Assembly: GCF_014803405.1 (NCBI RefSeq)
Contig: NZ_JACYFG010000036.1
Coordinates: 124,001-188,000 of the forward strand
Length of the DNA stretch: 64,000 nucleotides
Source: Pelagicoccus enzymogenes
GTDB lineage: Bacteria > Verrucomicrobiota > Verrucomicrobiia > Opitutales > Opitutaceae
Reading direction: 5' to 3'
Positions 1-64,000 of the stretch are shown one piece after another. The notes under the pieces are model-generated. The model saw only the letters and a program-made list of their open reading frames with translations, was not told where the DNA came from and ran no database searches. The translations under genes and the position numbers were made by a program. Numbering within the stretch: the stretch's first letter is position 1; every line of letters starts with the position of its first letter.

Positions 1-196
1 CAGGGAAAACGACCGTAGTTCTCCCCTTCTTAGCTCCGGCAACTATCGCTTTCGCGATTCCAGAAGTGTCGTCATTCACTCCATCTCCCTTCGCCCCAAA
101 GTCACGCACGCTTAGTCGCTCGTCCTGCCCCCAGCTTATGATTGGCATAGCGACGACAGCGAGTACTGCAATCAAGGTTCGTAGGTTATGGATCAT
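1..196 (-). CDS. Pectate-lyase-superfamily (beta-helix) protein, 3' end outside window
   Basis: The reading frame starts at ATG 196-194 and stays open to the window edge, so only about 65 N-terminal residues are visible. They begin with a signal peptide (MIHNLRTLIAVLAVVAM, then PIISWGQ, likely cleaved after the Gly/Gln region), followed by LSVRDFGAKGDGVNDDT. The DFGAKGDGVxDDT block is the classic first turn of the pectate-lyase-superfamily right-handed beta-helix found in GH28, PL-like and pectate_lyase_3 proteins. It lies 34 bp downstream of the GH43-like gene on the same strand and is probably the next gene of that operon. The exact activity cannot be assigned without the rest of the protein. 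Confidence 0.8.
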   Translation of the reverse strand, partial: MIHNLRTLIAVLAVVAMPIISWGQDERLSVRDFGAKGDGVNDDTSGIAKAIVAGAKKGRTTVVFP

Positions 197-230
197 CAAA
201 AAATTCGTATTCGTGAAGCGATTACAGGAA

Positions 231-1283
231 TCAAAGAGCCAGAAGCGGTTCGAGTATCGACCGGTCCACTTCGATGAAGCAGCCATGCCGCACGTCTTTT
301 GGGAAACTCAAGGTTTCGCTAACATCCTCCCAGTTTTCCAGATCGCGGGATCGCACCGCGCCATATGCATTGAACATATGCTTGTCGAAATAGACATACC
401 AGTAATCCCCCAACTTAAACGGCGAGGGGCCTTCCGCCCAATAATCTCCCGAAATCGGATTCGAGGGAGCCGAAAAAGGACCATGCGACGTCTTACCGCG
501 AACCAAGCGAATGTTCTTTTGAGTGGTGGGACTGAGTTGCTCGTGCTTCACAAACATGAGCCAGTCTGCCCCGTCCTTGGCCAGGACGGCATCGATCACA
601 TTGAACCCGCCATCGTAGTAAAGCCGCGTCGGTGCAAAGCGCTCAAAGTCCTCTGTAGTCGTGCAGTAAATACGATGGTTTCTAGTGGGTCGGCGGTTGC
701 TTAGGGCCGTTTCTGGAAATTCACCCTTCAAGGTTGTCGACCATAGGATGATAAAATTCTCTGCGTCCGGATCCCAGAAAACTTCCGGCGCCCAAGAGTT
801 TTGCGCCCCTTCTTCATGAACCATTACGGGTATGGTCTTCTGTTCTGACCAATTGATAAAGTCCTTGGTTGAAGCGTAACCGATCGTCTTGCTGCCCCAG
901 GAATCCGTCCAAACCATGTGATAAGCGCCATCCGGTCCTCGCGCCACAGAAGGGTCGCGCAAGAGCTTGGATTCACCTACCACTGGCGTGATCATGCTCT
1001 TCCCGTCATTCAAAAGTTCCCATGAAAGCCCGTCCCGACTCCATGCCAAATGCATGCCGGAATCCCCATTCCAGTAGAAATGGGGGAAGAGGTACGCCTT
1101 TTCCGGAACCTCAGCGGAGGCGAAAGGAATCGAAGCGAATGCAAAGCCGTAGCGCTGAGCTTTAGCCAGCGTAGTATTAAATCGAATCCTGCATTGATGG
1201 ATACGCTGGCTAAAGCACAGCGCTACGAACTGCAGCAACCGATATATCCCGCCCATTCTAACTCGTGTTTGATTCGTATCCAT
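231..1283 (-). CDS. Secreted GH43-like five-bladed propeller glycosidase with an insertion in its signal peptide
   Basis: A 350-residue protein whose mature part, from about residue 56 (EVPEKAYLFPHFY), reads like a GH43/GH32-superfamily beta-propeller: LAWSRDGLSWE, LRDPSVARGPDGAYHMVWTDSW, IGYASTKDFINWSEQ, NSWAPEVFWD, and WAEGPSPFKLGDYWYVYFDKH. The RDP Asp, APE Asp/Glu region and EGP Glu match the usual catalytic Asp/Asp/Glu arrangement of GH43-type propellers. The start at 1283 has an upstream GAGAGAGG purine run; an alternative ATG is at 1256. Between residues about 20 and 46 an in-frame palindromic repeat (1148-1227) splits the signal peptide; removing it restores a normal leader running MGGIYRLLQF-FAFASIPFASA. 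Whether the enlarged leader is still exported is unknown. Likely arabinan or pectin side-chain activity, by context. Confidence 0.75.
   Translation of the reverse strand: MDTNQTRVRMGGIYRLLQFVALCFSQRIHQCRIRFNTTLAKAQRYGFAFASIPFASAEVPEKAYLFPHFYWNGDSGMHLAWSRDGLSWELLNDGKSMITPVVGESKLLRDPSVARGPDGAYHMVWTDSWGSKTIGYASTKDFINWSEQKTIPVMVHEEGAQNSWAPEVFWDPDAENFIILWSTTLKGEFPETALSNRRPTRNHRIYCTTTEDFERFAPTRLYYDGGFNVIDAVLAKDGADWLMFVKHEQLSPTTQKNIRLVRGKTSHGPFSAPSNPISGDYWAEGPSPFKLGDYWYVYFDKHMFNAYGAVRSRDLENWEDVSETLSFPKDVRHGCFIEVDRSILEPLLAL
1148..1227. repeat. Palindromic element (26-bp arms, 1 mismatch) inside a signal-peptide region
   Basis: The left arm at 1148-1173 and the right arm at 1202-1227 are reverse complements over 26 bp with one mismatch; both carry the core GCTTTAGCCAGCGTA. 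A 28-bp loop separates them. The element lies in frame in the leader of the GH43-like gene. Size and structure resemble a REP/BIME or a small MITE; no transposase is nearby. Confidence 0.85.
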
Positions 1284-1316
1284 AACTCGTATACCTCTCT
1301 CTGCCCTACTCCAGAC

Positions 1317-2882
1317 CTAGTCTACACGCGTGATACGAAGCGCCTGGTAAGGTTTGCCACTGAGCGTTATCTTCCGCCCCTTGGTATCGTAGTGGTAATA
1401 CCCGTCCTTTTCGCCAATCTCGAAGATACCTTTCACTGGTGTGATCGACATATTCCACGCATCGATAATCTCGACCTTGAATCGGGTCCCCGCCTCTAGC
1501 CCCTTGTAAAGCTTGAACTCCCACTCCTCCGGCGTTTCACGGCCAAAGTACTGCAGGTAATACTCCCCTGCTACCCCCGTCATGCCAGGGTTCATCCAAC
1601 TGTCGATCAGATTGAGCCCGGCCTTGGGACCGTCCTCTACAATCTCTCGCAGAAAAGCGATGCGCGGCACGCTATCACCGAGGATCTTACCCCCGAACGA
1701 AGTCCATGTGTCTTCGTCCAGAGTATTGAAATAATCGCCGTGACCTACATAGGTTCCAGCCATCATGGCTGCCCAGAATCGATGGGTCATGCCCTTGCCA
1801 TCTAGGTCCGCCCAGCGGAACTTAGCATCTCCCTCGTACTTGATCTCGTCGAAAACGACCGGCTTGCGAAAGGCGTCCCGGTAGATCTTGGCGCTAGCAG
1901 GTGACTCGCAGGCATGGCCGTCTTGCACGCTCACATGCGTTACCCAGTCTTGGCGATGGTCGAAGAGCAAATGTCCGTTGTGAATCGAACGAAGGTGATT
2001 GAACGGATCGCATTGCATCACAAGACGCCCGATGCGCTCCCAGTCCGCTTCGGTCTTTGTCTTAAGAAAATCGTATTCGTTAGCCAATGACCACCAAACA
2101 TTTCGGTAGGCGCCGAAGCGGGCTACCACATAGCGAACGAAACGTTCATCTCCCTCTGCATCAAGGCTCTCGAATCCAAATTTTCCATACGGGTTGAAGA
2201 GGATAATGTCCGCTTCGATTCCCAAATCTCGCAATTGCTCGATTCGCTTCTCGTAGTGGCGGAAAAATTCAGGATTGAAACGCGTGAAGTCCCAATCGTG
2301 AGGAGGCGTCCCAACATAAGGCCAACGCGGCGGAGCATATTCGTTGCGGTAGGGCGTGGGCTGTTGTGTGAGAAGCATTCGGGCTTTATTGAACGGCGAT
2401 TCCGCAAGCGTGCGCAGCGTCTCTTCCTGGAGCGATTCTGGAGCGTCTATCCAGTTGTAGATGGTCGTGCCGAACTGCTTGTAAGGCGTACCGTCAGCAT
2501 AGGCGAAGTGATAGGTCTCGTAGACGCCCACCGGACCGTGGTTGCCTTCGCTCGGCTCCGTTACCGTAAATGTTCCGGATTGTTTGGTTAGGCTCCAGTC
2601 ATTGCTTTGTGTCGTATAACGCCACTCACCTACAGCTTCCGGCATGAAACGGATACGGTAAATGCCTTCACCGTCATAAAACCCGGATACAGTCTTGCTT
2701 GTATAGCCATTCGTGAAAGTCGCTTCGAGTTCGACATCCAAAAACGGATTCCCATCGCTCGGGCCATCGAGCTCGATCTCGTAAAGGCCCCATTTTTCGA
2801 CGGTTTCCGCCAATAGAGCAGCCGAGGAACTGAGAGAAAGGGCAAGCAAGCACGCCCGCAAAAACACGTTCATTTGTTTCAT
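1317..2882 (-). CDS. Secreted DUF5060/DUF4038-like TIM-barrel glycosidase (GH140-type)
   Basis: A 521-residue protein with a signal peptide (MKQMNVFLRACLLALSLSSSAALLAE). Residues about 27-110 form a beta-sandwich typical of DUF5060 (KWGLYEIELDGPSDGNPFLDV, then GFYDGEGIYRIRFMP and GEWRYTT). The block FAYADGTPYKQFGTTIYNWI starts a TIM barrel of the DUF4038/apiosidase-like type. VWWSLANEYDFL (probable acid/base Glu after Asn) and KPVVFDEIKYEG (probable nucleophile Glu) are the expected catalytic strands. The C-terminal 85 residues look like the small beta domain (DUF5605-like) that follows such barrels. It is 36 bp from the upstream gene and 33 bp from the downstream gene, so it is operonic. GH140 is the family of the apiosidase acting on rhamnogalacturonan II; membership here is by resemblance, not proven. 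Confidence 0.75.
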   Translation of the reverse strand: MKQMNVFLRACLLALSLSSSAALLAETVEKWGLYEIELDGPSDGNPFLDVELEATFTNGYTSKTVSGFYDGEGIYRIRFMPEAVGEWRYTTQSNDWSLTKQSGTFTVTEPSEGNHGPVGVYETYHFAYADGTPYKQFGTTIYNWIDAPESLQEETLRTLAESPFNKARMLLTQQPTPYRNEYAPPRWPYVGTPPHDWDFTRFNPEFFRHYEKRIEQLRDLGIEADIILFNPYGKFGFESLDAEGDERFVRYVVARFGAYRNVWWSLANEYDFLKTKTEADWERIGRLVMQCDPFNHLRSIHNGHLLFDHRQDWVTHVSVQDGHACESPASAKIYRDAFRKPVVFDEIKYEGDAKFRWADLDGKGMTHRFWAAMMAGTYVGHGDYFNTLDEDTWTSFGGKILGDSVPRIAFLREIVEDGPKAGLNLIDSWMNPGMTGVAGEYYLQYFGRETPEEWEFKLYKGLEAGTRFKVEIIDAWNMSITPVKGIFEIGEKDGYYHYDTKGRKITLSGKPYQALRITRVD

Positions 2883-2918
2883 AAGAATTGTAATTTAAAG
2901 GGGTAAACTGATGGCGAT

Positions 2919-5906
2919 TTAAATGGGACGCAGCCAGAACAGCTCGTGTTCTGAAATCAGCTTCATAAGGGTTTTGCTGTCGGCCCTGAAACGCCCCTCT
3001 GAGCGCGTCGAACCGGATTTCGCATCGACTGAGTAAAACTCGTATTCGAAATTTGTATGCAAAAGAGACTGGTCGAACGTACGCCCCTTCCCGCATCGCG
3101 CTACTAGGTCTCCTGCGTCGCTCCGCATCGTCCAAGCTACGTTCGCTTTTCCAGGCAAAGGACGAGCCTTGCCAAGGACTTCATGCAGGGCTGAATCGAT
3201 CTCTCGCGGCAGCGGAGCAAACGACCCGCCAGCGAGCGCGTAGGCCCACGGGTCCTTGATCTCTAGAGTGGTGATAACGGCCTTCTCCGGATAACGCTCT
3301 CGGTATTCGGATACCATTCGGGCAAGAGAATCTCCGCTCGGACGCCCTCCCTTCCACTTGCGCACTTCTTGTCGGGGAGCCAAGCTCGCGCCCCCGTCGG
3401 GCGCGAAAACGTCGCTGTCCGTATACCACCAGTATTGAAAATCAACTACGTCCACTATCGCTGCGCGTGTCCGATCTTCCAAGATCGCATCCTGCACATC
3501 CTTAGGGCAACTCAAGCCAATCACGGGGTCCTTGCCGGTTTCCTCCATCCATTCCGCGACCACGTCGAGCCAGAACTCCATAAAGTGGAGCGGTCCAGTG
3601 TATTCCGCGCCTATGACATGGATCACGTTTCGCTGATCCGACAGATTATCGAGGCACTTGCGAATGTAGGCGCGGTTCACTTCTCGGCGAACCGGATGCT
3701 CGATGTCGTAAAACTCGTCCGCCATCTGGATCGTATCCCCCTTGAAAGGAGGCGGCTCGGTAAACTCCGTTTGCTGGAGGGCGTTCACTGGCCTCCAAGG
3801 ATTGTCCACCCAATGCGCCCCCGACTCGATGATGTTGTGCTGGAAGAACATTTCGTTAACCAGAACCAGTCCTCTCCGTTCCGCGAGCTCCGCAAAGTCA
3901 TCTAGCCTCTGAAAATACCAGGGATTGTATTCGAAAAGATCAAACTTGCTCAAACCATCCCAGGCCTTTCCCACACCACTCCTGGCGAAAGGCTGCTCGT
4001 AGAAAGGAGCCCAAACCTCTGAAGAGCTCCGCCTCGACATTTGGTGGTCATCCCGCCGGCGATCATACCAAAGCCCGTAATGGTGACGGAGCGCTACCTG
4101 CCCCTTTTCCAGCATGGAATTCGTAACCGCGTGCAGGTCATCGGTCAGCCCCGATCCGGAGCGCCCGGGAGTGAATCGCGTAATGCTGTATCCAAATTGG
4201 TCGGCACGGGTGGGCAGCAAGCGACCACGCCACCAAGTGATGCCTGCGTCGCTTCCAATCATCGGCAGTCCATCCACCTGAAGCTGACCATGCACCACTT
4301 GCATGGACTTTTTCTCGTACAGCTCCGCCCGAGGCAGCTCAGGCACCACCTGCTCCAACTCAGGGACGGCCATGCGGTTGGCGATCATCAAGCGCGGTCC
4401 CAACGCTTGGATTGCTCCCTCACCGACTCGCTCCTGCAATTGGGCGCGGTACAGACTATCTGGGTCCGCAAACTCGCTGGTTTGTATCCAGGTCCCGTCT
4501 CCTCTGAAGAGGGCCCAAACCCCAATCGCCCAATTGTTGGCCGTCGGCGGACGGCGCGTTATGATTTCGCCAGCGGAAGACTGGTATATAACGCTGTTGG
4601 CTGCGGCCCATCCTACGCCTTGATTGTAGATCTCACGGTTGTCGAGCGCCAGTATTCCGCCATCGACATGCACATTGTCGAAAAGGATTCCCGAGGCCCA
4701 GTGACCGATCGAGCCGCTCGTCCCTCGACTCATGCGCGTGGTACAATCCAGAAAAACGTTTGGCCCGGTCGCTAGATGCCCAACCGTAAAGTCCTCGATC
4801 GCGTCCTCCGAATAACAACGTAAAAAGAGCGTCTGCTGTCCATACGTATTGAAACTTTGGCGACGGTGCCCTCCTATCTCCGAAACCGGCGCGAGGAACG
4901 AACAATCCTGCACCGTAACGCGTCGGCAATCCTCCCCGACTCGCACCGCCGAAAGGGCGAAATGGGTCGCTGTCACGTTGTTCACCCAAGAGTCAACAAC
5001 TCCATTGAGCGAAACCGCAACCCAGCTGTGGTTCTCGTCCTTCGAATTCCCCAAGTCGTATTCGCTGACGCAGGACAAATCCTCAACCCCGATTTGAGAT
5101 AGGGCGGAGCTCGCCACGATTTTCTGGGCATAAGATTCCCCATAACGGGCATCGAGGGCGGTCGTTACTGGGGCGTCCAACAGAATTCGGTCCCCTGAAA
5201 TCCCTAGCACTACGCGGTCCCATCGCAAAACCACCGTTTCGCCGCGCCAATTGAAAGGCGTCCGCGCCGGAGCGATATCCATCCCGAGGTCCGTTGCCCA
5301 GAGCTTGCTGCCAGGACGCGTGATACGAATCGAGTCTCCCGCTGAAAGTCCTTCAACGGAGGATAAAGCAAGCTCGCGAGCGCCCACGGGTAAATAGCCT
5401 TCCAAAACCGAACGCCGTTCCGCTTCGAGCTCAGGACTAGCGGAGCTTCCCACGGAGATCAAATCGCGGCGCCCTTCTCCCGCCGCTATCAAAACCGTTT
5501 CATTTCCCTCGCCTGCAAAACCTCGCAAGGAGACGCCGCTAGCCCGAATCTTCAGTTGCCCCGCTACAATGAACTCGCCTGGAGCCAATTCGACCGCGCC
5601 GCGAATTCCGCGACTATCAAGCGGCAAGGACGAAACCCAGTCGATGGCAGCCTGTATCCTGCGCGTATCGTCAGCCCCCGACGGAACCACGCGTACCTTG
5701 GCATCGACTCGCGGCAGCGAAACGCCACCTCCTCGATAGCCAGCGCTGGAAAAGTCGGGCACGACATTTCCCCGCGCGTCAGCATCGTAGACCAAGCGGC
5801 CCGCCTCATCCACACGGAAAACCGGCTTGAGCTGTTCCGCCTGGCACGCGGCGAACGTTGCCAGAGCAAGGAGCAGATAGGTAGCGATTTTTCGGATACG
5901 CCTCAT
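2919..5906 (-). CDS. Secreted DUF6298-type protein: beta-helix plus TIM-barrel-like C-terminal half
   Basis: A 995-residue secreted protein (signal peptide MRRIRKIATYLLLALATFAACQA). Residues about 25-110 carry the start of a pectate-lyase-like helix (VDAKVRVVPSGADDTRRIQAAIDWV, GAVELAPGEFIV), and repeated helix turns run to about residue 520 (VTVQDCSFLAPVSEIGGHRRQSF, FTVGHLATGPNVFLDCTT). From about residue 560 a second region begins with TRFTPGRSGSGLTDDLHAV and contains LRHHYGLWYDRRRDDH, EYNPWYFQRLDDFAE, VHVIGAEYTGPLHFMEFW and DVVDFQYWWY, resembling the C-terminal domain of DUF6298 proteins. Its ATG directly follows the TAA of the upstream gene (TAAATG), which suggests translational coupling. 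Polysaccharide lyase or hydrolase activity is likely; I cannot name the substrate. Confidence 0.7.
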   Translation of the reverse strand: MRRIRKIATYLLLALATFAACQAEQLKPVFRVDEAGRLVYDADARGNVVPDFSSAGYRGGGVSLPRVDAKVRVVPSGADDTRRIQAAIDWVSSLPLDSRGIRGAVELAPGEFIVAGQLKIRASGVSLRGFAGEGNETVLIAAGEGRRDLISVGSSASPELEAERRSVLEGYLPVGARELALSSVEGLSAGDSIRITRPGSKLWATDLGMDIAPARTPFNWRGETVVLRWDRVVLGISGDRILLDAPVTTALDARYGESYAQKIVASSALSQIGVEDLSCVSEYDLGNSKDENHSWVAVSLNGVVDSWVNNVTATHFALSAVRVGEDCRRVTVQDCSFLAPVSEIGGHRRQSFNTYGQQTLFLRCYSEDAIEDFTVGHLATGPNVFLDCTTRMSRGTSGSIGHWASGILFDNVHVDGGILALDNREIYNQGVGWAAANSVIYQSSAGEIITRRPPTANNWAIGVWALFRGDGTWIQTSEFADPDSLYRAQLQERVGEGAIQALGPRLMIANRMAVPELEQVVPELPRAELYEKKSMQVVHGQLQVDGLPMIGSDAGITWWRGRLLPTRADQFGYSITRFTPGRSGSGLTDDLHAVTNSMLEKGQVALRHHYGLWYDRRRDDHQMSRRSSSEVWAPFYEQPFARSGVGKAWDGLSKFDLFEYNPWYFQRLDDFAELAERRGLVLVNEMFFQHNIIESGAHWVDNPWRPVNALQQTEFTEPPPFKGDTIQMADEFYDIEHPVRREVNRAYIRKCLDNLSDQRNVIHVIGAEYTGPLHFMEFWLDVVAEWMEETGKDPVIGLSCPKDVQDAILEDRTRAAIVDVVDFQYWWYTDSDVFAPDGGASLAPRQEVRKWKGGRPSGDSLARMVSEYRERYPEKAVITTLEIKDPWAYALAGGSFAPLPREIDSALHEVLGKARPLPGKANVAWTMRSDAGDLVARCGKGRTFDQSLLHTNFEYEFYSVDAKSGSTRSEGRFRADSKTLMKLISEHELFWLRPI

Positions 5907-7532
5907 TTAGAGGGTTCCCTCCAATCTTCCTAGCTCCCTGCTTTGGGAAACAACCGCCCCGTCAACCATCAAGGTAAGTCCTGCTCCCTTGCCGTAGTGC
6001 TGCCCCGTCTTATCCCAGATCACGGTCAGCATATGGCCACGGTAAGGAACGCCATCGAGGCAAAACCAATCCCAAACGCTTTCCGGAAGCAAGGGGTCGA
6101 TCACCACGCGATTTGAATCCTGAGGACGGATACCAATCAAGTTGGCGATCAAGAGATCTGCATAGGTGGAATGGTGATAGAACTTGCTGCGCGGGTTGTC
6201 CCCCTTGAGCCATTCCCCCGTTTGCTCGTCCTGATACTCGCCGATGTAAGGAAGTCCGTTTTTGCGTTGAGCCCGCGTGTAGCTGAGGAAAGCGTCATAA
6301 AAGTCTTCCTTGGACACGACCTCTTGCTCGTAGTTACGAATCACATTGCCCATGGCAACGAGCGTCTGCGAGGTCGCGTAAGGCCAAATCGCCCCATCCC
6401 ACTCGCAGTAGCCAGTGCCATGCGAACGAAATTCAGGATGGCGTTGCTCCGCAGTGGTCAGGCCGTATGGGGCAGAAAAGCCTTCAGGGTCGAGCACCTG
6501 CTTCCAAGCTTCCTCGTATCCGTTCCCTTTCGTCGGCAGATTGAAATACCACGGAATGAAGCCGATCGCTTCCCTCACGTTCGCGAAGCCGCCGGTTTCC
6601 TTCACCGACTCGAAGAACGTCAGCTCCTCGCTCCACAGCGTATCCAGCACTCGCTTACGCTGGGCCTCCGCTTCGGCATGGTAGGCGTCGGCCTTCTCAT
6701 GCTTGCCCACTAGAGCGGCCATGTTCGAGAGGGCCACCGCGTTGCCGAACATGTAGCTGTTGATGGTCGGCCGCACGTTCTTCTCGTGCCGCCCGCCCGA
6801 GATCGACTCCTCCATGGCGTCCCACACGTCCGCCTGCCAGTAAAGCCCGCTCTCCAGCTGCTTCTCTTCCTGCCAAAGCTTGTAGTCCGCCTCGAAGCGG
6901 TCGAAGCGATCGGCGATGAACGCCTTGTCGCCGGTAACGAGGTATCGCTGCCAAAGAGCGTCGTAGAGCCAGCTGCTGTAACGATGGAAATGTCCTTGGG
7001 GCCCACCGTCCTTGCCTACCATCCAGTAGTCGAGGTAGGAGTCGTCCTTGCTCTGGTCGACCAGCCAACGCGTCTCCATGAAATGGTGACCCAGGGCGCT
7101 CGCGATGGTCCGCTCCGGCGGAATGAACCACGCCTTCGTATCGAGCTCGATGAACTCCGTGTACACGTAGTAGTCGCCCACCTGCTTCAAATGCTTCCGC
7201 AGGGCCCACCAACGAAAGTAGTAGATCTCCCGCAAGTCCTCGTCCGGACAGTCGAGGAAAGGCACCTGATCCGCCATCCAGTCCCAGGACGCGGCGTTCG
7301 GCACGAGGTTCACCACCGCCTCGTCGTCCCACTCGTTAAAGCTCTCGACGATGCCGCGGTAGTCGCCCTCGTCCAAGACCGCCAAGCGAGACTTTTGCTT
7401 GTCGCCACTGAAAAGAGTCGGAGCGACAAACGCAGCGGCTAGCGGCAAAGCGAGTAACAAGGACTTGAGCGGGAAACGGCGAATCGCTTCGCCAGCGCTC
7501 GATTCAGGATTCTTAGGGTTTCGGGGGTCCAT
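5907..7532 (-). CDS. MGH1-like (alpha/alpha)6-barrel glycoside hydrolase
   Basis: About 541 residues from ATG 7532; a TTG two codons upstream is possible. Residues about 20-45 (FPLKSLLLALPLAAAFVAPTLFSGD) form a signal or anchor segment. The body matches the mannosylglycerate-hydrolase-like (alpha/alpha)6 barrel family related to GH63: DLREIYYFRWWALRKHL, SALGHHFMETRWL, GHFHRYSSWLYDALWQRYLVTGD, GLYWQADVWDAMEESI, RPTINSYMFGNAVAL, and CEWDGAIWPYATSQTL. The Asp in QADVWD and the Glu/Asp in EWDGAIWP are candidate catalytic residues. It is the first gene of a five-gene minus-strand operon and is divergent from the LacI gene, making it a probable regulatory target. Confidence 0.75.
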   Translation of the reverse strand: MDPRNPKNPESSAGEAIRRFPLKSLLLALPLAAAFVAPTLFSGDKQKSRLAVLDEGDYRGIVESFNEWDDEAVVNLVPNAASWDWMADQVPFLDCPDEDLREIYYFRWWALRKHLKQVGDYYVYTEFIELDTKAWFIPPERTIASALGHHFMETRWLVDQSKDDSYLDYWMVGKDGGPQGHFHRYSSWLYDALWQRYLVTGDKAFIADRFDRFEADYKLWQEEKQLESGLYWQADVWDAMEESISGGRHEKNVRPTINSYMFGNAVALSNMAALVGKHEKADAYHAEAEAQRKRVLDTLWSEELTFFESVKETGGFANVREAIGFIPWYFNLPTKGNGYEEAWKQVLDPEGFSAPYGLTTAEQRHPEFRSHGTGYCEWDGAIWPYATSQTLVAMGNVIRNYEQEVVSKEDFYDAFLSYTRAQRKNGLPYIGEYQDEQTGEWLKGDNPRSKFYHHSTYADLLIANLIGIRPQDSNRVVIDPLLPESVWDWFCLDGVPYRGHMLTVIWDKTGQHYGKGAGLTLMVDGAVVSQSRELGRLEGTL

Positions 7533-7538
7533 AGACAA

Positions 7539-7886
7539 AAATGGGGGTAAATTCGGGCGGCAAGCCGCAGGGCTGCCTTTTAATAGGTTTTGATCTTCAG
7601 CAAGATATGCGTTGGTTCAGCCACTATTGCACGCATCTCAGACTCTGACAATCAGGCGGCTCCCGGAGCGGGTGAACGAGGGCTTGCAAAGCCGTTTCTC
7701 CCATCCAAGCAAATTGCCTCCTTTTGCACGATCGTTGATTGACACGTACAGAACAGTGGTTTTATTTCATCTCATATTTCAAATGAAATAACCGGCAGTC
7801 ATGCGGGCACCTGTCAATATTTTTCACTTCCCGAATCACACTTCCTCACCTAAACAGCTACCTCAATCGATCCTTCCTCCCAAAAC
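7539..7886. promoter_or_regulatory. Divergent intergenic region with candidate operator palindrome
   Basis: This 348-bp stretch separates the MGH1-led minus operon from the plus-strand LacI gene and holds no gene I can support. It contains a G+C-rich hairpin at 7557-7568 (GCGGC-AA-GCCGC) close to the minus-strand start. An A+T-rich palindromic block at 7762-7791 has TTATTTCAT repeated inverted with a 12-bp gap, and nested in it ATTTCA-AA-TGAAAT at 7776-7789. Such a site beside a LacI-family gene is a natural autoregulatory operator candidate; this is an inference. Confidence 0.5.
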
Positions 7887-8975
7887 ATGACCACCCGAAA
7901 GAAAAGCAGCCGAGCCACTATCGCCGACGTGGCCCGCAAGGCCGAGGTCGCCATTGGCACCGTCTCGCGCGTCTTCAACAACCACCCGGACGTCAACGAA
8001 GACATCCGCAACCGCGTTAACGACGCGGTGAACGAGCTCGGGTACGTACGGCTGCGCAACCGCAAGCGCCCCCGCGAATCCAACGACCGTCGGGTCGGAA
8101 ACATCGGTCTGGTATTCTTCGGCATGGAGGACACCCTCGTACAGCTTCCGATCGTGAGCTCCGCAGTGCACGGCATCGAACGCTCGCTCGCCTCCCAAGG
8201 CTACAACCTCATGCTCGCCAACATACCCAATGGCGACCGCACCCCACACTTCATCTCCGATCAACACATCGAAGGCCTCATCCTCAAAGGCCCCAACCAA
8301 GGAGTGCTTCCCTCGGAAGCGAAGCGCAGCTTGCTCAGCCGCTTCTACTCCATCCCCTACGTCTGGCTCATGGGCCGCTTGCCCAACGCGGTCGGCGACC
8401 ACTGCAACTACGACACCGAGGAGGCCGGCCGCCTCGTAGCCGAGCACCTCAACGAAAAAGGGCACCGCAGGACCGCCTTCCTCAACCCCAAGCCCGGGCA
8501 AATTCAGTTCGAGCGAATGAAGGCCTCCTTCAGCCAACACTCCGCTCGCCTCGGACACGAGACAAGTACCCTCGAAGTGGACCCGCCTTCCTCCATCGAA
8601 TGGCCGCTTCCTTCCATCACCCTGCAAAACAACGTCGACGTGCTGGTGGAACGCTGGATGCAGCTCCCCAAGGCCAAGCGCCCGACCGCCCTCTTCGTCC
8701 CCTCCGACCGCACCGCCGTCCAGGCCTACGCGGCGTTCGCCCAACGCAACCTCAAGGTGGGCGAGGACGTCAGCATCATTTCCTGCAACAACGAAAAGCC
8801 GCTTTTGGCCAACATGAACCCCACGCTCACCACCATCGACGTGCACGCCGAAGTCATCGGCCAAAGAGCCGTGGACCAGCTCATCTGGCGCATCTCCAAC
8901 CCCAACCAAAAGTGCCACTTCCAGAACCTGGTGGAGCCCACCCTCGTTCCCGGCAACTCCGTTAAGCAACTGTAA
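7887..8975 (+). CDS. LacI-family transcriptional regulator
   Basis: A 362-residue protein with an N-terminal LacI helix-turn-helix (residues about 9-40: RATIADVARKAEVAIGTVSRVFNN) and hinge (NELGYVRLRNRKRP). A periplasmic-binding-protein-like effector domain follows, with IGLVFFGMED, IEGLILKGP, a ligand-lobe Asp/Glu segment DTEEAGRLVAEHL, and PTALFVPSDRTAVQAYAAF. It lies between the divergent pectin-type operon and the downstream sodium symporter and C3/C4-acid cassette, so it probably controls both according to an intracellular sugar derivative. The ATG at 7887 lacks a strong Shine-Dalgarno, as do many genes here. The effector is unknown. Confidence 0.93.
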   Translation: MTTRKKSSRATIADVARKAEVAIGTVSRVFNNHPDVNEDIRNRVNDAVNELGYVRLRNRKRPRESNDRRVGNIGLVFFGMEDTLVQLPIVSSAVHGIERSLASQGYNLMLANIPNGDRTPHFISDQHIEGLILKGPNQGVLPSEAKRSLLSRFYSIPYVWLMGRLPNAVGDHCNYDTEEAGRLVAEHLNEKGHRRTAFLNPKPGQIQFERMKASFSQHSARLGHETSTLEVDPPSSIEWPLPSITLQNNVDVLVERWMQLPKAKRPTALFVPSDRTAVQAYAAFAQRNLKVGEDVSIISCNNEKPLLANMNPTLTTIDVHAEVIGQRAVDQLIWRISNPNQKCHFQNLVEPTLVPGNSVKQL

Positions 8976-9004
8976 GCAGCTGCTCTCCAACTACTTTCGC
9001 CTCC

Positions 9005-9034
9005 AAAGCGCCTCCCTCGCGGTGGCGCTTTTTT
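9005..9034 (+). terminator. Rho-independent terminator after the LacI gene
   Basis: An 8-bp stem AAAGCGCC / GGCGCTTT (9005-9012 and 9024-9031) is followed by an uninterrupted T run to 9034, 30 bp after the LacI stop. It likely separates LacI transcription from the symporter operon, which would then need its own promoter in 9035-9261. Confidence 0.8.
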
Positions 9035-9158
9035 GGGCCTCGCCCCAAGGCGAAGCGCTGCCACCACGCCCCAACACCAGCTCGCCCCAGCCCTGAGCCC
9101 ACAACGACAAGCACCCTTTTTCGAAAAAAATCCACCCGCTGATTGAGCGATAATCGAG

Positions 9159-9192
9159 ATGAAACAATTCTTGTTATATCATCGTTTTTCAT
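9159..9192. promoter_or_regulatory. Candidate operator half-sites upstream of the symporter
   Basis: ATGAAA at 9159-9164 and TTTCAT at 9187-9192 are inverted across a 22-bp A+T-rich spacer. They are about 70-100 bp upstream of the symporter start, in the only non-coding stretch between the LacI terminator and this operon. The same hexamers occur at 7765/7783 and 60288/60314. The shared motif is seen; its role as a LacI-type operator is inferred and weak. Confidence 0.3.
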
Positions 9193-9261
9193 GAAAATAG
9201 CCTTGATCTTTTCATCACTGAAAGGTTTCACATTTTCCATGAGCCGTGCGATGGCTGGCTC

Positions 9262-10824
9262 ATGGCACCCCAAACCCTAGCTTTCTTGAGTGTACTAGAC
9301 TATGCAGTTATTGGCATCTACATGCTGGCGATCGCTTTGATCGGACTAGCCGCTAGCTCGCGTCCCAAAACTGCCGCCGACTACTTCGTAGCCAACCGCT
9401 CCATGCCCGCATGGGCCGTCGCGATGACCTTGATGGCGACCATCATCGGAAGCGGCACCATCGTCGGACTCCCGGGGTCGACCTACCAAAAGGGCATGAT
9501 CCTGCTGCTCGGCAACTTGACCTTGCCGCTCGTGCTCATCGTCGTAGCCAAATTCATCGTCCCCTTCTACCGCAACGTCGTGGGGATGAGCGCCTACGAG
9601 TTCATCGGCAAGCGATTCGGATTGGGCGGCAAGTTCTACGCTTCCTTCGGATTTTTGGCCGATCGCACCTTCGACCTCGGCGTCACCCTCGTCACGACCG
9701 CGGTCGCCGTGCACGTGATGACGGGCTGGGACCTTTCGGACGTCATTCTCGGTATCGCCCTCTTCACCGTTCTCTATACCATGGTTGGCGGCATGGAAGC
9801 CGTGGTCTGGACCAGCGTCGCCCAAGGAGCCATCTTCATCGGCGCGGCCATCCTGATCACCTTCCGCCTGGTCTTCGCCTCGGAAGTCGGCGCCCCCGGA
9901 GCCGTCATCGCCAAAGCCTGGGAAGGGGGCCGATTCAGCCTCGGCGACTTCAGCCTCGACTGGAAATCCCTTACCGATCCCGCCGTCACCACCCAGTGGC
10001 TCTTCATACTTGCCTACACCATCAACTGGGGTCGTCGCTACGTTGCCGACCAGCACATGGTACAGCGTTACTTGATCGCCAAAACGGACCGGGAAGCCAG
10101 CCGCGGTGCGCTCTGGAACGCCCTACTCTGCGTCCCCGTTTGGACCGTCTTCATGTTCATCGGCGCCTGCCTTTGGGGCTACTACCAACTCAGCGGCGAG
10201 GCCGGTCCAGCCACAGCTGACGACGTGGTGCCACACTTCATCCTCGGGCACATGCCAGCCGGCATCGTCGGGCTCATCCTAGCTGCCATTCTGGCGGCCT
10301 CGATGTCCTCCATCAGCGCCGACCTCAACAGTATCTCCACCGTCGCCACCAACGACTACCTGCTCTACTGGAAGCCCAAGTTGAGCGAGAAAGCGCGCCT
10401 CATGAGCGGACGCTTTTTCGTGGCCCTCGCGGGAGCGTTCGCTGCCGGAACCGCCATGCTCCTCATCCCCGAGCAAGGCATGGCTTCCATCATGGAGCGA
10501 GCTGTCACCATCGCCGCAATCCTGTCCGGCGGCACCCTTGGCTTCTTCCTGCTCGGCTTCCTGACCCGCCGGGCCACTCGCCGTGGCTGCTACACCGGCA
10601 TCGCTGCCTGCCTCGTTTTCACCGCATGGGGAGTGCTCACTTCCGGCGGCGACGCCCGCATCCTGGATCTCGGCTACAACTTTAGCTGGCACCCGATCTA
10701 CTTCGGTATCGGTGGCCATTTCATCCTCTTCGGCGTTGGCTACCTGAGCAGCTTGGCTCTCGGCGGATACCGACCGGAAAACGTGGAGGAACTCACCTTT
10801 AGAAGGAAACAGAACCGTGCCTAA
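9262..10824 (+). CDS. Sodium/solute symporter (SSS family)
   Basis: A 520-residue multi-spanning membrane protein with about 13 helices. The N-terminus (DYAVIGIYMLAIALIGLAAS, then KTAADYFVANRSMPAWAVAMTLMATIIGSGTIVGLPG) is the SSS signature with the conserved Asp-Tyr-Phe and Gly-Ser/Thr sodium-site region. SSISADLNSISTVATNDY matches the second SSS consensus near residue 355. The substrate is probably a monosaccharide or sugar acid, given its position as first gene of an operon with a four-carbon-acid kinase, PdxA2 and an aldolase. It overlaps the following alcohol dehydrogenase by 8 bp. Confidence 0.92.
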   Translation: MAPQTLAFLSVLDYAVIGIYMLAIALIGLAASSRPKTAADYFVANRSMPAWAVAMTLMATIIGSGTIVGLPGSTYQKGMILLLGNLTLPLVLIVVAKFIVPFYRNVVGMSAYEFIGKRFGLGGKFYASFGFLADRTFDLGVTLVTTAVAVHVMTGWDLSDVILGIALFTVLYTMVGGMEAVVWTSVAQGAIFIGAAILITFRLVFASEVGAPGAVIAKAWEGGRFSLGDFSLDWKSLTDPAVTTQWLFILAYTINWGRRYVADQHMVQRYLIAKTDREASRGALWNALLCVPVWTVFMFIGACLWGYYQLSGEAGPATADDVVPHFILGHMPAGIVGLILAAILAASMSSISADLNSISTVATNDYLLYWKPKLSEKARLMSGRFFVALAGAFAAGTAMLLIPEQGMASIMERAVTIAAILSGGTLGFFLLGFLTRRATRRGCYTGIAACLVFTAWGVLTSGGDARILDLGYNFSWHPIYFGIGGHFILFGVGYLSSLALGGYRPENVEELTFRRKQNRA

Positions 10825-12001
10825 CTCACTCGAAGCGAACTGCCGCAGCAAACTGCGTCCCCTTACGCTGCTTCAACCCGCCAAAATCTCATTTGGCGCT
10901 GGAGCGAGCCTGCAGGCGGTCGATTTCCTGAAAGAGAGAAACATCGCCTCCGTGGCTCTCTTCGTATCCAGGTCCACCTGCAGCCTCGCCGCCGGACTTC
11001 TCGACGCGCTGCAAGCGGCCAAGATCGAAACCCACGTTTCGCAGGCCCAGCCAGCGGAGCCCACCTTGCAAGACGCCGAAAGCGCCCGAGCTTGGCTTCG
11101 TTCCACCGCCGCTCAGGCAGCCATCGGCTTCGGCGGAGGAAGCGTCATCGACATCGCGAAAATCGCCGCCGCCACCGTTCGCCAAGCAGCGTCCCTTTCG
11201 ACTTTCGTCGGCAACGGACTCCTGCCGTCCCGTCCCATTCCGCTGCTGGCCATTCCCACCACCTCGGGAGCAGGCAGCGAAGTTTCGCCGAACGCCATCT
11301 TCCTCGACGTAGAGGCGCAGCTGAAAAAAGGCATCATCAGCCCTTGGCTCGTGCCGGACGCCGCCTTTGTCGATCCGGAACTGACCTACTCGCTTCCCAG
11401 CGGGACTACGGCCAGCACCGCCCTAGACGCCCTCTCCCACTGCATCGAAGCCTACGCCAACCGCAACGCCCATCCCCTGGTAGACGTCTACGCCCTCAAA
11501 GGCGTCGAGTTCATCTTCCAAAACCTGAAAGCCGCCATCGAAGACGGCCGCAATACGGAAGCACGGTCAGCCCTCGCCCTCGGAAGCCTTTACGGGGGCC
11601 TCTGCCTAGGGCCTGTGAATACCGCAGCAATCCACGCGCTCTCCTATCCGCTGGGCAGCGAATTCCAGGTGCCGCATGGGCTGGCAAACGCCATGTTGAT
11701 GCCGCACGTCCTCAGTTTCAACGCGGTGACCGCCCCTCAACGCTACGCCGAAATCGCCCTCCATCTCGGTATCGCCAGCTCCACGGACGACGTTACCGAG
11801 CAAGCAAAGCGCTTTATCCAATCCCTCACCCAGCTCTGCGCCGACTGCTCTATCCCCAGCAGCTTGTCGGACTTCAGGGTCAGCCAAGACGACATTCCTC
11901 GGATGGCCGCCGCTGCCCTCACCATCCAACGACTCCTTGTCAACAATCTAAGAGACCTGACGCAAACGGACGCTGAAGCAATCTACCGAAACGCATTCTA
12001 A
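10817..12001 (+). CDS. Iron-containing (group III) alcohol dehydrogenase
   Basis: A 394-residue protein with a GTG start inside the symporter's last codons. GFGGGSVIDIAKIAA (residues about 108-122) is the NAD(P)-binding loop, and PTTSGAGSEVSPNA is the conserved group III motif. Metal ligands are visible in ALSHCIEAYANRNAHP and FQVPHGLANAMLMPHVL. The family interconverts aldehydes and alcohols, for example lactaldehyde reductase or 4-hydroxybutyrate dehydrogenase. The following aldolase gene starts on the last base of its stop (TAATG), so the two are tightly coupled. A role in reducing the aldehyde released by the aldolase is plausible but inferred. Confidence 0.9.
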   Translation: MPNSLEANCRSKLRPLTLLQPAKISFGAGASLQAVDFLKERNIASVALFVSRSTCSLAAGLLDALQAAKIETHVSQAQPAEPTLQDAESARAWLRSTAAQAAIGFGGGSVIDIAKIAAATVRQAASLSTFVGNGLLPSRPIPLLAIPTTSGAGSEVSPNAIFLDVEAQLKKGIISPWLVPDAAFVDPELTYSLPSGTTASTALDALSHCIEAYANRNAHPLVDVYALKGVEFIFQNLKAAIEDGRNTEARSALALGSLYGGLCLGPVNTAAIHALSYPLGSEFQVPHGLANAMLMPHVLSFNAVTAPQRYAEIALHLGIASSTDDVTEQAKRFIQSLTQLCADCSIPSSLSDFRVSQDDIPRMAAAALTIQRLLVNNLRDLTQTDAEAIYRNAF

Positions 12002-12930
12002 TGAGCCAGCCAAACAAACACAGAGGCACGATCGTTCCCATGGTCACGCCGTTCACCAAGGAACTAAGCCTGGACGAGACAGCCGCCGAGCGAATGGTCG
12101 ACCGCCTCGCCTCCCACGGCATCGGAGCGTTCGTCATGGGCACCACCGGAGAAGCCGCTTCGATCCCGTCCTCCCTGCGTAACCGCTTCGTGGAAATCGC
12201 AGTCAAGGCTGCCGCAGGACGCGTTCCCGTGTATGCAGGGATTGGAGACAATTGCGTTTTGAATTCCATCGACGCCGCGAACGCTTACCTGACCATCGGC
12301 GTCGATGCCGTGGTTGCCCACTTGCCGAGCTACTACACCCTCACCGCTGGGGAAATGGTCCAGTACTTCCAGCTCTTGTCCGATCAAATCAACGGCGCGA
12401 TCGTACCTTACAACATCCCGCCCGCAACCCACATGTCCATTCCCATCGAAGTGGTTAAAACCATTTCCGACTGGGACAACGTAGTCGGCTTCAAGGACTC
12501 TGAAAACCTACCTGGACGCCTGGAGGCCATCGCCACCCTCGGGAATCGGGACGACTTCTCTATTTTCATGGGAGTCGCTCGCAACTCGCTCGAAGCCATG
12601 CGCCACGGGTACGACGGACTCGTACCCAGCTCCGGCAACCTCGCGCCCCACCTCTGGCAAACCTTCGAAAAGCAGGTCGAGGAAAACGATTGGGACGCTG
12701 CCCAGGAGACTCAGCAGCAAGCCAACGAGCTGGCCCAGATCTTCCAAAAGGACCGCACGCTCGGACAGTCCCTGGCAACTCTCAAAGCCTGCATGGCGGC
12801 TCTAGGACTTTGCCAGCACTACATGCTGCCTCCCCTAGAAACGCGGCCTTCCAGCGAAATCGAATCCTTCAAGCCACTGCTGGAAGCATTCGAGGAACTG
12901 CCCACCGGCAGCTCCAAAAAACAAGACTAG
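12001..12930 (+). CDS. DapA/NAL-family aldolase or dehydratase
   Basis: A 309-residue class I TIM-barrel lyase. GTTGE (residues 47-51), the proton-relay Tyr137 in VPYNIP, and the Schiff-base Lys165 in GFKDSE are all present. The arginine that binds the meso-carboxylate in true DapA is not obvious, so lysine biosynthesis is unlikely. The family also contains 2-keto-3-deoxy-sugar-acid aldolases and dehydratases. Sitting between an iron ADH and a four-carbon-acid kinase, it probably splits or dehydrates a sugar acid to pyruvate plus an aldehyde. The substrate is unknown. Confidence 0.9.
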   Translation: MSQPNKHRGTIVPMVTPFTKELSLDETAAERMVDRLASHGIGAFVMGTTGEAASIPSSLRNRFVEIAVKAAAGRVPVYAGIGDNCVLNSIDAANAYLTIGVDAVVAHLPSYYTLTAGEMVQYFQLLSDQINGAIVPYNIPPATHMSIPIEVVKTISDWDNVVGFKDSENLPGRLEAIATLGNRDDFSIFMGVARNSLEAMRHGYDGLVPSSGNLAPHLWQTFEKQVEENDWDAAQETQQQANELAQIFQKDRTLGQSLATLKACMAALGLCQHYMLPPLETRPSSEIESFKPLLEAFEELPTGSSKKQD

Positions 12931-12939
12931 CAGGACATC

Positions 12940-14106
12940 ATGATAGTTGTGGCAGACGATTTCACGGGCGCTGCCGAAATCGCGGCCGCATCCTTCCAAC
13001 ATGGATTCAGCAGCGCCGTGCTCCGGACTCCGATCCCCGAGTACACCATCGTGCGCCATACGGTTCTGGATACAGACTCCCGGCTCCTGCAAGCCGCCGA
13101 CGCCCAGTCCGCCATCGAGCGAACCTTGGATTTTATAGAAAAGCAGCCCCCGCAAAGATACTTCAAAAAGGTCGATTCCGTACTGAGAGGCAATGTCGCC
13201 ACCGAGCTCGCGACGCTCGCCAAAGCCCTCAACAAGCCCCGCGTCATCCTCCATCCCGCCAATCCATCCGCAGGACGCGCCATCAAGGACCGAACCTACC
13301 TCGTCAACGGCACGCCCCTATCCAAAACCGAATTCGCCAAAGACCCGACGCATCCCGCCACGAGCGACGACCCCTTGCAGCTCATCGGGATCGTATCTGA
13401 TTTTCCCCTACACTACTGCACACTCGCAGACGAACTTCCCGCAGCGGGCATCGTTGTTTGCGAATCTGCCTCAGCCTCCGACGTCAAAGCTTGGAGCCGC
13501 AAGCTAGAAGCAACCGACCTTCCCGCGGGCGGCCGAGACTTCTACGAGTGCATTATCGAGGACGAGAAGCCAAAAGTCTCAAATATCGCCCACAATCCAA
13601 TTCGAGCGAAGCAAGCAAGCCTGCTCATCCACGGCACAGTCTCCCACCAGAGGGAGGCATTCCACCACGCAGTCAAGGGACGCAAGCTCACGCGGCTCCA
13701 ACTCTCCCCCGAGCGCAACGACGCTACAGCTTTAAAAAAGACCATCGAAGCGCTTTCCGAGGCACTACGAAACGAAGGCCTCGCCACCGTCGAATTCGAG
13801 CGCCTCGCGCGCCCGCCGGCCAACGCATCTCTGGAAATAGAAAGGGCCCTTGCGGAGATTCTCAAAAAACTGAAGTCGCGGCGCCCCCACTTCTCCAACC
13901 GGCTCCATCTCATCGTCGAAGGAGGAGCGACAGCGGCTCTCGTGCTGCAACAACTCGATATCAACGAGCTGCAAGTCGAACATGTATGGGCCGGAGGAGT
14001 CGTCTCCCTCTCTACGCCCAGCTTCGAAAAACTGACCATCACGAGCAAACCGGGCAGCTACCCTTGGCCCGCCGCGCTCGTACAAAAGCTATCCCTCGAA
14101 AACTGA
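12940..14106 (+). CDS. Four-carbon acid sugar kinase (DUF1537 family, DtnK-like)
   Basis: A 388-residue protein beginning MIVVADDFTGAAEIAAAS, the DUF1537 N-terminal motif. KKVDSVLRGNV (residues about 72-82) is the conserved substrate/Mg loop, and LIVEGGATAALVL and SKPGSYPWP belong to the C-terminal nucleotide-binding domain. Known members phosphorylate D-threonate, L-threonate or D-erythronate at O4. Its pairing with a PdxA2-type dehydrogenase 21 bp downstream matches the DtnK/PdxA2 arrangement, where 4-phospho-threonate is oxidised and decarboxylated to dihydroxyacetone phosphate. It is clearly distinct from the second DUF1537 kinase at 50670. Confidence 0.88.
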   Translation: MIVVADDFTGAAEIAAASFQHGFSSAVLRTPIPEYTIVRHTVLDTDSRLLQAADAQSAIERTLDFIEKQPPQRYFKKVDSVLRGNVATELATLAKALNKPRVILHPANPSAGRAIKDRTYLVNGTPLSKTEFAKDPTHPATSDDPLQLIGIVSDFPLHYCTLADELPAAGIVVCESASASDVKAWSRKLEATDLPAGGRDFYECIIEDEKPKVSNIAHNPIRAKQASLLIHGTVSHQREAFHHAVKGRKLTRLQLSPERNDATALKKTIEALSEALRNEGLATVEFERLARPPANASLEIERALAEILKKLKSRRPHFSNRLHLIVEGGATAALVLQQLDINELQVEHVWAGGVVSLSTPSFEKLTITSKPGSYPWPAALVQKLSLEN

Positions 14107-14127
14107 GGCCAAACACGCATCCATTTT

Positions 14128-15147
14128 ATGAATACCTTAGACAAGCCAATCCTCGCCATCACTATGGGTGACGCAGCGGGCACTGGAGCCGAAATCATTT
14201 CCAAAGCCTTCGTCGAAGAAAAACTTGCCGCGCGATGCCGTCCCCTTGTCATCGGCGACCTGCAAGTCATGCAGCAAGCCCTCGGCTTTACCGATTCCCC
14301 GCTTAAGCTACGCGGGGTCCAGTCGGTTTCGGAAGCCAAATTCGAGGAAGGAACTCTCGACGTGCTCGATCTCGACAACATCGACCTCACTAAGCTTCGT
14401 CTCGGCGCCGTAGACGCCATGTGCGGGCAAGCCGCCTACGAATACGTCAAGAAAGCCACCGAGCTCAACCTGAGCGGCGAAGTGGACGGCATCGTCACCA
14501 GCGCACTCAACAAGGAAGCGATGAACAAGGCGGGACACCATTACGACGGTCACACCGGACTGCTCGCCGAACTCTGCGAGCGCCCCGGCGCCACCATGAT
14601 GCTGGCAGCGGAAAAGTTACGCGTCAGCCACGTGTCCACCCACGTGCCTCTCGTCGAAGCCATCCGTCGCGTCCGCCCAGAACGCATCCTCAAGGTGATC
14701 GAACTCACCGACGAAGCGATCCGCCGGCTCGGAGTCGAGAAGCCGCACATCGCTGTCGCTGGCCTCAACCCGCACGCCGGCGAAAACGGCCTCTTCGGCG
14801 ACGAGGAAATCACCTACATCACGCCGGCCATCGAGGAAGCCAATCGACGCGGATTCCATGTGTCTGGCCCCTACCCGGGCGATACCGTTTTCTTCCGAGC
14901 CAACCAAGGGGAATTCGACGCCACAGTTGCCATGTTCCACGATCAAGGGCACGTTGCCGCCAAGATGCTCGGAATTTGGAAAGGCGTAAACGTCACCCTC
15001 GGGCTCCCCATCATCAGAACATCCGTCGAACACGGAACGAACTTCGACATGGCGGGCACAGGAAAGTCCGACCCGCGCAGCCTTATCGAGGCCGTCAAAC
15101 TCGCTTCCCAACTCGCCGCAAACCCCGTCACCAGCTCCCTCTCGTGA
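14128..15147 (+). CDS. pdxA2: 4-phospho-D-threonate 3-dehydrogenase-like PdxA2
   Basis: A 339-residue PdxA-family protein: LAITMGDAAGTGAEII at the N-terminus, and metal-binding histidines in HYDGHTGLLAEL, GLNPHAGENGLFG and AMFHDQGHVAAKML. PdxA2 proteins next to a DUF1537 kinase act in threonate or erythronate catabolism rather than vitamin B6 synthesis. The gene ends TCGTGA: the last four bases also contain the GTG start of the next gene, so translation is coupled. Assignment to catabolism comes from context; a housekeeping B6 role cannot be excluded from sequence alone. Confidence 0.88.
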   Translation: MNTLDKPILAITMGDAAGTGAEIISKAFVEEKLAARCRPLVIGDLQVMQQALGFTDSPLKLRGVQSVSEAKFEEGTLDVLDLDNIDLTKLRLGAVDAMCGQAAYEYVKKATELNLSGEVDGIVTSALNKEAMNKAGHHYDGHTGLLAELCERPGATMMLAAEKLRVSHVSTHVPLVEAIRRVRPERILKVIELTDEAIRRLGVEKPHIAVAGLNPHAGENGLFGDEEITYITPAIEEANRRGFHVSGPYPGDTVFFRANQGEFDATVAMFHDQGHVAAKMLGIWKGVNVTLGLPIIRTSVEHGTNFDMAGTGKSDPRSLIEAVKLASQLAANPVTSSLS

Positions 15148-16964
15148 GACATACACTTAGAATTTCCCTAACCGCACTTGCAGCGACGTCCCTGCTTAGC
15201 GCCACAGCTTGCGCTCAGGTCTACAGCACCGATCCGGAGCCACCCATCATCTACGATGGTGAAATCTCGGTCAGCACCAACGCCGACGGCGGCCTCCGCC
15301 CGGCCGTCGGGACACACAACATCCAAGTCTATCGCGCCAACCGTTCCGAGCCGGAGCACCTCGACGGACTTGACCATACCTACCTGCACGCTCCCATGCT
15401 CGCCTACTGGCGCGGCAAGTTCCATCTCGACTACCTCAGCGCTCCCGTAAACGAGCACGACAGCCCGACCCCCACCTCCTATACCAGCTCGGTCGACGGC
15501 ATCCATTGGGACGCGCCCACCACCCTATTCCCCGCATACGAGCTGCCCGACGGCTCTCGCCCCCTCACCCACCAACGTACCAGCTTCTTCATCGCGCCCA
15601 ACGACCGCTTGCTCGCCACGGCGTTCTACGGACTGTATCCACGACCTAACGACGGATCCGGCATTGGCCGCGCCGTACGTGAGGTAAAAGCCGACGGCAG
15701 CTTCGGTCCCCTCTATTTCCTTCGGTACAATTCGCAGGAAGGCTGGGATCCGGCCAACGCAGCAGCCTTCCCGTTCTACACCGAAAGCCCTGACAAAGGT
15801 TTTGTCGCCGCTTGCGAAGCCTTGCTCGCCGACAAGCTACAAACCGCCCAGTGGTGGGAAGAAGACCGCTCGGAGGACGGCTTCTACCGAGAAAAGGGAA
15901 AAGCCCTCTCCTACTACCACCTGCCCGACGGAAAGGTGGTCGGAATCTGGAAAAACGCCGTAACCATGACTACCGATGACGAAGGGGAATCATGGATACG
16001 TACTGGCTTCGCCAAAAACATTCCCATCAATTCTTCCAAATACTGGGCTGAAAAAACAAAAGACAGCAATTACGCCCTCGTATTCAATCCCACCACCCGA
16101 CTTCGCCACCCCTTGGCAATTGCTACCAGCGAAGACGGAAAAACGTACCGCAACCTGCTCTCGGTACACGGAGAGCTACCGGACCAGCGCTTCCCCGGTC
16201 TTTACAAAAACATGGGACCGCAATACGTGCGCGGCATCCTTGAAGGAAACGGAAACCCGCCCGGTGACGACCTCTGGCTCACCTACAGCGTCAACAAAGA
16301 GGACATCTGGGTAAGTCGCGTCCCCGTTCCCGTAAGCCATAGCACAGCAGGGAGTTTCTTCGACGACTTTGAAGATTCGTCCGAAAACGGTCTTCCTTCT
16401 TTCTGGAACGTCTACCGCCCTCTCTGGGCGCCAACCCAAATTGTGGATACGAATTCGAAGCAGGGGCGCGCCTTGCGTCTCAGCGACGAGGACCCTTGCG
16501 ACTACGCCAGCGTAACGCGCATTTTCGAAGAAGGCCGTTCCACCATGATCCGCTTCAAATTGCGACCTGAGCAAACGGACGGGCGTCTCGAAATCGACGT
16601 TGCCAATGCGGAAGGCCTACGCCCCGTGCAAATCGCTTTCACCGAAAACGGAACCGTCGAAGCCCGCCACGAAGGTATTTGGAAGCCAGCAGGCACCTAT
16701 GAAGCCGGCAAATGGATCGACATCGAAATCGACGTCAATCCGGACAACAACACCGAACGCTTCCAGTTCCGCATCAACGGCGAGGAAGTCCTCTACCGTA
16801 TCGCCTACTTTTCCGACCTCGCCCGCACCGCAGAACGCCTCACCTTCCGTACCGGCGAATACCGTCGCCGCGGCAGCGGTGGCCACGAAATCCCAGGCGC
16901 CGACTTGAAGGTCAAGAAATCCACCTTCCTCATCGACGACGTCTCCATCGAACCTCGCAAGTAG
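15144..16964 (+). CDS. Secreted sialidase-fold beta-propeller with C-terminal LamG-like domain
   Basis: The GTG start at 15144 overlaps the pdxA2 stop and gives 606 residues with a clean signal peptide (RHTLRISLTALAATSLLSATACAQ). An open frame continues upstream but is inside pdxA2 and is an antisense-free shadow. Residues about 70-400 form a propeller (SYTSSVDGIHWD, TTDDEGESWIRTGF, IATSEDGKTYRN, with Asp-box-like turns) ending in GNGNPPGDDLWLTYSVNKEDIWVSRVPVPV, a block shared by a conserved family often labelled exo-sialidase in plant-polysaccharide degraders. Residues about 415-600 (FFDDFEDSSENGLPSFWNVY, RFKLRPEQTDGRLEIDV) look like a LamG/DUF1080-type sandwich. The substrate is unknown. 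Its TAG stop is part of a REP element. Confidence 0.75.
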   Translation: MRHTLRISLTALAATSLLSATACAQVYSTDPEPPIIYDGEISVSTNADGGLRPAVGTHNIQVYRANRSEPEHLDGLDHTYLHAPMLAYWRGKFHLDYLSAPVNEHDSPTPTSYTSSVDGIHWDAPTTLFPAYELPDGSRPLTHQRTSFFIAPNDRLLATAFYGLYPRPNDGSGIGRAVREVKADGSFGPLYFLRYNSQEGWDPANAAAFPFYTESPDKGFVAACEALLADKLQTAQWWEEDRSEDGFYREKGKALSYYHLPDGKVVGIWKNAVTMTTDDEGESWIRTGFAKNIPINSSKYWAEKTKDSNYALVFNPTTRLRHPLAIATSEDGKTYRNLLSVHGELPDQRFPGLYKNMGPQYVRGILEGNGNPPGDDLWLTYSVNKEDIWVSRVPVPVSHSTAGSFFDDFEDSSENGLPSFWNVYRPLWAPTQIVDTNSKQGRALRLSDEDPCDYASVTRIFEEGRSTMIRFKLRPEQTDGRLEIDVANAEGLRPVQIAFTENGTVEARHEGIWKPAGTYEAGKWIDIEIDVNPDNNTERFQFRINGEEVLYRIAYFSDLARTAERLTFRTGEYRRRGSGGHEIPGADLKVKKSTFLIDDVSIEPRK

Positions 16965-16982
16965 GAGCGACTTTGGTCGCGA
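16961..16982 (+). repeat. REP-like palindrome overlapping a stop codon
   Basis: The sequence GTAGGAGCGACTTTGGTCGC with flank contains the stem GCGAC / GTCGC and the GTAGGAG head shared with elements at 31102, 34019, 36798, 52060 and 56172. The TAG in its head is the stop codon of the preceding propeller gene. Confidence 0.75.
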
Positions 16983-17019
16983 AACGAAATCCAAGGGCTC
17001 TCTGTGCCCGCACATAGAC

Positions 17020-20000
17020 ATGAATTCGAATTTCAGGCTACTCCTCGCACTCGGCGCGGTCGCGATCGCGAGCAAACTCACGGGCCAAATCCCCCACGCC
17101 AGCGACTACCGCGGTCACCAAAGGCTCGATACAGAGTGGAAGACCACGACCAAGATCGACCCTAGAACAAATTCATTTCAGGATGCCGCTTTCGACGACA
17201 GCGATTGGAAAACCGTATCCGTCCCGCACAATTGGGATAGCTACGAGGGCTACCGCCAAGCGAAGCACGGCGTGCATCACGGCAGCGCTTGGTACCGAAA
17301 GTCCTTCTCCGTACCCTCCGGCGAGCGAGGCAAACAGATTTCCCTGTTCTTCGAGGGCGTTGGGTCCTACGCGACCGTTTGGGTAAACGGGCAGCGCGTG
17401 GGCGAGCACGCGGGAGGACTCACTACCTTTTCCGTCGACATAACCCACGCCGTATCCTTCGACACCCCAAATATCCTCGCCGTGCAAGCGGACCATCCTG
17501 CCCACATAAGAGACCTTCCCTGGGTTTGCGGCGGATGTGAGCTCGCCTACGGATTTTCCGAAGGCACCCAACCCTTCGGAATTTTTCGCCCCGTACACCT
17601 CGTCACCACAAACCCGATACGTATCGCGCCATTTGGTGTACATATTTGGAACGACCAAAACGCATCCGAGCAAGGAGCCATATTAAACCTTACCACCGAA
17701 ATCCAACGTGCCGCCCAAGCCAGCTCGCAAACGCCACTCCTCCTCAAGCACCAAATCGAGGACGAAACCGGCCATGTCATTGCGGAATCGCTAAGCCGCG
17801 AACTGCAGGCCCCTATCCAACTCACCCTTCCCGCTGTAAAGCTCTGGCACCCTGACCAACCCTACCTCTACACCGTGGTCACCCAAATCATGCAAAGCGG
17901 AAAAGTGTTGGATGAAGTCCGCACTCTCTATGGCGTTCGCACTGTCACTTGGCCCGAGCTCGACGGTCCCGCAGACCAACCGCTTCTCGTCAACGGCGAG
18001 CCCTACTTCCTGAACGGGGTTGCCGACTACGAGCACTTGCTCGGCCAGAGCCACGCCTTCTCCGACGAACAGGTCTCCACTCGAGCCTCCAAGATTCAAG
18101 CCGCAGGCTTCAACATTTTCCGCGACGCCCACCATCCCCACAACCTTCGCTTCAACCAACGTTGGGACCGGGACGGCATGCTTTGGTGGACACAGTTCGG
18201 CGCTCACATTTGGTTCGAAAACGAGGCGTTCTACGCTAACTACAAAAAACTCTTGCGCGACTGGATCAAGGAACGCCGCAACAGCCCTTCCCTCATCCTC
18301 TACGGCCTGCAAAACGAGAGCAAACTCCCCGCTTGGTTTGCCAAAGAATGCGCCGACATCATTCGCGATCTCGACCCGACCGCCAGTATCCAACGTCCCA
18401 TTACGACTTGCAACGGGGGCGAAGGTACCGACTGGGATGTCGCCCAGAATTGGTCCGGCACCTACGGGGGTGACCTCTACAACTACGCTAACGAAATCCG
18501 CAAGCAACGCCTCGTCGGCGAGTATGGGGCTTGGCGCAGCATCGACCTGCATAGCGAGGGCGGCTTCATCGAGGATGGTATCCTCTCCGAGGATCGAATG
18601 GCAGCACTCATGGAAACCAAGGTTCGTCTCGCTGAAACGGTGCGCGACAAGGCGATCGGCCACTTCGCCTGGCCCATGACCACTCACCAGAACCCGGGTC
18701 GCAACGTCGGTGGCAGTGGACAGCAAACCACCGACGGTATCCGCGAGCTAGATCAGATCGGGCCCGCCAACAACAAAGGCCTGCAAACGATATGGGGCGA
18801 GCCGCTCGACGTTTTCTACATGTACCGCAGCAATTACACTCCCGCTAGCGAGGATCCCATGGTCTATATCGTCTCCCACACGTGGCCCGACCGATGGACA
18901 GAACCTGGCCTGAAGGACGGCATCATCGTCTATTCCAACTGCGAGGAAGTGGAGCTTTTCAACGATTTGGGAGGCAAGTCCCTCGGGACTCGCAAACGAG
19001 GCCCTCGCGGAACCCATTTCGCTTGGGACCAAGTCGAGATCCAGTATGACACACTCTACGCCGAGGCGCGGATCGACGGCAGGACCGTCGCTACTGACAT
19101 TATCCAATTCCATCATCTTCCTCCCGCTCCACTTGCCAAAGCGGCCAACGAGCGAGAAGCGCCCGTTGGGCAATCCTCGAAAGATCGCCACTACCACTAC
19201 CGCATCAACTGCGGTGGTCCTGACTATGTGGATACAAACGGAAACCTCTGGCTTGCCGACCAAGCCGAGACCGAAACCTCGAGCTGGGGAGCCACTTCCT
19301 GGGGCGACCGCTTCGCCAATCTTCCACACGCCTTCGGGAGCAAGAGGCGCGTCTATCACCCAATCTCAAATACCCGCGACGACTCCTTGCTGCAGAGCTT
19401 TCGTTACGGGCGCGAAGAACTTTCCTATCGCTTCGAACTCCCCGACGGTGACTACGAGGTCGAGCTTCACTTTATCGAGCCATGGTACGGCATCGACGAC
19501 TCTAAAGACGTTGCGGGCTGGAGACTCTTCGACGTAGCCCTCAACGGAGTGACCCAAATCGACAACCTCGACATCTGGAGCGAAGCGGGTACCGCCAGCC
19601 ATTTGAGCAAAACGGTTCCGGTTACAGTAACCGGTGGTGAACTTGTCATCAGCTTTCCCGAGGTGCTCTCGACGCAAGCGGTCATTTCAGCGATCGCTAT
19701 CAGCTCGAAGAACGCGTCAGAAGATCCGGATACATTTCGTTTGATAACCCATCTCAGCAGCAGCTCCCCCTCCACCGCGGCGCTAACCTGGCTCGACACT
19801 GGGGTTCAGCTTTTCGCCGACCAAGCCGCTACACTGTCAGAGCTGTCGTATCCGCTGAGGGAAAGCGAGTGGATACAGGTCGCCGCCCAGGATACTGAGC
19901 AAAAGGATTTCAACATCGAATTCACCTTGAGCTCGGATGCCGACGTCTTTGTAGCAATGCCCAACCCCCATCCTGCTTGGCTCTTGGATTGGGAAGACAC

Positions 20001-20913
20001 CGAATTTACGCTGGAAACGACACAGTCCTCCGGCGAAGGGATTCCAATTCTTCGCAAACGATTCGACCAAGGCGAAAAAGTCACGCTTGGTTCCGGCCAG
20101 GCCTATACCACCATCGCAAAGCTTCGCCCCGCTCCTGCTCCCGCCACTTCCGTATTCGATTTTAGGGTACGTGGGAGCCAAGCTAGCGAAAAATGGCAAG
20201 CCATCGCCAACTTGCGAGCCGGACGTTCGCTCTACAGCGATGGGGGCCCTAGTATCGAACGTTTCTACTCCCGACTGAGCGACTGCGATTGGCTGCGCGG
20301 CCCGCAAAACGATGCCCAAAACGAGGAACTGGAAATATATTTTACAGTGGACGACCACACCGAGGTCTACCTCGCCCTTGATCCACGTATTGAAGAACGG
20401 CCCCATTGGCTCAAGGATTGGATCCCTACCAACTATTACATCCAACCCATCGGCCACGGACGTATCCATATGATGATGCGGCGCTACGCGCCCGGCGAGC
20501 AAGTCTTCCTCGGCCCTAACGGTTCCTTGCCCGACGGTTCTGAGGCAGCCCTTTACAGTGTCGTCGTTCGATCCGTGCGCGAATCGTTCCTTAAACCAAT
20601 CGTCACCCACGCTCCCGAAAGAGGCCTTGCGGAATGGGAAATCTACGTCGGCGTCGGGGATCGCTACGGATTGAATATTCCTTACCTGTTCGAAGGCGGC
20701 GCCCCTCTAGAAGCGAAGCTCGAAATCATCTCCCTAGCGGACGGCAGTCTCGTCTGCGACGATACTTTCACGATCCAACCCAGTATCGGCAATCCTGTGA
20801 CAGACGTGATCCGCCTCCGCACCTGCGACAGCATCAACGCGGGCAACTATACCATCCGCTTCACTTTCGAGCCGGGCAACAAGATCCAGTTTCAAGATGT
20901 CGTTGTAGAATAA
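17020..20913 (+). CDS. Secreted GH2 beta-galactosidase/glucuronidase-like protein with malectin domain
   Basis: A 1297-residue protein with a short signal peptide (MNSNFRLLLALGAVAIASKLTGQ). Residues about 30-190 are the GH2 sugar-binding jelly roll (FDDSDWKTVSVPHNWD, GSAWYRKSF, VWVNGQRVGEHAGGLTTFSVDIT). The TIM barrel carries the acid/base Glu433 in GLQNES and the probable nucleophile Glu501 in LVGEYG. From residue about 728 a malectin-type domain (RINCGGPDYVDTNGNLWLAD, then LPDGDYEVELHFIEP) follows. Two further beta-rich repeats (SYPLRESEWIQV, and RLSDCDWLRGPQN) complete the C-terminus. It is much longer than a typical 600-1000-residue GH2. Pectin side-chain or glycan hydrolysis in the periplasm or outside is likely; the specific sugar is unknown. 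Confidence 0.85.
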   Translation: MNSNFRLLLALGAVAIASKLTGQIPHASDYRGHQRLDTEWKTTTKIDPRTNSFQDAAFDDSDWKTVSVPHNWDSYEGYRQAKHGVHHGSAWYRKSFSVPSGERGKQISLFFEGVGSYATVWVNGQRVGEHAGGLTTFSVDITHAVSFDTPNILAVQADHPAHIRDLPWVCGGCELAYGFSEGTQPFGIFRPVHLVTTNPIRIAPFGVHIWNDQNASEQGAILNLTTEIQRAAQASSQTPLLLKHQIEDETGHVIAESLSRELQAPIQLTLPAVKLWHPDQPYLYTVVTQIMQSGKVLDEVRTLYGVRTVTWPELDGPADQPLLVNGEPYFLNGVADYEHLLGQSHAFSDEQVSTRASKIQAAGFNIFRDAHHPHNLRFNQRWDRDGMLWWTQFGAHIWFENEAFYANYKKLLRDWIKERRNSPSLILYGLQNESKLPAWFAKECADIIRDLDPTASIQRPITTCNGGEGTDWDVAQNWSGTYGGDLYNYANEIRKQRLVGEYGAWRSIDLHSEGGFIEDGILSEDRMAALMETKVRLAETVRDKAIGHFAWPMTTHQNPGRNVGGSGQQTTDGIRELDQIGPANNKGLQTIWGEPLDVFYMYRSNYTPASEDPMVYIVSHTWPDRWTEPGLKDGIIVYSNCEEVELFNDLGGKSLGTRKRGPRGTHFAWDQVEIQYDTLYAEARIDGRTVATDIIQFHHLPPAPLAKAANEREAPVGQSSKDRHYHYRINCGGPDYVDTNGNLWLADQAETETSSWGATSWGDRFANLPHAFGSKRRVYHPISNTRDDSLLQSFRYGREELSYRFELPDGDYEVELHFIEPWYGIDDSKDVAGWRLFDVALNGVTQIDNLDIWSEAGTASHLSKTVPVTVTGGELVISFPEVLSTQAVISAIAISSKNASEDPDTFRLITHLSSSSPSTAALTWLDTGVQLFADQAATLSELSYPLRESEWIQVAAQDTEQKDFNIEFTLSSDADVFVAMPNPHPAWLLDWEDTEFTLETTQSSGEGIPILRKRFDQGEKVTLGSGQAYTTIAKLRPAPAPATSVFDFRVRGSQASEKWQAIANLRAGRSLYSDGGPSIERFYSRLSDCDWLRGPQNDAQNEELEIYFTVDDHTEVYLALDPRIEERPHWLKDWIPTNYYIQPIGHGRIHMMMRRYAPGEQVFLGPNGSLPDGSEAALYSVVVRSVRESFLKPIVTHAPERGLAEWEIYVGVGDRYGLNIPYLFEGGAPLEAKLEIISLADGSLVCDDTFTIQPSIGNPVTDVIRLRTCDSINAGNYTIRFTFEPGNKIQFQDVVVE

Positions 20914-20939
20914 CGCTCACCCCAACTCGCCACACTCCC

Positions 20940-22760
20940 ATGGAATCCCTCTTAATCTATCGCTTGGCGATTCGCATCACCGTTACAACACTGTTGCTGA
21001 TCACTACAGGGCCTAGCCAAGCGAAGGATCCGCTGGACGTTTTCGAGCTCGATGCTGTATCCACAAACGGAAAGTTCGAACTGCCAGAGCCAGAGGATTG
21101 GAACTATGCCCAGCTCGGGCAGCTGGAAATTCTCACAGACGCAAAACTCAGCAATGCTGAACGGCTGCTCAACAACTTCCAAAAGTTCGCGGACGCTCTA
21201 AGCATCGTTTGGCCGATCGCCTCGAACAACCAACGTCCCGCAACCCTTATCATCTGCGGCAACAATGGGTCCTTCAAAGCGTTCCTGCCACAGGATAGGC
21301 AGAACGAAAACGGATACTTCAGCCTGTTCAGACAAGACGAGGAACGATCTGTCATCATTCTTGATTTCGAGCGGCTCAACTACGACCTCACCTTGCACAA
21401 CAAATTTCTGCGGCTGCAAGTTGACTACCAGCGACAGCTCTACCGGGAGTACGCTCGCTTTCTCTTCGAACAAACACAGCCCAAACTACCCCCTTGGCTT
21501 CTTGAAGGAAACCTTCAGATTATCATGGATATCGATTTCACCGATCGAGTCATCAAGCTAGGGGAATTGGATACAACTCGCGGTACCCCCGATCCTGCAG
21601 AAATCCCACCCGAAGCTGAGCTTGTGTATGTGCCCGCCCCCCTTACCGACTTTGAGGAAACCGCGAGCGAAAACGACGAATTCACTGTGGAACTGGAAGG
21701 ACACAAAGAGGGCATCGTCACCTTGGAAAGCGTCATCGAGTTCTGGACCGCAGACCCACCCTTCAATATCGCCCTAGCACGTAGCCCGCTCCTTACGATG
21801 GAGGAACTCTTTTCCCTTAGCAACGAGGAGTACGAGTCGCTAAATCCGCTAGTAGACCTCGCTTGGGCCAAGCAAGCCCACGCCTTCGTGCACCTCTGTC
21901 GCTACGGAGCGAATGGAAAACTTAAACCTTCATTCGAAACCTTCGTCCGTCGATTGGAGAACGAACCGCTGAGCGAACAACTCTTCGAGGAATGCTTCGA
22001 AATGTCGTACGACTCGATGCTCAAAAAGCTCTATAATCACATCCGGTACCCTCATCACAACTACAACTATGTTAAACTAAAGAAGGATGCCCAGCTGCAA
22101 GCCTCTCCCATAGCCTTCGCAAAAGCCACCCAAAGCGTTATCGGCAGGATTAAAGGAGACGCTCAGCGTTTGGCGGGACTGGAAGATGCGGCGCTTTTGA
22201 GCTACAGAGTCGCCCTCGCTCATGGCAATCCCGACAGCGAACTGCTCGCCGCTCTTGGAGTCGCTTCCTTCCACGAAAAGAGATTCGAACGAGCCCGCCA
22301 GCTTCTTGACATCGCCGTAACACGCGGAACGAAACGTCCTTCCGCCCTGATCGCCTTGGCGCGGCTACGCCTCGACGCAGCCGTCGCGTCAGCCTCAGAC
22401 AAGCCGCTCGCTCCAGAGCAAGTCGGCGACGTCTTGCTTCCCCTTTTGAAAGCCCGCCAGAATGGATCCACTACAGCCGAGCTTTACGCAACCATGGCAG
22501 CAGCGTGGGAACTCAGCGCGATCCCGCCGAATCAAGTACAAGTAGAATTGATCAGCGAAGGAGTACTCCTTCATCCGCAGGAATCTCAACTCGCGCTCCG
22601 CACCGCCCAGTTTTATGTGGCGATCGGTGAAATAAAAAACGCTAAACGCTCAGCCACCCTAGGTCTTAAGCACGCGGCTAGTTCCGAATGGCAGGGACGA
22701 CTGGAAGCCTTCCTGGAACGGCTTCCAGCCGATAGCGCTCAACGCAGAAACGAGAGCTAG
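20940..22760 (+). CDS. Secreted TPR-like protein resembling an inactive MA-clan peptidase
   Basis: A 606-residue protein from ATG 20940, with signal peptide MESLLIYRLAIRITVTTLLLITTGPSQA. Residues about 40-190 resemble the N-terminal part of peptidase-MA/DUF1570-type proteins: YRQ..LYREYARFLFEQ followed by LPPWLLEGNLQIIMD. In active relatives the first block reads HExxH and the second PxWLxEG; here both His positions are Arg (REYAR), so metal binding is probably lost. The C-terminal 220 residues are helical repeats of the TPR type (HGNPDSELLAALGVASFHEKRFERARQLLDIAVTRG). It is the last gene of the plus-strand run and meets a convergent gene 8 bp away. A scaffold or binding role is possible; the function is not known. 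Confidence 0.6.
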   Translation: MESLLIYRLAIRITVTTLLLITTGPSQAKDPLDVFELDAVSTNGKFELPEPEDWNYAQLGQLEILTDAKLSNAERLLNNFQKFADALSIVWPIASNNQRPATLIICGNNGSFKAFLPQDRQNENGYFSLFRQDEERSVIILDFERLNYDLTLHNKFLRLQVDYQRQLYREYARFLFEQTQPKLPPWLLEGNLQIIMDIDFTDRVIKLGELDTTRGTPDPAEIPPEAELVYVPAPLTDFEETASENDEFTVELEGHKEGIVTLESVIEFWTADPPFNIALARSPLLTMEELFSLSNEEYESLNPLVDLAWAKQAHAFVHLCRYGANGKLKPSFETFVRRLENEPLSEQLFEECFEMSYDSMLKKLYNHIRYPHHNYNYVKLKKDAQLQASPIAFAKATQSVIGRIKGDAQRLAGLEDAALLSYRVALAHGNPDSELLAALGVASFHEKRFERARQLLDIAVTRGTKRPSALIALARLRLDAAVASASDKPLAPEQVGDVLLPLLKARQNGSTTAELYATMAAAWELSAIPPNQVQVELISEGVLLHPQESQLALRTAQFYVAIGEIKNAKRSATLGLKHAASSEWQGRLEAFLERLPADSAQRRNES

Positions 22761-22768
22761 CTCGTGTT

Positions 22769-23572
22769 CTAGGCTTCTAGCTTTACCGGATTCGTCAACG
22801 ATCCGATCCCCTCGATCTCGATCGTCACTTCGTCGCCCGCCTTCAGCCACTTGGGCGGGTCAAAGGCCATCCCAACGCCATGTGGCGTGCCGGTCAGGAT
22901 GACCGTACCGGGAACGAGCGTGGTGCTGCCGCTGAGAAACTCGATGATCGCCGGCACATCGAAAATCATATCGTCTGTATTCCAATCTTGGACACGCTCG
23001 CCATTGAGAATCGTTGCGATCTTTAGGGCGTTCGGATTCGTGATCTCGTCCGCAGTGACCAAACGCGGACCAAGCGGAGCGAAGGTATCGAAAAATTTAC
23101 CGCGACACCATTGTCCCCCACCCAACTTGATCTGCCAGTCGCGGGCTGATACGTCATTCGCGCAGGTGTAGCCGAGCACGTAATCAAGCGCGTCCTCTCG
23201 CTTCACGTTCTTGCAGGGCTTGCCAATCACGACTGCGAGCTCGCACTCGTAATCGACCTCCGCGCTGGCCATAGCGGTAGGAATCTCGATCGGATCCCCA
23301 GGATGCTGCAAGGTATTCACTCCCTTCACAAAGAGGATCGGACGCTCCGGCATCTTTGCTTTGGTCTCTTCCGCATGACGCTTGTAGTTCAAGCCGATGC
23401 ACAAAATCTGCGTCGGAGCGACGGGAGCCAATAGCTTGGCGACTTCCGCCTTCTCGCTGGTCACCTCGAAATCGCCGAAGAGATCGCCTTCGATCCGCAA
23501 AGCAGAACCGTCTTCCTGCTCCGCTCCGAAATGCAAATTTCCCTTTGTATCCAAATAACGTATAATCTTCAT
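22769..23572 (-). CDS. Fumarylacetoacetate-hydrolase-family 2,4-diketo-3-deoxy sugar-acid hydrolase
   Basis: A 267-residue FAH-fold protein. GLNYKRHAEE (residues about 80-89) is the FAH signature, the metal-binding acids lie in ASAEVDYECELAVVIGK, and GYTCANDVSARDWQ and GTVILTGTPHGVG are typical of the 2,4-diketo-3-deoxy-L-fuconate/L-rhamnonate hydrolase branch. The reaction is C-C hydrolysis to pyruvate and L-lactate, last step of the non-phosphorylated 6-deoxyhexose route. It lies 71 bp from an SDR and next to a lactonase and a RhaT-like symporter, which supports this role. The exact sugar (L-rhamnose or L-fucose) is inferred. Confidence 0.85.
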   Translation of the reverse strand: MKIIRYLDTKGNLHFGAEQEDGSALRIEGDLFGDFEVTSEKAEVAKLLAPVAPTQILCIGLNYKRHAEETKAKMPERPILFVKGVNTLQHPGDPIEIPTAMASAEVDYECELAVVIGKPCKNVKREDALDYVLGYTCANDVSARDWQIKLGGGQWCRGKFFDTFAPLGPRLVTADEITNPNALKIATILNGERVQDWNTDDMIFDVPAIIEFLSGSTTLVPGTVILTGTPHGVGMAFDPPKWLKAGDEVTIEIEGIGSLTNPVKLEA

Positions 23573-23643
23573 AACTGTTCTCCTTATCGAGGCATCAATT
23601 CAAAACTTCGTCACACTTATTGCCCTTTGCGGACAAAAACCAA

Positions 23644-24402
23644 CTACTTTCCCGCAGACCAACCACCATCTATCGACTGGCAGGATCCCGTTACCATGGC
23701 CGACTCGTCGCTCGCCAAATAGTGGGCCAGCGCCGCAATTTCCTCCGGTTTTCCCATTCTCCCGTTGAGTTGGGTAGACGCCATCTCGTGATAGGCCGCC
23801 TCAGGATCGGGGTATTCAGCCAAGCGAGCCTTAACAAACGGAGTTTCCACCCGCCCCGGACAAATCGCATTGAACCGCACTCCGCTATGCGAATGGTCGC
23901 GAGCGAGCGAGCGCGTCAGGCCGACCACCGCATGCTTGCTCACGGTGTAAGCCAATCGATCCTTCACCGCTAGGAGACCGCCAACCGAAGACATGTTAAT
24001 AACGCTTCCCAGGCCCTTCTCCAGCATTCCGGGCACGAAAGCCTTACACAGGTTGAAAGGGCCTCTTACGTTGACCGCATGTAAACGATCCAAATCATCC
24101 GACTCGGTTTCCAGCAGTCCGCCAACGTGGCCGATTCCAGCGTTGTTCACGAGAACCTCGATACTTCCTAACCGCTCCGCCAAAGCCTTTGCGGCCACAG
24201 GATCGGAGACGTCCAAACAATGAAATTCGGCGCTACCGCCCGCTTCTCGGATTCGCGCAGCAACCGCCTCCCCCTGAGGTTCGTCTCGATCGATCACGAA
24301 AACCTGAGCGCCGGCTTCCGCGAACCTGATCGCAATTGCCTCCCCAATGCCAGAGCCCGCGCCTGTCACGAGCGCTCTTTTACCTGTAAGATCAAACACC
24401 AT
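23644..24402 (-). CDS. SDR dehydrogenase, probable 2-keto-3-deoxy-L-rhamnonate/fuconate dehydrogenase
   Basis: A classical short-chain dehydrogenase of 252 residues from ATG 24402, chosen because GGAGAGGA precedes it; an ATG at 24417 would overlap the upstream gene further. TGAGSGIGEAIA is the NAD(P)-binding motif, NNAG is at residue about 88, Ser in INMSSVGG and YTVSKHA provide the catalytic Ser-Tyr-Lys. The last Gly-Trp region (SIDGGWSAGK) is standard. It overlaps the lactonase stop by 11 bp. Context with the FAH hydrolase indicates oxidation of a 2-keto-3-deoxy sugar acid at C4. Confidence 0.85.
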   Translation of the reverse strand: MVFDLTGKRALVTGAGSGIGEAIAIRFAEAGAQVFVIDRDEPQGEAVAARIREAGGSAEFHCLDVSDPVAAKALAERLGSIEVLVNNAGIGHVGGLLETESDDLDRLHAVNVRGPFNLCKAFVPGMLEKGLGSVINMSSVGGLLAVKDRLAYTVSKHAVVGLTRSLARDHSHSGVRFNAICPGRVETPFVKARLAEYPDPEAAYHEMASTQLNGRMGKPEEIAALAHYLASDESAMVTGSCQSIDGGWSAGK

Positions 24403-25237
24403 AAATCCTCTCCGCATTGATCGAAAACAATTTCGACCGTTCGCTATCGCTGGCTTGCGAGCATAGTTCCTTCGTAATCTGTATCCAGTTTCTCAGATCG
24501 CTTGTCAGCGTACACACCGGCCAGTCGCCGCCCCAGACCATCCGCTCCCAGCCGAAACATGAAACAACATGTTCAAACCAAGGCCTCATGGAGCAAGCCT
24601 CCACTTTTTCAGGATCCGCATAGGCAACAATACCGCTGACCTTGCACGCCACCACATTCGCGTATCCTGACAACTCCCGTATATCCTCCTTCCAAGGATG
24701 AAAGCCTTCTCCCTTCACATCGGGCACCCCACAGTGGTCCAGAACGAAGCTCACCTCCGGGCAGGCTCTCACCAAGTCGATAGCGACCGGTAGTTGACGA
24801 GACAATACGCAAAGGTCGAAGACCAACCCGTGCTTAGGCAAACGCTTCAAGTTTTCCCGGAACAAAGGGGTCTTGGAAAAATCATCGTCGCGAGTGTGCA
24901 AAACCCGTCGAATCCCCCTTAATTTCGAGAGATCGAGCAACGCTTCGAGGTGATTCGAAAAGGTATCCGACTCCAACGGAGCGCTCGCCACGATTCCCGC
25001 TATCAATGGGTTCGCATCAGCCAACCCCTGCGCCCAGCGAGCTTCTCCGAGGGCATGAGGAGCGTCGACATCGCACTCCATGAAGATCGTCTTGCTCACC
25101 CCTTCGCCCAACGATGCTTGCCGATAGTCTTCAAGGGAAAAGCTCCGGTTAAGGGCCGGAATCCCTGCGGTCCAGGAGTAAGGGAAACGATCCTGTTCCC
25201 ACAGGTGCTGATGCGTATCTACAATTCTCATACCCAT
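24392..25237 (-). CDS. Amidohydrolase-2 family sugar-acid lactonase (L-rhamnono-/L-fuconolactonase-like)
   Basis: About 281 residues from ATG 25237; a second ATG lies at 25231. The N-terminus MRIVDTHQHLWEQDRFPYSW has the HxH metal motif of COG3618 lactonases. GIRRVLHTRDDDF and VLDHCGVPDVKGEGFHPW carry further metal and substrate ligands. WGGDWPVC near the C-terminus holds the conserved Asp. The enzyme opens an aldonolactone to the aldonate. It starts 4 bp after the symporter stop, so uptake and lactone hydrolysis are co-expressed. Confidence 0.87.
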   Translation of the reverse strand: MGMRIVDTHQHLWEQDRFPYSWTAGIPALNRSFSLEDYRQASLGEGVSKTIFMECDVDAPHALGEARWAQGLADANPLIAGIVASAPLESDTFSNHLEALLDLSKLRGIRRVLHTRDDDFSKTPLFRENLKRLPKHGLVFDLCVLSRQLPVAIDLVRACPEVSFVLDHCGVPDVKGEGFHPWKEDIRELSGYANVVACKVSGIVAYADPEKVEACSMRPWFEHVVSCFGWERMVWGGDWPVCTLTSDLRNWIQITKELCSQASDSERSKLFSINAERIYGV

Positions 25238-25241
25238 TGCC

Positions 25242-26312
25242 CTAATGCCCTGCAGCGGCGGACTCCGCTCCAAGAAAGTTCCCATAGGTGATCAAGCCGA
25301 CGGCAGCTACCAACAATGCGAGCGCGAGCAACATAAAGCCAAAAGTCTTGGAACGAGCGCCTCTCCATTCTCCAATCAAAACGCCGAAGCCACTGCTTAG
25401 CAAAATGAGAATAATCATGTGAATCGCCCAACTGGAGAACTTAAAGTCTCCCATGCGAATGTGACCTAGTCCATAGAAGAAGAACTGCATGTACCACATG
25501 ATCCCCGTCGCGAAAGCTAAGACATAGTTTCGCCCCAAGCCTTTACGGTCCGTAGTAGCAGAGAACTCCCCCCAACTTTTCGACCTCCCCGCCAAATAGA
25601 TCACATATACGAGAGTCGTAAGAAAAGCTCCGTTCATGGTGAACGGATACTTGGCAAGTTCCTGAAAATTGCCCGCGCCATGCAAGGCAGCTACTTCCGC
25701 AATGGGGGCCCCCGCTTCCAGGGAGAAATTGAATACGGCGCTTAACACCCCTGCCACAACGCAGATCGGCAGCCCGAGCTTCACGTTGAACCCACTGCCT
25801 TCACGCTTTCCGGCTTCCGCCAACTCATGCTCCTTGCGGAAGCCTGCCATGCCCGAAACAATCATGGCAAAGAAGCCAAGGGCCACTCCGCCTACCACGA
25901 TCATACCTCCCTCCTGTTGCAACTTTTCTCCAAGGACTCCGTTGATCAAGGGCATGAATAGCGTTCCAATCAAACAGGAGAAGCCGATTGCGATTGCATA
26001 AGTCAGCGAAAACCCGATGTAGCGAATGGCCACACCGAAAGCGATTCCCCCCACGCCGTAGAGGACGCCGTATCCAAAGGCCAACCACATGGAATCGCTT
26101 GGCGACTCAGCCAAAACCATCCCGTATTCAGGCACGAAAAGGTAAGCGAACAACCAAGGAAGGAGCAACCAGCATACAGATGCCTGCGCCAGCCAGTAAG
26201 TTTGCCAGCTCCATTTGTGGAGGAACTTTTGCGGTGAGTAGCACAAGGCCGCGCTCGCCGCTCCGATCGTGTGCAAAAGGGTTCCCAATAAAGGGGATGC
26301 GTCAGGTGTCAT
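25242..26312 (-). CDS. rhaT: L-rhamnose/proton symporter RhaT family
   Basis: A 356-residue protein with about ten membrane helices. FGYGVLYGVGGIAFGVAIRYIGFSLTYAIAIGFSCLIGTL, SAVFNFSLEAGAPIA and GIMWYMQFFFYGLGHIRMG correspond to conserved RhaT segments. Length is close to the usual 344 residues. It is the first gene of a four-gene run (symporter, lactonase, SDR, FAH hydrolase). It fits with the GH78 and GH106 rhamnosidases in the window. Direct specificity for L-rhamnose is inferred from family. Confidence 0.88.
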   Translation of the reverse strand: MTPDASPLLGTLLHTIGAASAALCYSPQKFLHKWSWQTYWLAQASVCWLLLPWLFAYLFVPEYGMVLAESPSDSMWLAFGYGVLYGVGGIAFGVAIRYIGFSLTYAIAIGFSCLIGTLFMPLINGVLGEKLQQEGGMIVVGGVALGFFAMIVSGMAGFRKEHELAEAGKREGSGFNVKLGLPICVVAGVLSAVFNFSLEAGAPIAEVAALHGAGNFQELAKYPFTMNGAFLTTLVYVIYLAGRSKSWGEFSATTDRKGLGRNYVLAFATGIMWYMQFFFYGLGHIRMGDFKFSSWAIHMIILILLSSGFGVLIGEWRGARSKTFGFMLLALALLVAAVGLITYGNFLGAESAAAGH

Positions 26313-26327
26313 GGGGCAATATAGGGG

Positions 26328-27470
26328 TTATAGGCAAAATTCGTTCTCGATGCGTTCCGTGTGCTGGCCCACTCGCGGAGCCCCCAGTGGGGACTTGAAT
26401 CGCTCTCCGTCGATAGTAATCGGGCAGCGCGTCGTCTTCAAAGTCGGTCCGCCTTCACGCGTCACATCCTGCACGAAGTCGAGCGACTGAAAGGCTTCGG
26501 TCTCCCACAGACGCGGCCACGAGAGCACATCCGCGCACCAAAAGTCAGCTGCTTCCAGAACCGCTAGCCAGCTGCAAGTCGGCTTTCCTTTCAAGTGCGC
26601 TGCAAGCACTCGCTTGATCTCGTCGCGTTGCGAAAACCAAGTTTCAGCGTCTTCGTAGGCCTCAAGAGCCGCGCAGCCGATCAGCTTCCCAAGCGTCACG
26701 ATCGACCCCATCGCCAGGGCAAGGTAGCCGTCCTGCGTTTGATAAATTCCGTATGGAGCTCCTAGATAGGCGTGCCCGTTATTTACCGCGCTGCGACGAG
26801 GCTCCCGTCCGCCATCATTCAGGTAGGTCGTCGTCACTTCAAACTGCAGATCGAGCACAGACTCCAGCAAGCTAACTTCTACCAGCCCCCCTGTGCCGCT
26901 GATGCCACGGCGAACCAAAGTCGCCAAAATTCCCTGGACCAGGTGGGCGCTAGCAGTCAAGTCTGCCACCGCCAGCCCGAAGGGCATGGGTGGTTGGTCC
27001 GCATTTCCATTCAGCCAAACCAAACCCGACAAGGCCTGAGCCAATAGATCTTGTCCTGGCTTACCCACCCACGGCCCTTCATTTCCATATCCAGAAACAA
27101 CACTGTATACAATTTTTGGATTCAGCTCGCGGCAAACCTCGTAGCCAAGACCAATGCGGTCCATCACGCCTGGACGGAAATTTTGAATGAGCACGTCAGC
27201 CCGAGCTATCAGGGCCTTCACCTTCTGCAAGTCCGCCGGATCCTTAAGGTTCGCCGCATAGCTTTGCTTATTCCGGTTGATCGAGTGAAACAGGGTGCTG
27301 TCTCCATCCAAAGCAAGGTCGGAAATGTAGAGCTGGCGACAAATGTCACCACTCCCCGGTCGTTCGATTTTGATAACGCGAGCCCCTAGGTCAGCGAGGC
27401 GCGTCGCTGCCCACGGTCCCGCGAGAAACTGGGAAAAGTCTAAGACTAAAAGGCCTTCAAGTGGTTTCAT
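26328..27470 (-). CDS. CaiB/BaiF family (class III) CoA-transferase
   Basis: A 380-residue protein with the family N-terminus [72 protein letters not shown] and SGYGNEGPW are canonical; the catalytic Asp is in [11 protein letters not shown]. It is 15 bp from the RhaT start and 100 bp from the upstream binding-protein-like gene. With MaoC and an IclR regulator nearby, it suggests activation of an organic acid as CoA ester. The acid is unknown. Confidence 0.88.
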
Positions 27471-27497
27471 CTACTAAAAATCAATACGATCAAATTC

Positions 27498-27524
27498 GTA
27501 GGGCTGCCGCTTGCGGCACGCCGC
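27498..27524. repeat. GC-rich palindrome (REP-like) between two genes
   Basis: The stem TGCCGC-TT-GCGGCA at 27505-27518 follows a GTAGGG head. It lies in the 99-bp gap between the binding-protein-like gene and the CoA-transferase gene. The head resembles the GTAGGA of other REP elements here, but the body differs. Confidence 0.5.
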
Positions 27525-27569
27525 ATTGCAGGACAAATCCCAGTTCACTCCATAAGTCAGGAGACACCA

Positions 27570-28727
27570 TCAACGCCCCTCCGCCAGAGTTTCCCGATAA
27601 AGAGCATCCAACTTCCGCAAACACTCCTCTCGTTCCATTTCGCCCCGCAACCCTGCGTGTAAAACCGGTCCCCCTTCTTCTTGGAAACGCGTATAGCCGC
27701 AATACCGGGGACGCTGATAAGCCCGATCCAAAACCGGCAAGGTATCCACCAGATAGTTACCGTTCAACTGATTGCCAAGTGCGTCCAACCACGCCGCCCG
27801 GTGTCCCGGTTGCCCGCCTGCGGGCGTGCCCAAACAACGCTGCACCTCTCCGGAAGCAGCGTATTCCACGTAAGAGCAAACCACCTCTAAGTGCTTCGTC
27901 TGCGACGAAATCGCGAGCCCGGTCCCACCCAATGTCGTCGACAATGCCTGTCCTCTCCAAAGAGGCGGCTCCCCGTATTTAAGGCGATGCGGAGCGTAGC
28001 CCTCCCGTGCGTAGTTAATATACCCATACGCCAAGGGACAATACGCTACCGTCTCGTTGGCGCTGCTCGCAAGCAGGTCCTGCGAGGCGATAGGATTGCG
28101 ACTCCAGCAGCCCGCATCGCAAGCGTCCAAAAGCTCGGACAAAATATCCATTGCTCCCAATCCTACTTCCTTCGATACCACTCGTTCCTCCGAGGCAAAG
28201 GGCGTTTCTCCAAGGGCCACACAGAAACTGTAAAAGTTCATTAGGCAATAAATCGGAGCTCCTGGAATCTCCACGTGCCCTCGCTTTGCCAAATCCAAAA
28301 GGTCCTCCCAGGTCCGCGGCAACTCGAGGCCAAGCCGCTCCATCAGGTCTTCGCGCCACAGCGAGACTGGAGCCGCGGCGTCGATCGCTATAGCCCATTG
28401 CCCTCCTTCGTAATAGTAGCTCTCGTGAGACCCACCCACCGAATTCGCTTTCTGGTCCCGTAAAAAATCTGCAGGCAAACAGGTTTCCAAATTCGTCAGG
28501 GTGCCGTGCTTGGCTGCGTATCCAACAAATGGATGATCAATAATCATCATGTCGTAGCGCTCTGCCAAAACTTCCACAGGATACTCTTCAAAGTCTTTGA
28601 GCGAACGTTTTTCCCAAACGATCTTCACTTCGGGGTTCAACTCCTCGAAACGCTGGGCGCTAGCAACCATCGGCAAGTAACCGCGCGAGTGGTCCCAAGT
28701 CATACCTCTTATTTCGATCTTGCTCAT
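27570..28727 (-). CDS. Solute-binding-protein fold (SBP family 1) without a signal peptide
   Basis: The start at ATG 28727 is preceded by GAGGCGAG at a proper distance and 10 bp after the upstream stop, giving 385 residues. The protein begins directly with MSKIEIRGMTWDHSRGYLPM, then RFEELNPEVKIVWEKRSLKDF, the first strand and helix of an extracellular sugar-binding protein (MalE/UgpB type); YDMMIIDHPFVGYAA and LWREDLMERLGLELPRTWEDLLDLAK are also typical. No hydrophobic leader or lipobox is present, so it should stay in the cytoplasm. No ABC permease or ATPase is adjacent. It is sandwiched between a Gfo/Idh oxidoreductase and a CaiB CoA-transferase. Function unknown. Confidence 0.75.
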   Translation of the reverse strand: MSKIEIRGMTWDHSRGYLPMVASAQRFEELNPEVKIVWEKRSLKDFEEYPVEVLAERYDMMIIDHPFVGYAAKHGTLTNLETCLPADFLRDQKANSVGGSHESYYYEGGQWAIAIDAAAPVSLWREDLMERLGLELPRTWEDLLDLAKRGHVEIPGAPIYCLMNFYSFCVALGETPFASEERVVSKEVGLGAMDILSELLDACDAGCWSRNPIASQDLLASSANETVAYCPLAYGYINYAREGYAPHRLKYGEPPLWRGQALSTTLGGTGLAISSQTKHLEVVCSYVEYAASGEVQRCLGTPAGGQPGHRAAWLDALGNQLNGNYLVDTLPVLDRAYQRPRYCGYTRFQEEGGPVLHAGLRGEMEREECLRKLDALYRETLAEGR

Positions 28728-28737
28728 TCGCTCGCCT

Positions 28738-29826
28738 CTATTCCGGAATGGGAGTTCCACCGCTTGCGTCCGATTGGTAGGACGCTTCCACCACCGCCAT
28801 CGTACGGAAGGCATCGTCGACTGATGTCGGAAGCTCATCCGTCTCTCCGTCCGCAAAGCGCATCAGGCTAGCCATGGTTCCAATGAACGCATGAGGGTAC
28901 CAACTCCCTTGCAGCTCCACGCTCTGCCACTCACTCGGATTTCCTTCTTCGTCCAATGTGCAGTACTCGAGCGCATCGGGCTCCCCCTCCGGGTAGTTCA
29001 TCAGCAAACCGAGGGTCGCCTTGATCGCTCCCTTCGTTCCTTCCCATTTCACGTAGCTCTGCTGATGCTTCAGGCCAAAATTGTGCCCGTGATTGGCGCT
29101 GATATTCGCCCGCTTCAGGTCCCCGTAATTCAAGGCAATGTTGGTTCGTGTGGAGGCTAGCTTTTCCGTGTCCGGATGTTTGACTGTTTTCGCGTACACC
29201 CCGGTCGGTTCCCCGAAAAACGAACGCACCAGATCGACGTAGTGAACACTGTGATACAAAATTTCCACGCGAGGAATTCCCTCCAAAAACGTCCAGAGGT
29301 GCCATGGCATGTAAACCGTTACCCTCACCGCCACGTCGTGCAGCTCACCGATCACCCCCTGCTCGATCAAGTCTCGCGCCGCCAATATATAGGGAGCATA
29401 GCGCAGTTGAAAGTTGACCGCCGCCTTGAGTTTCTTGCTCCGGCATAGAGCCAGAAGCGCCCGAGCTTCTTCCAGGTTTTCACCAAACGGCTTTTGCAGC
29501 AACGCAGCCGCTCCATCCGGCAAGGCTTTCAAAACCTTCATCAGGCCTGCAGCCGGGACCGCGACATCGAACACCACCTCTGCGGGATCGTGGGCACAGG
29601 CTTCCTGCAAGCTGCTGTAGACACGATCGATACCGAAATCGGCGGCCAGCCTCTCCGCCTTCTCCCGATCGATATCGTAGATTCCAATCACCTCAAATCC
29701 AGCAAGCTTGTAAGCAGGCAGGTGGGCGTCCCGCACGATTCCTCCAGCGGCCAATACGACGATCGGACGCGGTTTCTGCGGCAAGGTTGGGGTTTGGCGA
29801 GGCGGCAGGGGCATTTTTATTTGCAA
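28738..29826 (-). CDS. Gfo/Idh/MocA family oxidoreductase
   Basis: A 362-residue protein with Rossmann start IVVLAAGGIVRDAHLPAYKLAGFEVIGIYD (residues about 22-51). LLQKPFGENLEEARALL contains the conserved Lys-Pro. EILYHSVHYVDLVRSFFG carries the catalytic His. A cytosolic NAD(P)-dependent sugar or cyclitol dehydrogenase is expected. It is divergent from the IclR gene across a 57-bp gap containing a palindrome, so it is probably under IclR control together with the two genes that follow it. Confidence 0.88.
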   Translation of the reverse strand: MQIKMPLPPRQTPTLPQKPRPIVVLAAGGIVRDAHLPAYKLAGFEVIGIYDIDREKAERLAADFGIDRVYSSLQEACAHDPAEVVFDVAVPAAGLMKVLKALPDGAAALLQKPFGENLEEARALLALCRSKKLKAAVNFQLRYAPYILAARDLIEQGVIGELHDVAVRVTVYMPWHLWTFLEGIPRVEILYHSVHYVDLVRSFFGEPTGVYAKTVKHPDTEKLASTRTNIALNYGDLKRANISANHGHNFGLKHQQSYVKWEGTKGAIKATLGLLMNYPEGEPDALEYCTLDEEGNPSEWQSVELQGSWYPHAFIGTMASLMRFADGETDELPTSVDDAFRTMAVVEASYQSDASGGTPIPE

Positions 29827-29833
29827 AATGTCT

Positions 29834-29847
29834 TTTCATATACGAAA
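29834..29847. promoter_or_regulatory. Candidate IclR operator
   Basis: TTTCATATACGAAA is a 14-bp imperfect palindrome (12 of 14 symmetric) in the 57-bp divergent gap between the Gfo/Idh gene and the IclR gene. IclR regulators commonly bind short palindromes in divergent gaps; assignment is inference. Confidence 0.4.
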
Positions 29848-29883
29848 TCTTTCAAGACTTAAATACACCCTTCTTTTCGAGCG

Positions 29884-30654
29884 ATGCCTCAAGCCCCCCA
29901 ATACAAAGTACCGGCCTTGGAAAAAGGCCTCGATATCCTGGAAGCCCTCGCAGCCGACCCCATTCCGCTTTCTTTGGCGGAACTAGCGAGCCGCTTGAAT
30001 CGCAGCAGCAGCGAGCTATTCCGAATGCTCAACTGCTTGGAGCATCGCAACTACATCGAACGCGATTCCGTATCCGGTAAATACCTACTTTCCCTAAAAC
30101 TGTACGCCCTATCGCACACTCATTCGGTAATAGATCGGCTCACCCGCAGCGCTATCGGTCCGATGCAGGAACTCACCGACTCTCTTCGCGAGTCCTGTCA
30201 CCTCAGCCTCTTGGACCGCGGCCGCCTTCTGGTCGTATCCCAGGTCGAAAGCCCTTCGCCGATTCGCCTCTCCATCGAAGTGGGAGCTCGCTTCGACCCC
30301 TTGTTGACTGCCTCAGGCAGGTTGTTGCTCGCTCATAGCACCGAACCGAAACAAGCGGAACACCTGCAGCAATCCGACACTTGGAACCAGTTGTCCCCGG
30401 CAAAGCAGAAAAGAGTACGCTCCGAGCTGCAGGCCCTCTCTAAAAATTCCTCGGTGGAAGCGGAGAGCGATACGATCGAGGGGGTCATCGACCTCTCCAC
30501 GATCATCGGCAATTCGCCAAGCGGACTTCTCGCCGCCCTCACCGTGACTCGTTTCCGCAGCAAGAAAGCCCCTTCCAACAAAGCGAGCGCTGCAAAGAGC
30601 CTGCTTGAAACTGCCTCGAAAATTACCGACTCCCTCGGCCTAAACCCAAGCTAG
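29884..30654 (+). CDS. IclR-family transcriptional regulator
   Basis: A 256-residue protein with winged helix at residues about 10-65 ([53 protein letters not shown]). The C-terminal effector domain has [21 protein letters not shown] and [19 protein letters not shown]. It is divergent from the Gfo/Idh, binding-protein-like and CoA-transferase genes and 13 bp upstream of MaoC. It likely regulates both transcription units. Confidence 0.92.
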
Positions 30655-30667
30655 GCATACCAAACCC

Positions 30668-31105
30668 ATGAAAACTCTATTCTTCGAAGACTACGAACTC
30701 GGCCATTGCCGCATCTCTACCGGCCGCACGATCACCGAGACCGACATCGTCATGCACGCGGGTCAAACCGGCGACTTTTACCCGCATCATATGGACGCGG
30801 AATGGTGCAAGACCCAGGACTTCAAGCAACGCATCGCCCATGGAACGCTCATCTTCAGCGTCGCCGTCGGCCAAACCGCGGGCGAAATCAACCCAGAGGC
30901 CTTTTCCTACGGATACGACAAGATCCGCTTCATAAAGCCAGTTTTCATCGGCGACACCATCACTTCGAAATGCTCAATCAAGGAGAAGAAAGACGACCCT
31001 AAGCGCCCTGATTTCGGGCAGGTCATCGAGCTCGTCGAAGCCATCAACCAAAACGGAAAAACCGTCCTCGTCGCCGAACACGTGCTCTTGGTGAAAAAGA
31101 AGTAG
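30668..31105 (+). CDS. MaoC-like hot-dog-fold hydratase/dehydratase
   Basis: A 145-residue single hot-dog domain: [42 protein letters not shown]. The catalytic Asp-x(4)-His pattern is visible as GDFYPHHMD, and [16 protein letters not shown] is the second signature. The family hydrates enoyl-CoA or beta-methylmalyl/mesaconyl-CoA-type substrates. With the CaiB transferase it implies a CoA-dependent branch of acid catabolism. Its TAG stop lies in the head of a REP element. Confidence 0.88.
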
Positions 31106-31126
31106 GAGTCGACCTTGGTCGCGATT
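31102..31126 (+). repeat. REP-like palindrome overlapping the MaoC stop
   Basis: GTAGGAGTCGACCTTGGTCG plus CGATT matches the REP head and body seen elsewhere here; GCGACC-type stem pairs GACC with GGTC. The TAG at 31103-31105 is the MaoC stop codon. Confidence 0.75.
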
Positions 31127-31128
31127 TT

Positions 31129-31158
31129 AACTTTTCACCCTTCAACCTTCATCCATTC
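31129..31158 (+). repeat. Degenerate 7-bp tandem array (consensus ACCCTTC)
   Basis: Consecutive units ACTTTTC, ACCCTTC, AACCTTC and ATCCATT run between the REP element and the GTG start of the GH106 gene. It lies 3' of MaoC. Four imperfect units; the biological role is unknown. Confidence 0.6.
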
Positions 31159-31164
31159 TCTCCC

Positions 31165-33984
31165 GTGCCCCATCTCTCCCGCCGTCGCTTTCTCGAATTA
31201 AGCTCAATCACTGGCCTTGGCCTCCTCCTCGCCCCCATCGCTTGCACACGCAGCCCCAAGGCCGCCACAGCGTCCGTCTTTGCCAAGGCCTTCGCGAATC
31301 CACCGCGCCCCTACCAGCCAAAATTTCGCTGGTGGTGGCCTCATGGACTGGTCGATCCGCAACAAATCCGCCGGGAGATCAACGCGATGGCGGACGCTGG
31401 ATTTGGAGGAGCAGAGATCGCGGACGTGCATCACAGCGCCCGCGGTGTCGACCTCCATGCCGACACCCACGGATGGGGCACCGCGCCATGGCGAGATGCC
31501 GTGCAAGCCGCCCTTGAGCAAGCGAAGGAGCGCGGCATGAGCATCGACCACTCCATCGGCCCCAGCTGGCCTGCTGCTAGCAACCAAATCACACCCGACA
31601 GCGATGCCGCCTGCAAGGAGCTCGCGACTGCCACGACCGTTCTAGACGCGGGCGAAGCTTTTGACGGCCCCGTCCCCCCGCCCGCGTCCCAACCACACAA
31701 AGGCGTGGAGAAGCAAACTCTTCAATACGTGCAAGCGATTCGGACAGTCGACGGCACCGACCTGAAAGCGAAGGAAGTGGCCGTGCACGGGGACTCCCTA
31801 ATCGATCTCAGCAGTCAAGTATCCAACGATCACTTACAATGGACCGCTCCATCAGAGGGCACGTGGATCCTCATCTCCTACTGGCTTCGAGGATCCGGCC
31901 AACAACCGGAAGGCGGGCCGCATACCTCGCCCGAATCCTACGTAGTCGATCACTTTAGCCAAAAGGGAACTGATGCCGTCATAGCACTTTGGAAGAAAAG
32001 CGTCCTCACAGCCCCCATCAAAAAACTGATGAGGGAAGTTGGCGGCAATCTATTCGAGGACTCCATCGAAATGGAAACCAAGGAAACGGTGTGGACTCCT
32101 CGCATCCTCGAGGAATTCGAAGAGCGACGCGGCTACTCCGCCCTGCCCTACCTGCCTATCATCGTCGAAAAGAAAGAGGATCCAATATTCGAATACGTCG
32201 ATTTCGACGCTCGCCATATCTGGCACGACTGGTGGCAAACGCTCTCGGAACTCTTCCTTGAAAACCATTTTACCGCCCTCAAGCAGTGGGCGAACTCCCT
32301 TGGACTGGGATTTCGCGGTCAACCCTACGGGCTGAAAACGGATGCCGTGCGAGCCGCTGCCACCCTCGACATCGCCGAGGGAGAATCGCTCGGCTTCAAG
32401 AACCTCGACGACTACCGCTCGCTAGCCGGCGGCCGCGACATGGGCGGCCGCAAGATCCTCTCTAATGAAGCAGGAGCCTTCCAAGGCCTCGCCTATTCCA
32501 CGACATGGAAACGCGTTCTTAAGAAACTGAATCCTCAATTCGCCGCCGGGGTCAACCAAACCGTATTGCACGGCTTCTCCTACGCTGAAGCTCCGGGCGC
32601 CAACTGGCCGGGCTTTTCCGCATTCACTCCCTACGGCGGCGGGCCCGGCTATTCCGAGTCCTGGGGCCCACGCCAGCCGAGTTGGGAGCATATCACCGAC
32701 ATCTCTGGCTACTTTTCACGTGTCCACTATCTGCTGCAACAGGGGCAACCGCAAATCGACATCGCTTTCCTCCGTCAAAAGGGCTATGCCGGATCAGGTT
32801 TCGGCGCTCCTTGGTTTTCCAAGGAAGGCGTATCCGTCGGCTGGACACACGAATTCATTTCTCCCTCAACCCTTGAGCTCCCAACCGCAACCGTTCGAAA
32901 CGGACTGCTCGCCCCCGACGGCCCCGCCTTCCAAGCGCTCGTCTTTGAAGGCGATGCCTTCCACGGACGGAAGTGCACTTTTGAACTCCCCGCCGCTCGC
33001 CGTCTTCTCGAGCTGGCCGAAGCCGGCCTGCCCATACTCGCCATCGGCGACTGGACTCAGCCCACCAGTTCCGGCCGACCCAATCCGGCAGACGACGCAA
33101 CGCTCCGAGAGATCTTTGCCAGGATCCTCGAGCAAGACAATGTCGTCATGGTTCCAAGCCGTGGATACATCGAACAAGGACTTGAGAATCTTGGCATTAA
33201 GCCACGGATCTCACACAGCAAAGCCAACATCGTGCATGCCGAACGCCGCACCGCGGATGGTCGTTGGTTCTACTTCTGCAACCAGTCCAGCGAAGGCTCC
33301 TCGGCGGCAACCGTACAGGTTCCACTGGCCGACGGACCCAACCATCCCCATCATCTCGATCTCTGGACAGGCGAAATCACACAGATGCAAAACTTGGAGG
33401 CGATCGACGGCAAACTCCAGATAAAGCTACCACTGGAGCCAAACGGTAGCCTCGCCTTCTGCATCACCAATACCCCCCTCACCCACAAGGAACGCGATAC
33501 AAATCCGGTCGATAATTCCACCATCATCAACTCGCTCCCTCTCCGAAACTGGAAGCTTTCAGTGGAGAGTTGGCTCCCCGGCGACAGCCCCAGCTCTACC
33601 CGCAAGGAAGTCGCCTCGATCCCTCTGGAGCACCCCCAGCCCTGGAGCGAAATCGAAACCTTTGCCAACGATTCCGGGATCGGCACCTACGAATGCACTT
33701 TCGACGCGAGCGAGGAAATGGCGAATTCTCCACGAGCTGGACTGATGTGGGAAGAAGCGTTCGACACGCTTCGCATATCGCTCAACGGCAAGACGCTGCC
33801 GCCGTGCAATCTCCTCCGCAACACGACGCAACTCAAGGGATTCTTGGTCGAGGGGACAAACACCCTGCGTATAGAAACAAGCTCCACGCTCATAAACCGC
33901 CTCCGCGTTTCCGATCCTAAAGTCTACCAAATCGCACGACGCCAAGCCTACGGAGTCAGCGGCCCCGTGCAGTTGCTTTGGTGA
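31165..33984 (+). CDS. GH106-family alpha-L-rhamnosidase, Tat-exported
   Basis: A 939-residue protein with a GTG start. A twin-arginine leader (SRRRFLELSSITGLGLLLAPIAC, with Cys near the cleavage point, possibly a lipobox) exports it. FRWWWPHGLVDPQQIRREINAMADAGFGGAEIADVHH is the N-terminal GH106 motif. NLFEDSIEMETKETVWTP, ILSNEAGAFQG and ISGYFSRVHYLLQQGQPQIDIAFLRQKG match the catalytic and linker regions of the family. The C-terminal about 200 residues form a beta-sandwich. GH106 enzymes remove alpha-L-rhamnose from rhamnogalacturonans. It sits next to the IclR cluster but has its own start region. Confidence 0.87.
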   Translation: MPHLSRRRFLELSSITGLGLLLAPIACTRSPKAATASVFAKAFANPPRPYQPKFRWWWPHGLVDPQQIRREINAMADAGFGGAEIADVHHSARGVDLHADTHGWGTAPWRDAVQAALEQAKERGMSIDHSIGPSWPAASNQITPDSDAACKELATATTVLDAGEAFDGPVPPPASQPHKGVEKQTLQYVQAIRTVDGTDLKAKEVAVHGDSLIDLSSQVSNDHLQWTAPSEGTWILISYWLRGSGQQPEGGPHTSPESYVVDHFSQKGTDAVIALWKKSVLTAPIKKLMREVGGNLFEDSIEMETKETVWTPRILEEFEERRGYSALPYLPIIVEKKEDPIFEYVDFDARHIWHDWWQTLSELFLENHFTALKQWANSLGLGFRGQPYGLKTDAVRAAATLDIAEGESLGFKNLDDYRSLAGGRDMGGRKILSNEAGAFQGLAYSTTWKRVLKKLNPQFAAGVNQTVLHGFSYAEAPGANWPGFSAFTPYGGGPGYSESWGPRQPSWEHITDISGYFSRVHYLLQQGQPQIDIAFLRQKGYAGSGFGAPWFSKEGVSVGWTHEFISPSTLELPTATVRNGLLAPDGPAFQALVFEGDAFHGRKCTFELPAARRLLELAEAGLPILAIGDWTQPTSSGRPNPADDATLREIFARILEQDNVVMVPSRGYIEQGLENLGIKPRISHSKANIVHAERRTADGRWFYFCNQSSEGSSAATVQVPLADGPNHPHHLDLWTGEITQMQNLEAIDGKLQIKLPLEPNGSLAFCITNTPLTHKERDTNPVDNSTIINSLPLRNWKLSVESWLPGDSPSSTRKEVASIPLEHPQPWSEIETFANDSGIGTYECTFDASEEMANSPRAGLMWEEAFDTLRISLNGKTLPPCNLLRNTTQLKGFLVEGTNTLRIETSSTLINRLRVSDPKVYQIARRQAYGVSGPVQLLW

Positions 33985-34018
33985 TCAGGCGACCATCTCT
34001 TAGCTCGAATCATTTTTT

Positions 34019-34079
34019 GTGGGAAGCGCATTGCGCCGCGATTTCACAGCCTTGATCGCGGCGCAAGGCCGCTTCCTAC
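34019..34079. repeat. Full REP-type inverted pair
   Basis: Two opposed REP units: GTGGGAAGCGCATTGCGCCG (34019 onward) and, inverted, the GCAAGGCCGCTTCCTAC end at 34079, with stem GCGCCGCGAT / ATCGCGGCGC. It lies 3' of the GH106 gene and 3' of the convergent AraC gene. The arms share the GTAGGAAGCG head with 52060-52122. Confidence 0.85.
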
Positions 34080-34133
34080 TTGAATTTCAGCTTCGAGAAA
34101 AGAGAACGTCACCGAGCAAGTACCTCTATAGCA

Positions 34134-34955
34134 TCAATTCCCCCTTCTCCCCTCCGAAGGGGCCTTTCCTGTCATCTTTACATGAATACGATAAAATTGG
34201 GTGTAACTCCCGAACCCAGCCGCCAGGGAAGCTTCTAGCATATTCATGCTGCCACCCGCGCCGTAAAGTTCCTTGAACTTACGAAATCGTTGTTCGCTGC
34301 GATAATCCGAAAGGGCCTGTCCCATCTGCTGCTTGAAGAGGCGACTCAAGTGCTCAGAAGACATTCCTACTTGCCGAGCAAGCCCTGACAGCGAACGTAT
34401 CGCCGGATCCCTACACAAGGACAGGGCCGCCTTAAAAACACCAGGATGCAAGGCCTCCGACCTCAGCGATTCAGAATCCCTGCCTAAGGTTTCCTGCCAG
34501 GCGCTCAGCAACAAATAACGAATACTTGCATTGAATAGGTCCGCGTTTTCAGAAAACGCCCGCCCCGCCCTTTCGCAGAGATCTCGCAGCGACTCAAAAG
34601 CAGCGAGACTAAGTTGAGTGAATACGCGTCTGAGCGGTTCCGCACGACGCAATTCCCTGAATTCATCCGTTTTGCAGGCCCGATCCAACAAGCCGGGCCG
34701 GAAAACGTACACCCACATCTGAAAATCTTCGGAACTTCCTGATAGAGCGTGGTTTTGAGAAGGAAAAAGCCAAAGCAGGGTTCCCTGCCTCATGCTCACC
34801 CGCTCTCCATCGATCAGGTACTCAGCAGCGCCTCCCACCACCAGATTGAGCTCCAACTCATCGTGCCGGTGAAGCGAGCCGTCACCTCGAGTCGTTCCTT
34901 CGATCCAATACGCTCGCCCCTCGAGCTGCTCCTCTATTTCCAGCGATTCCTTCAT
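34134..34955 (-). CDS. AraC-family transcriptional regulator
   Basis: A 273-residue protein with N-terminal cupin (HRHDELELNLVVGGAAEYLIDGERVSMRQGTLLWLFPSQNHAL) and C-terminal double helix-turn-helix (SLSGLARQVGMSSEHLSRLFKQQMGQALSDYRSEQRFRKF, then MLEASLAAGFGSYTQFYRIHVKMTGKAP). It is divergent from the PhyH dioxygenase gene across a 97-bp gap with a perfect palindrome. Sugar-responsive regulation of that pair of genes is likely. Confidence 0.92.
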   Translation of the reverse strand: MKESLEIEEQLEGRAYWIEGTTRGDGSLHRHDELELNLVVGGAAEYLIDGERVSMRQGTLLWLFPSQNHALSGSSEDFQMWVYVFRPGLLDRACKTDEFRELRRAEPLRRVFTQLSLAAFESLRDLCERAGRAFSENADLFNASIRYLLLSAWQETLGRDSESLRSEALHPGVFKAALSLCRDPAIRSLSGLARQVGMSSEHLSRLFKQQMGQALSDYRSEQRFRKFKELYGAGGSMNMLEASLAAGFGSYTQFYRIHVKMTGKAPSEGRRGN

Positions 34956-34988
34956 CCGGCAACAATATCAAATTATGCAATGTATTTC

Positions 34989-35007
34989 CTTTCATACGCA
35001 ATGAAAG
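34989..35007. promoter_or_regulatory. Candidate operator in AraC/PhyH divergent gap
   Basis: CTTTCAT-ACGCA-ATGAAAG is a perfect 7-bp inverted repeat with a 5-bp centre, between the AraC start (34955) and the PhyH start (35053). Position and symmetry suggest a binding site, though AraC proteins more often use direct repeats. Confidence 0.45.
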
Positions 35008-35052
35008 AAAACCGCAAATTCGCTACGCTTATGCCTGATTGGAACACCGCTT

Positions 35053-35868
35053 ATGAACTCATCTACCCTTACCCCTCTGATCACTGAAGATCACATTCGC
35101 CAATATCAGGAAGAAGGCTACTTCATCCTCGAAAAGGTTCTCGATCCCGAAACCGTGGAAAAGCTCCGCGACTTCAGCGGACGAGAGATCGACCGCATGC
35201 ACGGCCTGATGGACGAGCAAGGCACCGACGTCATCGGCCTCAACCGCCGCAACAGCCGCTACTTCATTCCCCATTCCTATCGCGAGGACGAAGCCGTCTA
35301 CAACTACGCATTCGGCGATATCATGAGCCAAATCTGCCAGGCGACGATCGGGCAGACCGCTAACCTTTTCCTCGACCAATGGGTCATCAAAGCCGCCGAG
35401 AAAGGATCCACCTTTTCCTGGCACCAAGATTCTGGATACATCGAATTTCCCCACGATCCCTACGTCACTTGCTGGACCGCGCTGGACGACGTGACCGAGG
35501 AAAACGGAACCGTCTATCTCCTTCCCTATTCTTCCATCGGCATCAAGACCCGAGTCGATCACATCAAGGACCCTGAAGTGAACGACAAGGTCGGCTACTT
35601 CGGCAAGGATCCCGGGATCCCTGTCATCGTTCCTGCCGGGAGTGTTGCCGTGTTCTCGTCGGTTTGCTTCCATCGCTCCGGATCGAACACCACCCCAAAC
35701 TTGCGTCGTGTATTGCTCACCCAATACAGCAAGGACGCCATCGAAAATCCTTGGACTGGCAAGCAATCACTCAACTGCATCCCCTTCCTCAAGAACGGAA
35801 AAAAGGCTGACCCCGGTTTCGAGGAGGCTAAAACGATTCGCTTCGAAGACGACGGAAAGTTCGACTGA
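35053..35868 (+). CDS. Phytanoyl-CoA dioxygenase (PhyH) family protein
   Basis: A 271-residue Fe(II)/2-oxoglutarate oxygenase fold. IRQYQEEGYFILEKVLDPETVEKLR is the usual N-terminus, WHQDSGYIE provides the HxD iron ligands, FHRSGSNTTPNLRRVLL provides the distal His and the 2-oxoglutarate-binding Arg. It is followed by the isomerase-like gene 62 bp downstream with a small hairpin (35882-35902) between them. Members in sugar gene clusters are usually uncharacterised; the substrate is unknown. Confidence 0.87.
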   Translation: MNSSTLTPLITEDHIRQYQEEGYFILEKVLDPETVEKLRDFSGREIDRMHGLMDEQGTDVIGLNRRNSRYFIPHSYREDEAVYNYAFGDIMSQICQATIGQTANLFLDQWVIKAAEKGSTFSWHQDSGYIEFPHDPYVTCWTALDDVTEENGTVYLLPYSSIGIKTRVDHIKDPEVNDKVGYFGKDPGIPVIVPAGSVAVFSSVCFHRSGSNTTPNLRRVLLTQYSKDAIENPWTGKQSLNCIPFLKNGKKADPGFEEAKTIRFEDDGKFD

Positions 35869-35881
35869 TCCACAGCTCTGG

Positions 35882-35902
35882 GACGCGTTCCCCGAACGCG
35901 TC
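35882..35902. repeat. Short perfect hairpin
   Basis: GACGCGTTC-CCC-GAACGCGTC has a 9-bp perfect stem and a 3-nt loop, 14 bp after the PhyH stop and 28 bp before the next start. There is only a short T run (TTT) after it, so it may attenuate or stabilise mRNA rather than terminate. Confidence 0.55.
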
Positions 35903-35929
35903 TCCTTTGTTTCCAGCCACCCGACTCCA

Positions 35930-36829
35930 ATGCCCATTCCTCAAACCAACGACGGCAGTCAACAGCCGCCCCGGATCGAACTATTCCTCAATGCAGGTTG
36001 CCTCGTGGACCTTCCTCCCCATGCAACGGCTCCCAGCGGGGAGCTTCGGTCCGTGTATTCTAAAATCAAGGACATCGGATTCGCTGGCATGCAGGACGGA
36101 GACTTCGAACTCGCCAAGGATGTCGGACTGCAAATCGCCGCCGGAGCCCGCGTGAACTCCCCCGAAGAAATAGAGCCATTGGTGGAGAAGCATCTCTCCC
36201 AAGGCCAGATTGCCACCACTTTGCATTGCGGCTGGGGCATGGAAAGCGACGCAGAGGTAGACGCCTACGCGACCACCGTGCTCGATATCGCCACACGCTA
36301 CCGCTATCCGCTCTTCATCGAGACGCATCGAGCAACAATCACCCAGGACAATTGGCGAACCGTCGAGCTGGTAAAACGCTTTCCCGAGCTACGCTTCAAT
36401 GGCGACTTCTCCCATTGGTACGCTGGACTGGAGATGGTCAACGGACACTGGGATGAAAAAATCGACTTCATTCGCCCCGTGCTGGAAAGGGTCCGTTTTC
36501 TGCACGGCCGCATCGCGGACCCTGGCTCCATCCAAGCTCCGCTCTCCCTTGATCCAGATGCTGGATACATCCAGCACTTTCGGGAGATCTGGAACATATG
36601 CTTCCAAGGATTCCTGGCAGCAGCCAAACAAGGAGACTTTCTGGTATTCGCGCCCGAGCTCCTTTGGCCTCAAATCTACTACGCCCGCATGCAAAGGCAG
36701 CCCGACGGCTCAGTCGTGGAATCAGGCGACCGCTGGGCTGACGTCCTAGTCATCAAGCAAATCGCCCTCCAGGAATTCGAGAAGGCGACAGCTCGTTGTA
36801 GGAGCGTGCTCGCCACGCGATTTCCCTAA
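35930..36829 (+). CDS. Sugar phosphate isomerase/epimerase-like TIM barrel
   Basis: About 299 residues from ATG 35930. A xylose-isomerase-like (AP endonuclease 2) barrel: IKDIGFAGMQDGD, YPLFIETHRATITQDNWRTVELVKRFPELRFNGDFSHWYAGLEM, and RFLHGRIADPG. Candidate metal ligands are the Glu/His in ETH, Asp-x-x-His in GDFSHW and His in LHGR. The reaction is unknown, typically ketose epimerisation or dehydration. The last ten residues (CRSVLATRFP) are encoded by a REP element. It may be co-transcribed with PhyH. Confidence 0.78.
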   Translation: MPIPQTNDGSQQPPRIELFLNAGCLVDLPPHATAPSGELRSVYSKIKDIGFAGMQDGDFELAKDVGLQIAAGARVNSPEEIEPLVEKHLSQGQIATTLHCGWGMESDAEVDAYATTVLDIATRYRYPLFIETHRATITQDNWRTVELVKRFPELRFNGDFSHWYAGLEMVNGHWDEKIDFIRPVLERVRFLHGRIADPGSIQAPLSLDPDAGYIQHFREIWNICFQGFLAAAKQGDFLVFAPELLWPQIYYARMQRQPDGSVVESGDRWADVLVIKQIALQEFEKATARCRSVLATRFP

Positions 36830-36858
36830 AAATCCCCGTAGGACGCTTACGCCCTACG
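36798..36858. repeat. REP cluster forming the 3' end of a CDS
   Basis: GTAGGAGCGTGCTCGCCACG (36798 onward) has a GCGTG / CACGC stem. A second palindrome CGTAGGACGCTTACGCCCTACG region at 36837-36858 has CGTAGG / CCTACG arms. The first unit is translated as the isomerase C-terminus and supplies no in-frame TAG there; the stop is TAA at 36827. Confidence 0.75.
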
Positions 36859-36873
36859 AGCATCCTTTCAAAA

Positions 36874-37647
36874 CTAATGCTCGAAATCCGGCACCTCGCT
36901 GGTCGAGGTCCACCCACCGTCTACCACGATTGTCTGCCCCGTGATCTGCGACGACTCCGGACTGATCAAGAACAGCACTGCGTTTGCAATGTCCGAAGGA
37001 AAGGCAGCCCTGCCCGTAGGCGTCGTCTTCGCCCACTTCTCAGCAAACATCGGATCTCCTGCCGCTGTACGTTCCGTCACCGTCGCGCCAGGCGACACCG
37101 CGTTAGATGTGATGCCATGAGGCGCCAACTCCGCAACGAGCCCCTTTGCTAGCATCCGCAAAGCCGCCTTCGTCATTCCATAACAAACGATGCCCTCGTG
37201 GGCCTGATGTCCGGTCACGGACGAGATAAAAACCAGTCGCCCGCCCTCGCCTTGCTTCACCATTTCCAGGGCGGCGAACTTGGCGAGGAACACCGATCCC
37301 TGCAGGTTCAGATCCAACATCTTGCGCAGCTCGGCGACCTCTACCTCCAAGAAACGATTGAAAATCGTGAGCCCGGCATTGGCCACCGCGACGTGCAAGC
37401 CTCCAAAACGCTGCACCGCCAGCTTGACCATTTCCTCGATGAATACCGGATCGGAGGCATCGCCCGCACAGGCAACACAGAGCTCGCCGCTCGGGTCGAT
37501 TGACAGAGCCGCTTCCCGGGCGAGCGCGTCGTCACGATCGTTCAGCAGCAGCCTGGCGCCTTGCTTCGCGATGGAACGGGCGATTTCCAAACCAATCCCG
37601 CATCCCGCGCCTGTGACGATCGCAACCTTGCCTTCCAGTTTTCCCAT
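36874..37647 (-). CDS. SDR-family oxidoreductase
   Basis: A 257-residue classical SDR: KVAIVTGAGCGIGLEIARSIAKQGARLLLNDRD (cofactor site; the Asp after the second strand favours NAD), VANAGL, FISSVTGHQAHEGIVCYGMTKAALRML (Ser, Tyr, Lys). GQTIVVDGGW closes the fold. It is 18 bp from the upstream esterase and convergent with the isomerase gene. A hydroxy-acid or sugar-alcohol substrate is likely; not assignable further. Confidence 0.86.
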   Translation of the reverse strand: MGKLEGKVAIVTGAGCGIGLEIARSIAKQGARLLLNDRDDALAREAALSIDPSGELCVACAGDASDPVFIEEMVKLAVQRFGGLHVAVANAGLTIFNRFLEVEVAELRKMLDLNLQGSVFLAKFAALEMVKQGEGGRLVFISSVTGHQAHEGIVCYGMTKAALRMLAKGLVAELAPHGITSNAVSPGATVTERTAAGDPMFAEKWAKTTPTGRAAFPSDIANAVLFLISPESSQITGQTIVVDGGWTSTSEVPDFEH

Positions 37648-37665
37648 GAGCTCGAACAGCTGATA

Positions 37666-39585
37666 CTACTCTGCCTTGAAGGGCGAGGCCGGCAAGCCTT
37701 CCTTGTTGAATAGATTCCCCTCCGCCACGTTGGCCCATCCATAGCGGACCGCCTTCACCAACGAAACCTGCTTCGAACGCAGCACCACCTCGTCGTCTTC
37801 GATAGTTGCCTTTGCGGCGTGAAAAGCCCCGTCCCTCCCGGCGACCTCAAATCCATACAATTCGCCTCCTTTGGCCAGCAAGCCGCTACCTGTACTTGAA
37901 AAGCGTATACGCGCAGTTTTTCCTTTTGCCCTCCAAGACTCGAAGACCGGGCCCGAGTAAACGATCTCTTCCCCGTAGGAGAGCGCCCGAGCCGCCAATG
38001 CCAAGCGTTGACCGACCGGTTCCTTGTTCGCAGGGTGGATATCCGTGGCGTCCCCCACATCGATCGTCACCACCATCGCGGTGGTCTCCGTCGCCTTTTC
38101 AGCCAAACGCTGAGCTTCGCGAATCTCAGGAGGCATGCCTTCGTAGGGAGCAATCTGCACGTAAAGGAAAGGCAGGTTCGGCGCCCCCCAATGCTCTCGC
38201 CAATCCGCGATCAAAGCCGGCAAGAGCCGTTCGTATTCCGCAGCCTTGCCCGCGTTGGCCTCGCCCTGGTAAAAGACGAATCCTCTCAAAGCATAGGGAA
38301 CCAAGGGAGCGATCATCGCATTAAAGAGCACCGTGGGAGCCCCTGGATTTTGGCTGAGGTCCTGCGGAGGCCAAGGCCCCTGCCCCAATTGCAAGGTGAA
38401 GCGCGACTCCCAGACACCCGCTAAATCCAGACTGATTCCTGCATTCCCCGTTTGAGAGATCCGCAAGGGCTGCTGCGCGTTCCAAATGCCGCCGCCACCA
38501 CCTGTATCCAAAACGCGCACGAGGATGGCAATTTCTCCCTCCGCCGTGAGGGAACTCGGAATCCGATACTCTCGGGGCGTCTGCCAGCCCGTAGTAGATC
38601 CCAGCAAGCTTCCATTCACCCAAGTCGTATCAATATCGTCAATCGCTCCCAACTCTAACAATAGGTCTTTCCCTCGCAAAGCCGGAGGAAGGGCGACACT
38701 CTTGCGAAACCAGCAAATACCGTCGACTCCCGGATACCCCGCATCTTCCCACATCGCCGGCAAGCTCATCCTTGCCCATTCGGACTTTGGACTGCTCAAA
38801 AGAGCAAGCGGGTCGGAGCCATCGTTTTCGCGGAACCATAACTCCAGCTTTTCCTCATACTTTTGTTTGATCTCGTCCAGATCGCCAGCGAACTCGAGTT
38901 GAGCCTCAGCTTGATCTACGTATCCAGGAAATGCGGACAATCCTTCCAAGCTCGTCCATGCTTCGGCGGGCGTTCCACCCCATGAGCTATGAATGATGCC
39001 CACAGGCACGCCTGCGGCTAGGTGCACGTCCCGGGCGAAGAAATAACCGACTGCCGTAAAGTCAGTCACCGACTCGGGTGTGCAAACGCGCCAATGCGCC
39101 TCGACCTCCTCCTGCGTTCGCAAGTCTCTCGACTGCTTCACGTAGAGCTCGCGAATCATGGGGTACGCTGCAGCGGCCGCTTCCTCCTGCCAGCCGATGA
39201 TGTCCTTTTGCCCGCCTCGCGGCCCGAGCTGTCGCTCCATGTTCGACTGCCCTCCGCACAGCCACACGTCCCCCACTAGTACGTCCTCGAAAACGATAGC
39301 CTCGCGCGTCGCGCTTCCCGTTACCACGAGTTCCCGAGCTTCAACCGAAGCCGTCATGGGCGCCAGCTCCACTTTCCACTCCCCCTCGCTATCCGCCTTC
39401 GCGCTCGCGCTCTGTCTGGCAAAGCCAACCTGAACCCGCTCCCCCACAGCTGCCCTTCCCCAAACGGGGACCCCTTGTTCTCGCTGGAGCACCATGTGGT
39501 CGCCAAAGGGGCTTGCCACCTGGACTTCTGCTAGGGAGCAGACTGGGATAAGAATGAGGGAAACAGCAAGGAAGCAGCTCTTCAT
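37666..39585 (-). CDS. Secreted sialate O-acetylesterase (SASA/CE20-like) esterase
   Basis: About 639 residues from ATG 39585; a GTG at 39597 is possible. Signal peptide MKSCFLAVSLILIPVCSLAE. SPFGDHMVLQRE is the family N-terminus, and WLCGGQSNMERQLG gives the SGNH Ser. A jelly-roll insert lies at about residues 300-400 (WEDAGYPGVDGICWFRKSVALP). VVTIDVGDATDIHPANKEPVGQRLA holds the catalytic Asp/His. Such enzymes remove acetyl groups from glycans, including pectin and xylan. It is upstream of the SDR and downstream of a small lipoprotein gene. Confidence 0.85.
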   Translation of the reverse strand: MKSCFLAVSLILIPVCSLAEVQVASPFGDHMVLQREQGVPVWGRAAVGERVQVGFARQSASAKADSEGEWKVELAPMTASVEARELVVTGSATREAIVFEDVLVGDVWLCGGQSNMERQLGPRGGQKDIIGWQEEAAAAAYPMIRELYVKQSRDLRTQEEVEAHWRVCTPESVTDFTAVGYFFARDVHLAAGVPVGIIHSSWGGTPAEAWTSLEGLSAFPGYVDQAEAQLEFAGDLDEIKQKYEEKLELWFRENDGSDPLALLSSPKSEWARMSLPAMWEDAGYPGVDGICWFRKSVALPPALRGKDLLLELGAIDDIDTTWVNGSLLGSTTGWQTPREYRIPSSLTAEGEIAILVRVLDTGGGGGIWNAQQPLRISQTGNAGISLDLAGVWESRFTLQLGQGPWPPQDLSQNPGAPTVLFNAMIAPLVPYALRGFVFYQGEANAGKAAEYERLLPALIADWREHWGAPNLPFLYVQIAPYEGMPPEIREAQRLAEKATETTAMVVTIDVGDATDIHPANKEPVGQRLALAARALSYGEEIVYSGPVFESWRAKGKTARIRFSSTGSGLLAKGGELYGFEVAGRDGAFHAAKATIEDDEVVLRSKQVSLVKAVRYGWANVAEGNLFNKEGLPASPFKAE

Positions 39586-39672
39586 CGCGCGAACCACATC
39601 ACGAATGCCGTCAATGGCCAGATTCCATTTCCCCGTCCAAATGAGTGAGGCTACTACTTTTTTTCGGCCACC

Positions 39673-40179
39673 TTACTTTTCCATGTGGCCCGTGTATTTT
39701 ATCGGATCCCATTCGTCCAATTTCCTTTTACGGATGACTGTCGTAAAAACATATTGGGCATCATAGATATTATCCGTTGTGGTCGGCAAAGGCTCTCCCT
39801 CTAGAACCATCCGCACCTCCATTATGACGGCCTTCATCATTCGCGATCTTTTTCCCAGATTATCCCCCGGCAAAGGTGGAGCCCCAGGTCGCGTCACGCG
39901 CGCACTGACGAAGCCACGATCCCTTTCTTTAGAATAGGTCACCCGCTCCAACACAAAGGCATAGCCGTTATTGTCGAGACAGACCTCTGCGCACCGCAGC
40001 AGGCAAAGGTCGTTTATGTAATCCCAACTTTTGCCGGTGTGAGCAACCATCCTCACATTCCATAATTGCCCAGATAACCTTCCTTCCTCGAATCCACCCG
40101 TGTGGTCCCGCGGCCAATAGTAGGACTCGCAGGAGCTGAGCAAGAAAACGACAGGCAACAGCAGGATATACTTCTTCAT
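39673..40179 (-). CDS. Small lipoprotein, CC0125/CC1285-like
   Basis: A 168-residue protein with a lipoprotein leader MKKYILLLPVVFLLSSCESYYW (lipobox LSSC). The segment NDLCLLRCAEVCLDNNGYAFVL resembles the LLRAAELTLENGY block of the CC0125/CC1285 lipoprotein family. The rest (GRLSGQLWNVRMVAHTG, VFTTVIRKRKLDEWDP) is not recognised. It is probably anchored in a membrane facing the periplasm. Function unknown. Confidence 0.65.
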   Translation of the reverse strand: MKKYILLLPVVFLLSSCESYYWPRDHTGGFEEGRLSGQLWNVRMVAHTGKSWDYINDLCLLRCAEVCLDNNGYAFVLERVTYSKERDRGFVSARVTRPGAPPLPGDNLGKRSRMMKAVIMEVRMVLEGEPLPTTTDNIYDAQYVFTTVIRKRKLDEWDPIKYTGHMEK

Positions 40180-40300
40180 GAATCGATTCGCTTGCTGACA
40201 AGCAAGCGGCGTTGGGGGCCGCGCCTATTGCAGGCGCTTGGCAGGAGCTCGTGGGACGACGCAACAGCTGATCCTATTCACTCCCAATCATATATTGCCT

Positions 40301-41596
40301 CTATAAACTCTCGAATCGCTTCCCGTTCACTACCACGTTCTTCACTTTTAGCCCATCCACCGGCCCCAAGGTGATCGCCTCGTTCTCGATTTTCATCTCA
40401 AGGTTCTCAATCGTGATGTCCTCGATCGTATCCAATGGATTCCCCATCAACTCGCCCCACTTGCCGGTCCAGCCTTTCACGTTGCGGATGGTTACGTTAC
40501 GCACGACCGAGCGCGGTGGTTCCTCTCCCTTGAGGTCAAAAAACTGGGTCCAAGGCTTCACGTCGAAAATCCCGCCTCCCGCTTCGAAGACGATGTTTTC
40601 GTAGAGCAAATTCTCGTAGGTCTGAGGCGTATCCGGGCGCAACTTGAGGCGCACAAGCTTGTTCCACCCCGTCACGACACAGTCACGCACGACCACGTTG
40701 CGCACGATCGTCGCTTCGCTGCCCAAGGTGACCACACCATGTCCGCTGTCGAAGCGACAGTTCTCGATCAGGATATCCTCCACCGGAGGGCTGGATTCAT
40801 CCTCGAGGGCGCGCGGACCCTTCGTACCCTTAATTGCGATACAGTCGTCTCCGACCGTAATGAAGCAGTCCCTCACCGTCACCCGCTGACAGCTGTCGAT
40901 ATCGATGCCATCAGAACTCGGAGCCCGATCCGGAGGAGTTCCGTTGGGCGAAGTGATGCTGACACCCGAAATCGTCACGTCTTGCGAACGATAGACATGA
41001 ATATTCCAGAAGCCGGAATCCTGCAGCGAGATTCCCTCGATCAGCACATCCTTGCACTGGTCGATAAACATCATGCGCGGGCGCTCGACTTCCAGATTCG
41101 TGCAATCCGGATTTTCCTCGCGACGCTGCCAAAAGGCTGCCCAAAAAGGTTCCCCGTTTCCATCCAGCAGGCCTTCTCCTGTGATACGGAGCTGATCGAC
41201 ATGCTGAGCATTGACCAGCGCCATACGCCATGGCTCGAAGTGTCCCTCGATACGCGTGTTGCGCTTGGGATAATCTTCTAGCTGCTGAGAACCTTGCAGT
41301 ACGCCTCCCTTTTCTAAATGCAGGCCGACGCCGGGTTTGATAAAGATAGAGCCGGAGCGAAAAACGCCCTCCGGTATCACAACCACTCCACCACCTGCTT
41401 GGGAGGCTGTATCGATGGCTCTTTGAATTGCCTTCGTATTGATCGTGCTCTCGTCGCCAACCGCGCCGTAGTCCGTTATCAAATACTTCTTCCGATCGAG
41501 CAATGGATCGTGCTCGATCGAACTTTGAGCGTAGCCTATCGTTCCAGCCAATGCGAACAAGGTCGCCCCGAGAGTAAGTTGCTTCAATAGCTTCAT
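40301..41596 (-). CDS. Secreted GH28 polygalacturonase-like enzyme
   Basis: A 431-residue right-handed beta-helix with signal peptide MKLLKQLTLGATLFALAGTIGYAQ. DYGAVGDESTINTKAIQRAID is the helix entry. Catalytic positions are readable: Asp229 and Asp232 in SSDGIDID, Asp250/Asp251 in VGDDCIAIK, His286 in SGHG, and Arg316-Leu-Lys318 in place of the RIK motif. GH28 hydrolyses alpha-1,4 galacturonan or rhamnogalacturonan. It is 27 bp downstream of the GH67/GH20-like gene. Confidence 0.92.
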   Translation of the reverse strand: MKLLKQLTLGATLFALAGTIGYAQSSIEHDPLLDRKKYLITDYGAVGDESTINTKAIQRAIDTASQAGGGVVVIPEGVFRSGSIFIKPGVGLHLEKGGVLQGSQQLEDYPKRNTRIEGHFEPWRMALVNAQHVDQLRITGEGLLDGNGEPFWAAFWQRREENPDCTNLEVERPRMMFIDQCKDVLIEGISLQDSGFWNIHVYRSQDVTISGVSITSPNGTPPDRAPSSDGIDIDSCQRVTVRDCFITVGDDCIAIKGTKGPRALEDESSPPVEDILIENCRFDSGHGVVTLGSEATIVRNVVVRDCVVTGWNKLVRLKLRPDTPQTYENLLYENIVFEAGGGIFDVKPWTQFFDLKGEEPPRSVVRNVTIRNVKGWTGKWGELMGNPLDTIEDITIENLEMKIENEAITLGPVDGLKVKNVVVNGKRFESL

Positions 41597-41623
41597 GTCA
41601 TTTCCTTCCGGATTCCGTTTTTG

Positions 41624-43792
41624 TTATTTCGAATTCTTGTGCGCTTCGAGCCACTTCATCTGCTCGTCCCGATCCCACTTTACCTTATCCTCCAAAGTAC
41701 GCTCCCATGGCTTGGCATCCCACATGGAGGAACCTGCCACATAATGCAGACGGGCATAGCTCACGAGCCTTTCATAGACGCGCACGCTTTCCTCCATCTT
41801 TTCCTTCAGATCGTCCGCATAGCGATCCTCACCGCTCACGATCAGCATCCGCTTGGCGAAAGCAGCTTGGATTTTCAGCTGATAATAGCGGGCCGTGAGA
41901 ATAAGGCACTCGCTGTCGCTGACAAAACGCGCCCGCTCGGCTCCGTCAATCCCAGGCAACGCCGCCATGCGCTGGGCGATTTCCTTGGAACGCTGCGCCA
42001 TCTCCACATAGAGCTGCACCAATTCCAGCGGAAGCAGGTTCTTCCGCGACACCTCTCCAACCACAACCTGCTGGGCGTATTGGGCAACCGGGAGCGACCG
42101 CAAGTCCGCAACCTCTTCAAGACCGTAACGCTTCCGGTAAAGCTCGATCGTGTAAGCATCGATCGGACGACTATAGTAACGCTGGCCCGTGTGACCGGTA
42201 GCTCCCACAATCGGGCCTTCCTCGAGCGAGCTCCGGGATCCGATGATCTCGTCCACGTCCGTTTGTACGCGAGCGATCGATGGAGGAAAGAAATTCCCAA
42301 AACGCACTGCGGTCAGGTTTTGCAATCCGGGCAGGATGGGAGCGGTCAAGTCGTACCATTCGTTGAGCAGCTCACCGACTTGGCGGTTGCCGAACTTGCG
42401 ACCAAGCCAATCGGCGGACCATTCCGCTTCTTTCGCTGCATCACGCTTGGCCTTCCAAAGATAGCGTCCTTGCAACAAATGCCACAGCTCGTCCCGCTCG
42501 AAAGCCACCAACGCTTCCCCCTCGCCAAGCGAGTCAACCGTATTGGGCCATACCCAAGCTTGCGGGGGATAAAACCACGACCCCTTGAAGTACCCTTCGT
42601 CCTTCCAGTGCCCCACCATTTCATTGAAGAGCTTCGGGCTTCCGGTGCGATACGGAACAGCGTCGGCCGGGTCGTGCAGGTTGATGATATGCCCCTTGAG
42701 CACCCCCTTCCATTTGCGATGACGTTCATCCGGCCACGGACTAGTGATCGTTTCGTCGTTGTGCTTAAGTTCCGAATACAGGTTTGGATAAAGAGTCGGC
42801 AAGGCCTCCATAAACGCTGGATCCAGCGTCCAATCCCGAATGATCAGCAAAGGCTCCCGCCCCGATTCGCGTGCTGTCTTGAAAATGACGTTTTCGAACC
42901 AGCTCTGCTGATGCTCCAAAGCAAGCGATTCTCCCGGACAAACGTAAAGCCCCACACTGGGAAAGGTCTCGAAGTAGCGTGAAAGCAAGGTGCGGTAGTA
43001 CTCCGCAACAAACGCGTCCGGCACGTCGTAGCGGGTCGGCTCCTTGCCTTCCCGCCCCATCGACTTGGCAAGGTCCTCGCTGATGTGGATATTATAAAAA
43101 TGAGTGAGCACCGTTATGTTCCGTTTGGCGCACTCAGTGGAAAGCCAACGGAACTGCTCTTGGTTGCGACGGATCTCCTCAGCCGTGAAACGGGAGGCCT
43201 CCGGATATTCAGGTAGCTCGAGGATATGCGGGAACAAGTGCCCCGACCAGAGAACCAGCGTATTCAGACGAGCTGACATCATGTAGTCGAGATAGCGTGT
43301 CAGCAGCGGACGATCGAAAAACCACGGAAAGATATCAGGGTGAAGTTCCGATTGGTAGTCCCAGCTTTGGCTCAACATCATCAGCACCGTGCCGCGAATC
43401 TCAAAGTCGGGGTCGCCTTCGACTCCAATAACCGAATACGGCTGCGTCAACTCTTGCGCCCCATAAAGAAAACCAGCCGGAGCAGCAGCATGAACCCGCC
43501 ATCCTCCGCCCGACGCCTCCAGTCGGAAGCCCTCAGTCGAGGCGAAGTCAGCATCCTTCACCCACTCGACCTTATCGGAAAGTCCCGCTTCGCTTAGCAG
43601 GGATCTCGCATGTTGCTCGATGAGCGACTCGCTTGCCGCAGTGGAGACAAAGCCAAATGGCAAAAGCAAACATGCTCCCACCCAAACTCGCCGAAACGTA
43701 GCAATCCGCTTGCTTTCGTTCCCCTCCGCGCTCCTTGCAGTCAACAAGCAGCACAGCCTCCCAATACATCTCAAAACGCAATTCAGTATCAT
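41624..43792 (-). CDS. Secreted GH20/GH67-like alpha-glucuronidase-type protein, unusual leader
   Basis: Up to 722 residues. The first ATG (43792) lies inside a degenerate repeat array and gives a long basic leader before the likely signal sequence (RRVWVGACLLLPFGFVSTAASES); translation may start later at a non-ATG codon. FRLEASGGGWRVHAAAPAGFLYGAQEL is the small alpha/beta domain that precedes GH20, GH67 and DUF4838 barrels. FEIRGTVLMMLSQSWDY and SARLNTLVLWSGHLFPHI begin the TIM barrel. LLIIRDWTLDP and GLYVCPGESLALEHQQSWFE are candidate catalytic strands. The C-terminal 150 residues are helical. Substrate unknown. Confidence 0.65.
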   Translation of the reverse strand: MILNCVLRCIGRLCCLLTARSAEGNESKRIATFRRVWVGACLLLPFGFVSTAASESLIEQHARSLLSEAGLSDKVEWVKDADFASTEGFRLEASGGGWRVHAAAPAGFLYGAQELTQPYSVIGVEGDPDFEIRGTVLMMLSQSWDYQSELHPDIFPWFFDRPLLTRYLDYMMSARLNTLVLWSGHLFPHILELPEYPEASRFTAEEIRRNQEQFRWLSTECAKRNITVLTHFYNIHISEDLAKSMGREGKEPTRYDVPDAFVAEYYRTLLSRYFETFPSVGLYVCPGESLALEHQQSWFENVIFKTARESGREPLLIIRDWTLDPAFMEALPTLYPNLYSELKHNDETITSPWPDERHRKWKGVLKGHIINLHDPADAVPYRTGSPKLFNEMVGHWKDEGYFKGSWFYPPQAWVWPNTVDSLGEGEALVAFERDELWHLLQGRYLWKAKRDAAKEAEWSADWLGRKFGNRQVGELLNEWYDLTAPILPGLQNLTAVRFGNFFPPSIARVQTDVDEIIGSRSSLEEGPIVGATGHTGQRYYSRPIDAYTIELYRKRYGLEEVADLRSLPVAQYAQQVVVGEVSRKNLLPLELVQLYVEMAQRSKEIAQRMAALPGIDGAERARFVSDSECLILTARYYQLKIQAAFAKRMLIVSGEDRYADDLKEKMEESVRVYERLVSYARLHYVAGSSMWDAKPWERTLEDKVKWDRDEQMKWLEAHKNSK

Positions 43793-43822
43793 CAGTTTAA
43801 ATCAGTGTTATCTGTGGTCTAC
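43791..43822 (-). repeat. Degenerate 10-bp tandem array 3' of the ABC permease
   Basis: Read on the minus strand: ACCACAGATA, ACACTGATTT and AACTGATGAT in a row. It starts 10 bp after the permease stop and its last unit supplies the first ATG of the next reading frame. Same design as arrays at 46441 and 52144. Confidence 0.65.
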
Positions 43823-43831
43823 AATCCTCTC

Positions 43832-44827
43832 CTACTTCCCCTCTTTTCCGAAGTGCTCCCGCGCCCGGTCGACCACGATGGCGAGCAAGATCAACCCACC
43901 TAGCAAGGTATTCGAGTAGTTGTCGTTTATCTTAAGAATGACCAAGGCGTGCTGTATCAGCTTGAAAATGACGGCTCCGACAAGAATGCCGACCGGAGAA
44001 ATCAAACTACCGCTTAAACCAGTTCCGCCGATAATAGCCACCGCAAAGGAAATGATCAGCCAATCGTCTCCCGTTTGTGGGGCCGCATTGCCAGACCAGG
44101 AGGCCCACATGATCGCAGCCAAGGCCGAAAAGCCACCTGAAATCACATGGGCAACGACAATCATCCGGTCCGTATTGATTCCGCTGAGACGGGCCGCGTC
44201 GCTATTGCTTCCAGTCGCCAGCAAACGGCGCCCGAGCACCGTATTGCGATAGAGGAAAGATATGCCCCAAAGCACGAAGAGCACGATCAGCACCATGAAG
44301 GGAATGCCAAATGCACCTCCCTGCCCGAGCCACCAAAAGCTTTCGGGTACACGATATGAATTGCCACCGGAAATGCCGGAACGCAGCCCCATGTATACGA
44401 ACATCATCGAAAGCGTCACGATAAAGGCGTCGATCTTGAAACGCGTTATGATCAAGCCATTGATCAGTCCTGTGAGCGGTCCGATGAGAAAGACAAGCGG
44501 CACGCCGATCCAAGGCGACAAGGCTGCGTACTCCGGAGCGATAGCCATGCCGAGGCTTACGGTTATGATGCTGCCGATCGCCCCAACCGTAAGATTCAAG
44601 TCACCTACCGCTAAACAAACCGCTTGCGACATCGCGACCAAGACATAGAAAGCCACGTAGCGACTCTGGCTAAAAAAGGTTTCACCGGTAAGAAAACTCG
44701 TGGACGCCAAGGCCATGGATATCATGAGCAGACCAGCGAACAAGATGAGCCCAAGGGTACGACTGCTCACCCAATCCGTCTGACCGAAGCCGAGGTTCGT
44801 ATTTAAAGTATTAGTACGTGTACTCAT
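43832..44827 (-). CDS. Sugar ABC transporter permease (RbsC/YtfT type)
   Basis: A 331-residue protein with about 8-10 helices and the BPD_transp_2 layout: YVLVAMSQAVCLAVGDLNLTVGAIGSIITVSLGMA, then the conserved GLINGLIITRFKIDAFIVTLSMMFVYMGLRSG and GRRLLATGSNSDAARLSGIN. It ends an operon with its ATPase (35 bp away) and binding protein. There is only one permease, so it likely acts as a homodimer. Substrate probably a pentose or rhamnose-like sugar. Confidence 0.92.
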   Translation of the reverse strand: MSTRTNTLNTNLGFGQTDWVSSRTLGLILFAGLLMISMALASTSFLTGETFFSQSRYVAFYVLVAMSQAVCLAVGDLNLTVGAIGSIITVSLGMAIAPEYAALSPWIGVPLVFLIGPLTGLINGLIITRFKIDAFIVTLSMMFVYMGLRSGISGGNSYRVPESFWWLGQGGAFGIPFMVLIVLFVLWGISFLYRNTVLGRRLLATGSNSDAARLSGINTDRMIVVAHVISGGFSALAAIMWASWSGNAAPQTGDDWLIISFAVAIIGGTGLSGSLISPVGILVGAVIFKLIQHALVILKINDNYSNTLLGGLILLAIVVDRAREHFGKEGK

Positions 44828-44861
44828 AGTGATATATCCAATTCAATTAGATCGTGCCGGC

Positions 44862-46367
44862 TCATACGAGATACCTCCCGATCTCTCGACTGACGGTGGC
44901 GTAGGTTTTGGCCTCGGTGTCAATGTTCGTGACCTCGCCAACTATCTTTTGCTCGCGAAATACCAAAATGCGATTGGTAATGCGGACGATCTCCGGCAGG
45001 TCAGATGAAATCACGATGATTGACTTCCCTTCCTTGGCTGCCAGATCCCAAATTAGTTGGTGGATCTGCTCCTTTGCCCCTACGTCAACGCCAACCGTCG
45101 GCTCGTCGATTATCAAGATATCGCAGTCGGCCGCTAACCATTTCCCGATGCTGATCTTTTGTTGGTTTCCGCCGCTAAGCGCCCCAACGTATTGGGAGAG
45201 ACTGGGCGTCTTCACACTCATCGCCTCCGCATATCGAGTCGCCGTGGCCCGCTCGAGCGAATCGTCGATCTTTCGCGTAATGGCATTTCGTATACGCGGC
45301 CAGATCGGCAAGGCGATGTTCATGCGAATAGAATTCTCCAGCAACAAGCCCTCTTCCTTCCGGTTTTCCGTGACGTAACCGAGACCGTATCGATAAAGAC
45401 TCGTCTCCACGCTATCGATCTGAGCCACTTGTCCCTTGATCAAAACGGAGCCGGAATCCTTCTGGTCTTCTCCAATTAGGATCCGGGCAAGCTCAGTACG
45501 TCCCGCTCCTACGAGGCCGTACAATCCAAGCACTTCCCCCTGATGCAACTTGAAGCTGACATCCCGAGCCTTCCCTACGCGGACGATGCTACGAGCTTCT
45601 AGGACGACTTGGGAATAATTAGGGTTGAGCACCCCGAGATGCTCTTCCTGGCAAGTACGGCCAATCATCATCTGCACAAGATCTTGCTGTTGCAACCCCG
45701 CGACCTCACGCTCCCCGATAAACTGGCCGTCGCGCAATACGCTCACTCGATCGCACAAGCCAAGAACTTCGTCGAGTTTGTGGGAAACGAAAACGAGCGC
45801 CACCCCCTTCTGTCTCAGTTCTTTCAATACATCGAAGAGACGCCGCGCCTCATGCTCCGTAAGCGAACTGGTCGGTTCGTCGAGAAAGAGAACGCGTACA
45901 TCCGCTGAAAGCGCCTTGGCGATTTGGATGAGCTGCTTCTGAGCCGCGCTCAGCCCCCGGACCAACCGATCGACAGGTAGATCCAATCCCACCAAGTCCA
46001 TGTAAGTTTGGGCGGTCGCGTAGATTCCCTTCCAGTCGATCACGCCCCAACGGTTTCCCTCCAACTTATCGAGCATGATGTTCTCCGCGACCGACGCGTC
46101 TGGAATCACCTGCAGCTCTTGGTGCACAATACCGATTCCTTGGGCCAGACTGTCTCTGTAATCAGCAAATTTCACCGCATGCCCATCGATTGCCATTTCG
46201 CCTGAATCCGCTTGGTGGATACCGGTCATGATCTTAATTGCGGTACTCTTTCCCGCTCCGTTCTCGCCGATCAAGCCATGTATCTCTCCCGCTCGAAAAT
46301 GCAGTGACACCTTGTCCAGCGCCCTCACTCCGGGAAAGGATTTGGAAATGTTTCGAAGCTCTAACAT
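44862..46367 (-). CDS. Sugar ABC transporter ATP-binding protein (two ATPase domains)
   Basis: A 501-residue fused dimer of the RbsA/MglA type. The first domain has Walker A GENGAGKST, signature LSAAQKQ and Walker B VLFLDEPTSSLTE. The second has a degenerate Walker A GLVGAGRTE, signature LSGGNQQK and Walker B ILIIDEPTVGVD. This combination is normal for the family. It is cytosolic, coupled to the downstream permease. Confidence 0.95.
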   Translation of the reverse strand: MLELRNISKSFPGVRALDKVSLHFRAGEIHGLIGENGAGKSTAIKIMTGIHQADSGEMAIDGHAVKFADYRDSLAQGIGIVHQELQVIPDASVAENIMLDKLEGNRWGVIDWKGIYATAQTYMDLVGLDLPVDRLVRGLSAAQKQLIQIAKALSADVRVLFLDEPTSSLTEHEARRLFDVLKELRQKGVALVFVSHKLDEVLGLCDRVSVLRDGQFIGEREVAGLQQQDLVQMMIGRTCQEEHLGVLNPNYSQVVLEARSIVRVGKARDVSFKLHQGEVLGLYGLVGAGRTELARILIGEDQKDSGSVLIKGQVAQIDSVETSLYRYGLGYVTENRKEEGLLLENSIRMNIALPIWPRIRNAITRKIDDSLERATATRYAEAMSVKTPSLSQYVGALSGGNQQKISIGKWLAADCDILIIDEPTVGVDVGAKEQIHQLIWDLAAKEGKSIIVISSDLPEIVRITNRILVFREQKIVGEVTNIDTEAKTYATVSREIGRYLV

Positions 46368-46440
46368 GCGGATTCCATTGGCCTATAAAGGGCACGAAGG
46401 CGTACAAAGCTTGAAGAGAGAGGAGTAGAGAGATGCAGAA

Positions 46441-46475
46441 CCACGCTTCGTGATTCTTCGTGCACTTCGTGGGTA
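46441..46475 (-). repeat. Degenerate 9-10-bp tandem array 3' of the binding-protein gene
   Basis: Read on the minus strand, three units of CACGAAG with short spacers (CCCACGAAGTG, CACGAAGAAT, CACGAAGCG) start 20 bp after the binding-protein stop. Same position relative to the gene as at 43791 and 52144. Confidence 0.65.
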
Positions 46476-46494
46476 AAAATGAATTTAGAAAGTC

Positions 46495-47523
46495 TCATCG
46501 CTTCACCAAATACTTTCCCTCCATCTCCGACACGATGCGTTTCGTCATGGATTCGATGCCAGGCTGAAAATCGTCGACGTTTTCGCGGGTGACTACCACC
46601 GCTCCTGAATCGATGAATTGGTAAGATTCAACCGGCTCCCAGCCATTCAACAGACGATCTAGCAAGGCACAGGATATGTAACCGTGCCCAAATGGGTTTT
46701 GAGCTAGGGTCGCATCGACATGCCCAAGACGAATCGCCTCCAGCACCCGCTCATCGGTATCGAGCCCAACAAAACGGATACGCTTGGCGCCAGCCTTGGC
46801 GTTGCGTTCCGACAAAAGCACAGACGCAGCCACCGTAGTTGTATAACCCGTACAAATGATCCCATCAACCTCGTCCCCTCGGGCCACCAAAGCGCTCTCG
46901 ATTTTCTCGCGTGCCTTCGCTTCCGTAGTAACGTCGCCAACCGTTTGGATTATCTCAACCTTGGGATATTTGGCGACGACCTCCTCGATGGCAGCTTTGC
47001 GAATCGGCGTATTCGCGTCCGTAAGGGACTCGAGCACGTTGAGGATCTTGCCTTGCCCTCCCATCAGCTGAATCAACTGCTCTGTCGCCTGCGTCGCTGC
47101 CGACCGCGTATTGGTTGCAACTGCGAAGGTCGCAGCAGATCCTTCCATTGGTTCGGCGCCGTAAGCTACCACATGGCGTCCTCCATCGCGAAGCCTAGCG
47201 AAAAGCCCTTTCGAACCTGCTGGGTCTACTGGATAAATGGCAAAACCTTGATGGCCGAGGGTGTACATCGACTCGACGTTTGTATTCACGTTTGCCTGCG
47301 TGCTCTCTTGTCCGACCAAAACGCGGACCCCTGTGCCGGTCGATTCTTGGTAAGCTTTTCCGCCCTCGCCCACTGCGTTGCAATAAGGGTGCGGCAAGGG
47401 AAGGTAGAGCACAATGGGGTCTATAGCGGTGCCCTCAGAGCCCGATTGAGACCACTTGATACCAGCAAGGACCAGGAACAGACCAAGAAGAGTAAGGATA
47501 AGGAACTTATTGTTTCGAGTCAT
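46495..47523 (-). CDS. Sugar ABC transporter substrate-binding protein (RbsB type)
   Basis: A 342-residue periplasmic binding protein. Residues about 7-24 (FLILTLLGLFLVLAGIKW) form an uncleaved anchor or signal. IVLYLPLPHPYCNAVGEGG is the first ligand strand, GFAIYPVDPAGSKGLF the hinge-side helix, and IRFVGLDTDERVLEAIRLGHVDATLAQNPFGHGYISC the C-terminal lobe typical of ribose/rhamnose-type binders. It is 10 bp downstream of the Gfo/Idh gene. Confidence 0.9.
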   Translation of the reverse strand: MTRNNKFLILTLLGLFLVLAGIKWSQSGSEGTAIDPIVLYLPLPHPYCNAVGEGGKAYQESTGTGVRVLVGQESTQANVNTNVESMYTLGHQGFAIYPVDPAGSKGLFARLRDGGRHVVAYGAEPMEGSAATFAVATNTRSAATQATEQLIQLMGGQGKILNVLESLTDANTPIRKAAIEEVVAKYPKVEIIQTVGDVTTEAKAREKIESALVARGDEVDGIICTGYTTTVAASVLLSERNAKAGAKRIRFVGLDTDERVLEAIRLGHVDATLAQNPFGHGYISCALLDRLLNGWEPVESYQFIDSGAVVVTRENVDDFQPGIESMTKRIVSEMEGKYLVKR

Positions 47524-47533
47524 GGGTAAGCGC

Positions 47534-48634
47534 TCAATTGCCGACGAGGTCCTCCAAACCGTATCGCCTTAAGAGGTCTGCAATCTTGACCGGGCTTCCC
47601 GAATCGGACGCCTCCTCCATCGCCTGCATCATAGCCACCGTCACGATTCCTTCCCGAGCGTCAGGCTTGGGAAGCTCTTCGAAACGCAGGCAATGGGCGA
47701 TGTACTCGATGTAGTTTTGATATTCGCCCGCATGGTGAGAATGCCCGCCAAAGCGGAAAAAATAGCCGTCGAAGTCTTCAAAGGTTTCCATGCCTGAGCG
47801 ACCGTCCAACTTATAGGCATACCTCAAGTCGTAGTAGTCCGCTTGGCTGGCCCCGTTGTCGCAACGCAAGATGCAACTCATGTTGCTGTCCCGGTGGTTC
47901 GGAACCACCGGACTGGAATAGGTCCCGCTCACGCGAGCCGGCACTCCCGTATCGGTTTTCAACACGTAGTGAAACGTATCCGGATGTTTGAGACCGAGAG
48001 CCTTCCCGTTGTTGCTCAAGTAAGCGTAGCCGCAGACTTCCTCGATGTTCGGCAGGTACCAGCGAATCAGGTCCCCGGGGTGGCTAATACAACCGTAGAG
48101 CCATTTGAAGCTATCGTTACGAGCCCAGTCCTTCTTGAGAAACCAGCGATGGTCCGCGTTGTAATAAGACTCGATCGTCGCGATTTCCCCAAAACGTCCT
48201 TCGTCGAAGTGCTCCCGTTGACGTTTGAACGGCGCGAAAAAGCGCGAGCTTTGCCCTACCATCACTTTGCAGGCGCTTCGTTCAACCGCCTCCAAGACGT
48301 CCTTTGCTCGCTCCAAGTTATCGATAAACGGCTTCGTGCAAACAACGTGCTTCCCCGCGTCCAATGCCTGAATCACATGGTCCGCGTGCAAGTGGTCAGG
48401 GGTGTAGATACCGACGACATCGACATCCGGATTTTCCAGCATCCGCTCGTATTGGGTCGTGTAGCTGCTCAAGCCAAATTCCCGACAACGATCGCGGCAA
48501 AGCTCCTCGTTTCGATCACACAGACTAACCACGTCCCACATCTCGCTCTGCATTCCTGCAGAAATGATACTGCGTCCTTCCCCGAGGCCCAATACTCCAA
48601 GGCCCAACCTTTCCTTTTCTCTAACGTTTTTCAT
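47534..48634 (-). CDS. Gfo/Idh/MocA oxidoreductase, candidate D-apiose dehydrogenase
   Basis: About 366 residues from ATG 48634 (an ATG at 48655 would add seven residues inside the upstream gene). Rossmann LGLGVLGLGEGRSIISA, then GIYTPDHLHADHVIQALDAGKHVVCTKPFIDNLERAKDVLEA with the Lys-Pro motif, and GCISHPGDLIRWYLPNIEEVCG with catalytic His. Known D-apiose dehydrogenases belong to this family. Its placement beside an apionate-type kinase and RuBisCO-like protein makes that a reasonable candidate, but family members also act on many other sugars. It overlaps the BASS gene by 14 bp. Confidence 0.85.
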   Translation of the reverse strand: MKNVREKERLGLGVLGLGEGRSIISAGMQSEMWDVVSLCDRNEELCRDRCREFGLSSYTTQYERMLENPDVDVVGIYTPDHLHADHVIQALDAGKHVVCTKPFIDNLERAKDVLEAVERSACKVMVGQSSRFFAPFKRQREHFDEGRFGEIATIESYYNADHRWFLKKDWARNDSFKWLYGCISHPGDLIRWYLPNIEEVCGYAYLSNNGKALGLKHPDTFHYVLKTDTGVPARVSGTYSSPVVPNHRDSNMSCILRCDNGASQADYYDLRYAYKLDGRSGMETFEDFDGYFFRFGGHSHHAGEYQNYIEYIAHCLRFEELPKPDAREGIVTVAMMQAMEEASDSGSPVKIADLLRRYGLEDLVGN

Positions 48635-49922
48635 CAGACACAGCCGCATCGTCATATACAGGATTGCGGCTCCAAATGTTTGCTAAAATCGAACCAGAAA
48701 TGTTCATCCAAGGACTGAATACAGCAGAGGCCAACCCAAGCGTCCCCAACTTCCCCATGGAGCCTGCGATTCCGGAAGCCATGCCTCCATTCTGCAATCC
48801 GACTTCCAAGGCCATCGCCCGAGCGGAATTCTTCCCCAAGCCCAATGCCCGGCTAAACCAGTAACCGAGAAAATATCCGGCCGCATTGTGAATGACTGCC
48901 GCCACGAACAACAGCAGCCCCACGCTCATCAGCGACTCACGTCCCGCAGCAGTCGTAACCGTAGTGAAATAGACGATACCAAACATCGAAAAGTAGGGCA
49001 TCGCCTTCCCGATCCCCGGAGCGTGCTTCAGCAACGAGTGGTAGATCACTCCAAACAGGATGGCGGCCATAAAAAAACCGAATACACTCAAGGACATTGC
49101 GCCCGACTCGCCCAAGCGTTCCTCAAACCAAGGCCATCCCACGACCGCAAGCAGCGCCAGCCATGCGAGGGATGCGGCTGCGACCGACCTCCAAGCGAAC
49201 AAGGAACGAGACGAAGCCCCGCGGAGAAAGTCCGCCAATAGAGCTGCTCCGATAGGAGCCAGTACGATCTTCACGATCGTCATGACCATTCCTAAGAACT
49301 TCACTTCAACCAACGTCGACGCAAATACCTTCATCAGCAGTGGAGTCATGAGCGGAGCCACGATCGTAGCCACCGCAGTAACGGTGACCGACAAGGCCAA
49401 GTTCGCTCTAGCCAAATAGGCCATCACATTCGACGCCAAGCCGCTAGAGCACGATCCTATCAGAATTATGCCGGCCGCAATCTCCAACGGGAAGTCGAAG
49501 ACCCGCGTCAGCAACCACCCCATAGTCGGCATGATCGTAAACTGGCAGAGCAAGCCAACCAAAACTCCCTTAGGCTGCCGCGCCACGCCGCCAAAATCCT
49601 TGAGCGACATCTGCGTCCCCATGCCAAACATGACCAACTGCACGACAATCAAAATCAGCCACTTGTTGCGAAGGTCGAATTCGCCTAAGTGCAGAAAACG
49701 ATCTGGATACAACATGCCTCCCACCACCGCAGCGACAATCCAAGCCGTGTACTGGTACCCCTTCATGGAGGGTACCGCCCCCAGTCCGAACGCCAATAAA
49801 GCCGCCAGCAGCAAACCGCTAGCAGACGCGTATCCAGAATCAATGACACTGAACAGAGATAGAACGAGAACTAGAGCTGAACCGCCTGCGAGGAAGAGGC
49901 TTATTTTTCGGGCAAACAACAT
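48621..49922 (-). CDS. BASS-type (bile acid:sodium symporter) transporter
   Basis: A 433-residue protein with about ten membrane helices. LVMFGMGTQMSLKDF, GIILIGSCSSGLASNVMAYLARANLALSVTVTAVATIVAPLMTP and ALEVGLQNGGMASGIA match the sodium-site segments (GxxPGGxxSN-like and ExGxQN) of the BASS superfamily. Members move organic acids such as pyruvate and sugar acids. Its position between the racemase-like and dehydrogenase genes suggests a sugar-acid substrate. Confidence 0.88.
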   Translation of the reverse strand: MLFARKISLFLAGGSALVLVLSLFSVIDSGYASASGLLLAALLAFGLGAVPSMKGYQYTAWIVAAVVGGMLYPDRFLHLGEFDLRNKWLILIVVQLVMFGMGTQMSLKDFGGVARQPKGVLVGLLCQFTIMPTMGWLLTRVFDFPLEIAAGIILIGSCSSGLASNVMAYLARANLALSVTVTAVATIVAPLMTPLLMKVFASTLVEVKFLGMVMTIVKIVLAPIGAALLADFLRGASSRSLFAWRSVAAASLAWLALLAVVGWPWFEERLGESGAMSLSVFGFFMAAILFGVIYHSLLKHAPGIGKAMPYFSMFGIVYFTTVTTAAGRESLMSVGLLLFVAAVIHNAAGYFLGYWFSRALGLGKNSARAMALEVGLQNGGMASGIAGSMGKLGTLGLASAVFSPWMNISGSILANIWSRNPVYDDAAVSDEKR

Positions 49923-49990
49923 GGGGTAAAACGTAAGGTCGCGTCGAGCCTTAGCCCGAGACTGCGCTAAAGGGTTCTTCGAGATACAGG

Positions 49991-50656
49991 CTAATCACCG
50001 AGAACCCCTTTCAAGTATTCCATGGCAATTCCGGGACTCGCCAAAATCGGCGTCTTCCGATCCTCAGGCGAGAGCGTTTCGACGACTCGCGCCATGGACG
50101 CTTGGGCGAGCAAAATCACATCCACTTCCTTGCTCAACGCCTTCAAGGCAACCGAAACCTTTTGATCATGCGTTGCCGCATCTCCCCCCATCAAGGCTTC
50201 GAAAGCGCCCTCACAAAGCGTTTCCGTCAATTCGATCTCCTTGCCAGCCACTTCAGCGCGGCGACGTACCAAGTCGGCGGTCGGTTCAAGCGTAGTGGGC
50301 AATGTAGCGATTACGCCAATACGTTTTCCGCTAGCGACTGCCTTGTCAGCCATAGGTTGGTCCACCCGCAACACAGGCACGTTTGTCAATGTCGCCGCCG
50401 TTTCGACGGCCTTTCCGATCGAAGAGCAAGTTACCAAAATATAATCCGCGCCCGCAGCCGCTGCTGATCCGACATGCTCTACGACACGTCTCGCCGTACC
50501 AGCCGTCATCTCGCCGCGTTTGATGACATCCTTGATCAAACTGTCGTCCGCGATGTTAAACGTATCCACATTCGGGATATGCTGCTGGCTCAACTCCTGA
50601 AAGATCGGAACTAAGGTAGCCGAAGTATGTACAAATCCTAGGGTTTTCTTTTTCAT
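49991..50656 (-). CDS. Asp/Glu/hydantoin racemase-fold protein, second catalytic Cys missing
   Basis: A 221-residue protein with the Asp/Glu racemase fold: VTCSSIGKAVETAA gives the first catalytic Cys (C77). In the second half, where related enzymes carry Cys (ILLACxSM-like), the sequence is ILLAQASMAR with Gln at about 185, so a two-cysteine racemase mechanism looks impossible. C148 in TLCEGAF is not at the usual place. It lies 14 bp from the DUF1537 kinase. Possibly an isomerase or decarboxylase using one thiol; unknown. Confidence 0.78.
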   Translation of the reverse strand: MKKKTLGFVHTSATLVPIFQELSQQHIPNVDTFNIADDSLIKDVIKRGEMTAGTARRVVEHVGSAAAAGADYILVTCSSIGKAVETAATLTNVPVLRVDQPMADKAVASGKRIGVIATLPTTLEPTADLVRRRAEVAGKEIELTETLCEGAFEALMGGDAATHDQKVSVALKALSKEVDVILLAQASMARVVETLSPEDRKTPILASPGIAMEYLKGVLGD

Positions 50657-50669
50657 ATCAATCTTCCTC

Positions 50670-52043
50670 TTAAATCTTCCCGTTCGCCACTTGGGAGAAA
50701 TAGGTCTCGTCCCCCACCTGGCCTCCCTTGAAATTCAGCTCGATGCCGTCAACCGGAGACCCTGGAGCGAAGGCTCGGCAAACCGGAGCACCGGGACATA
50801 AAGGAGCAAGCATCTCTACCGCTTCGATACCCATTGCCCGAGCTGCAAAGCTCGAGGAGTCGCCCCCAGCGACGAGCAATCGCTTGATCCCCGTTCTTTG
50901 GATACATTCCTTGGCAACTTCTCCCAATGCGCTGCCAAACCACTCGCCGCTTCGCTCCTTGAGCTCTTGACGTCCAATCCTGCCCCCAGAAAAGGCCTTC
51001 TGCGTCCGGGTGATTCGTGGATCTTCCGCCCCTCTGGCTGTATGCACGATAGCGGGTCTACCTGCTTCTAAATGAGAACAACTTTTTTCCACAACCCGGC
51101 TCAGCTCTTGTTGGCGACCGTTTTCGCTCGTGAGCAGACTCGTGTCCAAAGCCACCTCTGCAAAGCCGTTGCGCGTTGCGTGCTCGATTTGAGAGTCTGT
51201 AACAGGAGAACAACTACCAGAAACAACGAGCAGATTCGATACTGGCTCGAGCGCTTCAAACGCTTCTTTCTCACTAAGCGCTCCACTTCGCTTCCACACG
51301 GATCCTAGAGCCACTTCCACTCCAGAGGACCCAACCGAAAAGACTGATTGAGCTTCTGCAAGCTCGTCCAGCAAGTCCCCTATCACATCCAAGTGGCCAA
51401 CACTCAGCGTATCCAAAACGACTGCTTCGTATCCCTCTGCGATTCGCTGTTCGTAAACAGCCCACGGGTTGTCCGACTCTAACTCTTTGAAATCGATCAA
51501 ACCAATCGATTTGCGAGTCTGCCTTTGCAAATGCCTCACCAAATCAGCCTCTCGCATAGGAGTGACTGGATGCCGCCTAGCAGAGGGATGCCGGTCCAAG
51601 CGAAAAATTTTTCCTTGGCTACCAATTCCCATGCGAGCGAACAAGTTCCCAAAGGCAACGTAACGACCCAACGCTGGCGTACCTACCACTACCGGAGTCA
51701 ATTGATTCTTAAAGAAACGACGTCCGACTTCGATAGCCCGACCGATCGATCCGATCTCGGGCGAGGAATCAAAGGTAGAGCAAACCTTGTAGTGAACATG
51801 CCTGGGACCGAGCTCATTCAACGACGAAAAATCCTCCAGCAACCTTTCTTCCATGCGGTCCGGCGTCATCGACCGCGTCAGCCCCGCCACGCCGATTGCA
51901 TCCAGCTCTCCGTACTTTCCCAGCGTCACCTCACTTGGAGGCTTTACAAACAGTACCGTTCGAGCTCCCGCTCGTGTCAGGAACTCCAGCGCATCCGTGG
52001 ACCCCGTAAAATCGTCGGCGTAGTAAGCAAGCTTCAGGGTCAT
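50670..52043 (-). CDS. DUF1537 kinase, 3-oxo-isoapionate kinase (OiaK)-like
   Basis: About 457 residues from ATG 52043. KLAYYADDFTGSTDALEFL is the DUF1537 entry. VHYKVCSTFDSSPEIGSIGRA is a variant of the substrate loop seen in kinases encoded next to RuBisCO-like proteins. LLVAGGDSSSFAARAM and the NFKGGQVGDETYF end belong to the C-terminal nucleotide domain. It is downstream of the RuBisCO-like gene across a REP pair. The known pathway is D-apionate to 3-oxo-isoapionate, phosphorylation by OiaK, decarboxylation by OiaX. The assignment is by neighbourhood and family, not by test. Confidence 0.82.
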   Translation of the reverse strand: MTLKLAYYADDFTGSTDALEFLTRAGARTVLFVKPPSEVTLGKYGELDAIGVAGLTRSMTPDRMEERLLEDFSSLNELGPRHVHYKVCSTFDSSPEIGSIGRAIEVGRRFFKNQLTPVVVGTPALGRYVAFGNLFARMGIGSQGKIFRLDRHPSARRHPVTPMREADLVRHLQRQTRKSIGLIDFKELESDNPWAVYEQRIAEGYEAVVLDTLSVGHLDVIGDLLDELAEAQSVFSVGSSGVEVALGSVWKRSGALSEKEAFEALEPVSNLLVVSGSCSPVTDSQIEHATRNGFAEVALDTSLLTSENGRQQELSRVVEKSCSHLEAGRPAIVHTARGAEDPRITRTQKAFSGGRIGRQELKERSGEWFGSALGEVAKECIQRTGIKRLLVAGGDSSSFAARAMGIEAVEMLAPLCPGAPVCRAFAPGSPVDGIELNFKGGQVGDETYFSQVANGKI

Positions 52044-52059
52044 CGCGCACAAACTCCCA

Positions 52060-52122
52060 GTAGGCAGCGGCCTTGCCCCGCGATTTCAATTGCAGATATC
52101 GCGACGCAAGGTCGCTTCCTAC
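52060..52122. repeat. Full REP-type inverted pair
   Basis: Two opposed units, GTAGGCAGCGGCCTTGCCCC (52060 onward) and the reverse complement of GTAGGAAGCGACCTTGCGTC ending at 52122, share GCGAT / ATCGC stems and a 15-bp centre. It is in the RuBisCO-like/kinase intergenic gap. Same family as 34019-34079. Confidence 0.85.
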
Positions 52123-52143
52123 AAATCAATCGTCCGAGAAAAA

Positions 52144-52175
52144 ATCCGTGTTCATTCGCGTTCATCCGTGGTTCC
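52144..52175 (-). repeat. Degenerate 10-bp tandem array 3' of the RuBisCO-like gene
   Basis: Read on the minus strand: ACCACGGATG, AACGCGAATG, AACACGGATT, starting directly after the RuBisCO-like stop codon (52176-52178). Three units with period 10. Confidence 0.7.
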
Positions 52176-53420
52176 TTACTTCTTTCCAAATTTTTCTACA
52201 GATGCTCCAAACTCTGGATACGCGTCAGCCGTTTCCTCCAAGCTCAAGCCTGAAACCGCTCCGTTCCAAGCTTGCTGCAGAGCTCGTACACCGTCGCTCG
52301 GGCCGCCCGGATGCCCCATGATTCCGCCGCCCGCCATGTAGAGCAAGTCGACCGTGGGCACCCGACGATAGGTTTCGAAGGCTTGCCCGCCCCACTGCCC
52401 TGACGACACAACCGGCAAAACGCTGTATCCGCCCAATAAAGGTTTCCCGCAGGCTTCCATGGATCGAACAACTGAATCGTCGCTTTCCCAGAACTTGTTG
52501 TCGATGCCATTCACATGTATCTGGTCTACCCCAGCCAATCGCCAAAGCTTCTGGTATGCAGGAAATTCGATCCCCAGCAAGGGATGCCGATTCATCATGC
52601 CCCATCCATTACGGTGACCATGGATGGCCAAAGCTCCCTGGTCGCAAATCTTCTTGGCGCCCGCCAAGCCGACACTGTTGAGGCTTACCATGGCGCAGGT
52701 ACCCCCTGCCTTCACTACGGTTTCGTAGTTTCTCAACATCGCATCAAGCTCGTCCGAGACGTTAAAAGCGTACATCACCTTTTTCCCAGTTCGCTCCGCG
52801 CACTCGTTGATAACGGCCATGATAGCGGAAACGCGCTCCGCAAAGGGGGAATTCGCCGAGCTGGACATAAGTTCGTCATCCTTGATGAAATCGATTCCAG
52901 CCTCAACCAATGCCTTCACAATCTCCGCCGTATCCGCTGGCGCCATACCGATACTCGGCTTAATGATCGTACCGATTAAAGGCCGTCCTTCGACTCCCGT
53001 CAGACGGCGACAGCCTTCCACTCCGAATTTCGGTCCGCGGAAGTGAGTAGCATAGGAGTCAGGCACTTCCAGATCCATCAACTTCAAGCCCGTGAACTGG
53101 GTCAGCTCATACAAGTTTCCCTGCAAGGTGGAAATCAAGGTCGGCAGATTGTATCCAAAATTCTCTATCGACCATGAAACTCGAACGCGAGCTTGCTGGT
53201 ACTTTCCCGGAGCAAGCTTCTCGCTTGGAATGCTGGGAGTCGAAACCACCTCGAGAGCCTCGATCAATTCCACGCGGGCCGCAAACCTTGCCTTGAGTTC
53301 CTCCGTCTCGCCCGGCACCGGCACGAAAGTACCCGAGGACTGCTCTCCCGCAAGCGTCGCCGCAGCCTTCTCTAAAGGGAAAGGCGTTTCGATAAAGTAT
53401 TCTGCGTAAATGCGTTCCAT
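52176..53420 (-). CDS. RuBisCO-like protein (form IV), 3-oxo-isoapionate-4-phosphate decarboxylase (OiaX)-like
   Basis: About 414 residues from ATG 53420, whose first base overlaps the TAA of the upstream GH78 gene (TAATG). Residues 149-158 (IGTIIKPSIG) give Lys154; the next canonical Lys (K177 of RuBisCO) is Ser here. FIKDDELM gives Lys180, Asp182 and Glu183, the carbamate/Mg site. IHGHRN gives His267/269, QIHVNGIDNK gives His302 and Lys309 at the spacing of His327/Lys334, and MAGGGIMGHPGGP gives the phosphate site. So the catalytic set is largely kept. Known partners of a DUF1537 kinase next to this fold are 3-oxo-isoapionate-4-phosphate decarboxylases or transcarboxylases. Confidence 0.88.
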   Translation of the reverse strand: MERIYAEYFIETPFPLEKAAATLAGEQSSGTFVPVPGETEELKARFAARVELIEALEVVSTPSIPSEKLAPGKYQQARVRVSWSIENFGYNLPTLISTLQGNLYELTQFTGLKLMDLEVPDSYATHFRGPKFGVEGCRRLTGVEGRPLIGTIIKPSIGMAPADTAEIVKALVEAGIDFIKDDELMSSSANSPFAERVSAIMAVINECAERTGKKVMYAFNVSDELDAMLRNYETVVKAGGTCAMVSLNSVGLAGAKKICDQGALAIHGHRNGWGMMNRHPLLGIEFPAYQKLWRLAGVDQIHVNGIDNKFWESDDSVVRSMEACGKPLLGGYSVLPVVSSGQWGGQAFETYRRVPTVDLLYMAGGGIMGHPGGPSDGVRALQQAWNGAVSGLSLEETADAYPEFGASVEKFGKK

Positions 53421-56155
53421 TAATTCAATACAGCGTTCGCACCACAAACGACGCGTCCCTTCACCTTGACTTCGTAGCTGCCGGATACCGCTCGGCAAAG
53501 CAGCCAGTTTTCCTGCTCGGAAAGCGCTTCCAATCCATCGAGATCAACCGATCCTTCGGATCCTTTCGGCACCCAAACCTCTGCCTTAGCATTCGCGGGG
53601 ATTCGGAATCGCCATATCCACTCCTCTTCCCCGTACTCCCAAGCGCTTTCGTAGGTCCCGTGCAGACTGCCGTAACTCGTCTTCACCCAGGCGAGAGCTT
53701 CGCTCGGGTAGGGCTTCAGTACCGCTTCGGCAAATCCGGGCTGGGCAGCCGCAAGCTGAATTCCCGCGACATGGCTAAACAACCATTCCCCGACCGAACC
53801 CAAAGAATAATGGTTGAAGGAATTCATAAGCGGATCGAAGAATCCACCCTCTTCAGTCCATCCGTTCCAGCGTTCCCAAATCGTAGTGGCTCCATGCTTT
53901 ACTGGATACAGCCAGGAGGGATAGCTGTCCTGCAACAAAAGCTTGTAGGCGACGTCCGGGTACCCCGCTTCGGTGAGTACTGGATTCAAAAAGCGGATAC
54001 CCACGAATCCGGTACTCAGATGCCAACCGAGGTTTCTAATATTTTCCACCAAGTGTCCCGCAGCTTTTTTCCGCAAGCTCTCTGGCAACAGGTTCATCGA
54101 GAGAGCCAGCAGGTAGGCCGTCTGCGTCTCAACCGTCAGGTGGCCATCCTCCTTAACGAACTCAGCCTGGAAGGCGGATCTGACCTTCTCGAACGTTATC
54201 TGAAACCTCCTTGCCTCTTCCTGTCTTCCTAGGCATTGAGCCACTTCGGCCATTTTCGCGGCGTCGTCCGCCCAGTAGGCGGTTGCCAAAAGGTTCTTCA
54301 TCGGAGAATGGGTGCGGAATTCCCGATCGGAAGGAATGCACAGCCAATCGCCGTAATTGTTGCGCAGGTCGTTTACCCGCAAATATTCCGGGTTCGTTCG
54401 TTCGAGGTAATCCAACCAGGCTACCATGGACTCCCAATGCCTCTCCAACACCCGCGTGTCGCCGTATACCTTCCAAAGCGTATGGGGAATAATGATACCC
54501 GCGTCAGCCCAAGCAGCACCACCGACCAAATCGTCGAGACCGACGAAGTTTTCGCCTTCCCTCAAGCGCGGCGCTGTATCCGGAAAGATCCCATCCTCCG
54601 TTTGGGCGTCGCAAACGTCGACCATCCACTTGGTGAAAAAGGCTGCCACGTCCATGTTGTAGGTTGCCGTGCGCAGAAAGACCTGGGCATCACCCATCCA
54701 ACCAAGACGCTCGTCCCGCTGAGGACAATCGGTGGGAACTGATAGGAAATTATCCTTTTGCGACCAGAGCCCGTTTTTCCACAAGCGGGTCACGTCATCG
54801 TTGGAACACTCGAATTGGCCCGCAGGCGGGGTTGCGGAATGAATCACGCACGCTTCGATTTCGAAAGCCCCCGGATCCGCGAGTCCCGAAACTTCGACGT
54901 ACTGGAATCCGTGAAAGGTGAAGCGCGGCTCCCAGCGCTCTTCCGCGTCGCCTTGGCAACAATAGGTATCGGTCGCCTTCGCCCGCCTAAGGTTTTCTAC
55001 ATACAAGCTTCCGTCCGGCTTCAATCGTTCCGCAAAGCGGATACACACCGAAGTCCCGGCTGGCTGCGATAAACGAATGCGCGCCCAGCCTGAAATGTTC
55101 TGACCGATGTCGTAAATGAAAACACCGGGTTCAATTTCCGTTTTGGAAAGCGGCTGAAAAGTCTCAACCACCTTAACCGGCTCCGAACGCTGAGAGCAAA
55201 GCGCAACGGGGGGCGTCTCGATCGTTTGGGCGGGCAACCAATGAGCATCTCCAAAACCCGCCGTATCCCAGCCTCTCTGCTCGCGGCGGGCGTCATAGAC
55301 TTCGCCCATCATGAAATCGGATGTCAAAATAGCCCCTGTATCGCAGCACCAATCCGCATCACTGGAGACTATCGATTTTTCCCCATCTTCGTATTCAAGT
55401 TCGAGTTGAAGCGCGAACGCGTTTTGCAAATCGCCGTAGCGACCCCGCGTTTCTTGCCAGCCTACATAACCGCTCCACCAACCGTCACCCAAGATCACGC
55501 CAATAGCCTGCTCTCCCTCGGAAAGCAACTTGGTGACATCGTATGTGCGATAGTGGATACGCGTGTCATAGTCGGTCCACTCGGGGGCAAACAGATCCTC
55601 TCCTACTCGCTTGCCTTCGATACGAGCCTCCACGACTCCGCGAGCGCTCAAGTAGAGGGTTGCTCGCGAAAACGGCTTTGCGACCGAAAAGGCTTTGCGA
55701 AAAGTGACCGGCGTACCGCAATCGGTCCAAGTCGGCTCGATCGCTTCAGAATCCCGTTCGATCACCTGCGGGTCCGCGGCGATCCAACGCGCCTGCCAAT
55801 CCGTGTTTTTCAAAAGCCCCATGCTCCAATGCGCAACTTCCGAGCGCAGGCAGGCACCCGTTTCGTCCCAAACCTCCACCCGCCAGAAGCAGAGCTGGCG
55901 AGATTGGAGAGACTTACCCTTGTAGACGATTTGGGATGTCTGAGCAGACTCGACTCGCCCGCTATCCCAGAGGTCGCCCTCGCCTAGATCAATCTTTGCA
56001 GGAGAACTCGCCACTAGGATACGACGAGCAACTTGCCGAGCGCCGCGGCGCTCTCCTCTTAGCTCGTAGCTAAGACGAGGAAAAAGCTCATCGATACCGA
56101 GCGGATTCCGCAAGTATTCGCACCGTAGATACGTGATGGAGAGGGAGAATGACAT
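53420..56155 (-). CDS. GH78 alpha-L-rhamnosidase, no signal peptide
   Basis: A 911-residue protein. The N-terminus (SLSITYLRCEYLRNPLGIDELFPRLSYEL) is the GH78 leader beta-sandwich without any signal peptide, so it is probably cytosolic and acts on imported oligosaccharides. SRATLYLSARGVVEARIEGKRVG is the second sandwich. The (alpha/alpha)6 domain has FLSVPTDCPQRDERLGWMGDAQVF (catalytic acid region). HYSLGSVGEWLFSHVAGI near the end is conserved. It is the first gene of the seven-gene run down to the ABC importer, coupled by TAATG to the RuBisCO-like protein. Confidence 0.93.
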   Translation of the reverse strand: MSFSLSITYLRCEYLRNPLGIDELFPRLSYELRGERRGARQVARRILVASSPAKIDLGEGDLWDSGRVESAQTSQIVYKGKSLQSRQLCFWRVEVWDETGACLRSEVAHWSMGLLKNTDWQARWIAADPQVIERDSEAIEPTWTDCGTPVTFRKAFSVAKPFSRATLYLSARGVVEARIEGKRVGEDLFAPEWTDYDTRIHYRTYDVTKLLSEGEQAIGVILGDGWWSGYVGWQETRGRYGDLQNAFALQLELEYEDGEKSIVSSDADWCCDTGAILTSDFMMGEVYDARREQRGWDTAGFGDAHWLPAQTIETPPVALCSQRSEPVKVVETFQPLSKTEIEPGVFIYDIGQNISGWARIRLSQPAGTSVCIRFAERLKPDGSLYVENLRRAKATDTYCCQGDAEERWEPRFTFHGFQYVEVSGLADPGAFEIEACVIHSATPPAGQFECSNDDVTRLWKNGLWSQKDNFLSVPTDCPQRDERLGWMGDAQVFLRTATYNMDVAAFFTKWMVDVCDAQTEDGIFPDTAPRLREGENFVGLDDLVGGAAWADAGIIIPHTLWKVYGDTRVLERHWESMVAWLDYLERTNPEYLRVNDLRNNYGDWLCIPSDREFRTHSPMKNLLATAYWADDAAKMAEVAQCLGRQEEARRFQITFEKVRSAFQAEFVKEDGHLTVETQTAYLLALSMNLLPESLRKKAAGHLVENIRNLGWHLSTGFVGIRFLNPVLTEAGYPDVAYKLLLQDSYPSWLYPVKHGATTIWERWNGWTEEGGFFDPLMNSFNHYSLGSVGEWLFSHVAGIQLAAAQPGFAEAVLKPYPSEALAWVKTSYGSLHGTYESAWEYGEEEWIWRFRIPANAKAEVWVPKGSEGSVDLDGLEALSEQENWLLCRAVSGSYEVKVKGRVVCGANAVLN

Positions 56156-56171
56156 GAATCTGGGATAATTC

Positions 56172-56230
56172 CGTAGCGCGGAGCTTCAGGTCCGCCGGCA
56201 ATACCGCGCGAGAGCAACTCTCGACCTACA
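56172..56230. repeat. REP-like element overlapping the stop of the 59-aa gene
   Basis: On the minus strand it reads GTAGGTCGAGAGTTGCTCTCG and continues to a CCGCGC arm. CGAGAG-TTG-CTCTCG is a perfect hairpin and GCGCGG / CCGCGC a second one. The TAG of GTAGG is the stop codon of the 59-residue gene (56226-56228). It lies in the gap before GH78. Confidence 0.7.
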
Positions 56231-56405
56231 TTTCGTGCTGGTCAGGCTTGATCCAGAAGATCGCGGTCGCGAACCAGAGCACCATACCGACAGACATGTA
56301 GTTGTAATGGTTTTCGAATTCCATGGCGCCGGAGAAAACGAGCAAAGAAGGGACCACCGAAAGCGCGAGCCCGAGATAGGAGATGAGTTTCAATACAGAT
56401 TTCAT
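56226..56405 (-). CDS. 59-residue two-helix membrane protein
   Basis: Start ATG 56405, stop TAG 56228-56226. The sequence begins MKSVLKLISYLGLALSVVPS and ends WIKPDQHEM. Two hydrophobic segments (LISYLGLALSVVPSLLVF and YMSVGMVLWFATAIFWI) flank an acidic turn (EFENHY), so it should be a small inner-membrane hairpin. It is 6 bp after the NCS1-like permease stop and in the same direction. Such small partners are known for other permeases, but no family is recognised here. The frame is open for its whole length and the composition is coding-like. Confidence 0.65.
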   Translation of the reverse strand: MKSVLKLISYLGLALSVVPSLLVFSGAMEFENHYNYMSVGMVLWFATAIFWIKPDQHEM

Positions 56406-56411
56406 GGTCGC

Positions 56412-57947
56412 TTATCGTGCTACAAGTTCGACTTCAGGTTCGGAGGCAGAGGCTCCGCTTCCTTTGAGCGGAGGAACCACGCCTCGATAGAGTTTCTGCT
56501 GGATCGTGGCGCAGGCCGTGTAAAGCACCACCGCAAGTATCCATGCCGGCAATACCTGCATGAAGAAGTCCGGCTGGTAGCTCGCCAAGAAGCTCGGCAA
56601 AACATCGTTCACCCAAGCAAAACTCGGATAAGCCTCCTTGGCATAAAGAAAGAAGCAAATGATGAAGGAACCAAACCAGCCCACCAAAGCCGGCCAGCTT
56701 GCCAGAAGGCCAAGTCGCTCTGCCCAGTTGCGTTGCAGACCGAGCTTCGGGAACACCCAGTAGTCGAAGAAGATGAACGCTCCGAGCGGCATGAAAAAGA
56801 GACCGTAGTAAGCCACCACCATATCGAGGTAGAAAGTCACCGCAGGAACGCAGGCTGCCACCATCATACCGACACCAGCGAACATGGTGATCCTCCAACG
56901 GCTCCAACCCGGAGTGACCACCTGGAACGCCAATCCCGCGCGATAAAGGGTCGGGTTCGCTGTCGACCAGCCCGCAAGCACGACGCACACCAAGCCAGCC
57001 CAGCCCGCGCCCAACCAAGCGATGCCGCCAGGGCTTGGGTTTGAACCAGCTCCATTGAGCTGCAAGAAGGCGGCACACATGATACCGGAACAAATCCAAG
57101 CGATATAGTGGCCGATGAACATGCCGAAGGCCGAAGCGAAACCGTAGTACCACTTCTTGGCATAACGGAAAATAGTGACGTCACCCATGCCCATGTGTTG
57201 GGAGACGTTGCACAGCCAAGCAAGTCCTACGCAGCTCCAGAAGCCGTACTTGGATACCCCCTCGGCGGGCACTCCTGTCCAAATCTTGGTCTTGGCCGCT
57301 TCCATGAAATCACCCGGTCCCGTAACGCCCAGCGCTGGCAAGGACGCCACCGCTCCCCCTACGAAAATCAATGGCATCCACGGGGCGCATACTTTGGCGA
57401 AGTGAGCCAACTTCTCGAAGCCAAACATCGCCAGCAAGGCGATCACCACCCCTACCCCGCACGCCACGAGCATCCAAGGCAAGCTCGGTATCACGTCGCC
57501 CGCCGCGAAGTTCGGGCTTTCAATGCCAAAGGGGTGGGCGATAGCAGTAGTGGATACAGCCACCATCGAACCAGCAAGCACGCACATGATCACCGCAAAG
57601 AGGGCCGAGTAAATCACCGTCAAATACGGCCCAGCAATCTTGCGAATTTGCCAATAAACCGTCAGACGCTCCTTCACCGCGATCGGAGCGCACATGAGGG
57701 CCCAGCTCAAGACGGCGAGGATGTTTCCGACTAGGAGACCAAACAGCGCGTCGAAGGCGGAAACGCCATGCAGTACGAGCAGCGTTCCCAAAACGAATTC
57801 CGTACCCGCCACGTGTTCGCTGGAGAACATGGCGATAAAGGACTTGGCACCGTGTAACTTGTCCTTGGATACGGGTTCGCGCTCGAACTCGTTGACCGCG
57901 TCGAGACGTTCGACCAACGACTGTTTATGGGTATCTGAACTACTCAT
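56412..57947 (-). CDS. NCS1-like (purine-cytosine permease family) transporter
   Basis: A 511-residue membrane protein with about 12 helices. FIAMFSSEHVAGTEFVLGTLLVLHGVSAFDALFGLLVGNILAVLSWAL is the NCS1 N-terminal pattern. The segment AWLCNVSQHMGMGDVTIFRYAKKWYYGFAS and ALVCVVLAGWSTANPTLYRAG resemble the sodium- and ligand-binding helices 6 and 8. Members move nucleobases, but relatives in carbohydrate clusters are uncharacterised. It is 57 bp from the GH127 gene upstream and is followed by the 59-residue protein. Confidence 0.82.
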   Translation of the reverse strand: MSSSDTHKQSLVERLDAVNEFEREPVSKDKLHGAKSFIAMFSSEHVAGTEFVLGTLLVLHGVSAFDALFGLLVGNILAVLSWALMCAPIAVKERLTVYWQIRKIAGPYLTVIYSALFAVIMCVLAGSMVAVSTTAIAHPFGIESPNFAAGDVIPSLPWMLVACGVGVVIALLAMFGFEKLAHFAKVCAPWMPLIFVGGAVASLPALGVTGPGDFMEAAKTKIWTGVPAEGVSKYGFWSCVGLAWLCNVSQHMGMGDVTIFRYAKKWYYGFASAFGMFIGHYIAWICSGIMCAAFLQLNGAGSNPSPGGIAWLGAGWAGLVCVVLAGWSTANPTLYRAGLAFQVVTPGWSRWRITMFAGVGMMVAACVPAVTFYLDMVVAYYGLFFMPLGAFIFFDYWVFPKLGLQRNWAERLGLLASWPALVGWFGSFIICFFLYAKEAYPSFAWVNDVLPSFLASYQPDFFMQVLPAWILAVVLYTACATIQQKLYRGVVPPLKGSGASASEPEVELVAR

Positions 57948-58003
57948 ACTTTAGGGATGGGGTTGAGGAACTATAGGATAAATCAATTTTCAGATACCGC
58001 CTG

Positions 58004-60067
58004 CTAGCGTGACTGCAGCCAGATCGTCATATCTGTGTCGCCGCGGTTGCCCCAAGCGTAATACGGCACGAATTCGAGCTGGATCGGCTTCGCCTGCGTC
58101 TTGCTGGCCTTGCGGTAGAGGCTCTTCGATTCCCAGCCCTCGCTGTTCAAGTGCCAAGCGGGCAAGGTCACGGTGGTCACGGTCGTATTCACTATTTGCT
58201 TACTGCCAAGAACCACGCCCTTCTCCGCTGCGTCGAGGGAAAGCGCGACATCCATCAAGTCCACTCCTTGCGGTAGATCGTTGGACTCCACACAGTAAAC
58301 CAGCGGACCGTACTTGACTGCCACTTGGCCCAATGTCTCCTCCACTAGCGGATTCGATTCGTAGAGGCTCACTTCGAAGCCGAGGTCGAGCTCTACCACG
58401 TCGCCTTCCTTCCACTTGCGCTTGAGCTCGAAGTACTGCCCTCCCTCGATGCCGCTGGCGACCTTCTCGCCGTTCACCACAACTTGAGTGGTTTCCGGAT
58501 TTACCCACTCGGGAATTCTCAGCTGCAGGGCAAACTGGGACTTGGGAGCCTTTTCAAAATCGAGACGTACCGCCCCGTCCCAAGGATAGTTCGTGCTCTG
58601 GCGAAGCTTCACCGCTTGACCGTCTTTCCACTGCGTATCCAAATCGTTGGCACCATAGAGATTCACGAAAAGGGCTCCGTCGGAGAGCGAGTACATGTGG
58701 TTGTGAACTTCCGCGATCGTACGCAGGACATTCGGTGGACAGCAAAAGCTGCTCTTAATATTCGGGGCGCGGGTGACGCCCCAGCGGAGCGGCCAATCGA
58801 ATTCCTTCAGCTTACGTAGCGGATTCGTATAAAAATACTCGGTTCCCTCCAAACTGATCCCCGGCATAATTCCGTTGTACAAGGTTTGCTCGAAAAGATC
58901 CATATATCCAACTTCCCCCGTCAAGGTAAGCATACGCCAGTTCCATAGATTGTATCCGATGGTGGCGCAGGTTTCGTTATAGGCGGTCAAGTTCGGCAAC
59001 TGGTAGTCGCGACCATAAGCTTGATGAACAAGCTTGATGGAATGGTGCTTCTTGGAGCCGTCCGGCGACGCGCCGTCGTAGATCGCGCCCGTCATGCCCG
59101 TAATGTAGAGCTTTTGCGTGGCAACGTCCTCCGCTATCTTCTCCAAAGGCTCGAACAAGCTCCAGTCCCCGTTTTCGACAACTACGTCCGCTACGCCAGC
59201 GTAGAGATAGTTGGCCCGTACCGCATGGCCTACCGCTTCCTCCATTTCGCGAAAAGGTACACGATCCTGATTGTGGTCGCTGCCAATATCTTCCGGCACC
59301 AAGCTGCGAATCTCGATCATCTGGGCTCCGAGTTCCTTGTACTTTTCGTCACCAGTTACTCGATACAGTTCCATCACGCCCATGTAATGGGAGGGACAAA
59401 TCGCATTGCGGGCCAAATCCTCCGGCACGTCGCGACAAAGCCCATCGATGTAGTCAGCCGCCTTGATGGCCAGCTCGAGCATGCTTTCCTTTCCAGTCAC
59501 CCGGTAATGCAAACAGGCAGTCGTGATTAAATGACCCATGTTGTAGGTCTCGAAGTGCTCGCGGTCCTCGAACTCCTTGGCCTCGGCGATCCCTTGGCGT
59601 TGGGGAATGATGACCTTCGTGTGCAGGTAACCATCTTCGCGCTGGGCCTTGCTGACCACCTCGATGATCTCATCCATCAACGCGTCCAGCTCCGGATCCT
59701 TGGTCAAGGCATAGACGTTCACTACCGCCTCGAACCACTTGAGAAAGTCCCCGTCGTTGAAAGGAGGCCCCCTAAACCGCCCCTCGCCATGACGTCCCTT
59801 GCCCAAGCCAGCCGCGATCAAGTAGTTCGACCACGCGTGACTCTCGTAGTCGTCCTGGAAGAGTTCCCACATGTAGGGAATCATCGATTCCTTGAGCACA
59901 TCGAAGCGCTCGCCCCAAAAGCCCTCGCGCCACTGCACGTCGTCCACGTCCACCATGTACATCTTCGCGTGCGGCGAATCTGAAGTGTCTACCAGGGAAC
60001 GCTCTCCGGCCTGAGCTAAGGCCAATGGAAGCAGTAACAAGGATGAGGCAATAGTACGTTGTAACAT
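58004..60067 (-). CDS. Secreted GH127-type (DUF1680) beta-L-arabinofuranosidase-like enzyme
   Basis: A 687-residue protein with signal peptide MLQRTIASSLLLLPLALAQAGE. VQWREGFWGERFDVLKESMIPYMWELF and FNDGDFLKWFEAVVNVYAL start the (alpha/alpha)6 barrel. ETCATIGYNLWNWRML holds the conserved Glu, and SSFCCPPNVLRTIAEVHNHMYSL the zinc-binding and nucleophilic cysteines. A C-terminal beta domain follows. GH127 members cleave beta-L-arabinofuranose; one branch acts on aceric acid of rhamnogalacturonan II. Exact specificity is unknown. Confidence 0.9.
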   Translation of the reverse strand: MLQRTIASSLLLLPLALAQAGERSLVDTSDSPHAKMYMVDVDDVQWREGFWGERFDVLKESMIPYMWELFQDDYESHAWSNYLIAAGLGKGRHGEGRFRGPPFNDGDFLKWFEAVVNVYALTKDPELDALMDEIIEVVSKAQREDGYLHTKVIIPQRQGIAEAKEFEDREHFETYNMGHLITTACLHYRVTGKESMLELAIKAADYIDGLCRDVPEDLARNAICPSHYMGVMELYRVTGDEKYKELGAQMIEIRSLVPEDIGSDHNQDRVPFREMEEAVGHAVRANYLYAGVADVVVENGDWSLFEPLEKIAEDVATQKLYITGMTGAIYDGASPDGSKKHHSIKLVHQAYGRDYQLPNLTAYNETCATIGYNLWNWRMLTLTGEVGYMDLFEQTLYNGIMPGISLEGTEYFYTNPLRKLKEFDWPLRWGVTRAPNIKSSFCCPPNVLRTIAEVHNHMYSLSDGALFVNLYGANDLDTQWKDGQAVKLRQSTNYPWDGAVRLDFEKAPKSQFALQLRIPEWVNPETTQVVVNGEKVASGIEGGQYFELKRKWKEGDVVELDLGFEVSLYESNPLVEETLGQVAVKYGPLVYCVESNDLPQGVDLMDVALSLDAAEKGVVLGSKQIVNTTVTTVTLPAWHLNSEGWESKSLYRKASKTQAKPIQLEFVPYYAWGNRGDTDMTIWLQSR

Positions 60068-60163
60068 GTGAATTGGGCAGATTCCCCCACCGATTCCTTC
60101 AGAACCGGATGAGTCGCTGCGTCAGGAGTAAATTAGGGAGCGAAAGGAGACACGAACGTCCAA

Positions 60164-60183
60164 TGAAACAGGGTATTATTTCA
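60164..60183. promoter_or_regulatory. Candidate operator upstream of GH127
   Basis: TGAAA-CAGGGTATTA-TTTCA is an inverted pair of 5-bp arms 97 bp upstream of the GH127 start. A second site at 60288-60319 has ATGAAA and TTTCAT across 20 bp, the same hexamers as near LacI and the symporter. Weak evidence, based on shared motifs. Confidence 0.3.
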
Positions 60184-60525
60184 CAAACTCGCCCAGCGAC
60201 CGCCCTACCAAAGCGGTCACCGGACAAACCTATGATTATCGAGAATAAGAGTCAGTAAACGCCAGCAGAGGAATGACAAGAACTTTTATGAAACAACCGG
60301 AAACAATTTCTTATTTCATTTCAGTTTCACGAAGAATCGCAGTTTACGAACGCGATTGGACAGGCAGTCGAGGCACGAGCTTCGCTGGAGATCACCCTTG
60401 CAGCTCGGACGACGCCAAGGTCGCCCCTCCATTTTTACTATCTCTGGAGGGACCGGTGGACGTGTCGCTTCGCTCGGCACCACCCGGTCCGCGCTGCAGG
60501 GATAGATGGCAGCAGCTCTCGGGCA

Positions 60526-60957
60526 CAAACCGCCTGCATCGAGCACGAAACTCTGCAGCACGACTCCGGGGTCGACCATCCATACTTTGGGCGTGTGCGT
60601 GCCGGCCGACATTGCCCCGAGTTCGCTGACGCTGATGCGATCGCCAACCGACTGGTTCCACTAATCGGCGTATTTCCAATCAGGCTCCACTTCCCTCTTT
60701 TTGATATTCACCAGGCGCGGATCCTCCCTATCGATCGCGAACGCGAAGTGCAGCCCATCGGCCGCCTTGAAATCTTGGGTCGGCGAAACGTTGGTATGCA
60801 AATCAACCTCAGCATCCTGCAGTAGCGTGAAGGTTTATTCCAACCGCTGAGCCGAGAACCCAAGCGGGATGCGTTCCGCATAGTGGTCGTTTTTGCCAGC
60901 TGCCACATACATCTCGCTCAGATTGCTGCAGGCTTCGATCGCATACAGAACCAATTG
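60526..60957 (-). pseudogene. Remnant of a GH115-type alpha-glucuronidase (C-terminal part)
   Basis: One minus-strand frame reads 144 codons with two stops (TAA 60837-60835, TAG 60663-60661). Its peptides match GH115-type C-terminal sequence: LYAIEACSNLSEMYVAAGKNDHYAE, then after the first stop TLLQDAEVDLHTNVSPTQDF, ADGLHFAFAIDREDPRLVNI, and HTPKVWMVDPGVVLQSFVLDAGG. Compared with intact enzymes of about 800 or more residues, the N-terminal part and a section between the first two blocks are missing. The remnant is no longer translated as one protein. GH115 recognition is from memory of motifs. The rest of 60068-61103 holds no gene I can support. Confidence 0.75.
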
Positions 60958-60959
60958 GC

Positions 60960-60989
60960 AAAAGGCGGAAGAGCCATCGCTCTTCCGCC
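60960..60989 (-). terminator. Rho-independent terminator of the TonB receptor
   Basis: GGCGGAAGAGC-CATC-GCTCTTCCGCC is a perfect 11-bp stem at 60964-60989. On the minus strand it is followed by TTTT at 60963-60960, 115 bp after the receptor stop. It also separates the receptor from the GH115 remnant. Confidence 0.82.
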
Positions 60990-61103
60990 TCATTTCATAA
61001 TAGCACGCCCAAGTCCAAGTACTCGAGAACCTACTTATCGCCTACCTCAAGCGACCTTTCCTCTAAACTCGAGCGTGCCATTATTAAGCTAATTCCGGCC
61101 GGA

Positions 61104-64000
61104 CTAGAACTTGCCCTTTACGCCCAGCGACCACTGGGAACCGTAGGATTCCTCGCGGTAGAGCACACGCTCCGTGGTGGGCGACCCCGCCACTTCGCCA
61201 AGATCGAGGATCCAGCGGTAAGGAGCGTTCTTGGCGTTGCGCACAGAGAAGAACACCGACACGTTTTCGTTGACCTTGTAGTCGCCGTTGATGTCGAGCG
61301 TCGTACGCTCTTCGTCATGTATGTAAGGACGCAATACAGTGCCATCCACGAGACGCAAGTTGCGGGTACCGCTTTGCGTTTCCTCCCCGCGGGTGTTCCA
61401 ACGGAACTTGAGCGAGAACGGACGCTTGTCGAAGATGAAACCATAGGAGATCGTTTCCTTGGCGAAACCTGGTAGGGTGTCCGTGAAGGAGGCATAGTCC
61501 GTCCCCTCGAAGCGACCTTCGAGATCGAGGAAGGTACCGTTAGCGTAGACGCTGGACGCCTTGAAGAATTCAGGAACCCAGGACTGGTCCAAGCTTTGGT
61601 TCCAGCTCAGCTCCAGGCCACGGACCGTCGCGTCGCCCGCTGTAAAGGTGTACTTCAGGTTGTCGACGTCGTCATACTCTGACTGATACGGAATGCCCGC
61701 GTCCGCCATGGCCTCGCGGCTCATTGGAATGGTGGTCGTTCCTTCGAAGTTCTTGATGTCGTTCTGGAATACGGAAGCGCTCAAGAGACTGGTGTCGCCG
61801 AAGTAGTATTCGAGCGTGAAGTCCAGATTGTCCGAACGACGTGGCGTGAGGTTCGGGTTCTTGAGATTCAAAGTGTATTCAAAATTCGAGGTATCATAGG
61901 AAATCGTCGCCGCGCCGAACATGTTGCCAAAGCTTGGACGACCAATCGTGTTCGCTGCAGACAGACGAGCCGTGAGCTGCGGCGTGATGTTGTAGCGCAG
62001 GTGAGCGCTCGGGTGATAAGTCCCGTAACCCTGGTTCGCTGAGAGGAACTCGCCGGTCAAGACGCCGTTTTCGCCGCTACCTTCAAGCCACATGGTCGAC
62101 AGCGTTTTGGTGCGGTTCGGATCTTCTGGCGTTGGATCGGGAACGACCTTCGAACCTACGGGAGACAAGCCTTCAACGTTCGTATCTTCATAGCGGATAC
62201 CAGTAGTGAACAAGCCCTTCTCGCCTGCGAAACCGATCGAGCCCATCAGGTAGAGCGAATCGATCGTTTCGTCGAGATTCAGGTAGCTGCCTTGCTGAGC
62301 GCTCAACGCGGTGCTGTTCGCCAAGGTGAAATCACCCATGTTGGCGTTCAAGTAATCTTCTAACTGGATCGAGCTCAGCCAAGTGAAACCTGGGTAACCG
62401 AAACCTGGAGTGATGCCTACGTACACTTCATCGACGAAGTCGGAGAGCGGCTTAGAAGCAGTGGCGCTTCCGCTGTTCACGTTGTAGCGCCATTCGCGGT
62501 TGATCGTGTCGCGATGCTGCTTGCTGCGGTCGTATCCAAACTTTACCGATCCCTTGTGGTCGCCTACCTCGAATAGGCGAGTCACGTTGAGGCGCAAGTT
62601 CGTGCGCTTGTCCTCCGAGTCGTTTGGACGATGACGCAGGTAGGCGAGACGGCCTCTCGACAGGTCGAAACCGTAGTTCGGCAGGACGTTGCCCGAAGAG
62701 TCGGTGGAAGTGATGTCCGTGTAGGCCACCATCATGTTCTCGAAGTCGTAGGCCAAACGCTGACCGCTTGCGTTGAAGCTCCGGGTGGACATGCCTTCGA
62801 CGTACCCTTCGGATCCGTCGCGATACTCGTTGGTCGCGATGGACGAGGTGAATCCGTAATCGATCTTCCAGTCGCCAAAGGTGTGCTTGGCGCCGAGGTC
62901 GACGTGGGTGGTGATTCCTTTTTTGTTACGAACGGAGGCGCCGACGTTGTTGTTGGAAGTGAAGGAGCCTTCGATGTGCCCTTCCCTCGAATTCGCCATG
63001 TCGGTGCCGATCGCGAAGTTGTAGTTGCGGTTGTTGAACTCCGCATCGTACCAGTTCACCTGGGAGCGCAGGGTGAAGATCGTGTTCTCGCTGGCCTTGT
63101 AGTCGAAGTTGGCCGCCAAGCTTTGGCGGAAGCTGAACTTCGGTCCGTCCTGGATCTGTATCCGTTCGTTGGCGACGCTTCCGTCGTTCAGGACACGGTA
63201 GTCGCCCGTGTAGCTGAAGCGACGTTGGATATTGAATTGGTTCGATTGCGAAACCGTGAAGGACGCGCCGAGGCGATCGTTAAGGAACACGTCCGAGTAT
63301 CCGAACTCGAAGCTGGGATTCGTCTTGGTGCGGTAGCTGTCCGCAGTCCAGCCGGGAGACTTGTCGAAGTCGAAACCGTAAATACCGTTCCAGTTGGCAA
63401 AGGCCTTGTAAGTGATCTTGCGCCCACCTTGCGCGAAAGCGTTCTTGCTCACAAGATTGATGGAACCGCCCATGGAGTTCGCAGGGTTGTCCGGACGCGG
63501 AAGCTTGGTCACTTCGAGCTGCTCGATGTTCGTCAGAGAAACCTGCTCGAGCTCGAAATTACGTCCCTTGCCGCTGGATGCGGCAGAGGCCATGGAAGCC
63601 CCGTCAACCGTCACCGTGGTGAAGTCGGCCGACATGCCACGCAACTTGATGGAGCGAGCGTCCGCCGCCACGTAGTCGATGGCCACGCCGGGCATGTTCT
63701 TGAGGAACTCGCCAATGTTGCCCTCGGCGATTTCACCCAAGGCATCGGCGTGCTGCACGAGCTTGAAGTTCGAGGACGTCTTACGTTCCTGCTGGGCGAT
63801 GGCGTTGCTGTCGAAATCGCTGCCGTCCACCGTGAATGCCTCCAGCTCGAAGACTTCCTCGCTGTCCAAGCCGGCACGAGCGGTGAACAGGGCGATGACC
63901 GGAGCGGTGGTGCTGCCCGCCCCTACCGAGACGGTCAAAGACTTTTCTCCGAGTCCCAGGTAACTCGCCGTTACCTTTACCTCCCCAGTGGCAACGTTCG
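61104..64000 (-). CDS. TonB-dependent outer-membrane receptor, 5' end outside window
   Basis: More than 960 residues; the frame is open past the edge, and the part before TTG 63938 (GEVKVTASYLGLGEKSLTVSV) looks like the end of a carboxypeptidase-regulatory-like domain, so the gene starts beyond 64000. Plug domain: GEIAEGNIGEFLKNMPGVAIDY, SIKLRGMSADFTTVTVDGASMA and NIEQLEVTKLPRPDNPANSMGGSINLVSK. The barrel follows and ends WSLGVKGKF, with the terminal Phe needed for outer-membrane insertion. No SusD gene is adjacent. It probably imports a plant-derived oligosaccharide processed by the neighbouring hydrolases. Confidence 0.93.
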   Translation of the reverse strand, partial: NVATGEVKVTASYLGLGEKSLTVSVGAGSTTAPVIALFTARAGLDSEEVFELEAFTVDGSDFDSNAIAQQERKTSSNFKLVQHADALGEIAEGNIGEFLKNMPGVAIDYVAADARSIKLRGMSADFTTVTVDGASMASAASSGKGRNFELEQVSLTNIEQLEVTKLPRPDNPANSMGGSINLVSKNAFAQGGRKITYKAFANWNGIYGFDFDKSPGWTADSYRTKTNPSFEFGYSDVFLNDRLGASFTVSQSNQFNIQRRFSYTGDYRVLNDGSVANERIQIQDGPKFSFRQSLAANFDYKASENTIFTLRSQVNWYDAEFNNRNYNFAIGTDMANSREGHIEGSFTSNNNVGASVRNKKGITTHVDLGAKHTFGDWKIDYGFTSSIATNEYRDGSEGYVEGMSTRSFNASGQRLAYDFENMMVAYTDITSTDSSGNVLPNYGFDLSRGRLAYLRHRPNDSEDKRTNLRLNVTRLFEVGDHKGSVKFGYDRSKQHRDTINREWRYNVNSGSATASKPLSDFVDEVYVGITPGFGYPGFTWLSSIQLEDYLNANMGDFTLANSTALSAQQGSYLNLDETIDSLYLMGSIGFAGEKGLFTTGIRYEDTNVEGLSPVGSKVVPDPTPEDPNRTKTLSTMWLEGSGENGVLTGEFLSANQGYGTYHPSAHLRYNITPQLTARLSAANTIGRPSFGNMFGAATISYDTSNFEYTLNLKNPNLTPRRSDNLDFTLEYYFGDTSLLSASVFQNDIKNFEGTTTIPMSREAMADAGIPYQSEYDDVDNLKYTFTAGDATVRGLELSWNQSLDQSWVPEFFKASSVYANGTFLDLEGRFEGTDYASFTDTLPGFAKETISYGFIFDKRPFSLKFRWNTRGEETQSGTRNLRLVDGTVLRPYIHDEERTTLDINGDYKVNENVSVFFSVRNAKNAPYRWILDLGEVAGSPTTERVLYREESYGSQWSLGVKGKF

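Follow-up and report, generated by a model that had tools for sequence, protein, structure and literature searches.

The window analysed here is a 64,000-nt stretch of the Pelagicoccus enzymogenes genome (contig NZ_JACYFG010000036.1, positions 124,001 to 188,000), and all coordinates below refer to it. The genes that the initial annotation had placed in one operon (43832..56155) are all present and all lie on the minus strand. From upstream to downstream, they encode a GH78 alpha-L-rhamnosidase with five rhamnosidase domains (53420..56155), a RuBisCO-like protein (RLP) of 414 aa (52176..53420), a DUF1537 kinase of the OiaK type (50670..52052; NCBIfam and Pfam matches), an Asp/Glu-racemase-family protein, hereafter RAC (49991..50656; PF01177), a BASS-family transporter (48621..49922; NCBIfam and Pfam matches), a Gfo/Idh oxidoreductase (47534..48655; Pfam), and the sugar-binding protein (46495..47523; PF13407), ATPase (44862..46367; NCBIfam) and permease (43832..44827; Pfam) of an ABC sugar importer. 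As described, the GH78 gene ends and the RLP gene begins within an overlapping TAATG, and the RLP and kinase genes are consecutive, yet there is a gap of about 120 nt between them. The unit reaches further upstream to a GH127 gene (58004..60067, minus strand; Pfam GH127). Between GH127 and GH78 lies a 511-aa protein (56412..57947, minus strand), by eye a probable membrane transporter, which has no match in Pfam or NCBIfam profile searches and has homologs at the equivalent place in loci L052, L053 and L201. Two other genes in the window provide a rhamnogalacturonan-II (RG-II) context: the GH140-like apiosidase gene noted earlier, which is real and bears an Apiosidase domain (1317..2882, minus strand; PF13204), and a gene for a BT_1020-like beta-propeller protein (14421..16964, plus strand; PF24067), whose true start is probably after PdxA.

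Of 20 related genomes, 17 have the quartet of RLP, kinase, RAC and BASS complete, and in the other three the locus is cut by a contig end. Named loci were gathered with the patterns GEQSSGTF and T[LV]QGNLYE, giving at least 593 stretches, of which at least 564 were confirmed and the best 80 kept; three of the 80 are genomes already in the set of relatives (L110, L185 and L187). Among these best 80 of at least 564 loci, 74 bear the complete quartet (tblastn, at least 80 bits), 70 with the same order and strand and 4 with RAC and BASS inverted; the carriers are mostly Bacteroidota and Verrucomicrobiota, and BASS is found in 75 loci. Homologs of Gfo/Idh and of the ABC importer occur in only 14 and 1 of the same best 80, respectively, which rules both out as core parts, and we regard them as accessory. 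An enolase-superfamily gene adjoins the RLP gene in four loci (L063, L066, L069 and L070) but not generally. That the RLP-kinase-RAC-BASS order recurs in different families and phyla, in many cases preceded by GH127 or GH78, argues against a chance arrangement; all neighborhood and co-occurrence counts and tests ignore kinship, and genomes absent from the match lists were counted as lacking a match.

L-Aceric acid (3-C-carboxy-5-deoxy-L-xylose) is a rare plant cell-wall sugar and a hallmark of RG-II, and it is GH127 that links the quartet to it. The nearest PDB chain to the window GH127 is 5mqo (664 bits vs. 356 bits for the next), which we take to be BT1003, an aceric acid hydrolase, and the two share the PSHYM motif. 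The GH127 of the Terrimonas locus L164 is likewise nearest to 5mqo (822 vs. 394 bits), as is, by a smaller margin (504 vs. 404 bits), a GH127 paralog in genome G001 that lies away from the module and lacks the PSHYM motif. BT1003 is described as an aceric acid hydrolase of family GH127 (PMC10850190; PMC5698469), a family for which other substrates are given as well (PMC5698469). Among the best 80 of at least 564 named loci, GH127 is the commonest neighbor of the quartet: 42 loci bear it, and in 27 of these it lies upstream on the strand of the quartet at a distance of at most 300 nt. It is missing from the examined stretch of the other 38; of the 63 loci whose flanks both exceed 8 kb, 30 lack it. 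In 141 relatives, GH127, counted only where identity reached 60% (which excludes G004 and G096, at 41-45%), and the window-type RLP co-occur in 18 genomes, with 2 bearing RLP only, 4 GH127 only and 117 neither. Among 27 GH140-bearing genomes, the RLP is present in 17 of 19 with GH127 vs. 0 of 8 without it. One of the 4 GH127-only genomes, G040, keeps the GH127-GH78 order and then has GlcD/GlcF in place of the RLP. The GlcD/GlcF pair between BASS and Gfo/Idh in L053 had been considered as a sign of a hydroxyacid product and was dropped because of the RLP-free pair in G040 and because none of the best 80 of at least 564 loci has it at 80 bits or more. A GH127-RLP-kinase arrangement in Croceibacterium (L028) was also set aside, since the closest structure to the GH127 there is 5opj (123 bits), with 5mqo only a weak match (65 bits).

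The best NCBIfam model for the window RLP is the OiaX decarboxylase (NF042437), at 507 bits and thus below the curated cut-off of 700, which a Rhizobium RLP (L196) passes with 782 bits. The best model for the kinase is OiaK (NF042436), at 437 bits against a cut-off of 700. Counterparts from known cluster types also miss these cut-offs: the RLPs of four ApnO/ApnL clusters score 452-525 bits and four kinases from apiose-type clusters 466-520 bits. The OiaX/OiaK kinship expected at the outset is thus borne out by NCBIfam, and the RLP is not MtnW (164 and 129 bits vs. cut-offs of 409 and 514), nor does the kinase fall with the two four-carbon-type kinases compared. The phylogeny places the module RLPs in a clade separate from 16 other RLPs (support 100/98) in a tree that omitted the outgroup, L195, L071, L181 and L183 and whose set did not extend to the Xanthobacter transcarboxylase; in the first RLP tree a very long outgroup made the root unsure. 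The module kinases come close to a single group, though without firm support (54% of 200 bootstraps).

At what we take to be RuBisCO positions 60, 123, 327 and 379, the window RLP has E, N, H and S, and two OiaX decarboxylases (L029 and L196) have D, G, Q and G. The first pattern is found in 100 of 100 module rows and the second in 2 of 2 OiaX (L195 left out of both counts). Because the loci were picked by GEQSSGTF and T[LV]QGNLYE, conservation at positions 60, 65, 121 and 123 partly reflects selection; 20 module rows found without those patterns agree at these positions. Specific to the module RLPs are Q at position 121 and V or I at position 378. The RuBisCO residues that presumably serve carboxylation and hydrolysis are therefore present in the window RLP, and their retention, where the two OiaX have lost them, favors transcarboxylation and hydrolysis to 3-phosphoglycerate and lactate.

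On these grounds GH127-(GH78)-RLP-kinase-RAC-BASS may well be a module for the release, import and breakdown of L-aceric acid from RG-II, an assignment that we consider about evenly balanced. The 2-ketose of aceric acid is 3-oxo-isoapionate with CHOH-CH3 replacing CH2OH, so that an isomerase, a kinase and an RLP would suffice. GH127, the candidate aceric acid hydrolase, would free the sugar from RG-II, and BASS, the candidate sugar-acid importer, would bring it into the cell. An aldose-ketose isomerase would then make the 2-ketose. The quartet holds no recognised isomerase, and RAC, in which one cysteine is invariant in 92 of 92 sequences and a second is present in 83 of 92, is the candidate by elimination; otherwise this step might fall to a FucI-like isomerase encoded on contig C60 of the same genome, whose co-occurrence with the RLP in the 141 relatives (19 with both, 1 with RLP only, 6 with the isomerase only, 115 with neither) is as strong as that of GH127. 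The kinase would phosphorylate C1 of the ketose. The RLP, which may act on the phosphorylated ketose as a transcarboxylase/hydrolase (or as a decarboxylase), would take the C3 carboxyl off the beta-keto acid as CO2, leaving the enediolate of RuBP minus the 5-phosphate, and would most likely re-add CO2 at C2 and hydrolyse the bond to give 3-phosphoglycerate and L-lactate. We infer the substrate, the roles of RAC and BASS, the phosphorylation site and the products from gene content and similarity. The complete scheme, a first route of L-aceric acid catabolism with RAC as a one-cysteine isomerase, a ketose 1-phosphate, and an RLP that carries out the latter half of RuBisCO catalysis on an analog of RuBP lacking only the 5-phosphate, is a tentative proposal that we hold to be possible but doubtful in its entirety.

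The locus was originally read as an apiose branch for RG-II. The RG-II setting seems right, and the apiose assignment is not supported: it now seems quite unlikely that enzymes of some family other than the known ones supply 3-oxo-isoapionate to the RLP and kinase. This reading draws on OiaX and OiaK being the nearest models, on the apiosidase-like gene within the window, and on RLPs about 50% identical to that of the window which sit in ApnO/ApnL clusters and carry the same catalytic residues; as these also score below the OiaX cut-off, neither feature alone excludes apiose. It is countered by the search for the upstream enzymes. No lactonase or oxidoisomerase had been recognised at the locus, and neither ApnL nor ApnO (PF16896) was found anywhere in the genome (96% complete; positive controls in 9 of 26 records for each) or, with one tblastn query each, in the neighborhoods of the best 80 of at least 564 named loci. 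TpiB and RpiB, present in the OiaX clusters L029 and L196, are found in none of the same best 80. In relatives, ApnL and ApnO neighbor an RLP of another kind or lie on separate contigs: G002 has an RLP module with ApnO/ApnL on one contig and a window-like module on another, and G014, G049 and G087, which weigh against the aceric acid reading, have the window-type RLP plus ApnL and ApnO on other contigs. The separate RLP clade and the lack of this RLP in all eight GH140 genomes without this GH127 also speak against it. The Gfo/Idh protein, of the same type as D-apiose dehydrogenase, is only 24% identical to the protein in the ApsD position of a Rhizobium apiose cluster and lies outside the core. 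Finally, a cluster of an isomerase, two transketolases and a kinase lies apart on contig C60, along with an importer of the apiose type; this and the missing ApnL and ApnO are why apiose is no longer the leading reading.

A different outcome of the proposed aceric acid module, with the RLP acting as decarboxylase only and a class II aldolase splitting the resulting 5-deoxypentulose 1-phosphate into DHAP and acetaldehyde, is unlikely in our judgment: four class II aldolase matches in the genome and the top-scoring decarboxylase model OiaX would fit it, but no aldolase was recognised in the conserved neighbor families scanned, and the RLP keeps all four of E60, N123, H327 and S379 that the two OiaX examined have lost. 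It is also rather improbable that another branched plant sugar acid, of the 2-carboxyarabinitol or hamamelonate type, is oxidized by a dehydrogenase to a 3-oxo acid before kinase and RLP act. In other settings, an RLP and kinase pair has TRAP transporters, SDR-type dehydrogenases, enolase or pyruvate kinase for neighbors, which suggests that it is used for several acids; however, among the best 80 of at least 564 named loci the quartet lacks a conserved dehydrogenase neighbor (the Gfo/Idh homolog reaches 14 of 80), and the commonest neighbor is GH127.

The oxidative D-apiose pathway with OiaX and OiaK was reportedly described by Carter et al. in 2018. That pathway, mentioned in PMC6302742, resembles the proposed aceric acid module in the pairing of an RLP with a DUF1537 kinase, the RLP catalytic core and a branched sugar of the plant wall; unlike it, the window lacks ApnL, ApnO, TpiB and RpiB as well as a clear ApsD and has RAC and BASS instead, and its RLP falls in a clade apart from the OiaX decarboxylases and lacks their signature. 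PMC6302742 also gives a Xanthobacter RLP as a 3-oxo-isoapionate-4-phosphate transcarboxylase/hydrolase. The chemistry proposed here would match that of the Xanthobacter enzyme, with CHOH-CH3 in place of CH2OH, and shared RuBisCO residues are expected; the genomic setting of the window module differs. The transketolase D-apiose pathway, with apsI, aplK, aptA and aptB (PMC13001218), has no RLP; a matching gene set occurs in the same genomes and in L058, L072 and L073 shares the operon, and the copy in the present genome is on C60, away from the window. RG-II degradation in Bacteroides thetaiotaomicron, with BT1003, shares a GH127 akin to 5mqo and apiosidase-like and BT_1020-like proteins. What is described there is the release of aceric acid, and the fate of the sugar thereafter was not found in the portions of the open-licence literature searched. 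If the aceric acid reading is true, the module would name enzymes for the catabolism of this sugar, provide a genomic marker for its users and account for a clade of RLPs found across Bacteroidota and Verrucomicrobiota. The RLP chemistry would then be directly comparable with the carboxylation-hydrolysis half of RuBisCO and, under the complete scheme, the closest to RuBisCO among the RLP reactions we know of.

The gene content around the RuBisCO-like protein (RLP) and the DUF1537 kinase is as the initial annotation described, and the TAATG overlap between GH78 and RLP is borne out in the sequence. In the window (G000:C35:124001-188000, from a 6.2-Mb genome of 60 contigs that is 96% complete), the genes for GH127 (58004-60067) and a 511-aa protein without a family match (56412-57947) lie on the minus strand and are followed there by GH78, RLP, the kinase, an Asp/Glu-racemase-family protein (RAC), a BASS transporter, a Gfo/Idh protein and an ABC sugar importer. 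The window looks like a rhamnogalacturonan-II (RG-II) region because it also encodes an apiosidase-domain protein, a BT_1020-like propeller, GH106 and GH28, families associated with RG-II degradation. No Pfam match was found in this dense RG-II region for the 511-aa protein or for proteins of 395 aa (35642-36829) and 722 aa (41624-43792). Minus-strand genes at 22769-29826 encode an FAH hydrolase (2,4-didehydro-3-deoxy-L-rhamnonate hydrolase is among its best matches), an SDR, a lactonase-like amidohydrolase, a RhaT-like transporter and a CoA-transferase, and look like an oxidative L-rhamnose/L-fucose route; parts of this set are found upstream of RLP at three loci (L056, L059 and L061). Five plus-strand genes (9262-16964) have homologs after BASS at locus L158, where the order of PdxA and kinase is swapped.

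The window GH127 scores 664 bits against PDB chain 5mqo, which we take to be BT1003, and 356 against the next chain; the GH127 adjoining RLP in Terrimonas scores 822 and 394. A best match to 5mqo is not peculiar to the module's GH127s: a GH127 paralog away from the module in G001, a relative in the same genus, has it too (504 versus 404 bits). This paralog lacks the PSHYM motif common to 5mqo and 49 of the 55 GH127s near the module (at least 80 bits, window included); the motif is absent from four full-length GH127s, and the other two proteins are truncated. Published work describes BT1003 as an aceric acid hydrolase of family GH127 that acts on RG-II (PMC10850190; PMC5698469). In raw counts over 141 relatives that ignore kinship, with GH127 scored present at 60% identity or more, 18 genomes have both RLP and GH127, 2 RLP only (G064 and G082, both fragmentary), 4 GH127 only and 117 neither (14, 0, 2 and 69 by genus). 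The corresponding counts, again ignoring kinship, are 17, 3, 10 and 111 for GH140 and 19, 1, 6 and 115 for the FucI-like isomerase. Among the 27 genomes with GH140, RLP is present in 17 of the 19 having GH127 and in none of the 8 lacking it (kinship ignored). In the open-licence literature searched, we found no report of aceric acid breakdown past its release; PMC6353982 names the sugar.

Among the same 141 relatives, a close RLP form (at least 65% identity) was found in 20 genomes, own included, a 52-55% form in four (G002 has both) and a 33% protein in one. The order RLP-kinase-RAC-BASS is kept in 17 of the 20, and the remaining three loci reach a contig end after RLP and kinase. A scan of 84,980 genomes confirmed at least 564 stretches, and the best 80 of these include the RLP's partners (at least 80 bits) kinase in 76, RAC in 75 and BASS in 75, along with GH127 in 42, GH106 in 20 and GH78 in 8. 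Of these best 80, 74 carry all four quartet genes, and 70 of those also keep their order and strand. By phylum, 67 of the 80 belong to Bacteroidota, 9 to Verrucomicrobiota, one each to Planctomycetota, Balneolota and Actinomycetota, and one is unassigned. A Rufibacter plasmid carries this quartet as well. In relative G040 (L201 and L206), the order is FucI-transketolase-FGGY-GH127-511aa-GH78, with GlcD/GlcF where the RLP quartet would stand, possibly an alternative to the quartet or a loss of it.

The initial annotation had read the module as a candidate D-apionate/apiose branch. We searched for apionate lactonase (ApnL, by NF049900) and oxidoisomerase (ApnO, by PF16896), each of which matched in 9 of 26 records, both positive-control plasmids among them, and found neither in the window's genome (96% complete) or in G001. 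ApnO, ApnL, TpiB, RpiB and ApsD are likewise absent at 80 bits or more from the best 80 of the at least 564 neighborhoods, ApsD giving weak matches of up to 70 bits. Rhizobium, Shinella and Microvirga encode a 49-52% RLP form next to ApnO and ApnL, with a Gfo/Idh dehydrogenase and an ABC importer alongside, and ApnO is near the 52-55% form in G002, G005, G048 and G119; in G002 this module and the window-type module are on different contigs. The split is not clean, since G014, G049 and G087 carry ApnL and ApnO alongside the window-type RLP, but on other contigs. Contig C60 of the window's genome bears genes for a FucI-like isomerase, an FGGY kinase and two transketolase halves, together with an ABC importer that shares 42-43% identity with that of the Rhizobium cluster in its binding protein, ATPase and permease; a similar set lies on a Rahnella plasmid. 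D-apiose pathway I is described as comprising isomerase apsI, kinase aplK and transketolases aptA/aptB (PMC13001218). Apiose is probably handled by genes other than the window module, and with ApnL and ApnO not found and an apiose-type set elsewhere in the genome, the apiose reading is replaced as the leading one. At L058, L072 and L073 the C60-type set immediately precedes GH127 and the quartet on the upstream side (at L058 with GH140 ahead of it), and this side-by-side placement suggests that set and quartet act on two sugars.

In a tree of 37 window-clade rows and 16 other RLPs, the window clade is separate (support 100/98; 200/200 bootstrap trees). In a motif alignment to RuBisCO that omits L195, and in RuBisCO numbering, E60, T65, N123, K175, K201, D203, E204, H294, R295, H327, K334 and S379 are conserved in 100/100 module rows and in 14/14 relatives that are not OiaX, whereas both OiaX rows carry D60, G123, Q327 and G379. 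Two positions adjoining catalytic residues are module-specific: 121 is Q in 99/100 module rows and 0/14 relatives, and 378 is V/I/L in 100/100 module rows and F (13/14) or I (1/14) in the relatives. For the 80 loci, the search pattern itself selected on positions 60, 65, 121 and 123; another 20 module rows, found by other means, agree there. RLPs of Agrobacterium K84 and Xanthobacter are reviewed as catalyzing decarboxylation and transcarboxylation/hydrolysis (PMC6302742). Enolase or pyruvate kinase near some other RLP and kinase pairs fits a 3-phosphoglycerate product. We consider transcarboxylation/hydrolysis likelier than decarboxylation as the activity of the window RLP. At four loci (L191, L193, L194 and L197) RLP and an OiaK-type kinase are accompanied by SDR-type dehydrogenases and by permeases of TRAP or KDG type. 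Three of the four also have enolase or pyruvate kinase, and three lack ApnO in the vicinity; these loci perhaps encode further pathways for branched sugar acids. OiaK is the best-matching model for the window kinase, at 437 bits against a cut-off of 700, and likewise for kinases of apiose-type clusters that fall short of this cut-off. In the kinase phylogeny the window kinase groups with those paired with an RLP and is separate from both four-carbon-type kinases included, one being the window's second DUF1537 protein.

3-Oxo-isoapionate is HOCH2-CO-C(OH)(COOH)-CH2OH. L-aceric acid is given as 3-C-carboxy-5-deoxy-L-xylose (PMC5698469). We derived its 2-ketose as HOCH2-CO-C(OH)(COOH)-CHOH-CH3, which resembles 3-oxo-isoapionate, so that kinase and RLP could act on it likewise. 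One isomerase would be enough for such a route, with lactonase, dehydrogenase and oxidoisomerase unneeded. Decarboxylation of the 1-phosphate would give the RuBP enediolate minus the 5-phosphate. If transcarboxylation and hydrolysis follow, the predicted products are 3-phosphoglycerate and lactate, the latter L from the C4 configuration. RAC has one cysteine (C77 in the window) common to 92/92 sequences and a second (C148) in 83/92, with LAQASM aligned to what we take to be the site of the second catalytic cysteine of two-cysteine racemases. A single acid-base residue would hint weakly at 1,2-proton transfer rather than racemization, and the FucI-like enzyme may instead be the isomerase. Catabolism of L-aceric acid, in place of apiose, is the best-supported reading of the module, and we give it about an even chance.
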